Positions 1-64,000 of a DNA stretch of 64,000 nucleotides are shown here, one piece after another. Source of the stretch: Lagopus muta (lineage: Eukaryota; Chordata; Aves; Galliformes; Phasianidae); NCBI RefSeq assembly GCF_023343835.1, contig NC_064438.1, positions 14,613,077-14,677,076 on the forward strand, in the 5' to 3' direction. Each line of letters starts with the position of its first letter. Positions within the stretch are counted from its first letter, which is position 1. The position numbers and the translations under genes were made by a program. The notes beneath the pieces are model-generated. The model was not told the origin of the DNA. It searched no databases and worked only from the letters and a program-made list of their open reading frames with translations.

Positions 1-3000
1 TCCTGATGATAGTACTAGTTGCTACAAACTATGGTCACATAAATTGGGTTTGAGAATACTGAACTTCTGTGTCAGAAGTTCTTCTAAAACTTGGCTTTAC
101 TCGTGTCCTTTCACTTGTGTCTTCTAAACCTCAGCCAGTTTAATGCTGTTGAATAAGTTGTGTGATACGTAGGTTGCCAATCAAAGCTGGTCTTCGAGAA
201 GGATATGGAAGGCAGTAGTTTAGCACAGGTAGTTCAGTGAAGCTGTATTTCTTTACAGCTAAGTTGTCACTGGATAAAGTGCATTTGCACTTGATTCAAC
301 AACACCTTTATGGCAAGTAGGTTCAAAAAGAAAATAAAAATTTCCAAGGCTAATTCCGAGAGGAATATTAGTTTCCTTAGAGGCAAACTTGTATGTATGT
401 GTATGTTACTCCTTTAGGTCTCCATATGGGGTACGTTGGGTTAGTTTATGAAAGTTGTGGTTTATTCAGAACAGTATGGATGTTTGTTGTCCTTTCTGGG
501 CTATAAAATATAATCCTTGCTATAAATGCCTAGTTGCTTATTTTGGAAGCTTTTCTTATTATTTGAATAAAAACAGCACATCTAGAAGGCTTTTTCTGAG
601 TGCTGGAACAAAAATAGCTGTGAGACTGAATCCTAGCAGCATTTCATTTTTGCTATTAGGTAGTGTAGTTTTTGTGCAGTTACCTCAGTGTATCCAACTT
701 TCACCTTTAGAAACTAAATGTTTCATTTTCTTTTAAATATAGATTAATGTTTCTTTCCCATGTCTTATTCCTTTTCCCTTGCCCCTTCATTTCCACCTAT
801 CTTTAGGGCTTGAATACTTTGCTCTGGGTAAGTTTCCAAGCTCTCTACTCACTCCCATTGTCATTGATTCAAGTCTATGCATGAATTCATATAGACAGCT
901 TTATTTACATTACAGCAGACTGTATCACAAGGTATTTCCACTCGGATGTCACAATAAAATAAAGCATCTCTTGAAATTGCTGAAGTCCTTCTAATCTGTG
1001 GGAGATTTCTTAATCTTCTGCTCAACTTCAGTATGTAAGAAAGTAATTGGTGATGGGTTGGTCAAATGTGATGCTGATTTCTTCTGTTCTGTGTCAGTGA
1101 GCTGTTTTTGCTGGCAGCACTGGTTTCTTGGAAGACGAACTTTAATCTTGCAGTTCTATTGCAAGATTTGGGGAGAATGAGGTAGTGTCATGATTGTGAA
1201 CTTTGAAGTGAAGAACTCAGCTCTGCAATGATATTCTGACAAGACAGCCTGTCACCTACCTTCTGTTACTTCTTAAATTAGCCTTTTTTTGTAAAAGGTA
1301 ACACTTACTTCATCACTTATTTTGCATCTTACACAGACCATTTTAGATTCATGTGAAGTTAAGTATCTGACATGATTCTAAAGGTGAGTTCTGTTACAAA
1401 AACCATTTTTCTTCAATTCAAGCTTAATTTAATGTGGCACGTTTGAGTTTTGAACTGTGCAAAGATATTGTGACATCCTTACCTTCAATATAAGCATTGG
1501 TGTTCAATCAAGTATGTTCAGAAAGTTCTAGATTTATGCATAATGAGATAAAAAGTTACTCCTTGATGCTCTGAATCTCAGAAACACGCTGTAAATGCAA
1601 GAGAGGTGTGCCACAGTGTATTTAGTTTCATCAGAGCAATGGAGCTGTAAAACTTCTGGAGGTTCATGTTCTTCATGTCACCTAGCTGCTTGGCAGGTTA
1701 AAAATCAACATTAAAGAAAAAGGTGGTGGCATCTGTACTTCTAGAACTGACTCTCTTTGTGAGGCAAGTGTGAATAGGACCTACTGGAATACAAAACTTG
1801 AGTCTTAAGATTAAAAAAAAAGAGTGATACTGATGTTTGTCTTTCTTTAAAAGAACTTGTGCTGAAGAAGCTCCTGAGTTAATTTTGGAAGGATCATCCC
1901 TGTACATAAGACAGAAGAGTAATGAGTTAATAAATGTAGGGTGCTTGACTGAACAGTAAAACAAGTGTGGTAATGCCTTGTGTGCAGCTGGAAAATGTTT
2001 ACACTCAAGGCTTTGTTGGTGCTTCCTTGCTGCTTTTAGCAACTGACTGCTGTTGTACTTGCTTCACTTACTGGAATGCCATTGCTTATGCCAGCATGTT
2101 TGCCATTGCCATCTCACTGAATTAGAAAACAGTGCTCCATTCTTCTGATGTGTGACACCTATTATCACCTATTAATCTGAGAGCAACACAGGAGTGTTCC
2201 ATTATACTTAGAGGATGCTTATGTGGTTTAGTTTCAGTCTTCATCTGTTAGTGAAAGGAGCTGCTTAATATGTAAAGCAGCTTTTTACTCAACAAAGAAA
2301 AAGCTGAGGTTTATTACAGCTACTCTGGTCACAACTGTTACACACATGTATGTCATACATCCATATATATGTATGTTGAAATACATAGTGTGTAAATTTA
2401 TGCTTAGATCTTAAGTTATGCTTGCTATTTTGTAAATCAGAAATAATAGATACTTTTGGTCTGGGGGGCACAACAACAAAGCCAAGAAAAATGTACTCTT
2501 GAAACTGGTGATGTTGACTTTCATGAAAAATAAACATTTATTCTGGAAATGCTTATTAAATATCACTGATACTGACTTCCTCTAGTATAGTCTGAATGTG
2601 GGGAGAACAACACTGGCAAGAAATATCTCCTCTCTAAAATCAGATATTTACATTGAAAGTGCTTAGATTGCCTGTACGGATATCTGGCCTCATAATTATC
2701 ATTTTGATGTAAGCAATAAGGAAATTGTCACCATCATTTTTTTGCAGAGGCAGGCTTACTGGTACGCTATAGGGTGCTGTGACACTTTGGAAGTGAGCCT
2801 GATGCTTCGTTTGTCTTAATGTTTTAAACTGGTCTTTTTTTACAGACAGATCTTAAATAGCTAAGCTGGTAGCTGGATAGTCTCATGGTGCTGATAACTT
2901 ATTAAAGAAAGTTAGGAAACTTCAAAGTGAAGCATAACTTGTCTTGCTCTGTTCTTTCACTTTACGCCTTCAAACTTGCATGGTTTCAAAGTTATGTATA

Positions 3001-5233
3001 TTTTGTAAATGCCTGCAGTGTTTGAGGAAGTGTGAGGAGTTGAAGTGTGTTGAAGCTTAGAAGAAGCAATGTGAAATGCTGCTGCTGGATGTGGTTATTG
3101 TGTAAGGAGTTGTATTTGCAGCATTGGTGAGGATTACTTTGTGGTTTACTTCTGGGGCACAGCCATAATCTGATTTGACAGAAGGTCGAAGAATCTTACA
3201 GTGCTGAGCAGACTCTGAGGGGGACATGATCCAAATGGCTTAAGAAGCTCCAGAGCCCAAGTTTAGGTGGTTGTGGAGGGGGCTGTAGATGTCCTTGTGA
3301 GGGAGTGTGGTACATATGGCTGGCAGAGATAGTTTGAGTGTGTGGGTAACAAAATTATGTTGAGAAGAGGCTTTTATTTAGATACCAGTGTGAACGTTTT
3401 TAAATAGGTGCAGCCTGTGCTACCTAGACTTAGAGCTCCTAGGTTCCTTTTTTGCTTCTAGTAAAGCTGAAGAAGAGGAGAATTTTAAGATTGGAGAAGA
3501 CTGATAAGCATTCAGACACTTACAATTCAGTAATGCACTCCAGCATGAAATTGAATAGGACTGAAGTCCAAGTTGAAGGAAGAAATACCAAAGAATGTTA
3601 AGTAAAACAACAGTTGCAGTGCAGTCAGATTGTATTCAATTAGAAGGTGTTGTCAACTAGAGTTTGATATAAGTTAAGGTGGGTTTTGGTGATCCAACCA
3701 TGAGTATCAATTTTAGTACATCACTTTTAAGGTTGAAAGAATTGTCCAAGTTAGAAAGCATAAACAACGTGGTTCTGTAGGAGAAGCTTGTACCTCAGGA
3801 ACTGTAGGTGTCTGAGGGACATGTGGGTAAGGATGATGTGCTCACCTTAGCTGCAGTTCTTATGTTGTCATTTGTAAAGGAGTCTTTTCTATGAAATCAT
3901 AAAAATGTCATATTTTTTTTAGTAGCTATTTTGAAGATCTGCTGAACAAATGAAAATAAGTGTGTCATCACCTCATGAAAGAGGTTTTTAGTGGAGTCCA
4001 TCATATAAGAAAATAAGTGAAGATAGTTTGTCACTTCAAAAGCTCTTTGCAGTTTTCTAAGTCTGCACAAGTTGTGGAACTATCTGATATCACTGAGTGG
4101 GACACAATGTGACATTCCTAGGTAACTGTTAAACCAGGTGTTACATGTAAAGATAAAATACATATTTGGTGGTGCTTTGATCGTTACTACGTGTACGGAT
4201 GTATGATGGACTGCTCTTTGAAAACATCAGGTGAATAGTGTACTGAAAAGTGGATAAAACATCTGAAAGGGAATGAATGGCTTTACTGAGCTGCTGTGTG
4301 AAGCACTGGCACAGTTGCATCGTGATGCAGGCAGTTCTCCATGCCCTGTGTTAGAAACAGTACAGCAGAAATGAAAAAAGTAATGTATAAACATGGGAGA
4401 CTAAGATAGTCGGGGAATGGCTTGTAGTGAAACAGGCTATTTTCAGAAGAGGTAACAGCCTCTGGATGTTCTATATGTGGTTTTAGTTCTTCAAAAACAA
4501 ATGGTAGTTTTTCAGCAGCAGATGTAGGCCAAGTTAATAATAAAAGTCAAATGATGTGAAGGAGCTTTTGTCTACTAATTCTGTTTAAGAGTAATTTAAG
4601 AACTCGCGTTCTGAAACTTTCTAATCTGACAGTGCTTTAATTATGCACAGCAATGCAAAAGGTTCATTAAAAATATCAAATGATTTTGTACTGAAGCAGA
4701 GGTACTTGGAGAAGTAATGTGCACCCTTGTGGGCTTAATGGGAATTGTACTTTGCTACTCTGGGGCGCTGCAGGAGGATCTGGAAGGCACTTGAACCAAG
4801 CACGACCATTTGTTTGAGATTCATTTATGTATGTAGTTGAGTCCTTTCATGGACATGATTTCCTTTTAATGTGATGAAGATCACACTTTTTGAAGGTCTA
4901 CTTCTTGGTTGCGTATATTTTTTGGTTTAAAAAGCAGTTTATCACAATATAAATACAATAGGGCCTAAAATACACTTAGTATCTGATGACTTACATGAAA
5001 GCCAGGTTGATATGGGCTGTATCTTAATTCTGAGCTGTACCTATGGCCATACGGCTTACTGCTTCTGAAACCTAACTTGGGCAGAGAACCAGGTCTAGGA
5101 AAGTGCTTTTGTTTGCAGCAATCTTTGCTATCTCTGAAGTAGGTGGGTTAGTGGTAAGGGATGGAATGCTTCCTTCTTCATGCTCGTTCGTTAACTTTTC
5201 TCTCATGTGTTGTTTTTTTTTTCCTGCATGCAG
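1..5233 (+). other. TOLLIP: Last intron of TOLLIP (5' part outside window)
   Basis: No exon is supported in this stretch. The only coding sequence it leads to is the TOLLIP CUE exon, whose acceptor is the pyrimidine-rich tract and CAG ending at 5233. Small open frames here (such as 455-736) are AT-rich, have no recognisable domain and look like chance. I looked for the penultimate TOLLIP exon, which would carry the end of the C2 domain, and did not find it, so the last intron is at least 5.2 kb long. The sequence is ordinary AT-rich, unique-looking intron. Confidence 0.75.
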
Positions 5234-5448
5234 GAATGCCTGCAGTCTGTAATCCTGACATGGTCCCTGTGGCAATACCACCTCCTGCAGTCAATCCTCA
5301 GCACCTGTGTAATGAAGAGGACCTGAAATCTATCCAGGACATGTTTCCCAACATGGACAGAGAAGTAATCCGCTCAGTGCTAGAAGCTCAGAGAGGGAAC
5401 AAGAATGCAGCTATCAACTCCTTGCTTCAGATGACTGAAGAATCATAG
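5234..5448 (+). CDS. TOLLIP: TOLLIP last coding exon (CUE domain), partial gene
   Basis: This is the final coding exon of Toll-interacting protein, an adaptor that binds ubiquitin and phosphoinositides, sorts cargo on endosomes and dampens Toll/IL-1 receptor signalling through IRAK. The exon follows a T-rich tract and CAG at 5231-5233, and its first two bases complete a split Gly codon. It then reads [18 protein letters not shown], matching the end of the mammalian linker. A CUE ubiquitin-binding domain of about 45 residues follows, with the hallmark MFPNMD (the MFP motif) and a di-leucine-type SLLQM near the end. The frame stops at TAG 5446-5448, at the same place relative to the CUE domain as in mammals. 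Only the C-terminal 71 residues are in the window; the MIT-interacting N-terminus and C2 domain lie upstream. The identification is very secure. Confidence 0.96.
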
Positions 5449-7450
5449 AATCACTTCCTGCGTTGTCCCTTTCCTCAATGCCACTTATTTTTACTTGCCA
5501 AGCCAGGGATTTAGCTAGAGGAAGAATTTCCTGCAGTTTGCTGTTAGTGCATCCTGTATTCAAGAATATATCCCCTTTTCTCCTTGAGCATTTGGATCTT
5601 TTCACTTTCTTATGCTAAACTGAGTATGTGCAGGTAGAGAATGTCCTACAATACAGCGCTGAAACACCTTTGATATCATCTGTGCCCTGTTTGGCTGTAT
5701 TCTGAGGGAATAATGCTGCTTTTTTCCTTTTCTCTCCCTCTGTTCAAAAACTTGTTCTTACAGAATAACTCTATGCAGTACAGGATTTACTACTGTTTGG
5801 TAGAGTGGAAAAATTGCTTTTCCAGTGGAGGGTTTGCATTTTGAACAATTTATTTGCTGAAGTGTTTAGGTTTAACCAAGCAACCTGTTTATAGCAGAAA
5901 TTAAAAGAAAGTCCTGCTCCTTGTCCTGCAGTGGTCAGTTATTGCTGTGAGATATTCAACTGCTTGTGATTGATGGAAGACTTCTGGTTTAGTAAGTTAT
6001 ATTTCTAAGGTTGTGCTTGCTGGTATAATGAGCATCTTCCCTTCAATCTAGTTATTGAGCACCAAAGCAGTATATTATCTCATGTCCACTTGGGGCTTTT
6101 ATCACACCATAGAACATGGTTATATATCTGTAAAATCTTAACAAATGACTTTTTAACTTGTGCAGTCTACTGCTGTAGCAGAGAACAGAGCCCTAATGTA
6201 CTCCCACTGCAAATTGCACTCATTACTGCTTGTACATTCCCATGACTATTTCAAAGGACAAACACAGAAGCACAGGAGGAAAGATTTTGTGCCTAGAGAA
6301 TAAATGAAGCTGTAAAAATTTAAGGTATTGCTGTTGATCTAAAAAAAAAAGTAGAAATGTATGATCTGTTTAAGGCTTCTTTCTTTGCATCTATATTTCA
6401 GCAAAACTACCATTGTATATGAGTAGACAAACTATTGTATTTCTTTGTGCAATTTGAAAGTAGAAGCATGGAAAACAGTCTCAGAATCTTTGAATGTCAC
6501 TGAGCTGCCCAATGACTTGTTGATTGTGGTTGCTGTGGTCACAGTGGTTGAGGTTGGAGGGCATCTCTGAAGGTCAACTGGTCCAACCCAATTTATTTGA
6601 TACAGGTGGAATTAATTCTTTGTGGGAGAAAATGTAACATATCTGACTTAGTCTGATTCTCAGAGGAGGTTAGAGGTTGCTTGTATTTATTATTAGTGGG
6701 TTTTTTTTCCAGAACAGTTCATCTTGGAGCTGCAGAATCTTACAGTAGGCACTGGTTATCCTGGTGGATAATTTCCTGCAGTGTCTGTGTAGATGACAAA
6801 GTAATGCACTTTAAGTAGTATGTACCAGGTAATTATTTCAGTGATGTGCAATGTTGCTGTTCTGTCTCTTTTTAATGTTTGATTTCAGATACTTTCTACA
6901 ATAGCCATAAACTGTTACATTTTCAAGAGTTGGAATGAATGTACACTTGGAATCCAGGCTCTTATCTGATTCATGAGAACTTTGCATTTAAAGCAGAGTC
7001 TGGAATAGGGAAAAGTGACCCTTATTCTCTTTTTCCTCAAACTCTGCTGCATGTCACACACTTAAAATATTCTTTCATATCTGCTGAAAAGCTGATTTTT
7101 TATTTTTTTTTTCCCCTACCTACACATAAGAAATCTTTGGGTAGCGCTGGTGGTAAAGTACGAATATTTATTTTTTTATAATGAAAAATGATGCTGAAAC
7201 TTTTAAAATACAGTGTTTAAATCTATTCTGGTTCCTGATCTTTTAAAGCTGTTTTTTTTTTTTTTTCCATAATAAAGAATTTTACATTTTGTTACAAATC
7301 TCCCTACGGTTGTAAATTTTCCCTTGAAAGCATAAATATGCCTACACATCCTCCATGGTCTTAATGAAATCCAAGAGTACCTTTTTTGTGCTTTAGTAGT
7401 GGAGTCCCTGCATTTTGTTTTTCTAAAATAAAACAGGTGTTCATCAAGAA
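5449..7450 (+). other. TOLLIP: TOLLIP 3' UTR and probable polyadenylation region
   Basis: Downstream of the TAG there is no coding sequence. AATAAA hexamers on the + strand occur at 6299-6304, 7271-7276 and 7427-7432. Any of them could be the TOLLIP poly(A) signal; mammalian TOLLIP also has a 3' UTR of a few kilobases. A short CR1 fragment lies inside at about 6539-6590. The exact 3' end cannot be fixed from sequence alone. Confidence 0.5.
6539..6590 (-). mobile_element. CR1 LINE 3'-end fragment
   Basis: The + strand reads as the reverse complement of an avian CR1 3' tail: a 'cacagtggttgaggttgg' start, then an 'aggtcaactggtccaaccca' end. About 50 bp survive, somewhat diverged. It lies within the presumed TOLLIP 3' UTR. 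Confidence 0.7.
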
Positions 7451-10400
7451 ACTCCTCTTGTACCTTCCCTCCAGTTACTGTAAGTGTTGTGATTGAATAG
7501 GTGTGGAGGCATTTGGCCTTTGTCTTCATAGCACAGAGACTTGGCGTTGCCCATGAGGGTAAATATTCATTAAGTTTCAACTCTCAGCTGTGTCCAGGAA
7601 GACCTCCCCTGTGCTGGCTCTTCCTCAAAGTGAATTGATAGAGATGTAATAATTCAGGGAAAATGTATCGATTGGATTTTCTTATATTAAAATGCTGGGA
7701 TCCACAATAACAGCTTTTTATAAAAGCAGCAGTCACAGTTCAGTTAATGGCTGGTAAATTGTGCTGCATCCTGTGACAGCTCCTTTTCAAGGACAGAACA
7801 AACAACTTCTCAACTCTAACCTTCAGAAGGAATCAGAATGCTAGGTTAGCTAGGCTTATTCATAAACTAGGTTCCAGGCCTCTGAGCAAGCTGTAGCTCC
7901 TGTTAAATATCTGTTGTTGTTATGTCTTTGTTTTATGCAAATGTTATGCAAAATAGGGTAGGTAGGAGCTGAAGACAGGAGATTCAGGAGCATCGTGGCC
8001 AGTAGATGGGATTCAAGATGTTAAACTGTATTTAAATACTGTTCCTGGGATTTTTATCTTGATTTACTTATGCATTATACCTGAAAATTTTATTTCAAGG
8101 TCGTCTTTTAAAAACAAACACTGACTGTGATCCTGCTCAGCTTTTCAGCATAAATACCCTCAGTCAATCTGCTCATTTAGGTTTGAATTGGAAAGAGGTG
8201 GAAAAAAGGTGAGGAGTAGGTTGGCTTTCCTACAGTCTGAAATGAAAGCGTTGGAACCAAAAGTCTGATTCTTGGTATAAATTGTCACTGTTGTCGTAGC
8301 CTTTGATGAAATGCTGGTGGGATGATACTGTTTGACACTGTGCTGCTCAGCAGCTTCAAGCAGCTCAGAGCCAAAGCCAGATGTAAAAGCCTGGCGCCTG
8401 CTAGAAGTGAATGCTTTTAGTACTAATTTGAGTCCTGCCAAGAGCCTGAACTTGCTAAGAATAGGAACATTTTTTGTCTAGCTAGATCCTTGCTGCTTTC
8501 TTCTCTACTGCTGTTTGCATCTGTTGATGGTACCGAATGTTTTTTCCCTTACAAATGTTACTGCTTGTTGGGTTGATCTGTAATACAATACAGAGAATGT
8601 TCTTTGCTGTAATAATTCTGAAGACATTGTTTCTCTCTGTATTGAGGTCCAGTGTCCAAATGTTTCTTGCACTCTAGAATACATAAACTTTTTTGTTCTA
8701 ATTTAATAAATGTATCATCTAAATGAAAGTGTATTACGTCTCTGGAGAGCACCTCTGTTTGCTTATCTATAGACCGATACAGAATTCGTGTATCGGTTAC
8801 GTTTGCTAAATGTAAATGTGATCTTCCAGTGGGACTGAATGCTCAGAAGTGTTTGAAGCATCTACGTCTAATTGTTTGCCTTTCTTTAACACTTCCAGGT
8901 CTGGAGGACAGGCTGAGGGGTAGTGGTGCCCTGAGAAAAGGTCAGAAATAAAACTGATGTAATGTTTCAGCTACAAGACAAAACTGGCTTTACCTACTCG
9001 TTTTTAATTTATTGAGGAATATTAAGGATTTGATTTATCTTCTTAAAATTCTGTCCTTATCTAGAAGGCTGAGGTCCTTTTTCATGTTCAGCAGCATTGC
9101 TGTGCTCAGTGAGAATTAACGAGCTGCTCATGGTGCTTTCCTGCAGCTCTTGAGTGGCAGTGTCTATCCTGATGCATGTTCTAAAGCTTACCACTTGCTT
9201 TCACTTTGCTCCAGCATACTGTGAGTGTAGCAGAAATGGGAGTCACAGCTTGAAGCAGTGATTGAGCACCTGGTGGGAAGGCGGGGCCAATTTGGGGGAG
9301 CTCAGCTGTATGCAATGTACCTGAGTGACCAGAAGGGTGGAGCCAGGATCTGCCCCTTCCCAAACCTCATTTGAGGGTTGGCAGTGGAGGCAAGGGGATC
9401 TTCTGGGGTTCCCTGTGTACCTGAAGCCTTCTGAAGGTAAGCAGTGCCCCACTTGGTGCAGCCTGGACTTTGCTACTCTGCTATTATTGCTGTGCTTTCC
9501 ATCATGTTACAGAGGGCAAGTGAGAATTAATTTACATAAACAAATGTTGGCTTTCTTATGACGGCTGAAGTATCTGCTTAGCGTTTCATTGCTTATTAGT
9601 GTTTGCATTTCAGTGCTGATTACCCAGCGATGGTCTTTGGGAATGTAATGAGAAGTTGGAGTATTTTGAATGATGACGACATTGAAGTACATCAGTGGAA
9701 ACAGAGCCTATAGGAAGAAACACAAAATTTTCTCTAAGTAGGAGAAATGAGAAGTCACAGTTGCAATATTCTGTGTTGCACTTTTAAGTTGAGTGGGTTT
9801 CGACTTTCTTAGGTCTTTTGTAAGCTTGCTCAGAAACTCAGGTTGGTCTGTTTTCATACTACAGTTTGTATACGTTAGAAGCATCTTGCCAATTCATGGA
9901 ATTCTTTTGTAAGGAAAAACTGTATTTAGTTGTGTATTATAACATTTGAAGTAAAAGCTGCATATAAATTAGGAAAGTGAAGTAGCGGAAGCAAGCAGAT
10001 GGATGTCAATCTTTGCTACATCCATGTGGGGAGAACTATGGAAACACTGCTCTGTGGGCTATTTGAAGAGTTCATTTAGAACAGATCTTCAAAAAGACTC
10101 AGTACTGATCTGGAGTATGAAGCAGAGCGTGAGCAACATCTGTACTTTTAGTCCATTTGACATTGTAAGTGAATGAGGAATGTTTTAAATGTTTTTCCAG
10201 TTCAAAGTTCAGTGTCCTCTTTGCTCACAATGCCGTTACCTTCCACATCTGCACTATCCATCTCTTTCTAGATTGGCTTCAGTTATTTGGCGCCGTTGTG
10301 TTTCCATCCCCTTAAAATACATAATTTATTAGTAATCAGCTTAATGTTGTGGTATTTCTTCAGACTCACCTCAGAAAAAGGAATTATTTTGTAAAATAGT

Positions 10401-13400
10401 TTTTATTGCATTTTCAATGAGGTGTGAATTAGCACATTAACAAGCTTGCCTGTTACCACTGATTTTATTCACTTATAAGTAAACTGGCAACAACTTGAGC
10501 TTAGTTTCAAGGCTGTGGTTACCAAGAGTCCTGAAGATACTTGATAGAGCATCACGCAGATCATCTTGGAAATCAGTGTTTGGGCAATTAAAAGCTCAGG
10601 TAGCTGGGAATGGTATCAGTTCTGATATCAGCAGGGATGTTTTCAATGAGTTGGGTGGCTTAAGTCCTCATATGGTTAAGTATTGTAGCATGAGAGGCTG
10701 TGGGCTGTTGTGTTTTCAGGTGCCTTTTGTTTGTCAGCTGAATTTATTGATTGGTAGTTAACAGCCCATAAGCTTTAAGAAGCAGCTGAATGCTTCCCGG
10801 CAGCTTCAGGGCTTACATCCATGTGATACTGAATCTTGGGCCAGGGCTCTGCCTTCACAGTGAGTGTTTTGGAAGGATAAAACATGATTTGTGTCTTATT
10901 TAAACACCGTGGAAGTGGTAAAATGCCTTGGAAAGGGCTCAGGCCATAGAACTACTCTGCAGGATCCTGTATTGAAGGTGATCCATTACCACGATCTTCA
11001 GTGGAGGAAATCAAAGTGAAAGCAGCTGGGAGAGCTTAATTACATCAATGTGGTGCTGTTGTCAGCTATTGGCAAATAATGTGACCATAAAGACTGTTGT
11101 GGCTGTGTGTAAGTGGCCTCAAATCTGCTGTGCTTCGCTACATGCTAGAATGCAGTACTTGCAGTTTTTAATAGTTGTTTGTATGTTCTAAATTAAGATG
11201 TTTCTATGCTGTGAAGTTGGGAGGGGGTTGAGAAGAGGCAAGGAAGCTTATGGAAAAAATAAATCTCAATCTCTAATTTCTCTGTATGGGAAAAGGTAGG
11301 AGTTTATTTATTATTTATTATTCCTTTCTGCAGGAAAGGAATAAATGAAAATTGATTCAAGGTTCATAATATTTTTTTTAAGACCTGAAACTATGACTTT
11401 TTTTTTTTTCTTACAAAAATAAAGGATGAAATTGTGTAATTTGTTCTGTAAAGTTTTGCGTAGTTTGAGGCCAACCCTACGTGCTTTTAAATCCCAAGAT
11501 CACAAAACTGTCACAGCTCCGTATGATGCTCATAGCCCTGGCAAGCACTTTGCACATACCTCCTATTTCACAAAACTACAGTGAGTCTATTTCTGTAAGC
11601 TACTGGGGCAATATTTGGAGACTAGTGAGCCAAATGAATGGCTTATCCTCCTGCTGGCAACGTAACCTTGAGGCTTGAGAAAAGAAAGTGTGAGAACAAG
11701 AAATATGACAGTGAATGTATCAGTAGCAATGTTCTGGTATAACTTGAGCTCCCTCTTTGGGCACATGTGTTCTGTGTAGAGGTAAAATTAACAATGCAGG
11801 AGCTCCATGTGTCACTGGGAGACAAGTAATGGACTTGAAGGCATACAGCAAACTCATTACGTGCAGTGGTATTGTACTATGAGCATGGATGTGCTACCAA
11901 TCATCAACAAGCAAGGCAGGTGGATGGAACTCGTAAGTTAAAAAGCAATGAAATATTTCCTTAAATCACTGCTTTGAGAGTCTGCTTCAAAAGAAGAGGA
12001 AAAGGAAAAAATGGCAGAGAAATGTGGTCAGGGAAGGGATGCTTGGTGTATGTCTTTGTTTTTCAAGGGAAATCAATTCTTGTGCCTTTTTTTCTCTGAA
12101 GCCCTGAGCAGAAGCAAATCCAGGGGACTTGCACTTACAAGTAAGTAGAGTTCAGGAGACACATGGAGACTTCATGGAACAAATGCTGTACTGCTACTGC
12201 AAGTCCAGGGAACGTCTAAATAAAACCAAAGTAACTAATCGCGTACTAATCATGTATGCTTGCTCTGGGCTTTCCAAAACGCAAACTGTCAACAAAAGAC
12301 TGGGAATAGCCTAAGAGACTAGAAATAGTTTCAAAAGATTGGGTGAAAGTAGTTGCACTGTAAACTGAGAAGCAACGGCTCCAGTTTATTTTGGTGAATG
12401 AAGAACAGTGAGTCCCTATTGCTCTATTCTTCCTGTAATCCCAAGCAAAATTTGAAAAAATTGCATGATCTACCAATATCAGATAAGGAGGAATCTCCCT
12501 CTGGTGGTGATGCTTTGTAAAGCTACCTGTCCACAGCAGAACTAAGGAGGTAGTTACTGTGTGTCAGTCTTCTTTAGAGAAGAAAACGACCGGTAGAGGG
12601 CAGCTTAAGGCTTAAACTGGAATATACTGGAATATATAATGTGTTAATATGGCACTAAAGTTAGTTCAGGAGATCCAGCCCAGAAAAAGTTGAGGACAGT
12701 TTGTAGTTGGTTAGACAGTTAGTAAGGGCAGCTTGTAGTCAGTGAGCATAGCACTAAATGCTCTAGAGTCCAGGGATTAGGGAGCTGGGGAGGAAGGAGG
12801 AAGTGCACACATCTCACTGGCTTCAGTACAAACTCAAAGGCAACATTGAAAGCATTTCAGATTTTGTTTGTGTTGCTGGTTTTCTTTTTTTTTCTTCAGC
12901 CTGGACTGGGACCTATCAGCTCTGCAGGCACCAGTTTACTCAGCTCAGGTTAATATTGCTATCTCAGTATTGTGATGCCAGGCCTCAAACAGCTGGTGAA
13001 TGTGAGTGCCTCTTACACAGTGAGCCCTCATGCAGCTGAGAGCGCTGATTGCTTGCCCAAGTACAGTGCTAGATCAAAACCCTCCCTGTTCTGGGTGCTA
13101 AATGCTGTGGAAGCCAGAAATGTGGAAGTTGCACTGAAGTTGGCTGAGTGCTTCACACACTGGGCGCTCATCAGGACTGACAGGCTGTGTAATTGTAGCA
13201 ATACCTGGTGTTCAGGTCAGAGTGGTGAATTTATGGAACTGATGGTGCACAGCCTGTCTGGATTCAGCCTTTGTTCTTGACAAGGATGTGAATCAATGGA
13301 TCAGAGATGGTGCAGGAAGTGCTGTGTGCACCACTGTCCTAGCTAGCAATCCTACCTGCAGACCTACAGCAGGCCTGGCAAAGTGTAGCTGTGATGCGGA

Positions 13401-13500
13401 ATTCAACAGCAAAACATTTTTTAAGGAAAAAAAAAAACCCACCTCTGTCACTGAACTTCCCATTATTTAGACAGTGAAAACAGTATCAGTCACTGAAACT
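7451..13500. other. Intergenic region between convergent TOLLIP and MUC5B
   Basis: No gene is supported here. There are scattered short open frames on both strands without recognisable domains or splice context, several A/T homopolymers, and further + strand AATAAA hexamers (for example near 8945) that could serve a longer TOLLIP transcript. The 12,690-13,470 part is less AT-rich than its surroundings and holds three neighbouring + strand open frames (12803-13039, 12972-13280, 13288-13470) that I cannot assign to any family. Confidence 0.6.
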
Positions 13501-13516
13501 GAAAAATGCTGAAAGT

Positions 13517-13522
13517 TTTATT
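13517..13522 (-). terminator. MUC5B: Probable MUC5B poly(A) signal
   Basis: The first AATAAA on the - strand after the stop codon is at 13522-13517, about 450 bp into the 3' UTR, followed by a T-rich stretch. It is the best candidate for the 3' end of the transcript. The hexamers at 13617 and 13814 are on the other strand. Confidence 0.55.
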
Positions 13523-13970
13523 GATCACATAAGAGACAAGATGAACAGGGAAATAGTCTCTTCCCTGTCACTGAGTGATGTCTTTTAAGAGCATTATATC
13601 CATACAAATGCTATGCAATAAAACTTTCTCTAGTCATAAGAGTTGAGTGCAATGTAGCTACAATGTTTCCTAGTTTTGTTTTTGGAGCCATTACAACTTC
13701 TCCCAAAACGTTGGTTTTGTGATTGTACTGGTACATATTGACATATTTGCATAATGTACAGGAAGTTATTTTGCATGGTTACTTCTTTTTTACCTTGAAA
13801 ACTGTATCACTTAAATAAAATATTACACTTAAGGGTTCTTCGGCTTTTATAAGCAAGAAAAAAGAAAAGGCGATAACAAACAAATATCAGTTAAAGAAGG
13901 AGCACAAGTTATCTCGAGGAAGATACGGTTCCAGCTTTCCTAGGGCCTATTTTTGTTCTTTTTGCAATGA

Positions 13971-15031
13971 TCATGTCTGTTTTTGGCTGATTTCTGATTG
14001 GTAATCGTCTGCTTCAAGGCTTTGTGAGTTGCACCCGTTTATACACTGGCATTGATCCACATAGACGTAGCTATAATTTATGCTTGTTCCGTTTTGGCAA
14101 TTCAGGATCACATCTCTTCTGTGGCTGCTGAGCTCTTGGCAGCAACTACAGTTATGTTGCATCTGGTTTGCTTGAAGAGAATACCTGCGTTCCGACAGAA
14201 AAAGAAGACTTTCTCATTAAGCATCAACAAATAGGAGCATTGTGTGAATATGATTTTAATATAAGAAGAGTGAAACTCTTCTTGCTTCATCTGAGTCTGA
14301 TTCTATTCATGAGACTCATACACACATTACTTTTGCTGTTGTTCTATGACCATTTAATATAAATTCAGTAGAAACAAAGCTGAGGAGATTTCAACTTACG
14401 TGGAGGAGCCAGGACAAGTCCCTTCACAGTATCCCAACTCAACAGCTTCAGGAGATTCACAGTCTTCATATTGGATTACAGTTTTTGTGCTGTAAGCTTT
14501 GCAGTTAGTAGCTTCAAAAGAATAGGAAAAAAAGATAAACATGCTTCAAATCTCTAGTTCAGAACTGAACACTAAAACAATTTTGAAGCGCATGATGGCA
14601 ATGGTGATGAGGAGACAGTTGGACTAGATGATCTTATAGGTCATTTCCAACTTTGTGATTCTATGATTCTATGTCTCACTACTGAGACTATGTACAATAG
14701 GCAACAGTAGATGCTACTGTACTACAGCTGGAGATTTCAAGTGGTTTTTTTTATCTTGGCTGTACAGCGTGTTCGGAAGATCTAAGCTGAGGATTGAGTG
14801 TGAGGGTTTGTTTTGTGGTATTCACAGTCCAGGAAATTCACCATTGCTTCAAAAGGAAAAAGTATAGAAAGGGTTACTGAAAAGTGAAAGCTAGGTCAGT
14901 GAAGAATCTTTCCTTCCACTCAAATATAGATAGAAGTTTAATATAATTACCTGTAAGAGGAAAGCACTTGCTAGGTATTACTTACGTTTACATATCTTGC
15001 AGCAGCCATCAGAAGTAGTCTCTGCTTCATC
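13971..15031 (-). CDS. MUC5B: MUC5B exons 38-40: C-terminal cystine knot
   Basis: Exons: 38, 14986-15031 ([15 protein letters not shown]); 39, 14400-14511; 40, 13971-14184. The CK domain runs from [11 protein letters not shown] to CQCINGC, with eleven cysteines, [11 protein letters not shown], and the NCSCC cluster that contains the dimer-forming cysteine in VWF and mucins. [12 protein letters not shown] matches mammalian AMQHQCTCCQE. A tail of about 18 residues follows before TGA. By homology, mucin monomers dimerise through this domain in the ER. Frame and splice sites are clean. Confidence 0.92.
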
Positions 15032-18000
15032 CTTTGCAGAAATAAAGAAGGATACGTATTATAACACGGATGACAATACTGAGTGTGTTAACAAGTTAGC
15101 ATTGCTAATGCTCAGCTGAAGGCTTCTCTGTGATGAACACTGAATGAAACCGTGGATGTCTTGCTGGCTGATTCATCGCCACAGAAATCTTGAATCGTTG
15201 TGAGCTCGTGTAAAAATACTAAGCTTCACTTTGATACTGCTGTTACAGCAATGTTATTTTCATCCTTAAAACATTTCTGCAACCTCAATGAAAATAACTT
15301 GTTGCATTCTTCCTGACTTTCTCACCCCCTTGTTCTTCTACACTGCATTCAGTAAAAGCTGGAGCGATGAAAACTTACGGGATCGCACTCCAGTGGACCG
15401 TAGTCGGGACATACTCGTTTCGTTTGAACTGCAACGTATTGATCTTCAATTAATTCACATTTGTAGTGGCTGCACAGATCAAGTGGCAGAATCTTACCAA
15501 CCTAAGATTTTAAGGGAAGAAAAAAAACATTTTTTTTCCATTGTAATCAGATACTGTATGATTACTTCAAAAATGTTTGAGTTCAGTTCTCACACCTCAA
15601 AGATTTTTAGATGAATTTGAGTTCTTTGCCAAATGGGAGAAGCCTAATTTTTGTGAACTATGGCTGTCCTGAAAGTTCATATCGTAGATCTTGGGGCCAG
15701 ATTCTTTCCAGGGGCATGCAGCAGTAGAATAGGGGGCAGTGGGCACAAACTGGCACACAGGAAGTTCCATACGAGGAACTCCATATGGAGGTATTCAGGA
15801 ATTTCCAAGTAAGTCTTCAGAGACCTAAGTTTTTCCCTGTATTAGTGTTTTCAGAGAACTTTCAGTGTTAAATAAATTCTGACTGGGAAGGGATATATTG
15901 GCTGGTGGGAGAAGGAAAAGATTACTTACTTCGAGCAGAACAGTCTCGTTATTTAGATGAATTCTGCAAGATGATACTTCACACTTCCCACAGCACTCTC
16001 CATCCTCAATCTTATATTGGTGACCCTACTCACAAGAGATGAAAGAGAAACTATGTTGAGTTGGTGATGGACGGTTCTGGTCTTACTACAGTACTACTGT
16101 TTGAAGGCTGATAGGGCATCCCATTGCATCTCAACTCACCACTGGACAAGATGTTTCACATTTAAGTGCTTCGCACTTCACAATGTTTTTCCCATTCTCA
16201 GAAGAGCAGGTACAATTCTTACATGAATCTATTACAAATGTTCCACTCTGAAAAATTGGAAAGAAAAAATAACATCTGTTCATAAAGTGTCTTTATAACA
16301 CACAGGTGAAGGTGGAAGACGTGCTGTATACTAAGTTTTCTGAAGTGCAATTAAGCAAAAAATCTGGCTTTATTTTTGAAGGTTCGTAGGGTTATTTCAA
16401 ACATTTGAGCTTTAACAATACATCAGCTTCTTTGGAAAAAAAAAAAATACTGAATTCCACAAATAGAAGAAAGAAACTGCTAAAAATGATGCATTCTTGT
16501 TTTAAGCTTCTTGAGGAACAGAGGTTAGGGTTGTAAATTGACATGGATTGGCAAAAGAATTTTCCAAAGGGCTTTTGCGGTAGAAAGGGTGTACATTTAA
16601 TTTCTAGTAAAATGCCACTGTAATTATGCCATGCTCACCTCATATATTTTACCATTAATCTCACAGGTGTTTGAACGTTGCCCTGAAAAACAACCAAAAT
16701 AAAAATCAGCAAACTCAAACTGTGAAAATACATAAGAAGTTAAGATGTTACCAACGTTTGTTAATAGCATAGAGATTATGGAAAATTTGAATTCAAGCTC
16801 AAACCAGTATAGCTGGATGTTAAAGAATCTATCTTTTAATTGGCCAGAAGAGTTGAGTAGAAATGGCACCAAACTTGAGCTAAACACAAAAAAATTCCTT
16901 TCTTGCCCTTTCCATATTGGTTCTTTTCAAATTAAATGAGTTGTATTCTGTTTGAACACTTGAAGACCAGTAGCCTTCAAAAATGCCTTTGTATATTGAT
17001 ACCTTATGACTTCTCAGAATGGAACTTGGATGTGAGATCAACTGGAAAAGTGGTATTTTTTACTGAAGTAATACAGTTTGATAACATGCCAGATTCCATT
17101 TGTGGCTTTCACAGCATTACTTCAGACTTCGTAGTTCCTCTTGATTTTCCTCTTTCAGGCTTATTTGTAGCTAGTTTTCTTTTTGATTCTTTTATTTAAA
17201 AAAGTAAGTATATAAATAAACACATGGATTATAGATTTTATTAATGTTCTACAATACCGCAAGGGTAATTATTATTTCTCGTACGTCAGCAATTCAGTTT
17301 CTAATTATGATTTACTTTGTTCCTTCATATTACCTGCTTTTCTAGTGAACTCCGAAGATTTCTGCTGGCTCACTGTTATGTTTACGTATCTTTGTTTAGC
17401 TGTAGTTACATTAATGTTAATGAACTTGAAGTACTTGAACTATCCCGTTCTCTGAGCAGATATTAAGAATAATGTTTTTAGCTGAACTCGTATTGCATAT
17501 TTAGCTAGGAATTGATGTGTATTCAATAAGTGAGAACAATTTAAAGAAGGTTTTGCTGTTACCATGATGGATGTAGGATCTGCCTAGATACTAACAGAAG
17601 CACAAAGGTAACTTCCCACAGTGTAGCCTGGTGCATACATTGGTATTTTTAGTACTTACGGCATTCAAGTTCAGGACAGCAGGGGTCTGTTACTGGTAGT
17701 ACAGGTAAGGCAATAAATCCTACGTCACAAACTACTTCCTCTATATCGCATGGGAGCAGCCGACATTCTGCTGTAGCAGTGTCTCCATCACAGACACACT
17801 CCTGGCACTGCGTTGTCCATACCTCTCCAGGCTGAAAATACAAAAATGATTTATTTTGATGTGCCCTTTCGCTCTAGTTATTCGTGGCCAACTTGACTTA
17901 GACTCTCACGCTTAGTAAGGATTCCAGATAAAAGTTTTGGTACCATATGATTTCCAAACTGAAGAGCAAGCAAGCTGCGAACAATAAAATAACTGTCTTC

Positions 18001-21000
18001 TATGTAGGAAAAAAAAAAAAAAAAAAAAAGGCATTGTAACATTTTCATAGCTAGTCCACTTATTTCTGTGATGTTTGAATATTCTTAAAAGTCTCTGCTA
18101 TTATATTACTGGACTTTTCTATCTCTAGATGCATTCGAAGCCTGATGGTGCAAGGTTTGAAATATGTTTTATCAGGATATTCTTCCATGACAAACTCTGT
18201 TATTAAAATACGTGCAAGTTGATTTGAAATGACAGAGGATAGAAGTTGGGATGTTTTTGCAATGGTAATATATTAAAATAAAGAAGGGAATCACCTTTCG
18301 TGGAGGATTGACATCAGTACAGTTTCTTTCTGGTAAATCTGTGATGGATGTTGCTGTGGATGAGGGGGCTTCTGTTGTAGTCTCTGAGGACACCGAAGTT
18401 AAAGCAGTTGTTGCAGGACATGGCCCCTGAAATGGAGCAATTTCACATTCTTTGCTGCAAAGTGCATAAAAATTACATCCAGCCTTATCTGTTCTGTTGT
18501 ATACAACTTCTCCTGTAGAAAAAAAATGAAAGAAAAGTTAAAAGACCAATGAAATTACTAAGAAAAAAAACCCCAAAACAAAAAATATTGTGAAAACATG
18601 AAGCATATTACTCTGTTGAAGTGATTATTCTATTTAAGATTTATTTGATTATCTTTAATACATTATTAAGGGATCACACTGCTTATGAAAATGATTATAA
18701 CCATCAAGCAAGAAGCTTACCGGGAGAAAACAAGCCACCAAACACGTGGCAAAAACATGGAGTTGTTCTGCTTGCTTCTGTTGTGGAAGGTGTGGTGGGG
18801 GAAGAACTGGAGACTGCAGAAGTGCTTGTAGTGTGTCTTGGCTGTGTAGTACCAGCTGTTGAGAACAAAACAGTTTAGCACAGCATTTGGTTCTCCTAAT
18901 TGTTACGTACTATAGGAATCTATCAGAATCTGGACAAACCAAACCAATGTTTGGTTGCATTCGACTATTTGACCAACTTTCTGTAATAAATAGATATTGT
19001 TGAAATCTTACTGCTCTGTACCAAGTAACATTTGGGATTTTGCAAATAATAGTACTTCTAGCATTAATATATTTTAATGTCTCAGAGTCACCAATATCAC
19101 CTTTATAGTAATAAATATGAAACCACGGAATCTGCTAAAAGATGCAGGATAAGTGCAATGGCTGATAATTTTTTTTTTTTCCATTAAAAGAAGAACATGG
19201 CATTAGTTGACGACATGGGTGTGATAGTACTGGTAGGGGAGCTGGGCACTGAGGTTGTGGTGGTGACAATGGTGGTCATGCTTCCTGCTACAGGAGGTGA
19301 GGTCATGGTGGTGCTGGCACTGGAGGTAGGTACGGTGGTCCCTGCACTTGTGGAAGAAATGGTGGTTGTACCTTCTGTTGTAAGCGGAACAGTCTTGGTT
19401 GTACTTCCAGCTGTGACTGTAGTTGGGCGTGCTGACGGAGTGCTGGTGGTCTTGGTGACTCCCGTGGTGCTTGTGGTGGTGGTCTCAGAAGATGTGGGGA
19501 TAGTAGAGGCTGTAGTGGGTGTTGTTGTAGTCTGGTAGCGTCCAGTGGGTGGCGTTACTGAAGTGGTTCCAGTTGAGGTGCTTGGCGTAGAGACAGTAGT
19601 GGGTTTTGCTGTAGGCTGGCTTTGACCAGAGGGCGAAGTTGCTGGAATGGCGCTTGTTGACGACATGGGTGTGATAGTACTGGTGGGGGAGCTGGGCACT
19701 GAGGTTGTGGTGGTGACAATGGTGGTTGTGCTCCCTGGTACAGGAGGAGTGGTCTTGGTGGTGCTGGCAATGGAGGTAGGTATGGTGGTCCCTGCACTTG
19801 TGGAAGAAATGGTGGTCTTAGCTTTTATTGGAGGAGGTAATGTCTTGGTGGTGCTGGCACTGCTGGTAAGTATGGTGGTGCTTTCTGCACTTGTGGATGT
19901 AATGGTGGTTGTGCTTTTTGTTGGAGGAGGTGAGGTCTTTGTGGTGCTGGCAATGGTTGTAGGTACAGTGGTCCCTGCACTTGTGGAAGAAATGGTGGTT
20001 GTACCTTCTGTTGTAAGCGGAACAGTCTTGGTTGTACTTCCAGCTGTGACTGTAGTTGGGCGTGCTGACGGAGTGCTGGTGGTCTTGGTGACTCCCGTGG
20101 TGCTTGTGGTGGTGGTCTGAGAAGATGTGGGGATCGTAGAGGCTGTAGTGGGTGTTGTTGTAGTCTGGTAGCGTCCAGTGGGTGGCGTTACTGAAGTGGT
20201 TCCAGTTGAGGTGCTTGGCGTAGAGATAGTAGTGGGTTTTGCTGTAGGCTGGCTTTGACCAGAGGGCGAAGTTGCTGGAATGGCGCTTGTTGACGACATG
20301 GGTGTGATAGTACTGGTGGGGGAGCTGGGCACTGAGGTTGTGGTGGTGACAATGGTGGTTGTGCTCCCTGGTACAGGAGGAGTGGTCTTGGTGGAGCTGG
20401 CACTGGAGGTAGGTACGGTGGTCTCTGCACTTGTGGAAGAAATGGTGGTCTTAGCTTTTATTGGAGGAGGTAATGTCTTGGTGGTGCTGGCACTGCTGGT
20501 AGGTATGGTGGTGCTTTCTGCACTTGTGGATGTAATGGTGGTTGTGCTTTTTGTTGGAGGAGGTGAGGTCTTTGTGGTGCTGGCAATGGTTGTAGGTATG
20601 GTGGTCCCTGCACTTGTGGAAGAAATGGTGGTCTTAGCTTTTATTGGAGGAGGTAATGTCTTGGTGGTGCTGGCACTGCTGGTAGGTATGGTGGTGCTTT
20701 CTGCACTTGTGGATGTAATGGTGGTTGTGCTTTTTGTTGGAGGAGGTGAGGTCTTTGTGGTGCTGGCAATGGAGGTAGGTATGGTGGTCTCTGCACTCGT
20801 GGAAGAAATGGTGGTCTTAGCTTTTATTGGAGGAGGTAATGTCTTGGTGGTGCTGGCACTGCTGGTAGGTATGGTGGTGCTTTCTGCACTTGTGGATGTA
20901 ATGGTGGTTGTGCTTTTTGTTGGAGGAGGTGATGTCTTTGTGGTGCTGGCACTGGAGGTAGGTACGGTGGTCCCTGCACTTGTGGAAGAAATGGTGGTTG

Positions 21001-24000
21001 TACCTTCTGTTGTAAGCGGAACAGTCTTGGTTGTACTTCCAGCTGTGACTGTACTTGGGCCTGCTGACGGAGTGCTGGTGGTCTTGGTGGCTCCCGTGGT
21101 GCCTGTAGTGGTGGTCTCAGAAGATGTGGGGACAGTAGAGGCTGTAGTGGGTGTTGTTGTAGTCTGGTAGCGTCCAGTGGGTGGCGTTACTGAAGTGGTT
21201 CCAGTTGAGGTGCTTGGCGTAGAGATAGTAGTGGGTTTTGCTGTAGGCTGGCTTTGACCAGAGGGCGAAGTTGCTGGAATGGCGCTTGTTGAAGACATGG
21301 GTGTGATAGTACTGGTGGGGGAGCTGGGCACTGAGGTTGTGGTGGTGACAATGGTGGTTGTGCTCCCTGGTACAGGAGGAGTGGTCTTGGTGGTGCTGGC
21401 ACTGGAGGTAGGTACGGTGGTCTCTGCACTTGTGGAAGAAATGGTGGTCTTAGCTTTTATTGGAGGAGGTAATGTCTTGGTGGTGCTGGCACTGCTGGTA
21501 GGTATGGTGGTGCTTTCTGCACTTGTGGATGTAATGGTGGTTGTGCTTTTTGTTGGAGGAGGTGAGGTCTTTGTGGTGCTGGCAATGGTTGTAGGTATGG
21601 TGGTCTCTGCACTTGTGGAAGAAATGGTGGTCTTAGCTTTTATTGGAGGAGGTAATGTCTTGGTGGTGCTGGCACTGCTGGTAGGTATGGTGGTGCTTTC
21701 TGCACTTGTGGATGTAATGGTGGTTGTGCTTTTTGTTGGAGGAGGTGAGGTCTTCGTGGTGCTGGCAATGGAGGTAGGTACAGTGGTCCCTGCACTTGTG
21801 GAAGAAACGGTGGTTGTACCTTCTGTTGTAAGCGGAACAGTCTTGGTTGTACTTCCAGCTGTGACTGTAGTTGGGCCTGTTGGCAGAGGGCTGGTGGTCT
21901 TGGTGACTCCCGTGGTGCTTGTGGTGGTGGTCTGAGAAGATGTGGGGATCGTAGAGGCTGTAGTGGGTGTTGTTGTAGTCTGGTAGCGTCCAGTGGGTGG
22001 CGTTACTGAAGTGGTTCCAGTTGAGGTGCTTGGCGTAGAGATAGTAGTGGGTTTTGCTGTAGGCTGGCTTTGACCAGAGGGCGAAGTTGCTGGAATGGCG
22101 CTTGTTGACGACATGGGTGTGATAGTACTGGTGGGGGAGCTGGGCACTGAGGTTGTGGTGGTGACAATGGTGGTTGTGCTCCCTGGTACAGGAGGAGTGG
22201 TCTTGGTGGTGCGGGCACTGGAGGTAGGTATGGTGGTCTCTGCACTTGTGGAAGAAATGGTGGTCTTAGCTTTTATTGGAGGAGGTAATGTCTTGGTGGT
22301 GCTGGCACTGCTGGTAGGTATGGTGGTGCTTTCTGCACTTGTGGATGTAATGGTGGTTGTGCTTTTTGTTGGAGGAGGTGAGGTCTTCGTGGTGCTGGCA
22401 ATGGAGGTAGGTACGGTGGTCTCTGCACTTGTGGAAGAAATGGTGGTTGTACCTTCTGTTGTAAGCGGAACAGTCTTGGTTGTACTTCCAGCTGTGACTG
22501 TACTTGGGCCTGCTGACGGAGTGCTGGTGGTCTTGGTGACTCCCGTGGTGCTTGTGGTGGTGGTCTCAGAAGATGTGGGGACAGTAGAGGCTGTAGTGGG
22601 TGTTGTTGTAGTCTGGTAGCGTCCAGTGGGTGGCGTTACTGAAGTGGTTCCAGTTGAGGTGCTTGGCGTAGAGATAGTAGTGGGTTTTGCTGTAGGCTGG
22701 CTTTGACCAGAGGGCGAAGTTGCTGGAATGGCGCTTGTTGACGACATGGGTGTGATAGTACTGGTGGGGGAGCTGGGCACTGAGGTTGTGGTGGTGACAA
22801 TGGTGGTTGTGCTCCCTGGTACAGGAGGAGTGGTCTTGGTGGAGCTGGCACTGGAGGTAGGTACGGTGGTCTCTGCACTTGTGGAAGAAATGGTGGTCTT
22901 AGCTTTTATTGGAGGAGGTAATGTCTTGGTGGTGCTGGCACTGCTGGTAGGTATGGTGGTGCTTTCTGCACTTGTGGATGTAATGGTGGTTGTGCTTTTT
23001 GTTGGAGGAGGTGAGGTCTTTGTGGTGCTGGCAATGGTTGTAGGTATGGTGGTCTCTGCACTTGTGGAAGAAATGGTGGTCTTAGCTTTTATTGGAGGAG
23101 GTAATGTCTTGGTGGTGCTGGCACTGCTGGTAGGTATGGTGGTGCTTTCTGCACTTGTGGATGTAATGGTGGTTGTGCTTTTTGTTGGAGGAGGTGAGGT
23201 CTTCGTGGTGCTGGCAATGGAGGTAGGTACGGTGGTCCCTGCACTTGTGGAAGAAACGGTGGTTGTACCTTCTGTTGTAAGCGGAACAGTCTTGGTTGTA
23301 CTTCCAGCTGTGACTGTAGTTGGGCGTGCTGACGGAGTGCTGGTGGTCTTGGTGACTCCCGCGGTGCTTGTAGTGGTGGTCTCAGAAGATGTGGGGATAG
23401 TAGAGGCAGTAGTGGGTGTTGTTGTAGTCTGGTCGAACTCAGTGAGTGGCGTTACTGGAGTGGTTCCTGTTGAGGTGCTTGGCGTAGTGCCTGGAGTTGT
23501 TAATGCTGTCGAGCAGCGTTGGCGGTCACAGCACAGCACACTGACCTGGTAGTTGAAGCACATGGGGTACTTGCTGTTCTGATCCTGGTTTCTGCACTCC
23601 AGCCCAACATCGAGGCTGCACTTCAGTTTCTGGTCCAAGCTCTCCAGGCTCCTGTCAGGGTAGTTTTCAGCACGGCACCTGATGTCCTGCGGCTGGGAGC
23701 ACAGGTCATAACCAGCGGCACGGATATTTGCATAGGTCTCAAAGTCTCCATCCTGGCTACTAGAGCTTGGGAAATCCACATCAAACCACTGCGTCCAGGC
23801 ACAGCGCGGCTGGCAGCTGTTGGTTGGGGGAGGGGTCGTGGCAGTAGTGGTGGGTGAGGTGGGGATGGTGACTGTGCTCCCAGTCGTAAGAGGAGTGGTC
23901 TTGGTGGTGCTGGCACTGGAGGTAGGTACGGTGGTCTCTGCACTTGTAGAAGAAACGGTGGTTGTACCTTCTGTTGTAAGCGGAACAGTCTTGGTTGTAC

Positions 24001-27000
24001 TTCCAGCTGTGACTGTAGTTGGGCCTGCTGACGGAGTGCTGGTGGTCTTGGTGGCTCCCGTGGTGCTTGTGGTGGTGGTCTCAGAAGATGTGGGGACAGT
24101 AGAGGCTGTAGTGGGTGTTGTTGTAGTCTGGTAGCGTCCAGTGGGTGGCGTTACTGAAGTGGTTCCAGTTGAGGTGCTTTGTGTAGAGATAGTAGTGGGT
24201 TTTGCTGTAGGCTGGCTTTGACCAGAGGGCGAAGTTGCTGGAATGGCGCTTGTTGACGACATGGGTGTGATAGTACTGGTGGGGGAGCTGGGCACTGAGG
24301 TTGTGGTGGTGACAATGGTGGTTGTGCTCCCTGGTACAGGAGGAGTGGTCTTGGTGGTGCTGGCAATGGAGGTAGGTATGGTGGTCCCTGCACTTGTGGA
24401 AGAAATGGTGGTCTTAGCTTTTATTGGAGGAGGTGATGTCTTGGTGGTGCTGGCACTGCTGGTAGGTATGGTGGTGCTTTCTGCACTTGTGGATGTAATG
24501 GTGGTTGTGCTTTTTGTTGGAGGAGGTGAGGTCTTTGTGGTGCTGGCACTGGAGGTAGGTACGGTGGTCCCTGCACTTGTGGAAGAAATGGTGGTTGTAC
24601 CTTCTGTTGTAAGCGGAACAGTCTTGGTTGTACTTCCAGCTGTGACTGTAGTTGGGCCTGTTGGCAGAGGGCTGGTGGTCTTGGTGACTCCCGTGGTGCT
24701 TGTGGTGGTGGTCTCAGAAGATGTGGAGATAGTAGAGGCTGTAGTGGGTGTCGTTGCAGTCTGGTCAAACTCAGTGAGTGGTGTTACTGGAGTGGTTCCA
24801 GTTGAGGTGCTTGACGTAGTGCCTGGAGTCGGTAATGCTGTCGAGCAGCGTTGGCGGTCACAGCACAGCACACTGACCTGGTAGTTGAAGCACATGGGGT
24901 ACTTGCTGTTCTGATCCTGGTTTCTGCACTCCAGCCCAATATCGAGGCTGCACTTCAGTTTCTGGTCCAAGCTCTCCAGGCTCCTGTCAGGGTAGTTTTC
25001 AGCACGGCACCTGATGTCCTGCGGCTGGGAGCACAGGTCATAACCAGCGGCACGGATATTTGCATAGGTCTCAAAGTCTCCATCCTGGCTACTAGAGCTT
25101 GGGAAATCCACATCAAACCACTGCGTCCAGGCACAGCGCGGCTGGCAGCTGTTTGTTGGGGGAGGGGTCGTGGCAGTAGTGGTGGGTGAGGTGGGGATGG
25201 TGACTGTGCTCCCAGTCGTAAGAGGAGTGGTCTTGGTGGTGCTGGCACTGGAGGTAGGTATGGTGGTCTCTGCACTTGTGGAAGAAATGGTGGTCTTAGC
25301 TTTTATTGGAGGAGGTGATCTCTTGGTGGTGCTGGCACTGCTGGTAGGTATGGTGGTGCTTTCTGCACTTGTGGATGTAATGGTGGTTGTGCTTTTTGTT
25401 GGAGGAGGTGAGGTCTTTGTGGTGCTGGCAATGGAGGTAGGTATGGTGGTCTCTGCACTTGTGGAAGAAATGGTGGTCTTAGCTTTTATTGGAGGAGGTA
25501 ATGTCTTGGTGGTGCTGGCACTGCTGGTAGGTATGGTGGTGCTTTCTGCACTTGTGGATGTAATGGTGGTTGTGCTTTTTGTTGGAGGAGGTGAGGTCTT
25601 TGTGGTGCTGGCACTGTAGGTAGGTACAGTGGTCCCCACACTTGTGGAAGAAATGGTGGTTGTACCTTCTGTTGTAAGCGGAACAGTCTTGGTTGTACTT
25701 CCAGCTGTGACTGTAGTTGGGCCTGCTGACGGAGTGCTGGTGGTCTTGGTGACTCCCGTGGTGCTTGTGGTGGTGGTCTCAGAAGATGTGGGGATAGTAG
25801 AGGCAGTAGTGGGTGTTGTTGTAGTCTGGTCGACCTCAGTGAGTGGCGTTACTGGAGTGGTTCCAGTTGAGGTGCTTGGCGTAGTGCCTGGAGTTGTTAA
25901 TGCTGTCGAGCAGCGTTGGCGGTCACAGCACAGCACACTGACCTGGTAGTTGAAGCACATGGGGTACTTGCTGTTCTGATCCTGGTTTCTGCACTCCAGC
26001 CCAACATCGAGGCTGCACTTCAGTTTCTGGTCCAAGCTCTCCAGGCTCCTGTCAGGGTAGTTTTCAGCACGGCACCTGATGTCCTGCGGCTGGGAGCACA
26101 GGTCATAACCAGCGGCACGGATATTTGCATAGGTCTCAAAGTCTCCATCCTGGCTACCAGAGCTTGGGAAATCCACATCAAACCACTGCGTCCAGGCACA
26201 GCGCGGCTGGCAGCTGTTGGTTGGGGGAGGGGTCGTGGCAGTAGTGGTGGGTGAGGTGGGGATGGTGACTGTGCTCCCAGTCGTAAGAGGAGTGGTCTTG
26301 GTGGTGCTGGCACTGCTGGTAGGTGTGATGGTTCCTGCACTTGTGGGTGCAATGTTTGTTGTTCCTGTTGTTACGGGGTGTGTTGTCTTGGTCGTGCTGG
26401 TACTGCTGGTAGGTGTTGTTGATGAAGTTGTTGATGCAATGGTGGTCGTACTTTCTGTTTGGTGCACTGACGTCTTAGTGGTATCTGCACTGCTGGTATT
26501 TTTTGATATTGTCGTCGTTTCTTTTTGTTGTGATTTTGTTCCTATTTGTGACATTGTTGTTTTATTCTTTGTCTGTATTGGAATTGCTGTTGTTTCAGTA
26601 GTTGTGAATGTAGTTTGTTGTGTTTGTTTTGGTGTTGTAGTTGTTATTTCTGAACATGATATATATTTACAGCATAATACTCTGATTTGGTAATTGAAGC
26701 ATTTCTTATCTTCTTGGTCTTTGTTATTGCATTTCAATTCAGTGGTTTTATTGCATTTTATCTTTTGCTTATGATATTTTATTGTCTTATCTGAGTGTTT
26801 ATGTACTCTGCATTCAATGCTGCTCGTGGTATTACAAGTGCTTTTTCCTTGTCCTGTGATATATTGAAAGGTTTCCTCTTCATTTTCAAGCTCTGTCCCA
26901 TCATACCATTCTGACCACTCACATATATACTTCACGCATACACTTCTTGCTGGTGTTGTGGTTGCCATTTCTGTATTTCAAAGAAAGAAATATAAGTTTT

Positions 27001-30000
27001 GTTTTCTTCTACTGAGGAAAATGTCATTAAAAAGAAGTTATTCAACTTCCATGCATTTATTGCTATACATAATATTTGTATGTTAATATAGTATTTTAAT
27101 GAACTTGTTTTGAGTATCTTGATTTTCACTTTTAATATAGGTTTTCATCTCATCTCTTTATTCCTTTTCTCATTTTTATTCTCATTACCACTATCCACTT
27201 ACTATTGCGTAGCTACACAACTATACTAGTTTTAAAATATTTCTAAAAAATAATGAGTTTCCTAATTATTTTTAGTATTATGGCATTCATTTCTAAATTT
27301 ATTATATAAACAGGTAATATTTAGTTTATTTATATAATATATTATGGAATACATATTAATATTTCTTATTTTAATGAGATTTCTGTTCAGTATGTTAGCA
27401 TTATGAAAATGAGTGTATGAAGCATATACCCATTCCATCACATGAATGTTACAACCACTTAATAGAAGACTTAAATTTGATTGTACAGTTCTTGCTGTAG
27501 TATTCTGTAATTGTGCTGAAATACTTCTCAATTTCTCTCAATTACATGGTCAGTATGAGTTCACTGCTGGAAAATGTAGATGTTCAGGTTATTAAAGATG
27601 ATCAGATTGGAAAGATTCCAAAAAATGGTTTAAAATAATTCGAGCATTCCCTCAAAATTATTTTATCTTCTGTTTATGCTATTGTGGTCAGTAGTTTTTG
27701 AAATGTCAGTAATTGTCTTTTGTGCTGGTCTAGAATTACTGTTTTTTATTTGTAGGGAAGTGAGATTCTGAAAAGAGCAAAGACAAGTAAGTTTCATCAT
27801 TTTTCCACTGGAAAAAAAAAAACAAAACAGTAAAGTAGTGGAGACTGACTTTGTGAGAAATGCTGTATTTTTTATATATCTTTTTAAGCAATTAAAGCTG
27901 CCAATTGAGTTGGTTGCTTCAGAAGTCAACAGTTTCAAATAAAAGTATGTGCTAATGGCTCATCCCCTTTAGGCAATTTTCAATCCCTCCTAGAGATTTT
28001 TCAGTTATTTTGAAAAGTATTCATGCATACCTGTTGTAGGTTGACTGGTAGAAAATGTAAATGGGGTGGTTGTGATTCCACATTCAAATATATTTCTGCT
28101 TATTGTTCCATTGACATCACATGTTGCATGGAAACACCATCCACTTCCATCTGTGGTGTTGTAGATGAGTTCATTATATTTATAGATGTTGTTTTCATAT
28201 ATGCAGTTACATGCTGTAATTGATAAGATTATTGTTGGTCACCTATGAAAACATAGTATCCTGTATCTAAATTTTTCACAGTGCTTCTTGGCTGTCTTAC
28301 CTTTATCATCAAACTTGCACTGTAAACCTTCTGATGTGCACTCGCTAAAATAAAAAGCATAAAATACACTTATTTTATTATAAGCTAATTGTACCGCTAT
28401 CATCTTTCTGCCAGATTCTAGCATCAAGAAACAGAAATAGATAATTGTGAATGACAACTTAGTTGATTTATATAATAGCATTCAGATGGGCATGTTGCCT
28501 CAATTCCAGCTAAATAACAATTGTTCATTCCACATTACTAAGGCCCTTTTCACACTGCAGAGCCATCAACATACAGCCTGAATAAAAGCAGGTCTTAATT
28601 TTTTCTTTCTTGTAGTGTGGATCATCGTCAGAACTGACTGCATTATGGAAGATCCACTCCTTACCCATTTCATTCTGTTAACATCAATTCATATGTGTTT
28701 ACTCCTTGAGCACCCAGTTTATATTGATTTTTTTTTCTTTTTTTTTTTCTTTTGCCATGGTTTTCCTAAACCTTTCTTTACATTAAACCCAAGCTTATAC
28801 ATAAAGTGAAATTAAAGATTATGCAAAGTTATAAGTGCAAGTCTTTAGCAGAGCCATGTATAATTTTCCTTGCATTTGTTTTTACAAACACATTAAGAAG
28901 GGAGAGTCTTAAGTACTACAAGCATGCTCTAAGAATGTAATAAATCCTTGGAAGTAGACCCCTTAGTAGATATATATACTTCTGGAATGATATTTTTTCC
29001 CGCTATAGCAATGGAAAATAGAGGAAGCTTAGTCTCAAAGTACTTACTGTTTTCGTTGTATCGTTGTGCTGAGGATTTACAACATAATTATGATCAAATT
29101 CAACAGAACAAAAAGTGTAATAGATCCTAATAATACTGAATAGTAAGAAAGCTGGTATTAGGTGGAAAGGCCAGGCAGCATGAAACTCACTGTGTTGTGA
29201 AACAGGAACATTCAATTTCCCATTGTTGGTTTAGTCAGTTTTTCTTGTACACAATTAGATTGGTGTGTTAAGCCTTACCATAATTGACATTTATCCCGCA
29301 TATATATCTTTCCATCTTCATTATCATAACAGTCACAGAGACTGACACACTTCATCTGATCCTCATGAAAATATGGCTTGTCTGGTGGGCAGTTGGGGTA
29401 GCAGCCTGAAATATGGGAAAGGGCATATACAAGGTTGAAAAAGTGTGAACAGAGAAAATCAGGAAAAGTTTTGTTTGTGCAAGATGTGTTTGCACGTTGT
29501 GTTTTTAACAGCAATAATTTTTACTACTAATTTTTTCCAGTAATTGTAGGAAGTAATGCAGAGCATTAATGTTAGCAGAGCACTTAGCCACAGATGTTTT
29601 CATGTGTGCTTTATTCATTCATGCTGATGCAATGATGTTGAAGAGAATTAAATGATGAGAAAGGCTGATGGAGAAAACAGGTTCCATTAAAGACTATTCA
29701 AAAGATTATAAACAAATTTATCCATTTAAGGGTACTTGCAAGCTCTTTTTACCTTCTAAACCTGGCAAGTTATGGAGGCATTTTCCACTTGGGTTCTTAC
29801 AGGTCTTCATACAGGAGGCTCCACAAGGCTTATAGTGCCATTCACATTCTCCTTGTTGATTATAGTAATCACAGAACAGTGCTAAAGAGAAATATAAATT
29901 TGAACATGTTCAGAAAAAAACCCAAAACTCTTTTGAGCCATGTCTGTTAGATTCCTACCATGCTGCCTTAAACAGCCTTGAAAACTGAATGAATAGGTGA

Positions 30001-33000
30001 AATGTGTGACCATCAAAACCCTTTGGAAAGTACACAGTGCAATTATAATTCATGTACATGAGGTACACAGAATATATATTCAAAGATAGCAGCAAGGAAT
30101 TGCTGTATACTTTACTACACTTTCAGAAGAAGTGTATAGAAAATAAAACTCACGACAAATTGATGGGGTTCTCCAGGCTATGCAGACACCAACTTCATTA
30201 CATGCTTGAGCATAGGCAGCTACTGCTGTACAAAAACAATCACAGTCTCCTCCAGAGTCACAGGCACAAGCATCTGTCACACAGGCTTGATAATATCTTG
30301 CTGGTTCAATCTGTCATAAAAAAATAAGTATTACACTATACATTCTTCCTTCTAAGTTTTGTCAACTTCGCTAGACTGATTTTCTTAAAATTAGGATCTC
30401 AGAAGGAAGGCCTATATCAGTTATTTCTTTTGTTATGTTTATATACACTGTTAGACACCAGACGTAATGCCAGATAATAATTCAAATCACATATTGACAT
30501 AATTTTAGACATCTAGACTTGTGTCCCAGTGAAAGATTGGTTTCATGTTCCCAAGCCGTACTAGGCAGCCATAACCTGAAGATCTCTAGTAGTGGAAAGA
30601 ACTAAGGTAATAGGAACAGCACAAAATTATCCTGCATTGTTGATATGTACTGGCAGTTAATACTGCCTCATTACTACCCCAAAATGTTATTTCATTGAAT
30701 TTGTGTTCATTACGTGGTATGTTTTATCCAAGTTACACCATAAGAAAATATGTAGTAATTCTGAAATTATTGTTCTTTCCCAATAAGTTAGTATCATCTT
30801 CTATGATCTATATAGCCTACTATTTCTTACAGGTAGGGGCTATAGATCTGTTTGACTGTTCAAGATATAGGCTGAAGTTACACAATTCAAAGTGAAACAT
30901 GCTGTCTAATGAATTAAACATATATGGTAAAGTGTATGAAGATTCAGTAACAGTCAGGCCCTAATCTTCACAGAGTCAACTCCTGCCCTGGTGATACCTG
31001 TGAGTGACAGGCAGCAAAGACATTGCTGTTGATGATGCTACACTGCTTCTCTGACCAGGACTTTCGATAAGGGTTGGTAGAGCATGGGTCCTTTAAGAAG
31101 TGAGCATCAGGACATGTGGAGGATACTTTCCAGCTGTTTCCGAACTCTAGGACATCCTCCACTACAGACAGACTCCTTGTAGTGAAGTCATTGATGCCAT
31201 TGCCATCATAATTTCCACAGAGGCCACAGATCTGACCCTGCAAAAGGAAAAAAAAATTATGATGGATATGAGAAAACAAAGATCTGAAACTGAAAGAATA
31301 CATGAAATTCAGCTCTTAGATTGCCATTCTATTCTAACTTTCCCAAAGATTCCCACTGAAGATACATTTTAGGTTTAGATATTCTGGAAAAGCAGCCGTC
31401 TGTTTCCTCAGCAACAGAACATGACCACCAAGGCTACAAACAGCTACAGACTTTCCTTTTTTTAAATCTGAACAGTACAACTGTCTTGATCATTTTATCC
31501 ATTTTTGAGGACGTATCAACTTTGAGGTACATCCTCTTAACATTTAACAAAGGAAATGAGGACTCAACTAGTTGACCATGCTACAATGCTTTTCATTTAT
31601 GCTTTGTTTTATACAATGGATGTTCATACAAAAGACAGTCTTAGAAAGCTGTCATAAGTACTGCCAGTACACCCATGTAACTTACTCGTTAAGTCTACTG
31701 TGATGACTGCTGACAGATGGAAAAATAAATGACATTTTCCTTGCATTTCCAGAAATATCTCATTCCAAATTTCGATATGTGAAATGGTGATAGGCTGTAA
31801 CAGATGCTAAGCTTTCTCTGTGGATTCAAGGATTATACTCTGCCCATGCTTTGTCCCTTGTTCATATATATACTTGAAAAATATATAACATTTTACTTAG
31901 TATTTTACTTCCTTGTTTTTTGGAGTATAATAATTTGGACTTATGTGTGAATGTGTACTGGAAACAATAGATGATTTTTCAAAATCAGGACTACTGAATT
32001 GATTTCTACACATGTAGCTATGTAATCTTAGTAAAGTCTGATAAGCTTTACCAAGATTCACAAAGTAATTTTAACAAGTACGGTCCATAGCAGCAGTTTA
32101 CCAACTCAAGTTCTGTCAGGCCAAATAGAAACTGAACACTGCCTTGAGCACTCCAAAGAGTAGCTGCATTTTTACGTGTCTTCCTAAGGTACCAGAGGAA
32201 TAGAAAATGACATATGACGTCCTCCAGGAATGCTAGAGAAATCACCTGTTTGGGATATTGTTTTAGTCAGATAAAAAATTAACACCCAGTCTAGGTCTAG
32301 ACTACTAGTTCCGCACCTTAAATTCAGCGCTCAGCTTGATGAAGATGCTGGTTTTCTTGTCCCACATGAGGATCAGTCCGCTGGTGGTATCAATCACTGT
32401 GTACATACCTATGTAACGGACTGTGAATGGTACTTCACCACCTTGTCCTCTCTGTATCACACTGACACGCTCCTCACTGAGTATCAGTTCATAGTGCTGA
32501 AAACGGAGGAAAAGGTGATTAGAAATGAACCTAATAGCTACAGCTGTGCTACTGAACACTTTTTTCTCCACTTTTAAGAGTACTAAAACCAGTTTGTTTA
32601 ATGAAAAATACATCATCCAAATGTAATGTGGTTCAAATCTCAGGTTCATGGAATTGTGGTAAAAACGTACTTTAAATGGAACAGATTGTTGATGAAAAAA
32701 TGATGTCATGGTAGTCATAGAGGAACTACAGTGCACAGAGTAAGAAAATCTTCTGATGTGATCAGCCAAAATTTTGCTACAGGTAGTTTTCCTCTAGAGC
32801 TGTAGTTTGTCCAAGGGTAAGTATAAGACAGCTTTGTGAGGCTGGAATAGGCGGATAGCAGGGAAGCTGCACCAAATACTTCACCTGATTCTGGCTTAAG
32901 CTTAATTTACAGGTTGATCTGCTTTTCAAAATATTTTCTCTAAACTTCCTTGCGGCAACAGATATCCTGACTTCTCCCAAGCTTTACACAGATACTGAAC

Positions 33001-36000
33001 AAAAACCCCCTGGTCTGTAATGTAATACCTACATACCTCTAAGAAAACTTTGATAGATTTTGAGCAAGTTGTCCCAGTGCTGCCGCAGGGAATATTTTCA
33101 GTGATAACCTGGAAGGTCCCATTCACTGTGTCACTCTTCCCGCAGTGGTTCTGAGTAGTAAAATTAAAAGCATGTTATTGTTTCAGATAAGATCAAGATT
33201 ATATTACAATGTAGTTTTGTTAAGTAACAGTACCCGGACTAACGTGTATTTGCAGTTTCCACTGAAGCTGAATGTCTGGTCATCAAAGGTGGTATAATGT
33301 CCATCTCCGTAAACAGCACACGTGCCCAGGCATTGTTTTTTGGTGCATTCCCACATCCTATTCTTGCACACACTAGGAAAGAGAATTAAATGTTTTAGTA
33401 ATAAAGTAACTCGCTGTCTTATGCAGACATATCCCAAAAACTCAGCATTTGTTTGGCATCTCATTCTTGATAAATGTTATATTGATTCTGAAGTTAAAAC
33501 AGTCTTTTACATTTCCCATGTGAAGTATTAAAGCAAAGTTCTCTTCTTCTATTCCAAAAGCATGAACTGCAAAAAAGGGTAGAATGTAATGGACACCATC
33601 CTCCCAAAGGTTTTCTCCCAGTTTGTGCCTCAGCTGTCTACCTGCAACAAAAGTTGCTCATCTTTCTGAGTCAAAACTTAAAAGACCCATCAATTGATGT
33701 AATGCACAGTCTAAATCTCTCCTCACTACTGTACAGCTTAAGATCTTAAGGCAAATGATGGAACCAGGAATGCAACCTTCCAGAAAATACTTACCAGGTA
33801 TTACAGTCAGCATTGATCTTTTCCCCGGATTGATACGTGGCTCCATTGTGAATACATGGACATTCCTCTTCAGGAATACAACCACCCTTCCCATCTAACA
33901 CAAGTCCAGATGGGCACACACAGCCAGATACACACTGTGTGCTATACTGGAAAGGTCAAGAGGAAGATACAATTTCAGAATAAAATAATCACACTAGAAA
34001 AACGAAGATTAGATCAACTTAAAATGTCTTTATATGTTCTATTTCCGCCCAGCTTAAATAAGAGAAGACTGATGTATTTATAGGCCTCTACAACAAAGAC
34101 GAAGCTATTAGCATATAAAGCTGCTAAACATTAGATGCATTCTGATCCTAAATGCATTTGTTCCAGTCTGTGAAATTTGAACTATACCGGATCTTAAGAC
34201 TTGCTCTGTGTTAGCTGAAGAAGCCCTATGCTTTGTGATGGATGACTTGTGATTGAATGAATGGACTTTAAAAAGAAAATAAGTAAATTTAGTTTGAGTG
34301 AGTTGCACTGAAAACAGATGCATCTCTCATGGTACCTATTCATGAAATTACGCATGGCTATCATGCACTTAGACAAAGATATAATTTGATGTGCAATATC
34401 ATTGGAAAGAAATGATTGCTCCTAGCCAGCCTACAGGAAGTAATTTTCTCTTAATGAAGTAAAATATGCGGCAAAGCTCTAAATATTTTCACTACTAATT
34501 ACTCTTACTTTGAAAGACTTGAACTGTTACAACACTGTGTAAGACATAAAAAGAAATACTTCATATTATATACACACATGTTTATGTCCTTACACTTGAT
34601 CCATTTTTGTGTCATGAATTTTCACGCAAATCCTGTGCTGAAAGTCAGAAAGCCATCACCTTTTTCAATTTAGTCAGATGAAACAGTTACAAAATGCTAG
34701 CTCTAATGAGCGTGATTTGAGAAGTAGCTGAAGAAACTTTGACACTTATAAAAGTTGGATGTTACTTCGTTAAATTTTATTCTGATGATCCTATCGTTAA
34801 CAATTCATAACGTGTTTTGGGGATTTTAGCATACAAAGTATCTGTGATGTAGATTCAGAGAAGGAGAGTTAGATCAATGGTGACTGTAGCACAAAGATGA
34901 CAGACAAAACTTGAAAGTACCATTTCATCTAGCCATGACATACTTACACACTGCATATCCAGAGTATGACAGCTTTTTTGACACTCTGATCCAGTTGCTC
35001 CTGCTGTGCTGTTTCTACAGTCTAAGTAGAACATGGGAGATTCACAAACTAGAGGAAGGAAAGAAGTGAGAGAAGTAAGAAATAGCTGGGGGTTTATCAC
35101 ACAGCTGTAGAAATAAAAGCCATCTAGAAATTGTTTGGAATTTGTACATTTCAGTTAGTAAGGACTGCTATCCCTACTCAGTCTGCTAAATAGGAACCCA
35201 ATTGTAGATTCACTTCAGAGCACTGAATTCCCAGAACCTTCCACAGTATATCAGAAAAAAATCCTTTAGAACAGATCTTCTCATGAACCTAGGGTTACTT
35301 CTGCCTTTTATAGTATAGAAATACTTCTATTATTTAAAAATCCATTAAGAAATATCAATTCTACCAAATATTTCTGTCCAGAACCTGGCACAGAGAAAAA
35401 GACAAGTGCAAGTGGAAGACTTTTTTTTAACCTGGAATTTGATCGGGTTCTCCAATGCAAGTCAGTTTTCCCTGGATGCAAGTGCTGTAAGAGAGGGAAA
35501 AACATTAACTTTTAACCATATATTGAGACTGAGAGCTACCTCTGTCAAATTTCAGTACTTTATAAGGAATTAATTGAATTCCTGAATACTATTTTACAGA
35601 CCCAGGGAAGTGTTTCTCTCAACACCACTACCAATTATGCTTTCATAATAGGAAAAACTAGAGTTTGAAATGGATATATTTCTGCTTGTTACTTACTTTC
35701 TCTTAAGATTTCTCTTTGCTTTTTCTGTCGTGTGTTTTGTGCTTGAAAAGTCATAAAATCAAATAGAAAATACTCCTATATACAATTGCTCTATCAATCT
35801 GGATGTATATATTATTCTTAAAAGTTTTTAAAAAATGTTTATGATATTACTATATTGAAACTCACACAGGACAAGGTGAGAACAATTTAAATTAAGCTTA
35901 TTTAGGTAATAAAATGCATATACTATTGCTTGAATGTTTTTTAAAAGCTTCCCTTACCATACAAGCCCATTTTCACGGACAACTTCTCCAAGTGGTATGG

Positions 36001-39000
36001 GAGATCCTCGATAGTAACAGGGGCATTCATCAGCAGGCACACATTTGCCACTTTCATCCATGTAGGTTCCATTTATGCAGGTGCAGCCATCAACTGGGAC
36101 AAACTTAATTTTGCATGTGATATCAGGCTCACTTAGAGAGCGACATGTGGGTTGGCATGAATCGATGGTATAGCTGTAACTTAGGGATTTGGGACATGAG
36201 GTGGCGTACTTTGCTTGAGAGAGTAAAAAGGAAGAATGAGTTTGTTAATTCCAGATGGTAATTTTTGTTGAGAAGAAAGAAATGGTACGTAGTAGCAGTA
36301 ACAGGTGAACAATATTATACACCTCTGCCTATGCTCTATCTTTCACATCAAAGTTTTTTCTGAATTTTTCCAGAATTAGAAGTGAAAGCCACTGTATGTG
36401 TAGATTAAATCAAGTCATATATGCTATAAGAAATATATTTTCTTCAAATGAGAGTTTGGAAAGAAACTTTCATTTGGTGCTGCTATTTCATTGTTCTAGT
36501 TTTCTGGTTAGTATTACTAATATTATTATTCTAATATATCATATTTATCTCTGTTACACTGCGATATAGAAAACTACAGTTAAATTCAAAGTCGTGCAGA
36601 AACAGATGGAGGTGTGTCTGTAACAGCAAGCTCTCTCCCATCTGTTTATATTTATTCTTGCTTTTAATGGATTGAATCTAAAGGAACAGCAGGGAATTAC
36701 ATCTAGGAGTGCATTTAACAAAATCCCTTCCTTGATACTTACCATATTTGTCTAGAAATCAATATAATTTTTTTTTCACCAACACTTTTTATTGATGAGT
36801 GCACAGGAAAGGAAATAGAGAAGTGTACTCACAACAGACATTAGTCCTCCACCCATTTATTTGGATTCCTCTTGCAGCACAAGCTCTCACATAGGAAGAA
36901 AGGGATGCGCACAGACAGCCCTCACTGTTTTGACAGTTGCACGTGTCAAACATGCAGTTCTGGGAATGTGAAAAATATAATCTCAACACTTCTAATACTA
37001 TCAACATCTGGGTCATTTGTAATGAGAAGGAAGACTGACAGCACACTGATAGTGGAATGATGATAATTAGCCAATGGGCTTTCTGTGCCAAGTAGTTAAC
37101 AATAAAGTGAGGTTGGTGAGGCGGCAGTTAACTGTAATTTTCAAATAACCATTTAACCTGCCTTTGTGCTAACCTCCTACCCATACAGGTATATCCATCC
37201 AAGAAAAAATAGCTGCCTTTGCATTTGGAATGACAAAACCAAGACTGACAACTGAAATAAGATAATGCCACAGCAAAAACAGCAACATGTTGAAAGAAAG
37301 AAGTGCAGTATAGAAATGAAAATGCAGGTATTGCAAAAGACTAGAGATATGTCTGGGACAGTTTTTTCCTGGTAGCTAGTTGTACATGATCCTATTTCTA
37401 TTGTTTCTGAAGAGAAACCAGTCTACCAACATACCATGTAGTAAGTAGAGGGATTCAGTAGATAATGACAACCAGCAAAAGGTCCTTCTCTGTTAGTTAG
37501 TAGCCCACACCAATGCTTAGCATATTTTTCTGTTAAAAGAACAAACAGTGCAAATATGCACATTACTTTTTTAATTCATTAGTCCCATTACCCACTTTCC
37601 TAAAATGCAAAACTAGTTTTGAAATTACATCTAATCTCTCCCTCCTGTCTGTTTTCACTCAATTTGTGCTCTAAGGTTATTAAAACCAAAGGTACAATGA
37701 AATAAGAGTTACCAAAGATCACAAATAAAGAATTTCCAAAGATGCTCATGTGATCCACTCTTCTGATATGAAGCTGTGAGCTTAGACATTCTGTTTTCAG
37801 TGATCACACAGTTTCTTTCAGTTATGCCTCCAGGACTCTTCCTTTACTTCTTTATATAGCCCTCATGTTCTCATTGTGAATATTCTGATTACAGATGTAT
37901 GTTTTCACCGAATATATAATTCTTCATTCTCTTATATTTGCTTTTTAACAGTTGTGCTTTTCTTAGAATTAAAAAGATTTCTTAAGAAATTTTTTAAAAA
38001 TCTTTTTCTTAACAAAATAATGTTATGAAGCATTTACCATTATCGATGCTGAGTGCACAGGGGTTCTCAAAACTGTTCTGGATATCAGGGCAAGAAGCCT
38101 GAGTTTTCCATGTATTAGCAAATGCTGCTGCTGTTCCTTCAACTACTCCACTTATGGCCTTAAAGTCATCAGTTTGGACATTATTGAAATTTCCACAAAG
38201 ACCTGTTGAAAACCGATGAAAAGTTTATACTGTTTGTACTCAACAAAAGACATTTAGCAAGATGTTCTTCAGTTTCATTCACTTACCACAGGTTTGGTCT
38301 TTGAACACAGGGTCCAATCGCACAAACATTTGCATGATGGGTGTGATCTGGATTTCAACCTGGATACCAATATTTGTGTGCATGATGATGAAGAATGATG
38401 AAGGTCTAAAGATGGTGACATTGGCTAAAAAAGAAAAAATAGAAGATTGCTTTCTGGAGGAGGTTAAATGAGGGACAGAGTATATCATGATACGAAGGCT
38501 GCTCTAAAACTAATGCCTCCTATTTTATGACATTGCCCACAACATCAGAGGTGAATGTTAGAGAAAAAATACCTGCTGAGATTGGCAGCTGGGTGTAGAT
38601 TGAGTTCACAAACACACCACCATCACTTTTGACCTCAACGAGCTGTTTAGGAAGAGGAACAACAGGTAAAAGAGTAATAATAGTGATGAATCCGGTGATA
38701 TTACTAAAAGACCTATTAATTAAAAGGGGCATTTTTGTGATCTCATCTTTTCTCACTCTTTCCACTTTGTGCACTTACACTAATTTTCCTGGCCAAGGAA
38801 AAATGGTTTTTGAAGAGTCCTTCTCAACTGATTAGTGAATTTTATCATCTTGGTTTCTATGAACAAAACTTTATGATGAATTACACCCATTGCTGTTGTA
38901 CATGTAGCTTCTAAATTACAAGTTTATGTGTTTTCATCTAATTGGCAGAAATAGAGCTTTTTCAGCTTTTTCTTAATGAACTTCCAAAAAGTCAAATCTA

Positions 39001-42000
39001 CTATTTCGTTTTCACAACAAAACTAGTTTATTTTCACTTGATAAAAATCTAATGTACTTATCCCATGTGTGGAAATAAATGCAGGTCCCTACCTGATAAT
39101 GGCCTAGATGCTTTGTTCCCCACGTGGTTAATAGTTTTTTTCTCGTGCTTATTTTGCATTCTTACCGTTTGTCCTTTATTCAAGCTGAGGGTCACTGTCC
39201 TTAAGCATGTTTCAGTGCTTGTCATGCCACATTTGCGTAGTTCTACCAGGATGGTGAATATTTCATCTTCACATTGCTGAAAATAAATAAAAATCCCAAC
39301 AGTTATTCAATGAAAGGCTAATTACAATAGCTGTCCCTGTCAAAGTCTCTCTTGTCAGGGAAATAGTAAAAATGAGTAATTTTCTTTTTTTTTTTTTTTA
39401 GACTGAATTGTGCAAATGGAAAAAAAGAAAGCATAGAAGAATCAGATCAAAAAGGTCAAACCATTTCACTTACACATTACTGTAACAAAATGTTCTGATT
39501 ACAATAAATTTTTTACTTCTTTATTTCTCTTAACTCATTTTTATAATGGTTCAAAACCTAAATGAAATGTATCAGTTGACATGATCTGATTTTTCTTTAT
39601 TTCTGCTTCCAAGAAAGAAATACTTATTAGATACAGTTAACAGGGCAAAGTTATTTAATCCAGTAAAACAGCTGGAACAATCATGCAGAAGAATGTATAT
39701 TAAGCAATACCTTAAAAAGATAATAGTCCTCAGCATTTATTGTATGACAGAACTGGAAATTCCCTGGAAACCACAATTTACTGTTGCATGACATCCTAAT
39801 ATTTAGCTGATAATTAAATCATTTGAATGGCAGAATACATTCCAGTAAGTGTCTGATTAACTGAAGCAACTCAATATACATACGTCAAAAGACAAGTTTT
39901 GAAGATGTTGATTGAGATTACCTATCCTCTCCACAAGCACATAAGGCTTTATGACCAAGTAATAGTCTCACCTTAGAAAGGACGTAAGTGCAGTCTCCAT
40001 AGACATCATAATGCTTTTTATCATATGTCGAAATGTGCGAGCCTCCCTCTACGGAACATATTCCTGGACATGACATATCTTCGCAATTCCATTTGCTTCC
40101 ATTGCATGTACTGGAAGAGGCAAGACAAACTTAGCTGAAATCAGCAATAGCAGTCTAGACTTACAGAAATTACAATGACATTAGGTTTAGAACTGCTTTT
40201 CCCTTTCAATCTCTAGTTTGAATACACGGCAAATCCAGGTTTAAGACTTTCTCAAATATTGTGAACATATGAAGTAAAGCATTAAAGGGAGTGACTGTGA
40301 TATGCATTCACTTTGTTCATTTGTTTCTATTCTTTTTTTGGACAGGTTAACTCAGTAGCAACAGGTGCTAGATGAGTAATTGCTTGTCTTCTACAGCTTA
40401 CATAAAACATAATGCCAAATTAAAATATCTTCTGTTTTCTTGTATAAATTTATAAGAAACTAAGAGAAATGTGACTCCACATCTACTCCTAGTGAGTAGA
40501 TAGAGTATGTCTGTTTTCTAAGGTAATGTGGTACTGTACAGGTACAGGATTAATAATTGTGAAACTATGGTTGTGTAGCTTCTCTTATTTTCTTCAGAGA
40601 AAATAAATATTTGCAAATACGTAAATTACTGCAACTTCATTCCCTTTAGAGAAGTCCAAATGTTTGAACAAAATAAACAAAGAGGAAGCACTTGAATTCA
40701 CTGGTGAGAAATCTAAACACTGTAAATCCTTACTTTGATCACCTTGAGCTCAAGTGCAATGACAGTTAAGGCTGTTGCTAAATAAAAGAAAGAATGTTCG
40801 TTGAGGTTATTTTGGAACTGTAGCGGCTAGTTAAATACACAGATCAATTACGATGATGTAATTGCAAACAATAAATCATTAAACCCACTAAATATATTAG
40901 AGGAAATAAAGAGTTAAGAAAATAGCAAGAGTTACCAGGAATAGCACTGCTCTGAGAAAGAAGTTCCTGGAGCATAAGTGTTGCCATTGTAAATACAGGA
41001 GCATTGCTGACGGGAGATGCAGCCAGAATTGTTTATGTCATCAAAAACGGTTCCTTAAGTTAAAAACAATAACAGCAGAATTTAATCAATTAAAGAGGTA
41101 CTTTCCATACATGGGAAAAAAATCATTTTTGTTCATTACTAAATGTTGCTTCAAAGACAGATTTGCAGCTGCTGTGAACTGTCATAGATGTACTGAGGAC
41201 AGTAGGACTATGCCAATTTACAGACTTTCAACCTTTCTATTCTTAAATTCCACCTGCTTTAAAAGGGAGTTATTTTAGTACAGGTGGCTTGCTGAAAGAC
41301 TAGCTTTGATCTGTTTGCTTTTCTGCTTTCCTGCTTTCTAACTATTGCGTGTGCCCTGGCAATTAATTCCAGTGCCTTTCCTCAGTTGATAAATGATAAA
41401 TACTTATCACTTGCAGTTGTGAAAAATGCAAATATAAGGGCCTTAAGCCTCATGGAATCTGTCTTGTTTATTTTGAGATCAGAAATGTGAGTATATAAGA
41501 ACTTGCCTTGGGGGCAGAAACAACCATCCATACAGTGCTCTTCACAAAACTGAGATCGTTCAGGATTAGTGCATGTGTCAGTGCAGGGGGAGCTGCACTC
41601 CGAATACTGCATGTTGTAAGGACATGTCTTGGCTGAAAGGTTAATAAAAGGAGAGTTTTTTCAGTCTGAAGTATTTCTAGTTCACTGTATATGGAAATAA
41701 GTATGTTCATTTACATTTTTTCAGCTAGATTTAAAACCACACTAAACCACAGACCTATCCCCACTTGTCAAAATCTTTAACTTTACTCATTCAGATCTAT
41801 GTTTTACAGTTGAGATTTGCTTTTCATGACTGTGTGAAGAAAGACTTAACTGATGCCAAAATGACTGGAGTTCTAGGCACATCAGGAAAATGGTTCTGCA
41901 AAGCTAGCAAGGTTTCTGTTAAAGGTAGCCTTTTCAAGAACATCTGCATAGCTAGGGAAACGTAAAAATCAAGTTCCTAAAGCTTCAGTGTATTCAGATT

Positions 42001-45000
42001 TTTCAGATATCCCTTGAAACAGCAAATAATATCCCAGTGGATTTTAATTTCAAACAAATGTTGGTGACAGTATCAACAGCTACACTAATAATGTACAGGT
42101 GTTTAATTCAGTGAAAACTTCTGAAGATTACAGTGGTACAAACTACTCAAAACCAAGCTAGAGATTAAATGCTACACTAGCCTAAGACCAGTGAAGACTC
42201 AATCAGTTCATCAACAAGGGTAAAAAATATGGTCGCCACCATAAAAAAAAGGGGAGAAACAGAAATATAAGTAACCAAATCACTCTCCTTCTTTCTCCTT
42301 GTATTTGTTTCTTTTATTATCCCAATTCATTAAATGACCCTTCAGCTCTTGAGTAAGTGTATCCATTTAACTGATACTGTTTAAGCCACTCTGCATTAAA
42401 ACACTTAGTTCTTTCTCCTTAGTCTTCTTGCTGGAGCTTATACATCAGAACCCTCACCACGCCTGTAATTTCCAATGCATACTCAGCATTATTTGAGAAC
42501 TCATTTCTTTTTATTTACCCAGCACAAAATAAAGGCATCTCCACTAATACTTACGGCACAGTTTTGAGGTTCTCCAGTTCAAAGGTTCCCCACCAGCATG
42601 AGCACACTGCCGGGAGTACTCAGCAATAGTATCGCAGATACATGAGGCATTTTTTAACTCTTCAGAGCGGCACAAGTCTTCTCGGCAAGCCCTAATGTAC
42701 TCACTAACATTAACTAGGCCATTACAGTCTTCAAATGCAAAGCTGGTCAATGTTTTCTGACATATGTCATCCTGGGGAGAAAAAAAAGACAAGAAAACTT
42801 TCAGAAAATAGAAAGTAGCAAATTTTTAGCATTGTTTCTTTGCTAGATTGTTCTTTAATAGAATTTCATATCCCTCTTTACTTACTATTGCCCTAGGTCT
42901 TTTCCAGTTGATCCCTCTGAAGCTGTAGAACAATACAAATAAATGTGAAAGAAAAATTAAAGAATAATCAGAAAGATACTTACAAAGTCATATGTGCAGT
43001 TATCTGATGAGGAAGGAGTTGGGTCTTCACAGTACTCTGTCGGCCCATCCAACTTCTGCATATTCCCAAACTGTAAGGCTGTCATTCTGATATCTGTGCA
43101 AAAGAAATTTAATAATGAGGGTTGTGCGGGATTTTTTTGGTCAACACAACTTCCTAATATCTTTTCCTCTTGTCAAGAATTCTTTTCAAGATCAGCTAAG
43201 GCAGATAGTTCCCTTGAATTTTTTCATTTTATCATCATCCCTTCCAAAATAAACACTGACATCACTATCTGGAAAAAGATAAAACATTAGAAAACAATTT
43301 TCAGCCTACTACATTCAGAAGATAATGAGTCCATGTAGGGAAGAGAGAAAATAATTAAAATAGGGGTTTGTACAATGGAGACTGCTGAGAAACAAGGTTT
43401 AGGAAAACACTCAAATTGAGAAGGGATAAAATAAGAGAGGATTATATATAGACTATGCATATTAAAAGGCAAATGTGGATATATTTTGTGGAATAGGATT
43501 AAATATTCAAAATTCTGACAGCATGTTTAATGGACTCATTAATATAGACAAAAGATCTATTTCCCAGGCTTTTCAAATCAGAATTGATATGTTACTACTA
43601 GAATTATTTTTATGACAGAACTGAAAAAACAAATGTATTGACTAGATATTACACCTACATTTTGTTTTACTGGATATATTTCAATATTTATGTTATTAAT
43701 GAAATAGCTAACAACTTTAGGTATTAAATACACGATCTGTTTATGTTTTTTTATTATGTTTTTCAACATAGATTGAATCATAGCTTCTGAGTATATTCTT
43801 CAACAGGATAGGAAAGAGGAATGATGGTGATGTTAGTGCTGAAAGATAGTAGAATACATGCTGACAACTCTAGAAACCAATTTCTGATATTTAAAAAACT
43901 TACTGTTTGAATAGAACTCATTGTAAACTGGAATGCCATTGAAGTCCCCACAAAGACCACAGGTCTGATTGGCATATTTCTCATGCAGTTCTAACTAAAA
44001 TGATAGGCAATATGTTGACAAAAGTTAGTATACACATTGTAAAATATATTCAGGATCATCAAAAACACTTGTACCTGCTGACCCTATTTTTCATCAGAAC
44101 TATGTAATTTTATTTAGAAATCCAATTTAAGCTTGAGGGATAGAATGAAGAGTTGTCTTAGATTTGATTTACAACAAAAACTCCAAACTATTGGTGTAGA
44201 CATAAATTTTCACTGTAATATCTGTAGAGAACCCAGCCTTTTTCTCTCCATTGTTCAGAAAGAAAATCAAATTCACAGCAAAAACGATGTCCTAAGAGAG
44301 AAAAACTCTGCCCAAAAATTGTATTAGAAGAGGTAAGTCAGGCAGTGATGGTGTATGGGAACTGCTGAATCACAGCCTGAACCTCTGATTGATCACCTGA
44401 GGCAAGCAATGAGTCAGCCACAGAGCACAGGTGAAGGCAATTCACCTGTGCTGCTGGAAGGGGTGAGCCTAGCTCCACTTCTCCTAGACCCATTTAAGAG
44501 CTGGCTACCAGTGGAAATGGTTCTTTTCTAGAAATCCCTCCTCTGGAGTTTTGCAGTGAGCCCAGGATGTGAGTAAGCATTCTATGTATTCTCTTTTTGT
44601 TATTGTAACTTGCTTATCCAACCTCTCTGGTTTAGTTCATAATTATAACATCTTTATATTCATTGATTATACAAATGGTAATATATTAATGTTAGTGAAA
44701 GTGGTTTTTCAACCTACTTTATGCAGAAGTCTGCTATCAAAGAGAAGTAAATCCATGTAATTTTCTTTGGGACTACCTGGATGCAAACCTATCTTTCTTA
44801 AGGAAAAACTGCTCAACAGTATGCAATGGAAAGGCAACAGTAACTACTAAACAAGCATTAACCTAATCAAAGATTAGCTTTTTGGCTGATCCAAAGGTGC
44901 AGGCAGGTCCAAGAGTTGTTCTTACCAAGATACTGTCATGCTGATTCCACATAAATACAATATCTGCTTTGCTGACAACTTTCACGTAAATGCTGCTTCT

Positions 45001-48000
45001 CTCTATAGTAATTCCAGCTTGACTGTATGGCAGTTGAACTCTACAGAAAGGTAGAATTAATACTGAATATTTTCTGATCCGGATGTTTGATAAAGAGGAA
45101 AAAAAAAAGGCTTGTGCATTCCAGTGTCTTACAAGGATATAATGCAGTTGTGTGGAAAGAAAAGCAATTAAAAAATAAAATGGTCCAGTACCATCAAATG
45201 TGGATTTAAATTTGAATCCAACCTCAGGATTTTTCATAGAAATCTTGTTTTTGAGGTAATCTTTAAATGAACAATTGATTTATCGTGACTTGAATTAATA
45301 GCAACTTATTCATTATTTCTCTGGGTAAAATTGTCAGACTTATTGAAGAATGCTGATCTTATTTCCCCACTATACAAAAAGTACTTGGCCAACTTGGGGA
45401 AAAAAAACCAAAACATCTGTATTTACCAAACAAATGGTATGAGTAGACTCACCTGTTGCTGTTGATCAGGACAGTATCCTTCGTTAGCTCAACAGCTACA
45501 CCTTCAAGTTTTATGGCAATGCGGTGGATTATAGGAACATTTTCCACCACGGTACGCCTAATCTGGATGTTGAATTCTTCATAGGGAGTGTTGCAATGGG
45601 ATGCGAAAACATAATTACAGAGCCCAGGGTAGTGGTAGATGTCTCCATCAAAAGTCTTGAAGTGGAAGTTGCCCCATGTGCTGCATACACGGCCATTGTG
45701 AGCAGGGTTGGAAGCTGGAAATTTAAAACTAGCTGTAAAAAATGACTTAAAATCCTAGCCTTAACATGGTGAATCAAATTATCTAAGGCTTCACTCTGTC
45801 ACAGTTTTCCCTTGACCACCTCCATTTGTTATTTCCACCCATCTATCCATTATAACAAGTCACCATGTATTCATCCTTCATCATCTGTCTGCTGTTCATC
45901 ACATATATACCTGTAAATGGTTGTAGTCAAGTTCAAGTGGATTATTTAGTTGTTCACATTTCATACAAGATAACAGTTCAATAATATGCTATGTTTCTTA
46001 ACTGGCCTCTTTCTCCTCTTATGACTTCATGACTTCTTTTACCAGTGCATTTCTGTTTGTGCTTAATTCCTTCGTATACACCTTCTAAAACTGAATACTT
46101 ATTGAACACATTTCATTTACTTAACTTACGTGTTATTACTGGATTTGATGTTTGCTGGATGATTTTCACTTCAGATGAAACTGTGAAAGAAGAAAAAAAA
46201 TTAAGAAAACCAAATCTAGTATAACAATTCCAAGACTTGCATCTAAAACTGACCTAGAAAGAAAAGATCAGTGTGCTAATCTGACAGTGTTAAGCCTGGT
46301 GCTGATTTATACAGGATGTGAATCAGGTTAAAAGTCCACATTACACTTCATAATTCAATCATAAAAAAATTGCTTTCAGCTGTGAGGATTTCCATTTTCT
46401 ACCTTGTAGTTTTGATTTTTTTTTTTTTTTATGAAACTCCGAATTGTGTTAGCATAGGCAGAAACTCACAGCTCTGCATATCAGAGCTCTTCAGACACAA
46501 CAACCAATACAAAGAGTTAAGCTACACTAAATTAGCCTAATACAAAAGCATAGCTGGTTTTTGTTACATCTACTCTGACTAAGGAGGAAATCAAAAACTT
46601 AAAAATCAAAACTGTCCTATTCCTGTGTTCTGCTTCAACGATTATTTTTGTACCTCTAGTTAAATAGTAGCTCAACTACTCAATTGTCTTCCAGCTGAAT
46701 TCTCCTTCTCTTTGTTCTGTCTCCATAAGTTTTGAATTGCTTTCTACACATGGCCCAACTATCGTGCTTAGAAAAACACCTGATCCTGTGCTCCAAGTTT
46801 GGTGCTCTAAGCTCCTATTTTTCGTAAGTAAACATGTCAGGCACTTCCCATTTAAGAAAAATGGCTACGACTTTATTTTATGAAAGACTGAATCCATCCA
46901 GAATGAAATAACCATGCCTGGAAAACGTTGACTAATACCAACCTACAACATGTCAAGTCTAAATCCTCAGAGGATTTAGGTGATGAAATGACTCATGTCT
47001 GAATGAGCACTTCTGGTGTCTAAAGTACTTGCCAGTTGAAGTGCTGCCTGTGCAATTTAGCTTTAAGTTCCCTTTCTCATTATATAACAGACAGATCCAG
47101 AAACTCAGAACTAGAGAACTCAGAACCACCACACCAAACAAGGAAGGATTTTTACTGGAAATGCACACCACCTAAGCAAACTGAGTACTTGATCTCAGAG
47201 CTGAAGGGATTCAAACTTGCACTACCAAAGAGAAACCCAAGACACTCCTAATTTTGGAAGGGTGTTCTGGGAAGCTTCACCATCTCTAGAAGTTGTTCCA
47301 GTGTCTGCAGGAGTTTCCTTTCGTCCCTAAGCTTCTGTTCTGTTCTCATTTATACATGACCATTTGTGACGTATGAAGAAGTAACTTTAATCTTTTTCTG
47401 CTTTCTGTTGGTCTTTCAGTATCACAGATACTATCATTAGATAAATACATTCATGCCACTACGATTGTTGAGAAAATATAACAAATGCCACTGTGAGTCT
47501 TAATAATGTGACAATTTGCTTTCATTCAACACATTCACAGGAGCTTCAGTGGACATAGAATCATCCTGACTTCACCTAAGAGCCAATACTCTTTAAAATA
47601 TTGTGAATGCTTATTTAAAAGTGTGAGAACTTTTGTAACAGAACAAAACAGTATATACATGTATTTTAGTCTGTTAATTTTTCTCAAGGAAATGCAGTGT
47701 TTTTTTTACTAAGCAAGTATTATTTCCAAGGAAATTCTAGCTGCACTAGTTTATCTAGCATTATCTAGCAATTGCATAATGCCATGCTCTTGATCCTTAT
47801 AAAAATAGGTGCTTATTGCTTCCAAGAATACCAGTACATGGTAATTCAATCTTTGATTATTTGGAAAGAGTTATGAATATTTGTGGATGCACCTTGTCAA
47901 GCTGTTATCCAGCTGCCACCCCATACACACAATTCTCATTACAACTTATAGAAGTTGGAATTGGACCCTGAACATGAAGTTAGAGAAGATGGCATGGGAT

Positions 48001-49259
48001 AAGGCCAATATTTTGTAGTCAGTGAGGACATCTGAATATATTTTCCACCTAGTGTGATTTGAAAGAAGTCTTTGCTGGATTTGGTCTAACCACTACTCAT
48101 TTTTCAAAGCAATTTATTGCGTTGGCATTGCACAATACAAATAACTTGCTTGTACAAAGAAGGGCTGAGGATATTTTGATTGACACTATGTAACTCTAAA
48201 CGTAAGATTACACCTGTAGGTGACTTGTACTTTTGTGCTTAAATCAATTTAGCAGTATTTTAGTGCTTATTTCATGTAACATAAAGTAACCTAAAATTGT
48301 ATTTACACTTGTTAGTGTTTGGAAAGTGATACACAAGATAAATTGAAAAGCAATCTGAAGATTTTAAAATGCTAGCTGACAGGACAGTAATTACTGTACA
48401 CCTATGAGACTGAGTTAGCAAGCTTGTGTTTATGCAAGTAATTTCTATTTGCATAGTCCGATTGAACATGATTGAATATTAACAATCTGCCAAGATTGTC
48501 CTCAATTAATGTAATGCAAGCAAGAGAAAAAAATGCACAAAATGATGGATTGCAATGTAACAGATTAACCTCCCAGTGATTTTCATAGTGAAGATCAACA
48601 ATTTATGTAAATATTAAATATTATATCTAATGTAGTATCAGTATACATTCATTACCAAAAATCATTGTCACATGAATAATTCTAGTCTTTTTTTGCAAAG
48701 GAATTGGCAAGAGTAATCTAGTATGAAGTTCTAGTAGGTGACAAAATACTGGAAAAGACTGACCTGTTACCTGATCTAGCAACTAGAAAAGTAGTGCTTT
48801 AAATTTCATGAAAAGATCAGAACATTTGTAATCATTCTTACTATAAAATGCAAAGGAAACGAAATGCTTTTGTAAGGCATAAGTACTACTGAACATCTGG
48901 TACTTTAAGACATGAATAATGGTTCTTTTTGATTTGGTTTTCAAGACTACTTATCAAGTGAGGTTATATTCAGTGGCTTGGGGCAATGTGAAATCAAATC
49001 AATCCAGTTAATTTTAACTACATTTTATTTAACGCAAGTTAAAAAAAATGCAAAAACAGACTTAGCTCTATCAAAGACAAAGTTCTATTTAAGTGCAACC
49101 ATTTGCTAAGTGAAACATTAAAATCGATTTAGTTGCTTAAAATATATTATTAGATCTAAGCAATGATAAAAGAGTTAACTCCTTACCTATCTGATGGGCG
49201 CAGCAAAGTGCTAAAAGGAAAGCCCATTCTCGTAACCATATCCTCCTACCAAACTCCAT
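13971..49259 (-). CDS. MUC5B: MUC5B-type gel-forming mucin, whole gene (40 coding exons)
   Basis: This is a secreted gel-forming mucin on the - strand, reading from ATG 49259-49257 to TGA 13973-13971. Forty exons can be joined with GT-AG signals (one GC-AG) and consistent phases. Their summed length is divisible by three and gives about 4,300 residues, if the uncertain donor of the PTS exon is placed at 19231. Domain order is signal peptide, VWD1-C8-TIL, VWD2-C8-TIL, D', VWD3-C8-TIL, CysD1, a Thr/Ser/Pro region with three more CysD modules, VWC-type modules and a cystine knot. The N-terminal part follows mammalian MUC5B closely, including exon phases, and the gene is tail-to-tail with TOLLIP as MUC5B is in mammals. 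Its start and sequence differ from ovomucin alpha, the egg-white paralogue. The role, by homology, is a disulfide-linked, O-glycosylated mucus polymer. The C-terminal VWD4 assembly is missing. Confidence 0.93.
14611..14673 (+). mobile_element. CR1 LINE 3' tail
   Basis: The + strand reads GTTGGACTAGATGATCTTAT, then GGTCATTTCCAAC, and ends with the CR1-specific short repeat GATTCTATGATTCTATG. It is a heavily 5'-truncated copy of about 60 bp in intron 38 of MUC5B, in the opposite orientation to the gene. Confidence 0.88.
15379..16682 (-). CDS. MUC5B: MUC5B exons 34-37: VWC-type cysteine-rich modules
   Basis: Exons: 34, 16639-16682 (44 bp, [11 protein letters not shown]); 35, 16140-16247 ([19 protein letters not shown], ending CETSCPV); 36, 15930-16025 ([15 protein letters not shown]); 37, 15379-15501 ([20 protein letters not shown], ending [11 protein letters not shown]). 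They form the second VWC-like region and the linker before the cystine knot. Exons 35-37 all start and end in phase 0. Alignment with mammalian MUC5B (CSYNGTFYGVG, FEYKRVAGQCCGEC) is clear but weaker than in the N-terminus. Exon 33 to exon 34 is in frame (C|GG), although mammals have one more cysteine-rich exon between them. Confidence 0.82.
17660..17831 (-). CDS. MUC5B: MUC5B exon 33: VWC module directly after the linker
   Basis: The acceptor CAG at 17832-17834 and a phase 0 start give [20 protein letters not shown], then CRLLPC and DPCCPELEC, a VWC module aligning with mammalian MUC5B PGERWVSNCQSCVC...NPCCPETVC. In mammals this lies after VWD4-C8-TIL4. Here it is only 463 bp downstream of exon 32, and the phases (0 to 0) let the two join directly. 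The exon ends in phase 1 (TGC C|GTAAGT). Confidence 0.88.
18009..18029. repeat. Poly(A) run of 21 bases
   Basis: A homopolymer of 21 A on the + strand, inside the short intron between MUC5B exons 32 and 33, where the VWD4 exons would be expected. It could be a retrotransposed tail, a deletion scar or a weak spot of the assembly. Confidence 0.8.
18295..18855 (-). CDS. MUC5B: MUC5B exons 31-32: post-PTS linker
   Basis: Exons: 31, 18721-18855; 32, 18295-18512. Exon 31 finishes the Thr/Ser-rich region and ends [13 protein letters not shown]. Exon 32 begins [20 protein letters not shown] and contains QGPC, a second Ser/Thr stretch and [10 protein letters not shown]. This corresponds to the mammalian MUC5B segment just before the VWD4 assembly (CFCRAFGQFFSPGEVIYN...). 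Exon 32 ends in phase 0 exactly where the mammalian exon boundary before VWD4 lies, but no VWD4 exon follows. Confidence 0.88.
19184..26970 (-). CDS. MUC5B: MUC5B exon 30: giant PTS exon with four CysD modules
   Basis: One open frame of about 7.8 kb starts at the CAG|AAATGG acceptor (26971-26973) and stays open to TAA at 19186-19184. It encodes a divergent CysD1 (about 26645-26950), then Thr/Ser/Pro-rich sequence interrupted by three further CysD modules, then a long repeat array without CysD. Thr and Ser provide the O-glycosylation sites that make the mucin bottle-brush. Coding-strand composition is A/C-rich, markedly unlike the AT-rich introns on both sides. Because exon 31 exists, the exon should be spliced before the TAA. 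The only phase-compatible donor I find is a weak ACCA|GTACTA with the exon ending at 19231. Human MUC5B has seven CysD modules; this gene has four. Confidence 0.9.
23513..23815 (-). other. MUC5B: CysD4 module (last)
   Basis: A 101-residue CysD module, almost identical to CysD2 and CysD3. It is the last one: the remaining 4.3 kb of the exon towards the C-terminus is uninterrupted PTS repeat, whereas mammalian MUC5B continues to intersperse CysD modules. Confidence 0.93.
24845..25147 (-). other. MUC5B: CysD3 module
   Basis: A 101-residue CysD module of the same 303 bp length as CysD2 and CysD4, with [20 protein letters not shown] at its start. Its one visible protein difference from CysD4 is DIGLEC in place of DVGLEC. 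It lies 1,332 bp from CysD4. Confidence 0.93.
25910..26212 (-). other. MUC5B: CysD2 module
   Basis: A 101-residue CysD module, from [18 protein letters not shown] to [17 protein letters not shown], with the WTQW motif. It differs from CysD3 and CysD4 by GSQ in place of SSQ after FPSS, and shares DVGLEC with CysD4. It lies 1,065 bp from CysD3. Confidence 0.93.
26645..26950 (-). other. MUC5B: CysD1 module (divergent)
   Basis: This is the first CysD module, beginning [18 protein letters not shown], with the WSEW motif for C-mannosylation and a [11 protein letters not shown] end. It is clearly different from the other three (Lys/Asn/Glu-rich, less GC-rich). It corresponds to the first CysD of mammalian MUC5B, which is likewise the odd one out (VCVREVC...WSSWYNG). 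CysD modules have ten conserved cysteines and are thought to hold mucin strands together non-covalently. Confidence 0.9.
28031..28344 (-). CDS. MUC5B: MUC5B exons 28-29: end of D3, linker to PTS
   Basis: Exons: 28, 28301-28344 (44 bp); 29, 28031-28213. Exon 28 supplies [15 protein letters not shown]. Exon 29 has [18 protein letters not shown], then [18 protein letters not shown] and a Thr-rich end, [14 protein letters not shown]. The order matches the mammalian MUC5B strip between TIL3 and the first CysD. Exon 29 ends in phase 1 and joins the large PTS exon in frame (G|AA ATG GCA ACC). Confidence 0.88.
29279..33372 (-). CDS. MUC5B: MUC5B exons 21-27: VWD3, C8-3, TIL3 assembly
   Basis: Exons: 21, 33234-33372; 22, 33037-33150; 23, 32317-32496; 24, 30998-31237; 25, 30154-30310; 26, 29753-29881; 27, 29279-29405. 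VWD3 starts with [19 protein letters not shown] and includes [19 protein letters not shown]. The [10 protein letters not shown] motif opens exon 24. C8-3 spans exons 24-25, with the highly conserved [19 protein letters not shown]. Exons 26-27 form the third TIL ([19 protein letters not shown], then [20 protein letters not shown]). By homology this D3 assembly carries the cysteines that form the intermolecular disulfides of N-terminal multimerisation. It is the best-conserved part of the gene and the clearest MUC5B match. Every junction is GT-AG and in frame. Confidence 0.94.
33795..35484 (-). CDS. MUC5B: MUC5B exons 18-20: D' region
   Basis: Exons: 18, 35432-35484; 19, 34948-35048; 20, 33795-33946. 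They encode the short cysteine-rich D' segment: [18 protein letters not shown] in exon 18, then [19 protein letters not shown] with [12 protein letters not shown] in exon 19, then [19 protein letters not shown] with [11 protein letters not shown] in exon 20. This matches D' of MUC5B and von Willebrand factor (a TIL'-E' pair), which lies between D2 and D3 and, together with D3, takes part in multimer assembly. Exon 18 uses a weak donor (CAG|GTTAAA); the others are ordinary. Phases are continuous with both neighbours. Confidence 0.9.
35958..40110 (-). CDS. MUC5B: MUC5B exons 10-17: VWD2, C8-2, TIL2 assembly
   Basis: Exons: 10, 39972-40110; 11, 39166-39276; 12, 38573-38642; 13, 38287-38424; 14, 38038-38202; 15, 37435-37529; 16, 36833-36959; 17, 35958-36213. 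Exon 10 opens VWD2 ([21 protein letters not shown]). Exons 11-13 carry the beta-sandwich core, including [16 protein letters not shown] and FRPSSFFI. The [10 protein letters not shown] motif is split across exons 13-14. Exons 14-16 are the second C8 module, with CMFDTCNC and [17 protein letters not shown]. Exon 17 is the TIL module ([16 protein letters not shown] and a GCTCINGTY end). For exon 17 the acceptor CTCAAG at 36214-36216 keeps the frame; the nearer AAAG does not. A mariner fragment sits in the intron about 15 bp from the exon 12 donor. Confidence 0.92.
38492..38557. mobile_element. Mariner-like terminal fragment (Galluhop type)
   Basis: The sequence CGAAGGCTGCTCTAAAACTA, then ATGCCTCCTATTTTATGACA and a CATCAGAGGTGAATGTT stretch resembles the terminal part of the chicken mariner element (GGCTGCTCTGAAAGTAATGC-type end). 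About 65 bp are recognisable. It ends about 15 bp from the exon 12 splice donor of MUC5B. Confidence 0.6.
40936..46180 (-). CDS. MUC5B: MUC5B exons 2-9: VWD1, C8-1, TIL1 assembly
   Basis: Exons (all - strand): 2, 46130-46180; 3, 45453-45732; 4, 44926-45040; 5, 43904-43994; 6, 42984-43093; 7, 42555-42771; 8, 41507-41632; 9, 40936-41053. Exon 2 is a short Ser-rich linker. Exon 3 opens VWD1 with the [19 protein letters not shown] start, and exon 5 carries the [10 protein letters not shown] motif with the CGLCG oxidoreductase-like site. Exons 6-7 form the first C8 module, ending in [17 protein letters not shown]. Exon 8 is the TIL module, with [13 protein letters not shown] and GCFCPQG. Exon 9 completes it and begins the next cysteine-rich strip. 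In gel-forming mucins this D1 assembly helps pack and orient molecules before multimerisation in the Golgi. The exon 8 donor is GC rather than GT. All junction phases fit without a frameshift. Confidence 0.92.
44329..44600. repeat. Possible interspersed repeat (LTR-like) in MUC5B intron 4
   Basis: This stretch of about 250 bp is richer in GC than the surrounding intron. It contains a palindromic-looking CACAGGTGAAGGCAATTCACCTGTG and a CCATTTAAGAGCTGG block that looks like the promoter part of a solo LTR. I cannot name the family or confirm terminal duplications. Confidence 0.35.
46181..49186 (-). other. MUC5B: MUC5B intron 1
   Basis: This is a 3.0 kb AT-rich intron between the signal-peptide exon and exon 2. 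I see no further exon or recognisable interspersed repeat in it. Short open frames (46959-47171, 47036-47251, 48272-48469) have no recognisable domain. Confidence 0.75.
49187..49259 (-). CDS. MUC5B: MUC5B exon 1: start codon and signal peptide
   Basis: The exon starts at ATG 49259-49257 in a good context (AAAATGG), with no upstream ATG between the presumed start of transcription and this codon. It encodes 24 residues: a basic n-region ([11 protein letters not shown]) followed by a hydrophobic core (WAFLLALCC) and AHQI, a typical secretory signal peptide. The donor reads ATAG|GTAAGG and the exon ends in phase 1. The peptide is unlike the ovomucin alpha signal, which supports a separate gene. 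Confidence 0.88.
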
Positions 49260-49333
49260 TTTGAGTGGAGTCTGGCAGAAGGGTGCCAGTGTAAGGTTGG
49301 TCAGGAAGAGTAGCTCACCTATGCTCCCTCAGT

Positions 49334-49341
49334 CTTATATA
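49334..49341 (-). promoter_or_regulatory. MUC5B: TATA box of MUC5B
   Basis: The - strand reads TATATAAG at 49341-49334, about 75 bp upstream of the ATG. This predicts a start of transcription near 49,308-49,312 and a 5' UTR of about 50 nt without upstream ATGs. A strong TATA box fits a tissue-specific secretory gene. Confidence 0.8.
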
Positions 49342-49400
49342 GCAGGTGTCTTTGGCTTCAGTCCCAGATGGATTCAGATAATCCAGAAAGGTGGGGTTTG

Positions 49401-49480
49401 GGGGATTTTAGCAAATGAATAGGTAAACAGAGGATGCTTTTCTTTCCTCTGCAACTGGCCAATGCTATTTGCATTTTGGG
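49401..49480 (-). promoter_or_regulatory. MUC5B: Candidate upstream promoter elements of MUC5B
   Basis: Within 160 bp upstream of the TATA box I see a perfect octamer ATGCAAAT (- strand, 474-467 of the 49 kb line), a CCAAT pentamer on the + strand at 49459-49463, and GTAAACA at 49423-49429, a forkhead-type motif. These are motif matches only, with no evidence of binding. Confidence 0.35.
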
Positions 49481-50012
49481 AGGAGTATATGCATATACGT
49501 ACATATATTTTGTTAAAGTTCAGCCTAATAAAGAAATAAACTGCAAATAAAATGAGACCTCCACAAAAGAAAAGGTCCTAGAACAAATAAAATTTGATGT
49601 TGTCTTACAGTTACAGTTACGCATGTGGCACAGAAGTAACTATTATAAGTTTTTCAATACTGTAAATGATGCCAGCTGCTCCTTGGCAAAAGAAAACATA
49701 AAACCAAAAGTTTGCTGATTTCTGAAATTGGAAGAGATCTGGAGTATTCCAAATGGGGGGGACACAGTACTATGAAGTCACTTTGTGCCACTCAGGGCAG
49801 CAAATCTCGCAAAAAGAACAGACTAACAACTTTGAAGGGTTCTGCACTGTCACAGTGTCATACCGAGTGTATGCCATGAAAACCTCTGACACTGGTAAGC
49901 ATTAGGCAACCTTTTAAGGAACATTCATTAAGTCAGCTTTCCCTGGACTATATTCTGGTTTTGTTAGAGATGGGTTCAGACCTTGACATCTACTTCTGAA
50001 TTTGCTGCAGTC

Positions 50013-50033
50013 TTTTTTTTTTTTTTTTTTTTT
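50013..50033. repeat. Poly(T) run of about 21 bases
   Basis: A homopolymer T tract on the + strand, roughly 0.7 kb upstream of the MUC5B promoter. No retroelement body is visible beside it. Confidence 0.8.
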
Positions 50034-53000
50034 AACCTTCTCACAGAAAACACCAGTAACTTTACAGTCAGATAGCCTTACCACAGCTTTGTAGGAGAGA
50101 AAAGTTCAACAGATAAAGGCCTGCAACCGCATTCATTACCATTCCTATGTAATTCCATTCCTGTCTATGGGGAAATGAGCCCCTACGCGTTAGGGAAACA
50201 CAATATATCAGGCCTAGGCCCACCAGTTAATGTTTAACGCTTTTTCCCCCCAAATGTTGACTTTTTGCAGTTCTATGGTGTTAACATTTCAAAAGTGTGA
50301 ATGAACATATACTTCAATAAGCAGTCCAGCTATTTTGTATCCCCCTCTTTTTTAGCTTGACATCAAAGGAAGGTAGGATAAGTTGCTCTGGGCAGATTTC
50401 TCATTGTCTTTTCAATGTCAACAGACCTTACCTTTACATGGTTAAATATGGACAAAAAGTTTAAAGCTCTTTTAAACTGCTGTTTGGCAAAAAAAAATAA
50501 TAGTGCACAGCCCAGTGCTTGGTGTATAGGTAACATTTGTCCTCAGTTCATCTTCAGTCTACTGATACAAGAACATAGGTAGCTGATGGAACAAAAAATC
50601 TTCTTCATGAGAGAGCTGCTGCACAGTGAGGAATTTAGCAAGAGGCATCTGGGAGATATAATTGGGGTGGCTGTGTGTGGTGCAGCTAGAATAAAATTCA
50701 TGTGTGCTAGGATGTCTAGAAATTGCAGAAAGTACTTTCTTAGTATGGGGTAGTATTGTTCTCTGTGCCTGGTCAGACTGAGTTTAGCAGTCTTTACTGA
50801 TTTTTTTTTTTCACTTTTGTTGAAGCAGAGGAAGAAGAAAAATTTGGGAAGGTGTCCTAATTGCAAAAAGTGAACATAGCTGGATGCCTATTTCCTGTGG
50901 ATTCTTGTGGAAATCCTGTCCTACAATTATAAATTCAATCCTAATATCCTAAAAGAATAGGGGACTACAATCTCATACTCCATTTAGGATCTTACTGAAC
51001 TGAATTGTCAATTTTTTCAGCCCCTATTTCCATTTATGTTTAAAACTAAATATCTTGGATCCTTATTATTATAAAATAAACCCCAAAATGTGGAGTAATT
51101 ATGGAGTACTATCTGGACTTTTGGATTGAAATCAGTGGTAGCTTACTATGGCAAGCTTAGGGTACTTATGTCAACATACTAGCCTGATGCAGAATGGAAC
51201 ATGTTCCCTATCGAAATATCCAGGATGTTTAATGAAGTTACATCTTCATAATCAGTAGTAAGCTGTTTACACATCCTAGATTTATATCTTCATGCTTCAG
51301 CAGATAGGGAGAAAAGAAAAGACTGGACTTCCTGCCCATACAATGTTGTTTTATTTCGTGCCAGCACTCATAATGAAAGTAAATTCATCTGTACATACAG
51401 AAAGCAAATTATATCTTATTTACGTGACCAGTTAGATTATTAAATAAATATTCAAATGTCTCACTTATTTAAACAGGCTACCCACCAAACTAGGCTTTCA
51501 GCAACTACTGTGCATATACCTGTGCATATGCAATGGGCTACACGTGATCCTCAGAGGCAGCAGAGCTTTTCTTCTGCCAAACTTGCTGTCTTATGCATAA
51601 CTGAGATGTGGATCCTCTTCTTTTTAATTTCTGAAAGTTAATTACAAAAACTATTCCACTAAAGCAGACTCTAACTGCCTCAAAGCAGAGATTTGCAGGC
51701 ATCAGTTAGACACTGACTCAGAAGGAAAAAAAAAGTAATGAAAAGTGCAGTATTAATTAATGAATAGGATATTTTATTTAAAAGCATGGGAGATAGTGGT
51801 TTTTAAGGAAAGGAATTTCTAGAAGTGACTTAGATCCCTGTTCTTCAGCAGATAACAAGAGTATTAAGTGGCATTAAAACCCAATATAGTAGAAAAGATG
51901 GGAATCATCATGTCTTTCTAACATGATGACAAAAACACTTACAAATATAGGGCAGGCGCTATATTCTGTGTTTTGTACACTTAAAAAAATCAACTCAAAG
52001 TAAAATGGAATAAAAATACTGTAAGATCAGAGGTGGAACACATCCATTTTCACATTTATTTTGCAATGATGTGGCCCAGTAAGAGTTAAAGACAGAAAAG
52101 CTAACTTTCAAAGAAACAGTGAATGCTGTGCATTTTACCCACTTACTAAGACCTCACAGTGAAGGAGCAAGACCTTGCTTCCTTTCTCAGTTGCACTCAC
52201 CTCTGCCTGAGGGGAAAAACAGAGTATCAGGTTCTTCTCATATTACTTCAAAACATTTGAAAGAGTTTCTTGCTTCCCACTGGGTATAACAGAGCAAGGC
52301 ACTGCTGGTAAAGGGAGGAGTTTTCTGAGGGCAGAATTAGTGCTTTTGCTACTCATGCGAGGAAGGTGAGGGGGGTGTCTGTACCTAGGATGACTTCCTA
52401 GGTCTGTTGGTAGAGTCAAGGCCAGATTTGTCATTTGCCCTGTCTCCTTTGCTGGAATTGCTGCTAAGCATTGTTAATATCCAATTATTTCTATTTCTAA
52501 GATCTTAGTTTTCAGTCGTTATACCTCCTTGTGACTAGAAGGTGACACTTGTCAACCTTGAATACGCAACCTCACCTAAGAATTTACAAGTGCACATTGT
52601 ATAGCTGCACTGAGAATTGTCCTAGTTGTATCTGTAGGTGTTCTTCAAAGATGCTACTCTGATATTTTACTGAAATGGTTATGATTGCTACTGCTCAGAC
52701 TGAAATTTCTGATCTACAAGGAGTAGTGACATTCAAATGGCATTCCAGTGTTCAGCTTATCCAACAACACAGGCTCTTTCTCTTCCTCTATCTCAAGGAG
52801 TAGGTGCAATTAACAATAAGAAAGCAAATATAAAAGAAACTTGGGTCACTTTGATGAAGTGGCTTATGAAATTTTGAAAGTTATCAGACTATATATGATA
52901 TTTATATGATCTGATTGATTGCTGGAAGAATCTTACCTGTACATAGACTTGATATTATCACAAAAAAACAAAGATTTAATTTTAGGTATTTATTGGTCAA

Positions 53001-53591
53001 ATGGGCAGTTTCTCCAAGTGGTTCCTGCAGATTAAAGAAACAGCAGTTGAAGGACTTCAGTATCCCAGGGTGCTGAAAAGAAGTTACCTATGCAGGCAGG
53101 GAGGAGGAAACTCACTTCTCCAGCTGTGTAAGGGGAAAGAAACCCCAGAAGCAAGTTTATAAAGTGTTTTAATTACTTAAGCAGCTGTCTTTACTGTTAA
53201 TATATACCAGGGATCCATTAAAGGGGCACCATTTTCCTGGTGCATGGCACAAAAACAAAGCACTTTTGTTTGCAGGAGGAAACGTTCACGGAGGTGTTAA
53301 AAGCATTTTTTTTTTTCTTTCCTGTTTTTTTTGTCAGTTTTTCTGTTTATAATGCTGTGCAAAACCCCAAACCTTATCCTCACATCTCAGTCCCAAATAC
53401 CATGGAAATTAAATATAGGATAGATCTATAAAATTGGAATAGATGAGTTTGTTCATAGGAGGTTAATGGAGATGAATGACAAAAGCCAAGGATCTGGCTG
53501 ATGAATATTCTTCTATTTTCTTTTAATCTTGTATGGAAAACCTTTAACAACAGATAGCCAATGATACCAGTTATAATGGAAAATCTGAAAT

Positions 53592-53850
53592 AATCACAGA
53601 AGCACAGAATGGCTTAGGCTGAAAGCAACCTTAAAGATTACCTAATTTCAAACCCCCTACTATGGTCAGGGCTGCAACCCACCCTACCTGACTGCCCAGG
53701 CCTCCATCCAACCTGGCAACTTGGCCTTGAATGTCTCCAGGGATGGGGCATCCACAGCTTCTCTGGGCAGCCTGTGCCGGAGCCTCACCACTCCCTGAGC
53801 AAAGAATTTTCTCCTGACATCTCACCTAAATCTCCCCTCTTAGTTTAAAT
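53592..53850 (-). mobile_element. CR1 LINE fragment
   Basis: The + strand reads as the reverse complement of a CR1 3' region: AATCACAGAAGCACAGAATG at the left end, then CCTCCATCCAACCTGGC, TGTCTCCAGGGATGGGGC and CTGGGCAGCCTGTGCC, all typical of chicken CR1. About 260 bp remain. The 64-residue open frame inside (53631-53825, - strand) is a remnant in this repeat, not a gene. Confidence 0.92.
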
Positions 53851-54215
53851 GTGTTTCTAGATAAAAATAACTAACATTGCAATCTGAAAATAGGCCACAT
53901 AATGTATGAGTGGCAAAGGCAATTATTCAAAAGTTAGGAAGAGATGGTATTAAGACTGTTAGTGAAACCAGAATTCATTTTCCTTCTATGTTCAAATTAC
54001 AACTCCACTAGGTGTTGAGAACTTCCACCTCCTCACAAGCATGACAAACTAGGGACAGCTGGGACCTGGATAACTGCATTGTGCTCCAGATCTCTGAAGT
54101 CCTATCTTACCATGTGAACTGGGAAGAAGAATAAACAGCTGTGTAAGAAGACAGGAATATTTACTTTGGAAAGCAATGTAAAGTAATGATAGAAAGTTTG
54201 CAATTAACATAAAAC

Positions 54216-54245
54216 AACATTGGCATTAACAACATTGGCATTAAC
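54216..54245. repeat. 15 bp direct duplication
   Basis: Two perfect adjacent copies of AACATTGGCATTAAC (54216-54230 and 54231-54245) in the upstream intergenic region. Confidence 0.85.
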
Positions 54246-55789
54246 TTAGCAGAGGACCCAGCACACTCTTCCCACCTGGCTGTGTAGAGATAAAGCTGCT
54301 CTCCTAGGCTTGTCCTGCTCATGGTTTTCTCACCTTTCTCTTACTTAACATTTTTTTCTTTCAACAATCTACAAGTGACTCACCAGAGTTTTGCTAAACA
54401 GTCCTCCCAAGGAATTCATGCTCACTATCCACCCTTATTTCAATACCCTGTTAACTTGCTGATTTCCCCCTTCTGAAAAGATGTACTGCTACTGTGGAAG
54501 ACTATGGTGGACGCACTCTGGTCATGGGCTCCTTTACCTTGCTCTTGGAATAGATTATGTAGTCTGTTGCCTGCTTAGTATAACATGTCACATCACCTGA
54601 GAAACATGAGAGGTTTTTCCATGAGAAGAGGGTGTTAAATCTTAAAATGAATAGCAGATGAGCAGTGTATTGTAAATGGTTGTGACCATTTTTTAGTTTG
54701 TTACAATAGCTTTAGAAATGATTACACAAAATACTACAAAAATTGGAAGAAAATCTCTGACTGTGGAGATTGGATAATCTAAATGGAAAATCAGTGAGAG
54801 AACAACAGTTAAGGTTAGAAGGAACAAAGTAACTTAGTTCATTTGTCAGTGACAGTAGTCATAGTTTCTTCATTACATAATGATGACTTAAGCACACAGC
54901 TGTGCTGCCATCACTTTTTTTGCTTGTGTTTTAAAGGATTTGGAAGAGGAGCACGTAACTGGTATATTGAACTGACAGGCAAGGGAGAGCTGAGCCATCA
55001 CTCTGCTCACCTTCACCAAAGGGAATAAAAGATTCATGAAAAAGAAATGGAACTAGTACCCTGGCAACAATGGCTCCTGCACATATGAAATTGAACTAAT
55101 GGTATTACTCATTCACATTGTGGTTTCTAAGTGCAATAGCTCTTCTTAAGTACACAACTTGCTTGACGTCTGAGCAGCCAGTCTACGCCCCATGTGAGCT
55201 CAATGCCTTCTTACTCATTCCCCTGGGTTTTAATGTCGAGAGACATGAGCTGGACTAACAGAATCATTTTTTTTCTTACCTAATCCTCATGCTTCAAAAA
55301 AATATCAATAAAATGTTAATAGCTTTGCTGACAGAAAAGTGCTGTGCCTTCTATCTCAATATTTTTGATCGTTGGGTGCTATTTTTTTAAGGTGGGTAAA
55401 TGCATGTATGTATCTAGTGAACAATTTTTTATCAGGTTGAAAGTTCCTAGGTTCTTCGTGCCCTTAATTCAGCTGAAAGCATAACTTTTCTATTGTACAG
55501 TCTATCCAAAAACTCCACTGGCAGATTTTCCCCCATCAGTATTTGCTTGTGATGTACTTGGTTCTCACAGTATTATAGCAGTATTGTTCATAGCCCAATG
55601 TCTGGATTGTTGTTTTACTTTCCTCTTTTGCATAGTGCTGAGGTTGTCTTCCTGGACAACAGCATCACTGATGTTTTGTTACTTGTTCAGCATTCACTTT
55701 CCTATATGTTACTGAGCTTTTGCCTTGTCTGTGTACCTTTTCTTCATTTCATTAAACGTTTATTCCATGGGTTACTAATAACTCAGCCA

Positions 55790-56164
55790 GGAGAAGAGAG
55801 GGCTCCAAGGAGACCTTATAGTGACCCTCCAGTACCTTAAGTGGGCTTGCAGGAAAGCTGGAGAGGGACTTTTTACAAGTGCAGGTAGTGTCAGGACAAG
55901 GGGAAACGGTTTTAAACTCCAAGAGGGTAGATAAAGGCTAGATACTAAGAAGAAATTCTTTGCTATAAGGGTGGAGAGACACTGGAACAGGTTGCCCAGA
56001 AAGGCTGTGGAATGCTCACTTCCTAGAGGCATTCAAGGCCAGGCTGGATGGGGCTTTGAGCAACCTAGTCTAGAGAGAGGTATCTCTGCCCCTCTCTAGC
56101 AGGGGGTTGGAACACGATGGTCTTAAATGTCCCTTTCAATCCAAACCATTCTATGATCCTATAA
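55790..56164 (+). mobile_element. CR1 LINE fragment
   Basis: The 3' part of a CR1 copy on the + strand: GAGAGGGCTCCAAGGAGACC, AGGACAAGGGGAAACGGTTT, CTGGAACAGGTTGCCCAGA, GGCCAGGCTGGATGGGG, ending ACCATTCTATGATCCTATAA. It covers the end of the ORF2 region and the 3' UTR. The frame is broken, so the copy is inactive. Confidence 0.93.
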
Positions 56165-59100
56165 CTCACGTGAGCCACATCTGATCTTCCGAACTACTGA
56201 TGGTGACTTAGATAAAGTTTATTTCTCTGTTTTTCTTTACAAGCTTTAGCATAACTATTTCTCATGCCACAGTATTGCACATAGCCTTTCTTCTTCACAA
56301 TTTTTTTCCAAAGCACTCTCCACTTTTCATTTACAACTCCTGTCTATTTCAGAATCTGTCATTGAATGCATTTTCATGTATATTTCCTTCCATAGTGAGG
56401 CTTTCTCAGTGCTGCCTTTTTAGCATCTGCTTCACAAAAAGCTGTTCAGATATGAGTGTGCTCATCAGTGCTGTGCGTAGCTCAACAGTTGGCAGACCAA
56501 ATCTATGCTGATATTGATAGGTAACTCTAAGTTCAGTTTGTAGACTCTATGCAAGGACTAGGCTATAAATTTGACTCCTTCCTACAGTGCTAAGTTTAGA
56601 AGCTCTGCTGAACTTCTGCGTAAGGAGTTAAGCTTATCATCCCTTGTCTCCTTGTCTGCAGTATTCTTCTGATTGATGGAAGTTACCTGGTATCCATCCT
56701 AAGCAGACAAACAGCAATTCAACAACTCTGTTTTTAGTTCATGACTCTTCTGCTCCGTTTCCTTCTCTACTGATCATACATAGTAGGAGACCAACTTATA
56801 AGCTATGCAAAGTCTTATACAGACTAACTGCTGGAAGTGCCTGATTTGCAAATAAAAGCATAACATGGATAGTTTTGTTGTGGGTGCTAAAGTGGGGTCT
56901 CGTTGGTCTTCTGGTCTGCAAGTGTGTGCTGCCTGCTCATTGTCCAGTTTTTCATCCACCACTTTTTCCTACACATTTCAGCTGCATTCTCCTGCCCTCA
57001 CTCCTATGCCTGTTATCTGCAGGCAGCATACAACCTCCTCACCAGCTCTAAGCTGTTTGTGTTCATCCCTTGTCCTACCAAACAGCCTTCCAACTTCCTT
57101 TCCAACTCAACCCTTACTACTACTAATAGCACTGCTATTAGTACTCCAGAACTCACTGCCTATTGCAGCATAAATCCCTCCATACATAAATATCTCATAC
57201 TTTCTGACCTTTCATAGAAAAAAGATCTGTGGATGTAAGGCTGCCGTTCACTCCTAGAAGAAGTCTCTTGTCCCCTCCAGCACTGTTTCTGGTTGCAGAA
57301 ACCTGTCCTGTCCTTCAGAAAGGGGAATGTGGAGAGGAGCATTATATGCGGATAAGAGAACAGGAAATAGTGGGAAAGGAATTGGAGAAGGAGAAATACT
57401 GTTGTGTTCCATAAAGATACATATTCCAACTCTGATTATAACAGTTCCTAGCTGCAGCTTACTGTAGCTTGAGGAACTACTCAAAACCTGCTAACTCTAT
57501 TTTTTTTTCATATCAGCAATAAGTAAATATTTAAAGTAGCTTATTAATAGCATCACACATAGAAGTCCTTGAAATTTCCCATCAAACTGAAAAAAGGATA
57601 TCTGTATTTTTGTTATGTGTTTCTTAGGGCATCCCTTACCAATGTCATCCTACGATGATGTAGCTCATTGCACATGCTGAGCTAATTAATTGTTCATCAA
57701 TATATTCAAATTGTTGCATTTAAATCAATATGTCCAGCACTTAAGATCAAGAGGAATGCTTTAGACAACCTGCACAACTCTCCCAGTCCAACTTTGGGAT
57801 AGGTAAAGCAGTTGAATTGCATTTGAAACCACTTGCAACTCATCTGAGATTCTTAGCAAGCGAAAACTGGATACTCCTGCCTACATCTGAGCATGAAGCA
57901 TGTAATTCACAGTAAGAATCTTGATGTTGAAATATACGTTATCAGAAAATATATAAAAATATATTAGCTCTTGTATTCAGTTTGAACATAAGCATATCAA
58001 CTTTGAGGGAATCTTTTGGGACTCTTGTACATAAGAAAACTTACCATTAGGTTAACATCAGACACACCTTAACTGAGAAGACTCTGGTGGTCTCACTCAC
58101 AGTGCATGCAGTATAAATACACGGGATAATCCAGTGGGTTTTTCCATGTTGTACTATTTTGCTCTGAATAGAAGCAACATCCTGCATGCAACAGGACAAG
58201 TACAGCAGGGCTTTGGGAAAGAGTTTCCAGTTCGACCACTCATGAAACAATTGAATGAGCTCATTCTGTACCTCAGAGGCATTAGCTTCCCCCAAGAAGA
58301 CACCTGGGAATTATTTGCTAGAATATATATGGATCAGAACCATGTAAACTTCTGAATGGAGTAGAATATTTGGCGTATTATATTTCAAAACCAAAGAGTG
58401 TCAGGAAGCTTTCATGGTTGTTCTTTTGGGCGTATCTGCTAATCAGTCACTAATTTAACTAATATTTGCTTGCAAAGACAAAAGAATGTAAGAACATTTA
58501 TACGTGTAATTCAGTCAGTTTTGAACTAAAATTTATCTTAAAAATCATTTTCCTTAGACCTTTTTTCATTCAACTGTCTCTGAGTGCTTATGTGGAAAAG
58601 CTGTTCCTGCGGGCTGAGGCAGGAGCATGTTGTAAATTGATTTAACAAAGAATACTTTGGGAAAAGAACTGTGTTTAGGTATCTCTTCTGTGGTTTAGAG
58701 ATCCAGATAATTAAAGTGATGACAAAGATCTGTACAAATGACTACCTTTCTTAAATTATGATAGTTTGCTAAATTGTAAGAATTAGCATTTGTATTCACT
58801 ATGATTGACCTTATGTATCCTCTGTTCTTCACAGTTTGGTAAGAATTGGAACTATAATGAACATTACTCATGCCTCACATGAAGAAACTTTCATGGGAGC
58901 TCACACAAATTTTATTAATTCTTTAATTACGTATACTTTGCTAATGATCATATCCTTTTACAGACGGGCATGCTAAACAGGCAAAATGCTTCCTATCCTA
59001 AGTCCTGTGGCAACTCTTTGAACCTGAATGACTGCATATCTACTGATATGAACTCCTGAACTATTAGTTATACATTAGCTAGAGCATAACTGACCAGTTT

Positions 59101-62100
59101 TGATCTGTTCCTGTATCCTTCATATGAAAGATCTATTGTCAAATGTGATTAAAACAACATTTTTCCAGGCCAACATCATTTTTTCCAATTGCTACAACTT
59201 TGTCAGCCTTTTAATCATTTAGTTGACATTTTACAGACTTATGATCTACTTGTATCAAATACTTTTCAAAGATGAAAATACTGCAGTCAAAATGATCCAG
59301 TTGTTCACAATGAGTCGAGAGAACAAATTGCTTGACGTATTGTTTAACACACCAAGGTGTTGCTGCATATGGGAATTTGGGAAGATCTTCCTTCTGTTTA
59401 AAAAAGTATACTTGGACAACTACATTTGCAAAGCAAAGAACTACCTCAGTAGAATTTATCAGTATTCAAGTCATTCGTGTAACTTCTGTTGCCATTCCAG
59501 GGTACAATTTTTTTCAGCTCAAGGAGATCTTAATATTTCTATTGTGTGATAAAGCATTTACTGAATGCCAAATCAAACTCTTAACCTTTCTATAATTATG
59601 TAGAAAAGTAAACTGGATACTAGGAAACCTTCCTGATAAATACCTAAGACCGTCTTTGTTTGGTTTGCTGATATGTTGGGCCTTTTTTTTCCTTCCCAGA
59701 ACTAATGTAAGGACCACAGCTAAGTGGTTGCTAGTTTTAGTCATCGTGAGAACTACTTTCACCCTCTTCATTTACCATAAGAATAAACACAGTAGTTGAG
59801 ATGAGAGGAAATGTTCATCCAACCCAATACAAAATCTGTGGCAGTGGCCAACAATGGATGTCAAGGAAAGAAGTGAGCAAGCACAAAGTGATTGATTCTG
59901 GTGAATGCCCCCTATACTTCAAAACCATGTGAGTGAGGGGGTGCTAACGTGATGACTTTGGGTTGACCATCTGTATGGTTTTTTCCTTTTGTTGTTTGTT
60001 TGCTTGCTTTGTTACTACTTTTAACTTAAAAGGGGATGTAGATCATATTTACAGTCAATATAGAAACTAAGAAGATTCAAAATCTGAGTTAAAAGACCTT
60101 GAAGACTGACCCATTTCATTTTCTTCGGGACGTTTTGTAGTAGATAACTGCAGATGAGCTTCATCTTCGCAGTTCCTTATCCTTTGCCTTTTGCTGCTGC
60201 TGCCATCAGCACTGGGCTACAAGAGTGATTACTTCTTACAGAAGACAATGGCAGATGAAAATTGGAAGCACTGATAGGAAGAGAGGGGAGAGGAAGTAGG
60301 ACCAGGGGAAACATAAAGGGAGAATGCCTAGGAAGAACAAGTGAGCAGACAGTGCAGAAAATTGCTAGAGATAAATGGGTACGTACATGTAAGTGAGAAA
60401 GATGAGAATGACTATGGGGAAGTGGGGAAAAAATGAATGGAATAATACAGCTATTTGTACTCTGAATAAATTAAACACAACTGAAGATACTTACTGGCCT
60501 TTGTAACGGAAAGAGTTAAACATCTTGGTATTCTGTGCTGTTCTGGGCAAGCCATGGAAAGGACGTCATGCTATTGAATTTTATTTGTCTTGGAGGTGGT
60601 GTGCGGACATCCTTGTATCTCAGCATCTCCTTTAAATGACATTGCTTTCTGGAGTTTAAGAAAAGTTTGTATCTCTAGCCAGCTCTAATCTCCCAGCTGT
60701 TTGATAACCACTGTATGAACACTGGGACCAGTGTCCTAAAACTAGCAGAGCAATGTATGCTCTGCTACAGAAATAACTAGCAAAATCTCAGTTTCAGGTA
60801 TTTGGCTGTTTTCTTTAAGCTTCATTAATAGCATATGTAACCTTAGATGCCTATTACTGTTTTTCCTCTCCCCTCTTCCGTGTCTTTATATTACATTTTA
60901 TCTCCAAGAATTCTCAAGTTTTGTTTTTGCACAGCACAGCAGAGCATAATTGTATGCCATTCTACTACAAGTACCACCATGGCTTAGTAAATACCTAGAT
61001 AAATAATAATAGGACAAAGAAGAGAGATGTAAGCAAAATAAAACTCTAATGCAGTTTGGCAAACCATGTATGGCAGCGTTTCAAAGAACTGACATAGAGC
61101 ATAGTGCCTACGACAGGAAAATCCTGATCTGTGTGAGTAGAATTCTTAGCTGTTAGGGTAACACTAATGCCAAAGCAAGCGTTTAGTTTATTCTGAAATG
61201 TATATGTTCTCACACTATGTTTTTGAATAAGTATGTGGAAGGGAATTGGGTATTAAGTGTAATCAGACATTACAGACACAAGTAATCCCAGTTGTTTCAA
61301 CAGAACTATTGGTGAGTTTAGAGTTTAACAAACTCTCAAGAAGTTTGCCAAGCTGGCAACTAAGAATCAATAATCCATGCCCTCCAAAAGTGGATGTTCT
61401 TAATGAAACAGAATTGGAAAATAGAAAAAGGCATCACCCAGTGGAGAGTGGGGAAAAAGGGAAAAAACAAAGGGAGGCAGAAAAGAGTAGACTCATCCTT
61501 TGCTACTGATTCGCTTTTACACAAAGTATTACAAGATTTTTACAGAAATGTTTCAACCAAAACTCCCAGTTTTTGTACTGTATTCCCATAGCCTTCAAAT
61601 GGCTACCAAACTGAATGCCTTGATTGCTTATATTGTGACTGTTTCATTACAGAGTACATTTTTGATGAAGATTTACTTTAGCTACTAGTGATTGTTTTAC
61701 AAGGCTCTGATCTGTCAGCATGTGCATTGTGCTCAGGCTGAGTCAAGACCACACCTCAAGGACGTTTTTAGGCACAAGGCTGAAGGTAACACAAGTCATC
61801 CACAATGGCAGCCTCTGTCTAACTGTTTGCTCGGTATGGATTCAGTTTGTGTGACGCCTGATAATTATCTAAGCTTTTGTCAAAATGAATAGATCTATTA
61901 ACAGGGCTAAAACGACGATGATTCTCAACCTTTGCAGAACTCAAGGACAAAGCAGCTTTTCCAGTAAGAAAAAGCACTAGTCTGCTAACAGCAGCCAATG
62001 ATGTCACAAGCATAGGTAGATATGGAGGATTCTGAAGAAATAGAACGTCAAACAAGTTTCAGTGAAATAAGTAACTACCACTGCCCCAGTTCCCCCAGGG

Positions 62101-64000
62101 TTAGTATCACAGGGAGCAATCCTTTCTGCTAAAAACAATCCCCCAAGAGACAGGAGCATTGCCAGAAAGCATTTACAGATAAAATGCTGACTGCTCATTT
62201 TCAATCTGTCTACATGGTTGTTGCATATGTGCATTATATGCAATACAGTGATGTGTAAACATATGCTCGACTGGGAATTTAAAAATACCACTGCACCAGT
62301 ACAGATAGCGAGAATGACTCCAACAAGTTCCCTTTAATATTTATTAGCATACCTATTTTACAGTAATGATACAAATAGCTTAGAGTGTCTCTAGTGGCAT
62401 AGAAGAAGCAAAACTTCATTTATTTATAACACTGTAAAATATCGCAAGACTTTTCTTCAAGTGTCAATGATACAAGTGTTTGTGCACTGAGAAGTTTGCC
62501 TAGATTTTTCTAATTTGAACCATCTATACTTACAACTTACTATTTTCACTTATAAATGTAATGTTATTCTACCTACGACCTTAAAAGACCATAAAGATTT
62601 CAGAGAAGTAAGAGTAGCTCCAGAATGATTACTGAAAGTAGGAGGAAAGAAACTGGTTGATTCAGAAACAACAAATGCATTCTTTCCTTGTAGATCTTTT
62701 TCCCTTTGGCATTCTTGTGCACTAAGCACAGAAAGTATTCTTAATGTGAGAATTGACATATGTACAGCTCAAAGCAGACTGCCTAACATAGCTGAAATGT
62801 CTGAGTCACATCCCAGATTACCACCAAATTTTTAGGAGAAAGGAGCAAAATAATCTGTAGCATCACATAAAAGACTCCTTTTGTTATTGTATTGTATAGA
62901 ATTTTAACTTTGTCAAGATACACCTACTATGTAACTGCTGATAGATATATAAGGCATAGCTATGAAACTTTGTGGATGTAAAAGCAGCTAGCAATCTTTA
63001 TAAGAGACCAAAAACATGGTTTCAGCTTCTTCAGAAAAGTGAAAGTGTATGGTTTTATTTTAAAATATATTTTTAAAGATAATATGCCTAAAATATCTAT
63101 TTAGAAACCTTAAAAGAACATAGGCATGTCATTAAGAAGAATGAAACAGTCAGTTGCCATATCATATAACACAGGGAATGCAATATAATCAACTGTTGAA
63201 ATATGCATTAAAATGCATGATACAATGGATATTAAGAATAAAATGAAGAACAAATAACAGGAAAATCATAGCCTCAAGAAATGTAAGAAAGGACAGAATT
63301 GTTGTTTTACTAAGATGTCAACGTTCTGCTGACTCCTTGCAAGGAACCCACTGGTTGCCACCAATTTTGCAGTCAGAATGCCTGAGTATGAGACACGAGA
63401 TTCTCAGCAGTGTTAGAACACATCTCAGCATGCCTTAGAGAGGGGAACATAGAGAGAATGAGGCTCTGAGCCTTCCCTGTACTGCCCTGAAATGGAGCAG
63501 AAATGGGCACCAGTCAGAGGCAAGGGGCACCTGTGAAGGCACACAGGTGTCTGTACAAGGTAACATTAATGCAGCTTTGCCACCAGTGCTTCTTTACCCA
63601 TTGCATTTAACTTCCCCTGTACATCTGAGGTAGCAAGTAAACCTGTTATGCAAGTGAGTTTCTGCTACATCAAGTTGTTGTGAGAAGGCTGTACTCTTTT
63701 TTTGTGGTGCCCGCTTGAATGAGGGGATGGGTTTCACCCCAAATTCCTGTCAAAAAAAAAAAGAGGGGCTGGGGAGGAGGAACTAAGGAAAGAAAGGGAC
63801 AATTAAAAAAGACCAAGGCTCAGCAGAAACAAGGCAGACAAAACACACAAATCTCTCAGAAGAGGTTTCCTAACAAGGTAGGACCTCAACAAGGTAGGCG
63901 TACCTCCGCTAGCACATACCTCGCTGCCTTTCTCTTCAGAAGAGGAGCGATTGCTGATTCGCCGCCCCAGGAGCTGCAGGCACCCTGCATGCATGGCACG

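What the first reader, a model, noticed from the sequence alone, without database searches (positions are those of the whole stretch)
17832..18294. The VWD4-C8-TIL4 exons of this MUC5B are missing, with the frame preserved
Exon 32 ends (phase 0) where mammalian MUC5B goes into VWD4, and the next recognisable exon, 463 bp further on, is the VWC exon that normally follows TIL4 (also phase 0). Several exons' worth of domain, a D assembly present in MUC2, MUC5AC, MUC5B and VWF, has no counterpart in the window. The clean phase match means the shortened protein could still be made, giving a C-terminus closer to that of MUC6, which lacks D4. The alternative is an assembly deletion: the gap contains a run of 21 A.
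Basis: partly seen in the sequence, partly recalled or inferred. Interest (0 to 1): 0.85.

Follow-up and report, generated by a model that had tools for sequence, protein, structure and literature searches.

The report
Bird MUC5B mucin lacks D4 domain
Birds appear to make a shortened version of the mucus protein MUC5B, missing a globular module near its tail; this was noted in chicken in 2006, and the comparison here suggests that it was lost once, early in bird evolution, and is not a sequencing error.

Summary
In the TOLLIP-side mucin (MUC5B, minus strand) the exon 18295-18512 is followed, after a 463-bp intron (17832-18294), by the VWC1 exon 17660-17831, both in phase 0 at the junction. The intron holds no detectable trace of VWD4-C8-TIL4. 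It is not an assembly deletion: 29 of 29 other bird proteins that read past this exon have no VWD or C8 after it, while 14 of 14 non-bird mucins examined beside them have both. A tree of N-terminal halves follows species relationships, which puts one loss on the bird stem, after the split from crocodilians and before the neognath radiation; palaeognaths are unresolved. Both losses correspond to even numbers of cysteines (32 and 6 in five reptile relatives). The tail left, VWC1-VWC3-VWC4-cystine knot, resembles MUC19 more than MUC6. Consequences for dimers and granule packing are inference.

The parts
17832..18294 (-). 463-bp intron at the place where VWCN-VWD4-C8-TIL4 exons lie in other MUC5B-type genes; contains a 21-A run (T on the sense strand) at 18009-18029
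   Evidence: GT...AG, stops in all sense frames, no D4 match; the matching interval in the neighbouring MUC5AC is about 4.6 kb with seven exons found
   Evidence: two alligators, gharial, lizard and snake read ...DPPRKxNETWM at the same residue position
   Evidence: 62.4 bits to alligator VWC1 against 18.5 to alligator VWCN
16683..17659 (-). 977-bp intron lacking the exon for the truncated VWC' domain, which MUC5AC, MUC2 and ovomucin of the same genome have
   Evidence: (16684-17659 scanned); in MUC5AC the exon is symmetric (phase 1-1), so its loss keeps the frame
16639..16682 (-). exon: start of VWC3
   Evidence: GT-AG, in frame
16140..16247 (-). exon: VWC3
   Evidence: Pfam VWC over protein residues 137-196
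15930..16025 (-). exon: end of VWC3, start of VWC4
   Evidence: domain names by alignment to MUC2 7qcu
15379..15501 (-). exon: VWC4
   Evidence: aligned to human MUC2 structure 7qcu
14986..15031 (-). exon: end of VWC4
14400..14511 (-). exon: cystine knot, first part
   Evidence: Cys_knot, E 4.8e-9
13971..14184 (-). last exon, coding part with stop TGA: cystine knot, second part
31172..33320 (-). VWD3 exons (31172-31270, 33231-33320): third VWD present
   Evidence: converted to window coordinates
39957..40058 (-). VWD2 exon
   Evidence: converted
45440..45685 (-). VWD1 exon (the profile match runs into one TGA; the tblastn match 45470-45688 shows none)

Best explanation
This is the orthologue of MUC5B in a grouse-like galliform bird. 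It really lacks the VWCN-VWD4-C8-TIL4 assembly (about 400 aa, 32 cysteines in reptile relatives) and, separately, the truncated VWC' module (about 35 aa, 6 cysteines). Both exon blocks are bounded by matching phases, so their loss left an intact reading frame and no odd cysteine. The losses happened on the bird stem, after the split from crocodilians and before the neognath radiation (supported by distribution and tree; whether palaeognaths share them is open). Inferred mechanism: the protein still forms tail-to-tail dimers through the cystine knot and polymers through D3, but the tail is a plain stalk VWC1-VWC3-VWC4-CK without the globular base. The VWCN dimer interface is therefore gone and the VWC1 interface has lost its D4 contact; so is whatever part of the calcium- and pH-dependent contact with the N-terminal region depended on D4. 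MUC5AC, MUC2 and ovomucin in the same cluster keep D4 and may supply those functions.
For: Exact intron and in-frame splicing. No D4 remnant in the window, with working controls. C8 census of the cluster: MUC5B 3, MUC5AC 4, ovomucin 4, MUC2 4, MUC6 3. No VWD or C8 after this exon in 29 of 29 bird proteins; 26 of 29 run on to VWC1. VWD4, C8-4 and VWCN present in 14 of 14 non-bird mucins and VWC' in 12 of 14; D4 present in 4 of 4 bird MUC5AC/MUC2 proteins; no fourth VWD or C8 in 9 of 9 further bird MUC5B-type proteins, of which only Gavia spans the site with both flanking exons. N-terminal tree groups birds, crocodilians, turtles and squamates in species order. Even cysteine counts in 5 of 5 reptile proteins measured. 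Published for chicken. Interfaces and role of D4 in human MUC2 and MUC5B: PMC10082768 and PMC6851316 (passages).
Against: No RNA or long-read data were available. The bird proteins appear to be mostly automatic gene models (P0031, P0034 and P0038 also skip the VWC1 exon; the turtle P0042 skips VWC1 too). The kiwi model P0048 lacks D4 but also lacks the two exons flanking the site, so it says nothing either way, and the tinamou models start downstream. Support for birds+crocodilians (87) and for turtles with these (81) is below the 95 mark, and the tree leaves mammalian MUC5B, mammalian MUC5AC, bird MUC5AC and the amphibians unresolved at the base, so orthology with mammalian MUC5B rests on position and on the pre-D4 exon. 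VWC' was not matched in 2 of 14 non-bird proteins (P0058, P0065). The functional part is inferred from human proteins.
Confidence: 0.88

Rival explanations
1. Assembly artefact: the D4 exons exist but were lost in a collapsed or misjoined region near the A run.
For: A 21-A run lies in the intron; mucin loci are hard to assemble (general knowledge).
Against: 26 of 29 other bird proteins run from this exon to VWC1 without D4 and none of the 29 has D4; published from an independent chicken assembly; no N in the window; flanking splice sites intact.
Confidence: 0.02
2. Decaying gene: the loss is part of pseudogenisation of MUC5B in birds.
For: Two exon blocks gone; gene models vary between birds.
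Against: All ten 3' exons are open with GT-AG splice sites. The C-terminus is 352 of 377 residues identical to Centrocercus and 267 of 377 to the duck Oxyura. PTS exon open for 2597 aa. Chicken ESTs support 11 of 37 exons (PMC1552070 Table 1).
Confidence: 0.03
3. The VWC1 exon is a fusion of VWCN and VWC1 left by recombination between two homologous VWC-type exons, which removed everything between them.
For: VWCN (D4N) and VWC1 exons are alike, both start in phase 0, and VWCN weakly matches this exon (24.6 bits).
Against: The exon matches alligator VWC1 over its whole length (62.4 bits) and VWCN poorly (18.5 bits), so breakpoints more likely lay in introns; VWC' was lost separately, beyond VWC1.
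Confidence: 0.05
4. Several independent losses within birds instead of one stem loss.
For: No palaeognath protein in hand spans the site.
Against: The same two losses at the same places in Galliformes, Anseriformes and many Neoaves.
Confidence: 0.06

Closest known systems
Chicken Muc5b (Lang, Hansson and Samuelsson 2006, PMC1552070; outline with abstract and sections 6, 7 and 20 read)
   Same: MUC5B orthologue in the same gene cluster, lacking the C-terminal VWD domain; the same statement in print.
   Different: The sections read do not mention VWCN or VWC', exon phases, MUC5B of other birds or dating; Figure 4 is not held. In that assembly the chicken Muc5ac 3' end fell in a gap; in this genome it shows a D4.
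Mammalian and reptile MUC5B-type mucins (proteins of Alligator, Gavialis, Zootoca, Notechis, Terrapene, Cricetulus)
   Same: D1-D2-D3, PTS, Cys-rich pre-D4 exon, VWC1 (not in the Terrapene model), VWC3, VWC4, cystine knot.
   Different: They carry VWCN, VWD4, C8-4 and VWC' (all matched in P0042-P0047 and P0075).
MUC19
   Same: Gel-forming mucin said to lack D4 but to keep C domains and a CK (PMC11207715, passages).
   Different: Different gene; said to lack D' as well; not compared here by sequence.
MUC6
   Same: No D4; 3 C8 domains found for it in this genome.
   Different: Lacks the VWC domains as well (PMC10082768, passages); this MUC5B keeps three.
Ovomucin alpha subunit (in the same cluster)
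   Same: Avian gel-forming relative.
   Different: Keeps D4 (L011) and is described as having no PTS domain (PMC1552070). Proteomic lists carry a chicken 'MUC5B' record Q98UI9 of 233 kDa (PMC6992205 passages), which I recall to be ovomucin alpha, so database 'MUC5B' can mislead.

Membership tests
MUC5B orthologue | Position at the TOLLIP end of the 11p15-type mucin cluster | tested here: met
   TOLLIP CUE exon at 5308-5442, + strand, 89% identity to a recalled human piece; further VWD/C8 gene groups, which I label MUC5AC, ovomucin, MUC2 and MUC6 by order, follow on the same contig
MUC5B orthologue | Sequence grouping with MUC5B rather than MUC5AC/MUC2 | tested here: inconclusive
   Grouse and turkey relatives sit with reptile MUC5B-type proteins (support 100), apart from bird MUC5AC and MUC2, but mammalian MUC5B and MUC5AC are unresolved at the base. 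The pre-D4 exon favours MUC5B: 58% identity to Cricetulus MUC5B against 38-46% to two mammal MUC5AC and 47-50% to three bird MUC5AC. The window's own N-terminus was not in the tree
MUC5B orthologue | Three N-terminal VWD and C8 domains | tested here: met
MUC5B orthologue | C-terminal VWD4 assembly (VWCN-VWD4-C8-TIL4) | tested here: not met
   its absence is the finding and is shared by the bird proteins examined, so orthology by position is kept, but the mammalian domain definition is not met
MUC5B orthologue | VWC1-VWC'-VWC3-VWC4 stalk | tested here: not met
   VWC' exon not found; VWC1, VWC3, VWC4 present
Gel-forming mucin (polymerising) | C-terminal cystine knot for dimerisation | tested here: met
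   Pfam Cys_knot E 4.8e-9; aligned to the CK of MUC2 7qcu and VWF
Gel-forming mucin (polymerising) | Disulfide dimers and multimers in the secreted protein | not testable with these tools
   needs protein work
MUC6-type C-terminus | No D4 and no VWC domains before the knot | tested here: not met
   VWC domains retained
MUC19-type C-terminus | No D4, C domains and CK kept | not tested
   domain order agrees with the description in PMC11207715; no MUC19 sequence was compared

The most novel reading that the evidence does not exclude
All living birds, palaeognaths included, carry a MUC5B that lost VWCN-VWD4-C8-TIL4 and VWC' once on the bird stem. This reshaped the main airway mucin into an open-stalk dimer and shows that the D4 assembly is dispensable for a respiratory gel-forming mucin.
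Probability: 0.65. Interest if true: 0.5.

Novelty: new member of a known kind. Interest (0 to 1): 0.4.

Why it matters
In human MUC5B, D4 forms the globular base of the tail dimer, and that tail domain is thought to help pack mucin in granules (PMC6851316); birds are a natural deletion experiment about 400 aa wide. A loss that is clade-wide, in frame and cysteine-balanced makes the role of D4 directly testable by comparing bird and reptile MUC5B tails. It also warns that bird mucin names are unreliable: the same gene appears as mucin-2-like, mucin-5AC-like and mucin-5B.

Tried and rejected
Assembly artefact: rejected by other species. Relocated or orphan D4 exons: none seen on contig C9 between 14.64 and 15.00 Mb among the VWD and C8 hits, which I sorted by position into five mucin genes; the search lists are lower bounds. 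Hybrid VWCN/VWC1 exon: not supported. Loss of a GDPH cleavage site as a consequence: rejected, because human MUC5B has GGSH there (PMC6851316 passage) and the two reptile D4 stretches that I read (P0042, P0045) have no GDPH. Short repeats flanking the intron as a deletion mechanism: only short repeats of the size that chance gives. The small last exon of the D4 block in MUC5AC (E8), needed to go from phase 1 to phase 0, was not located. Structure prediction and fold searches were not run: sequence evidence was enough. TRF on L010 found nothing (its longest period is 500).
Full report
WHERE IT IS. The window is G000:C9:14613077-14677076 of a 1.03-Gb genome in 165 contigs. A TOLLIP CUE exon lies at 5308-5442 on the + strand (query recalled). 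The mucin runs on the minus strand from at least the VWD1 exon (45440-45685; the 5' end was not mapped) to 13971. The genome is a galliform other than chicken: its lysozyme differs from the recalled chicken protein at five positions (3, 15, 41, 45, 121) in the aligned exons, exon edges apart. The mucin C-terminus is identical to Lagopus leucura at 286 of 292 aligned residues, to Centrocercus at 352 of 377 and to turkey at 320 of 376. So a grouse or ptarmigan is likely; I do not name the species.

OBSERVATION. The intron is exactly 17832-18294 (463 bp). Ten exons from 18855 down to the last splice with GT-AG into one frame...[10 protein letters not shown] | [15 protein letters not shown]... VWC3, VWC4, cystine knot, TGA; 377 aa from the pre-D4 exon to the stop, 43 cysteines. 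Pfam sees VWC and Cys_knot only; human MUC2 7qcu is the best solved relative.

NO REMNANT OF D4. In the neighbouring MUC5AC gene (L009) the same two flanking exons are about 4.6 kb apart and enclose exons for VWCN, VWD4 (three), C8 and TIL4 (two), phases 0-1, 1-0, 0-1, 1-2, 2-1, 1-2, 2-1. A small exon (phase 1-0) must follow before VWC1, which starts in phase 0; I did not locate it. As a joined protein this block scores Pfam VWD 108.5 bits and C8 67.2 bits and matches human MUC2-C over nearly its whole length. tblastn of these seven exons against the window finds D1, D2 and D3 exons of the same gene, a weak VWCN hit on VWC1, one E 0.008 hit at 58162-58239 and hits of E 0.4 or more, nothing in the intron; against ovomucin (L011) and MUC2 (L012) it finds the D4 exons. 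Whole-genome C8 hits sort along the cluster as MUC5B 3, MUC5AC 4, ovomucin 4, MUC2 4, MUC6 3 (gene labels are mine, by position, in the order given for chicken in PMC1552070).

A SECOND LOSS. Human MUC2 has VWC1-VWC'-VWC3-VWC4 before the knot, VWC' being truncated (PMC10082768 passages). MUC5AC has a phase 1-1 exon for VWC' (CNTSLC...CCPTFEC, L009:3298-3194), and MUC2 and ovomucin have a CCPxxxC motif in the same place (by tblastn MUC2 was found and ovomucin was not). In the window the interval 16684-17659 has no CC-x(2-4)-C motif in any sense frame and no match (best hit E 0.97, elsewhere). A genome-wide search with it finds MUC5AC (E 2e-16), two places on C1 (E 0.25 and 2.4) and MUC2 (E 6.8), not this gene; it missed ovomucin, so its reach is short. 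VWC1 lies between the two missing blocks, so there were at least two events unless one complex rearrangement removed both.

DISTRIBUTION. Protein search with the 377-aa tail returned 16 proteins, 15 named as birds and one unnamed; 8 of the 16 cover the pre-D4 exon (the other 8 were dropped for this count). A search with the pre-D4 exon in a long query returned 21 proteins, all named as birds. Of these 29 proteins (28 species), none has a VWD or C8 match after the exon. 26 go on to VWC1: 25 directly and 1, Poecile, with six extra residues that look like intron read as exon. 3 (Phalacrocorax, Excalfactoria, Indicator) skip VWC1 as well, probably a gene-model fault. None has VWC' as a separate module; two weak VWC' matches lie inside VWC1. 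The species include Galliformes, the duck Oxyura and many Neoaves. The first search could see only proteins of about 207-660 aa and the second about 1592-5065 aa, so D4 forms of other lengths could be missed.

POLARITY. A third search returned 66 proteins, with candidates of about 1313-4177 aa allowed: 19 were already, 27 were examined and 20. Of the 27, the 14 non-bird proteins (two alligators, gharial, three models of two turtle species, lizard, snake, three amphibian and three mammal models) all have a fourth VWD of 171-281 bits with its C8 and VWCN; VWC' was matched in 12 of 14. The 4 bird MUC5AC/MUC2 proteins have D4 too. The 9 further bird MUC5B-type proteins have no fourth VWD or C8, but only Gavia of these clearly spans both flanking exons. 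Of the last 20 (MUC2- or VWF-like rows and two MUC5AC-named or unnamed ones; 17 non-bird, 3 bird MUC2 models), 20 have a C-terminal C8 match and 19 a C-terminal VWD match; the exception is the fish VWF P0078.

TREE. A tree of the first 1250 residues of 26 proteins places squamates, turtles, crocodilians, kiwi, Galloanserae and Neoaves in species order, with bird MUC5B as one clade (100), reptiles+bird MUC5B 100, turtles joining at 81, birds+crocodilians 87, and bird MUC5AC and MUC2 apart (quick search, SH-aLRT). Mammalian MUC5B and MUC5AC, bird MUC5AC and the amphibians are unresolved at the base, so the name MUC5B rests on the TOLLIP-side position, on the pre-D4 exon (58% identity to Cricetulus MUC5B, 38-50% to the five MUC5AC proteins of mammals and birds) and on PMC1552070. 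The distribution implies one loss on the bird stem. The kiwi protein P0048 has no D4 but also lacks both flanking exons; the tinamou models begin later. Palaeognaths are therefore undecided.

CLEAN CUT. In five reptile proteins (two alligators, gharial, lizard, snake) the missing block is 397-406 aa with 32 cysteines and VWC' has 6. The same five read ...DPPRKxNETWM where this gene reads ...NPPRK|PGE. Matching phases and even cysteine numbers explain how the tail could stay foldable.

MECHANISM (inference). All gel-forming mucins dimerise by the knot; in MUC2-C two interfaces, in VWCN and in VWC1, hold the globular regions together (PMC10082768 passages). In human MUC5B a D4 dimer forms the base of the tail, and the tail domain binds the N-terminal multimerisation domain reversibly with calcium, most at acid pH (PMC6851316 abstract and passages). 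The bird protein keeps knot, VWC1, VWC3 and VWC4, so dimers should form, but as an open stalk. A packing role would have to be done by other regions or by MUC5AC, MUC2 or ovomucin, which keep D4.

PRIOR ART. Lang et al. [quoted passage not shown] I saw the outline with abstract, sections 6 and 7, and the legends and table; figures are not held. Eight paper searches (some listings were capped at 12) showed nothing that I recognised as reporting the clade-wide loss or VWC'. Subscription papers are not covered, and a 2016 survey of mucin evolution, recalled, is not held.

VERDICT. Observation confirmed; artefact excluded by other species; core already published for chicken; extended here to many birds, with a second missing module and a date range.

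Noticed in passing
window 19184-26977 (-): A single open frame of 2597 aa holds the PTS region, with overlapping 90/93/183-bp tandem repeats.
   Followed up: partly
L010 (C9:14694001-14704000): MUC5AC PTS units appear to recur every 522 bp (spacing of blast hits); TRF cannot see periods over 500.
   Followed up: partly
L013 (C9:14863001-14873000): MUC2 PTS units appear to recur every 2372 bp (spacing of hits), perhaps a multi-exon repeat unit.
   Followed up: no
L011:8616-8368: Ovomucin D4 has GWGNEHY where MUC5AC and MUC2 of this genome have GWGDPHY, so the autocleavage motif seems absent in ovomucin.
   Followed up: no
G000:C12:10787213-10848113: Arrays of near-identical VWD and C8 exons, FCGBP-like by recall, in tandem copies about 4.5-6.3 kb apart.
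   Followed up: no
window 14600-14680: Sequence ending in TGATTCTATGATTCTATG, which looks like a CR1 repeat end (recalled).
   Followed up: no
proteins P0001-P0038: The same bird gene is named mucin-2-like, mucin-5AC-like, mucin-5B-like or otogelin-like in different species.
   Followed up: yes
P0035 (Mycteria), P0014 (Limosa): Gene models apparently fused to reverse-transcriptase-like sequence (P0035 carries PF00078; P0014 by eye), probably annotation errors.
   Followed up: no
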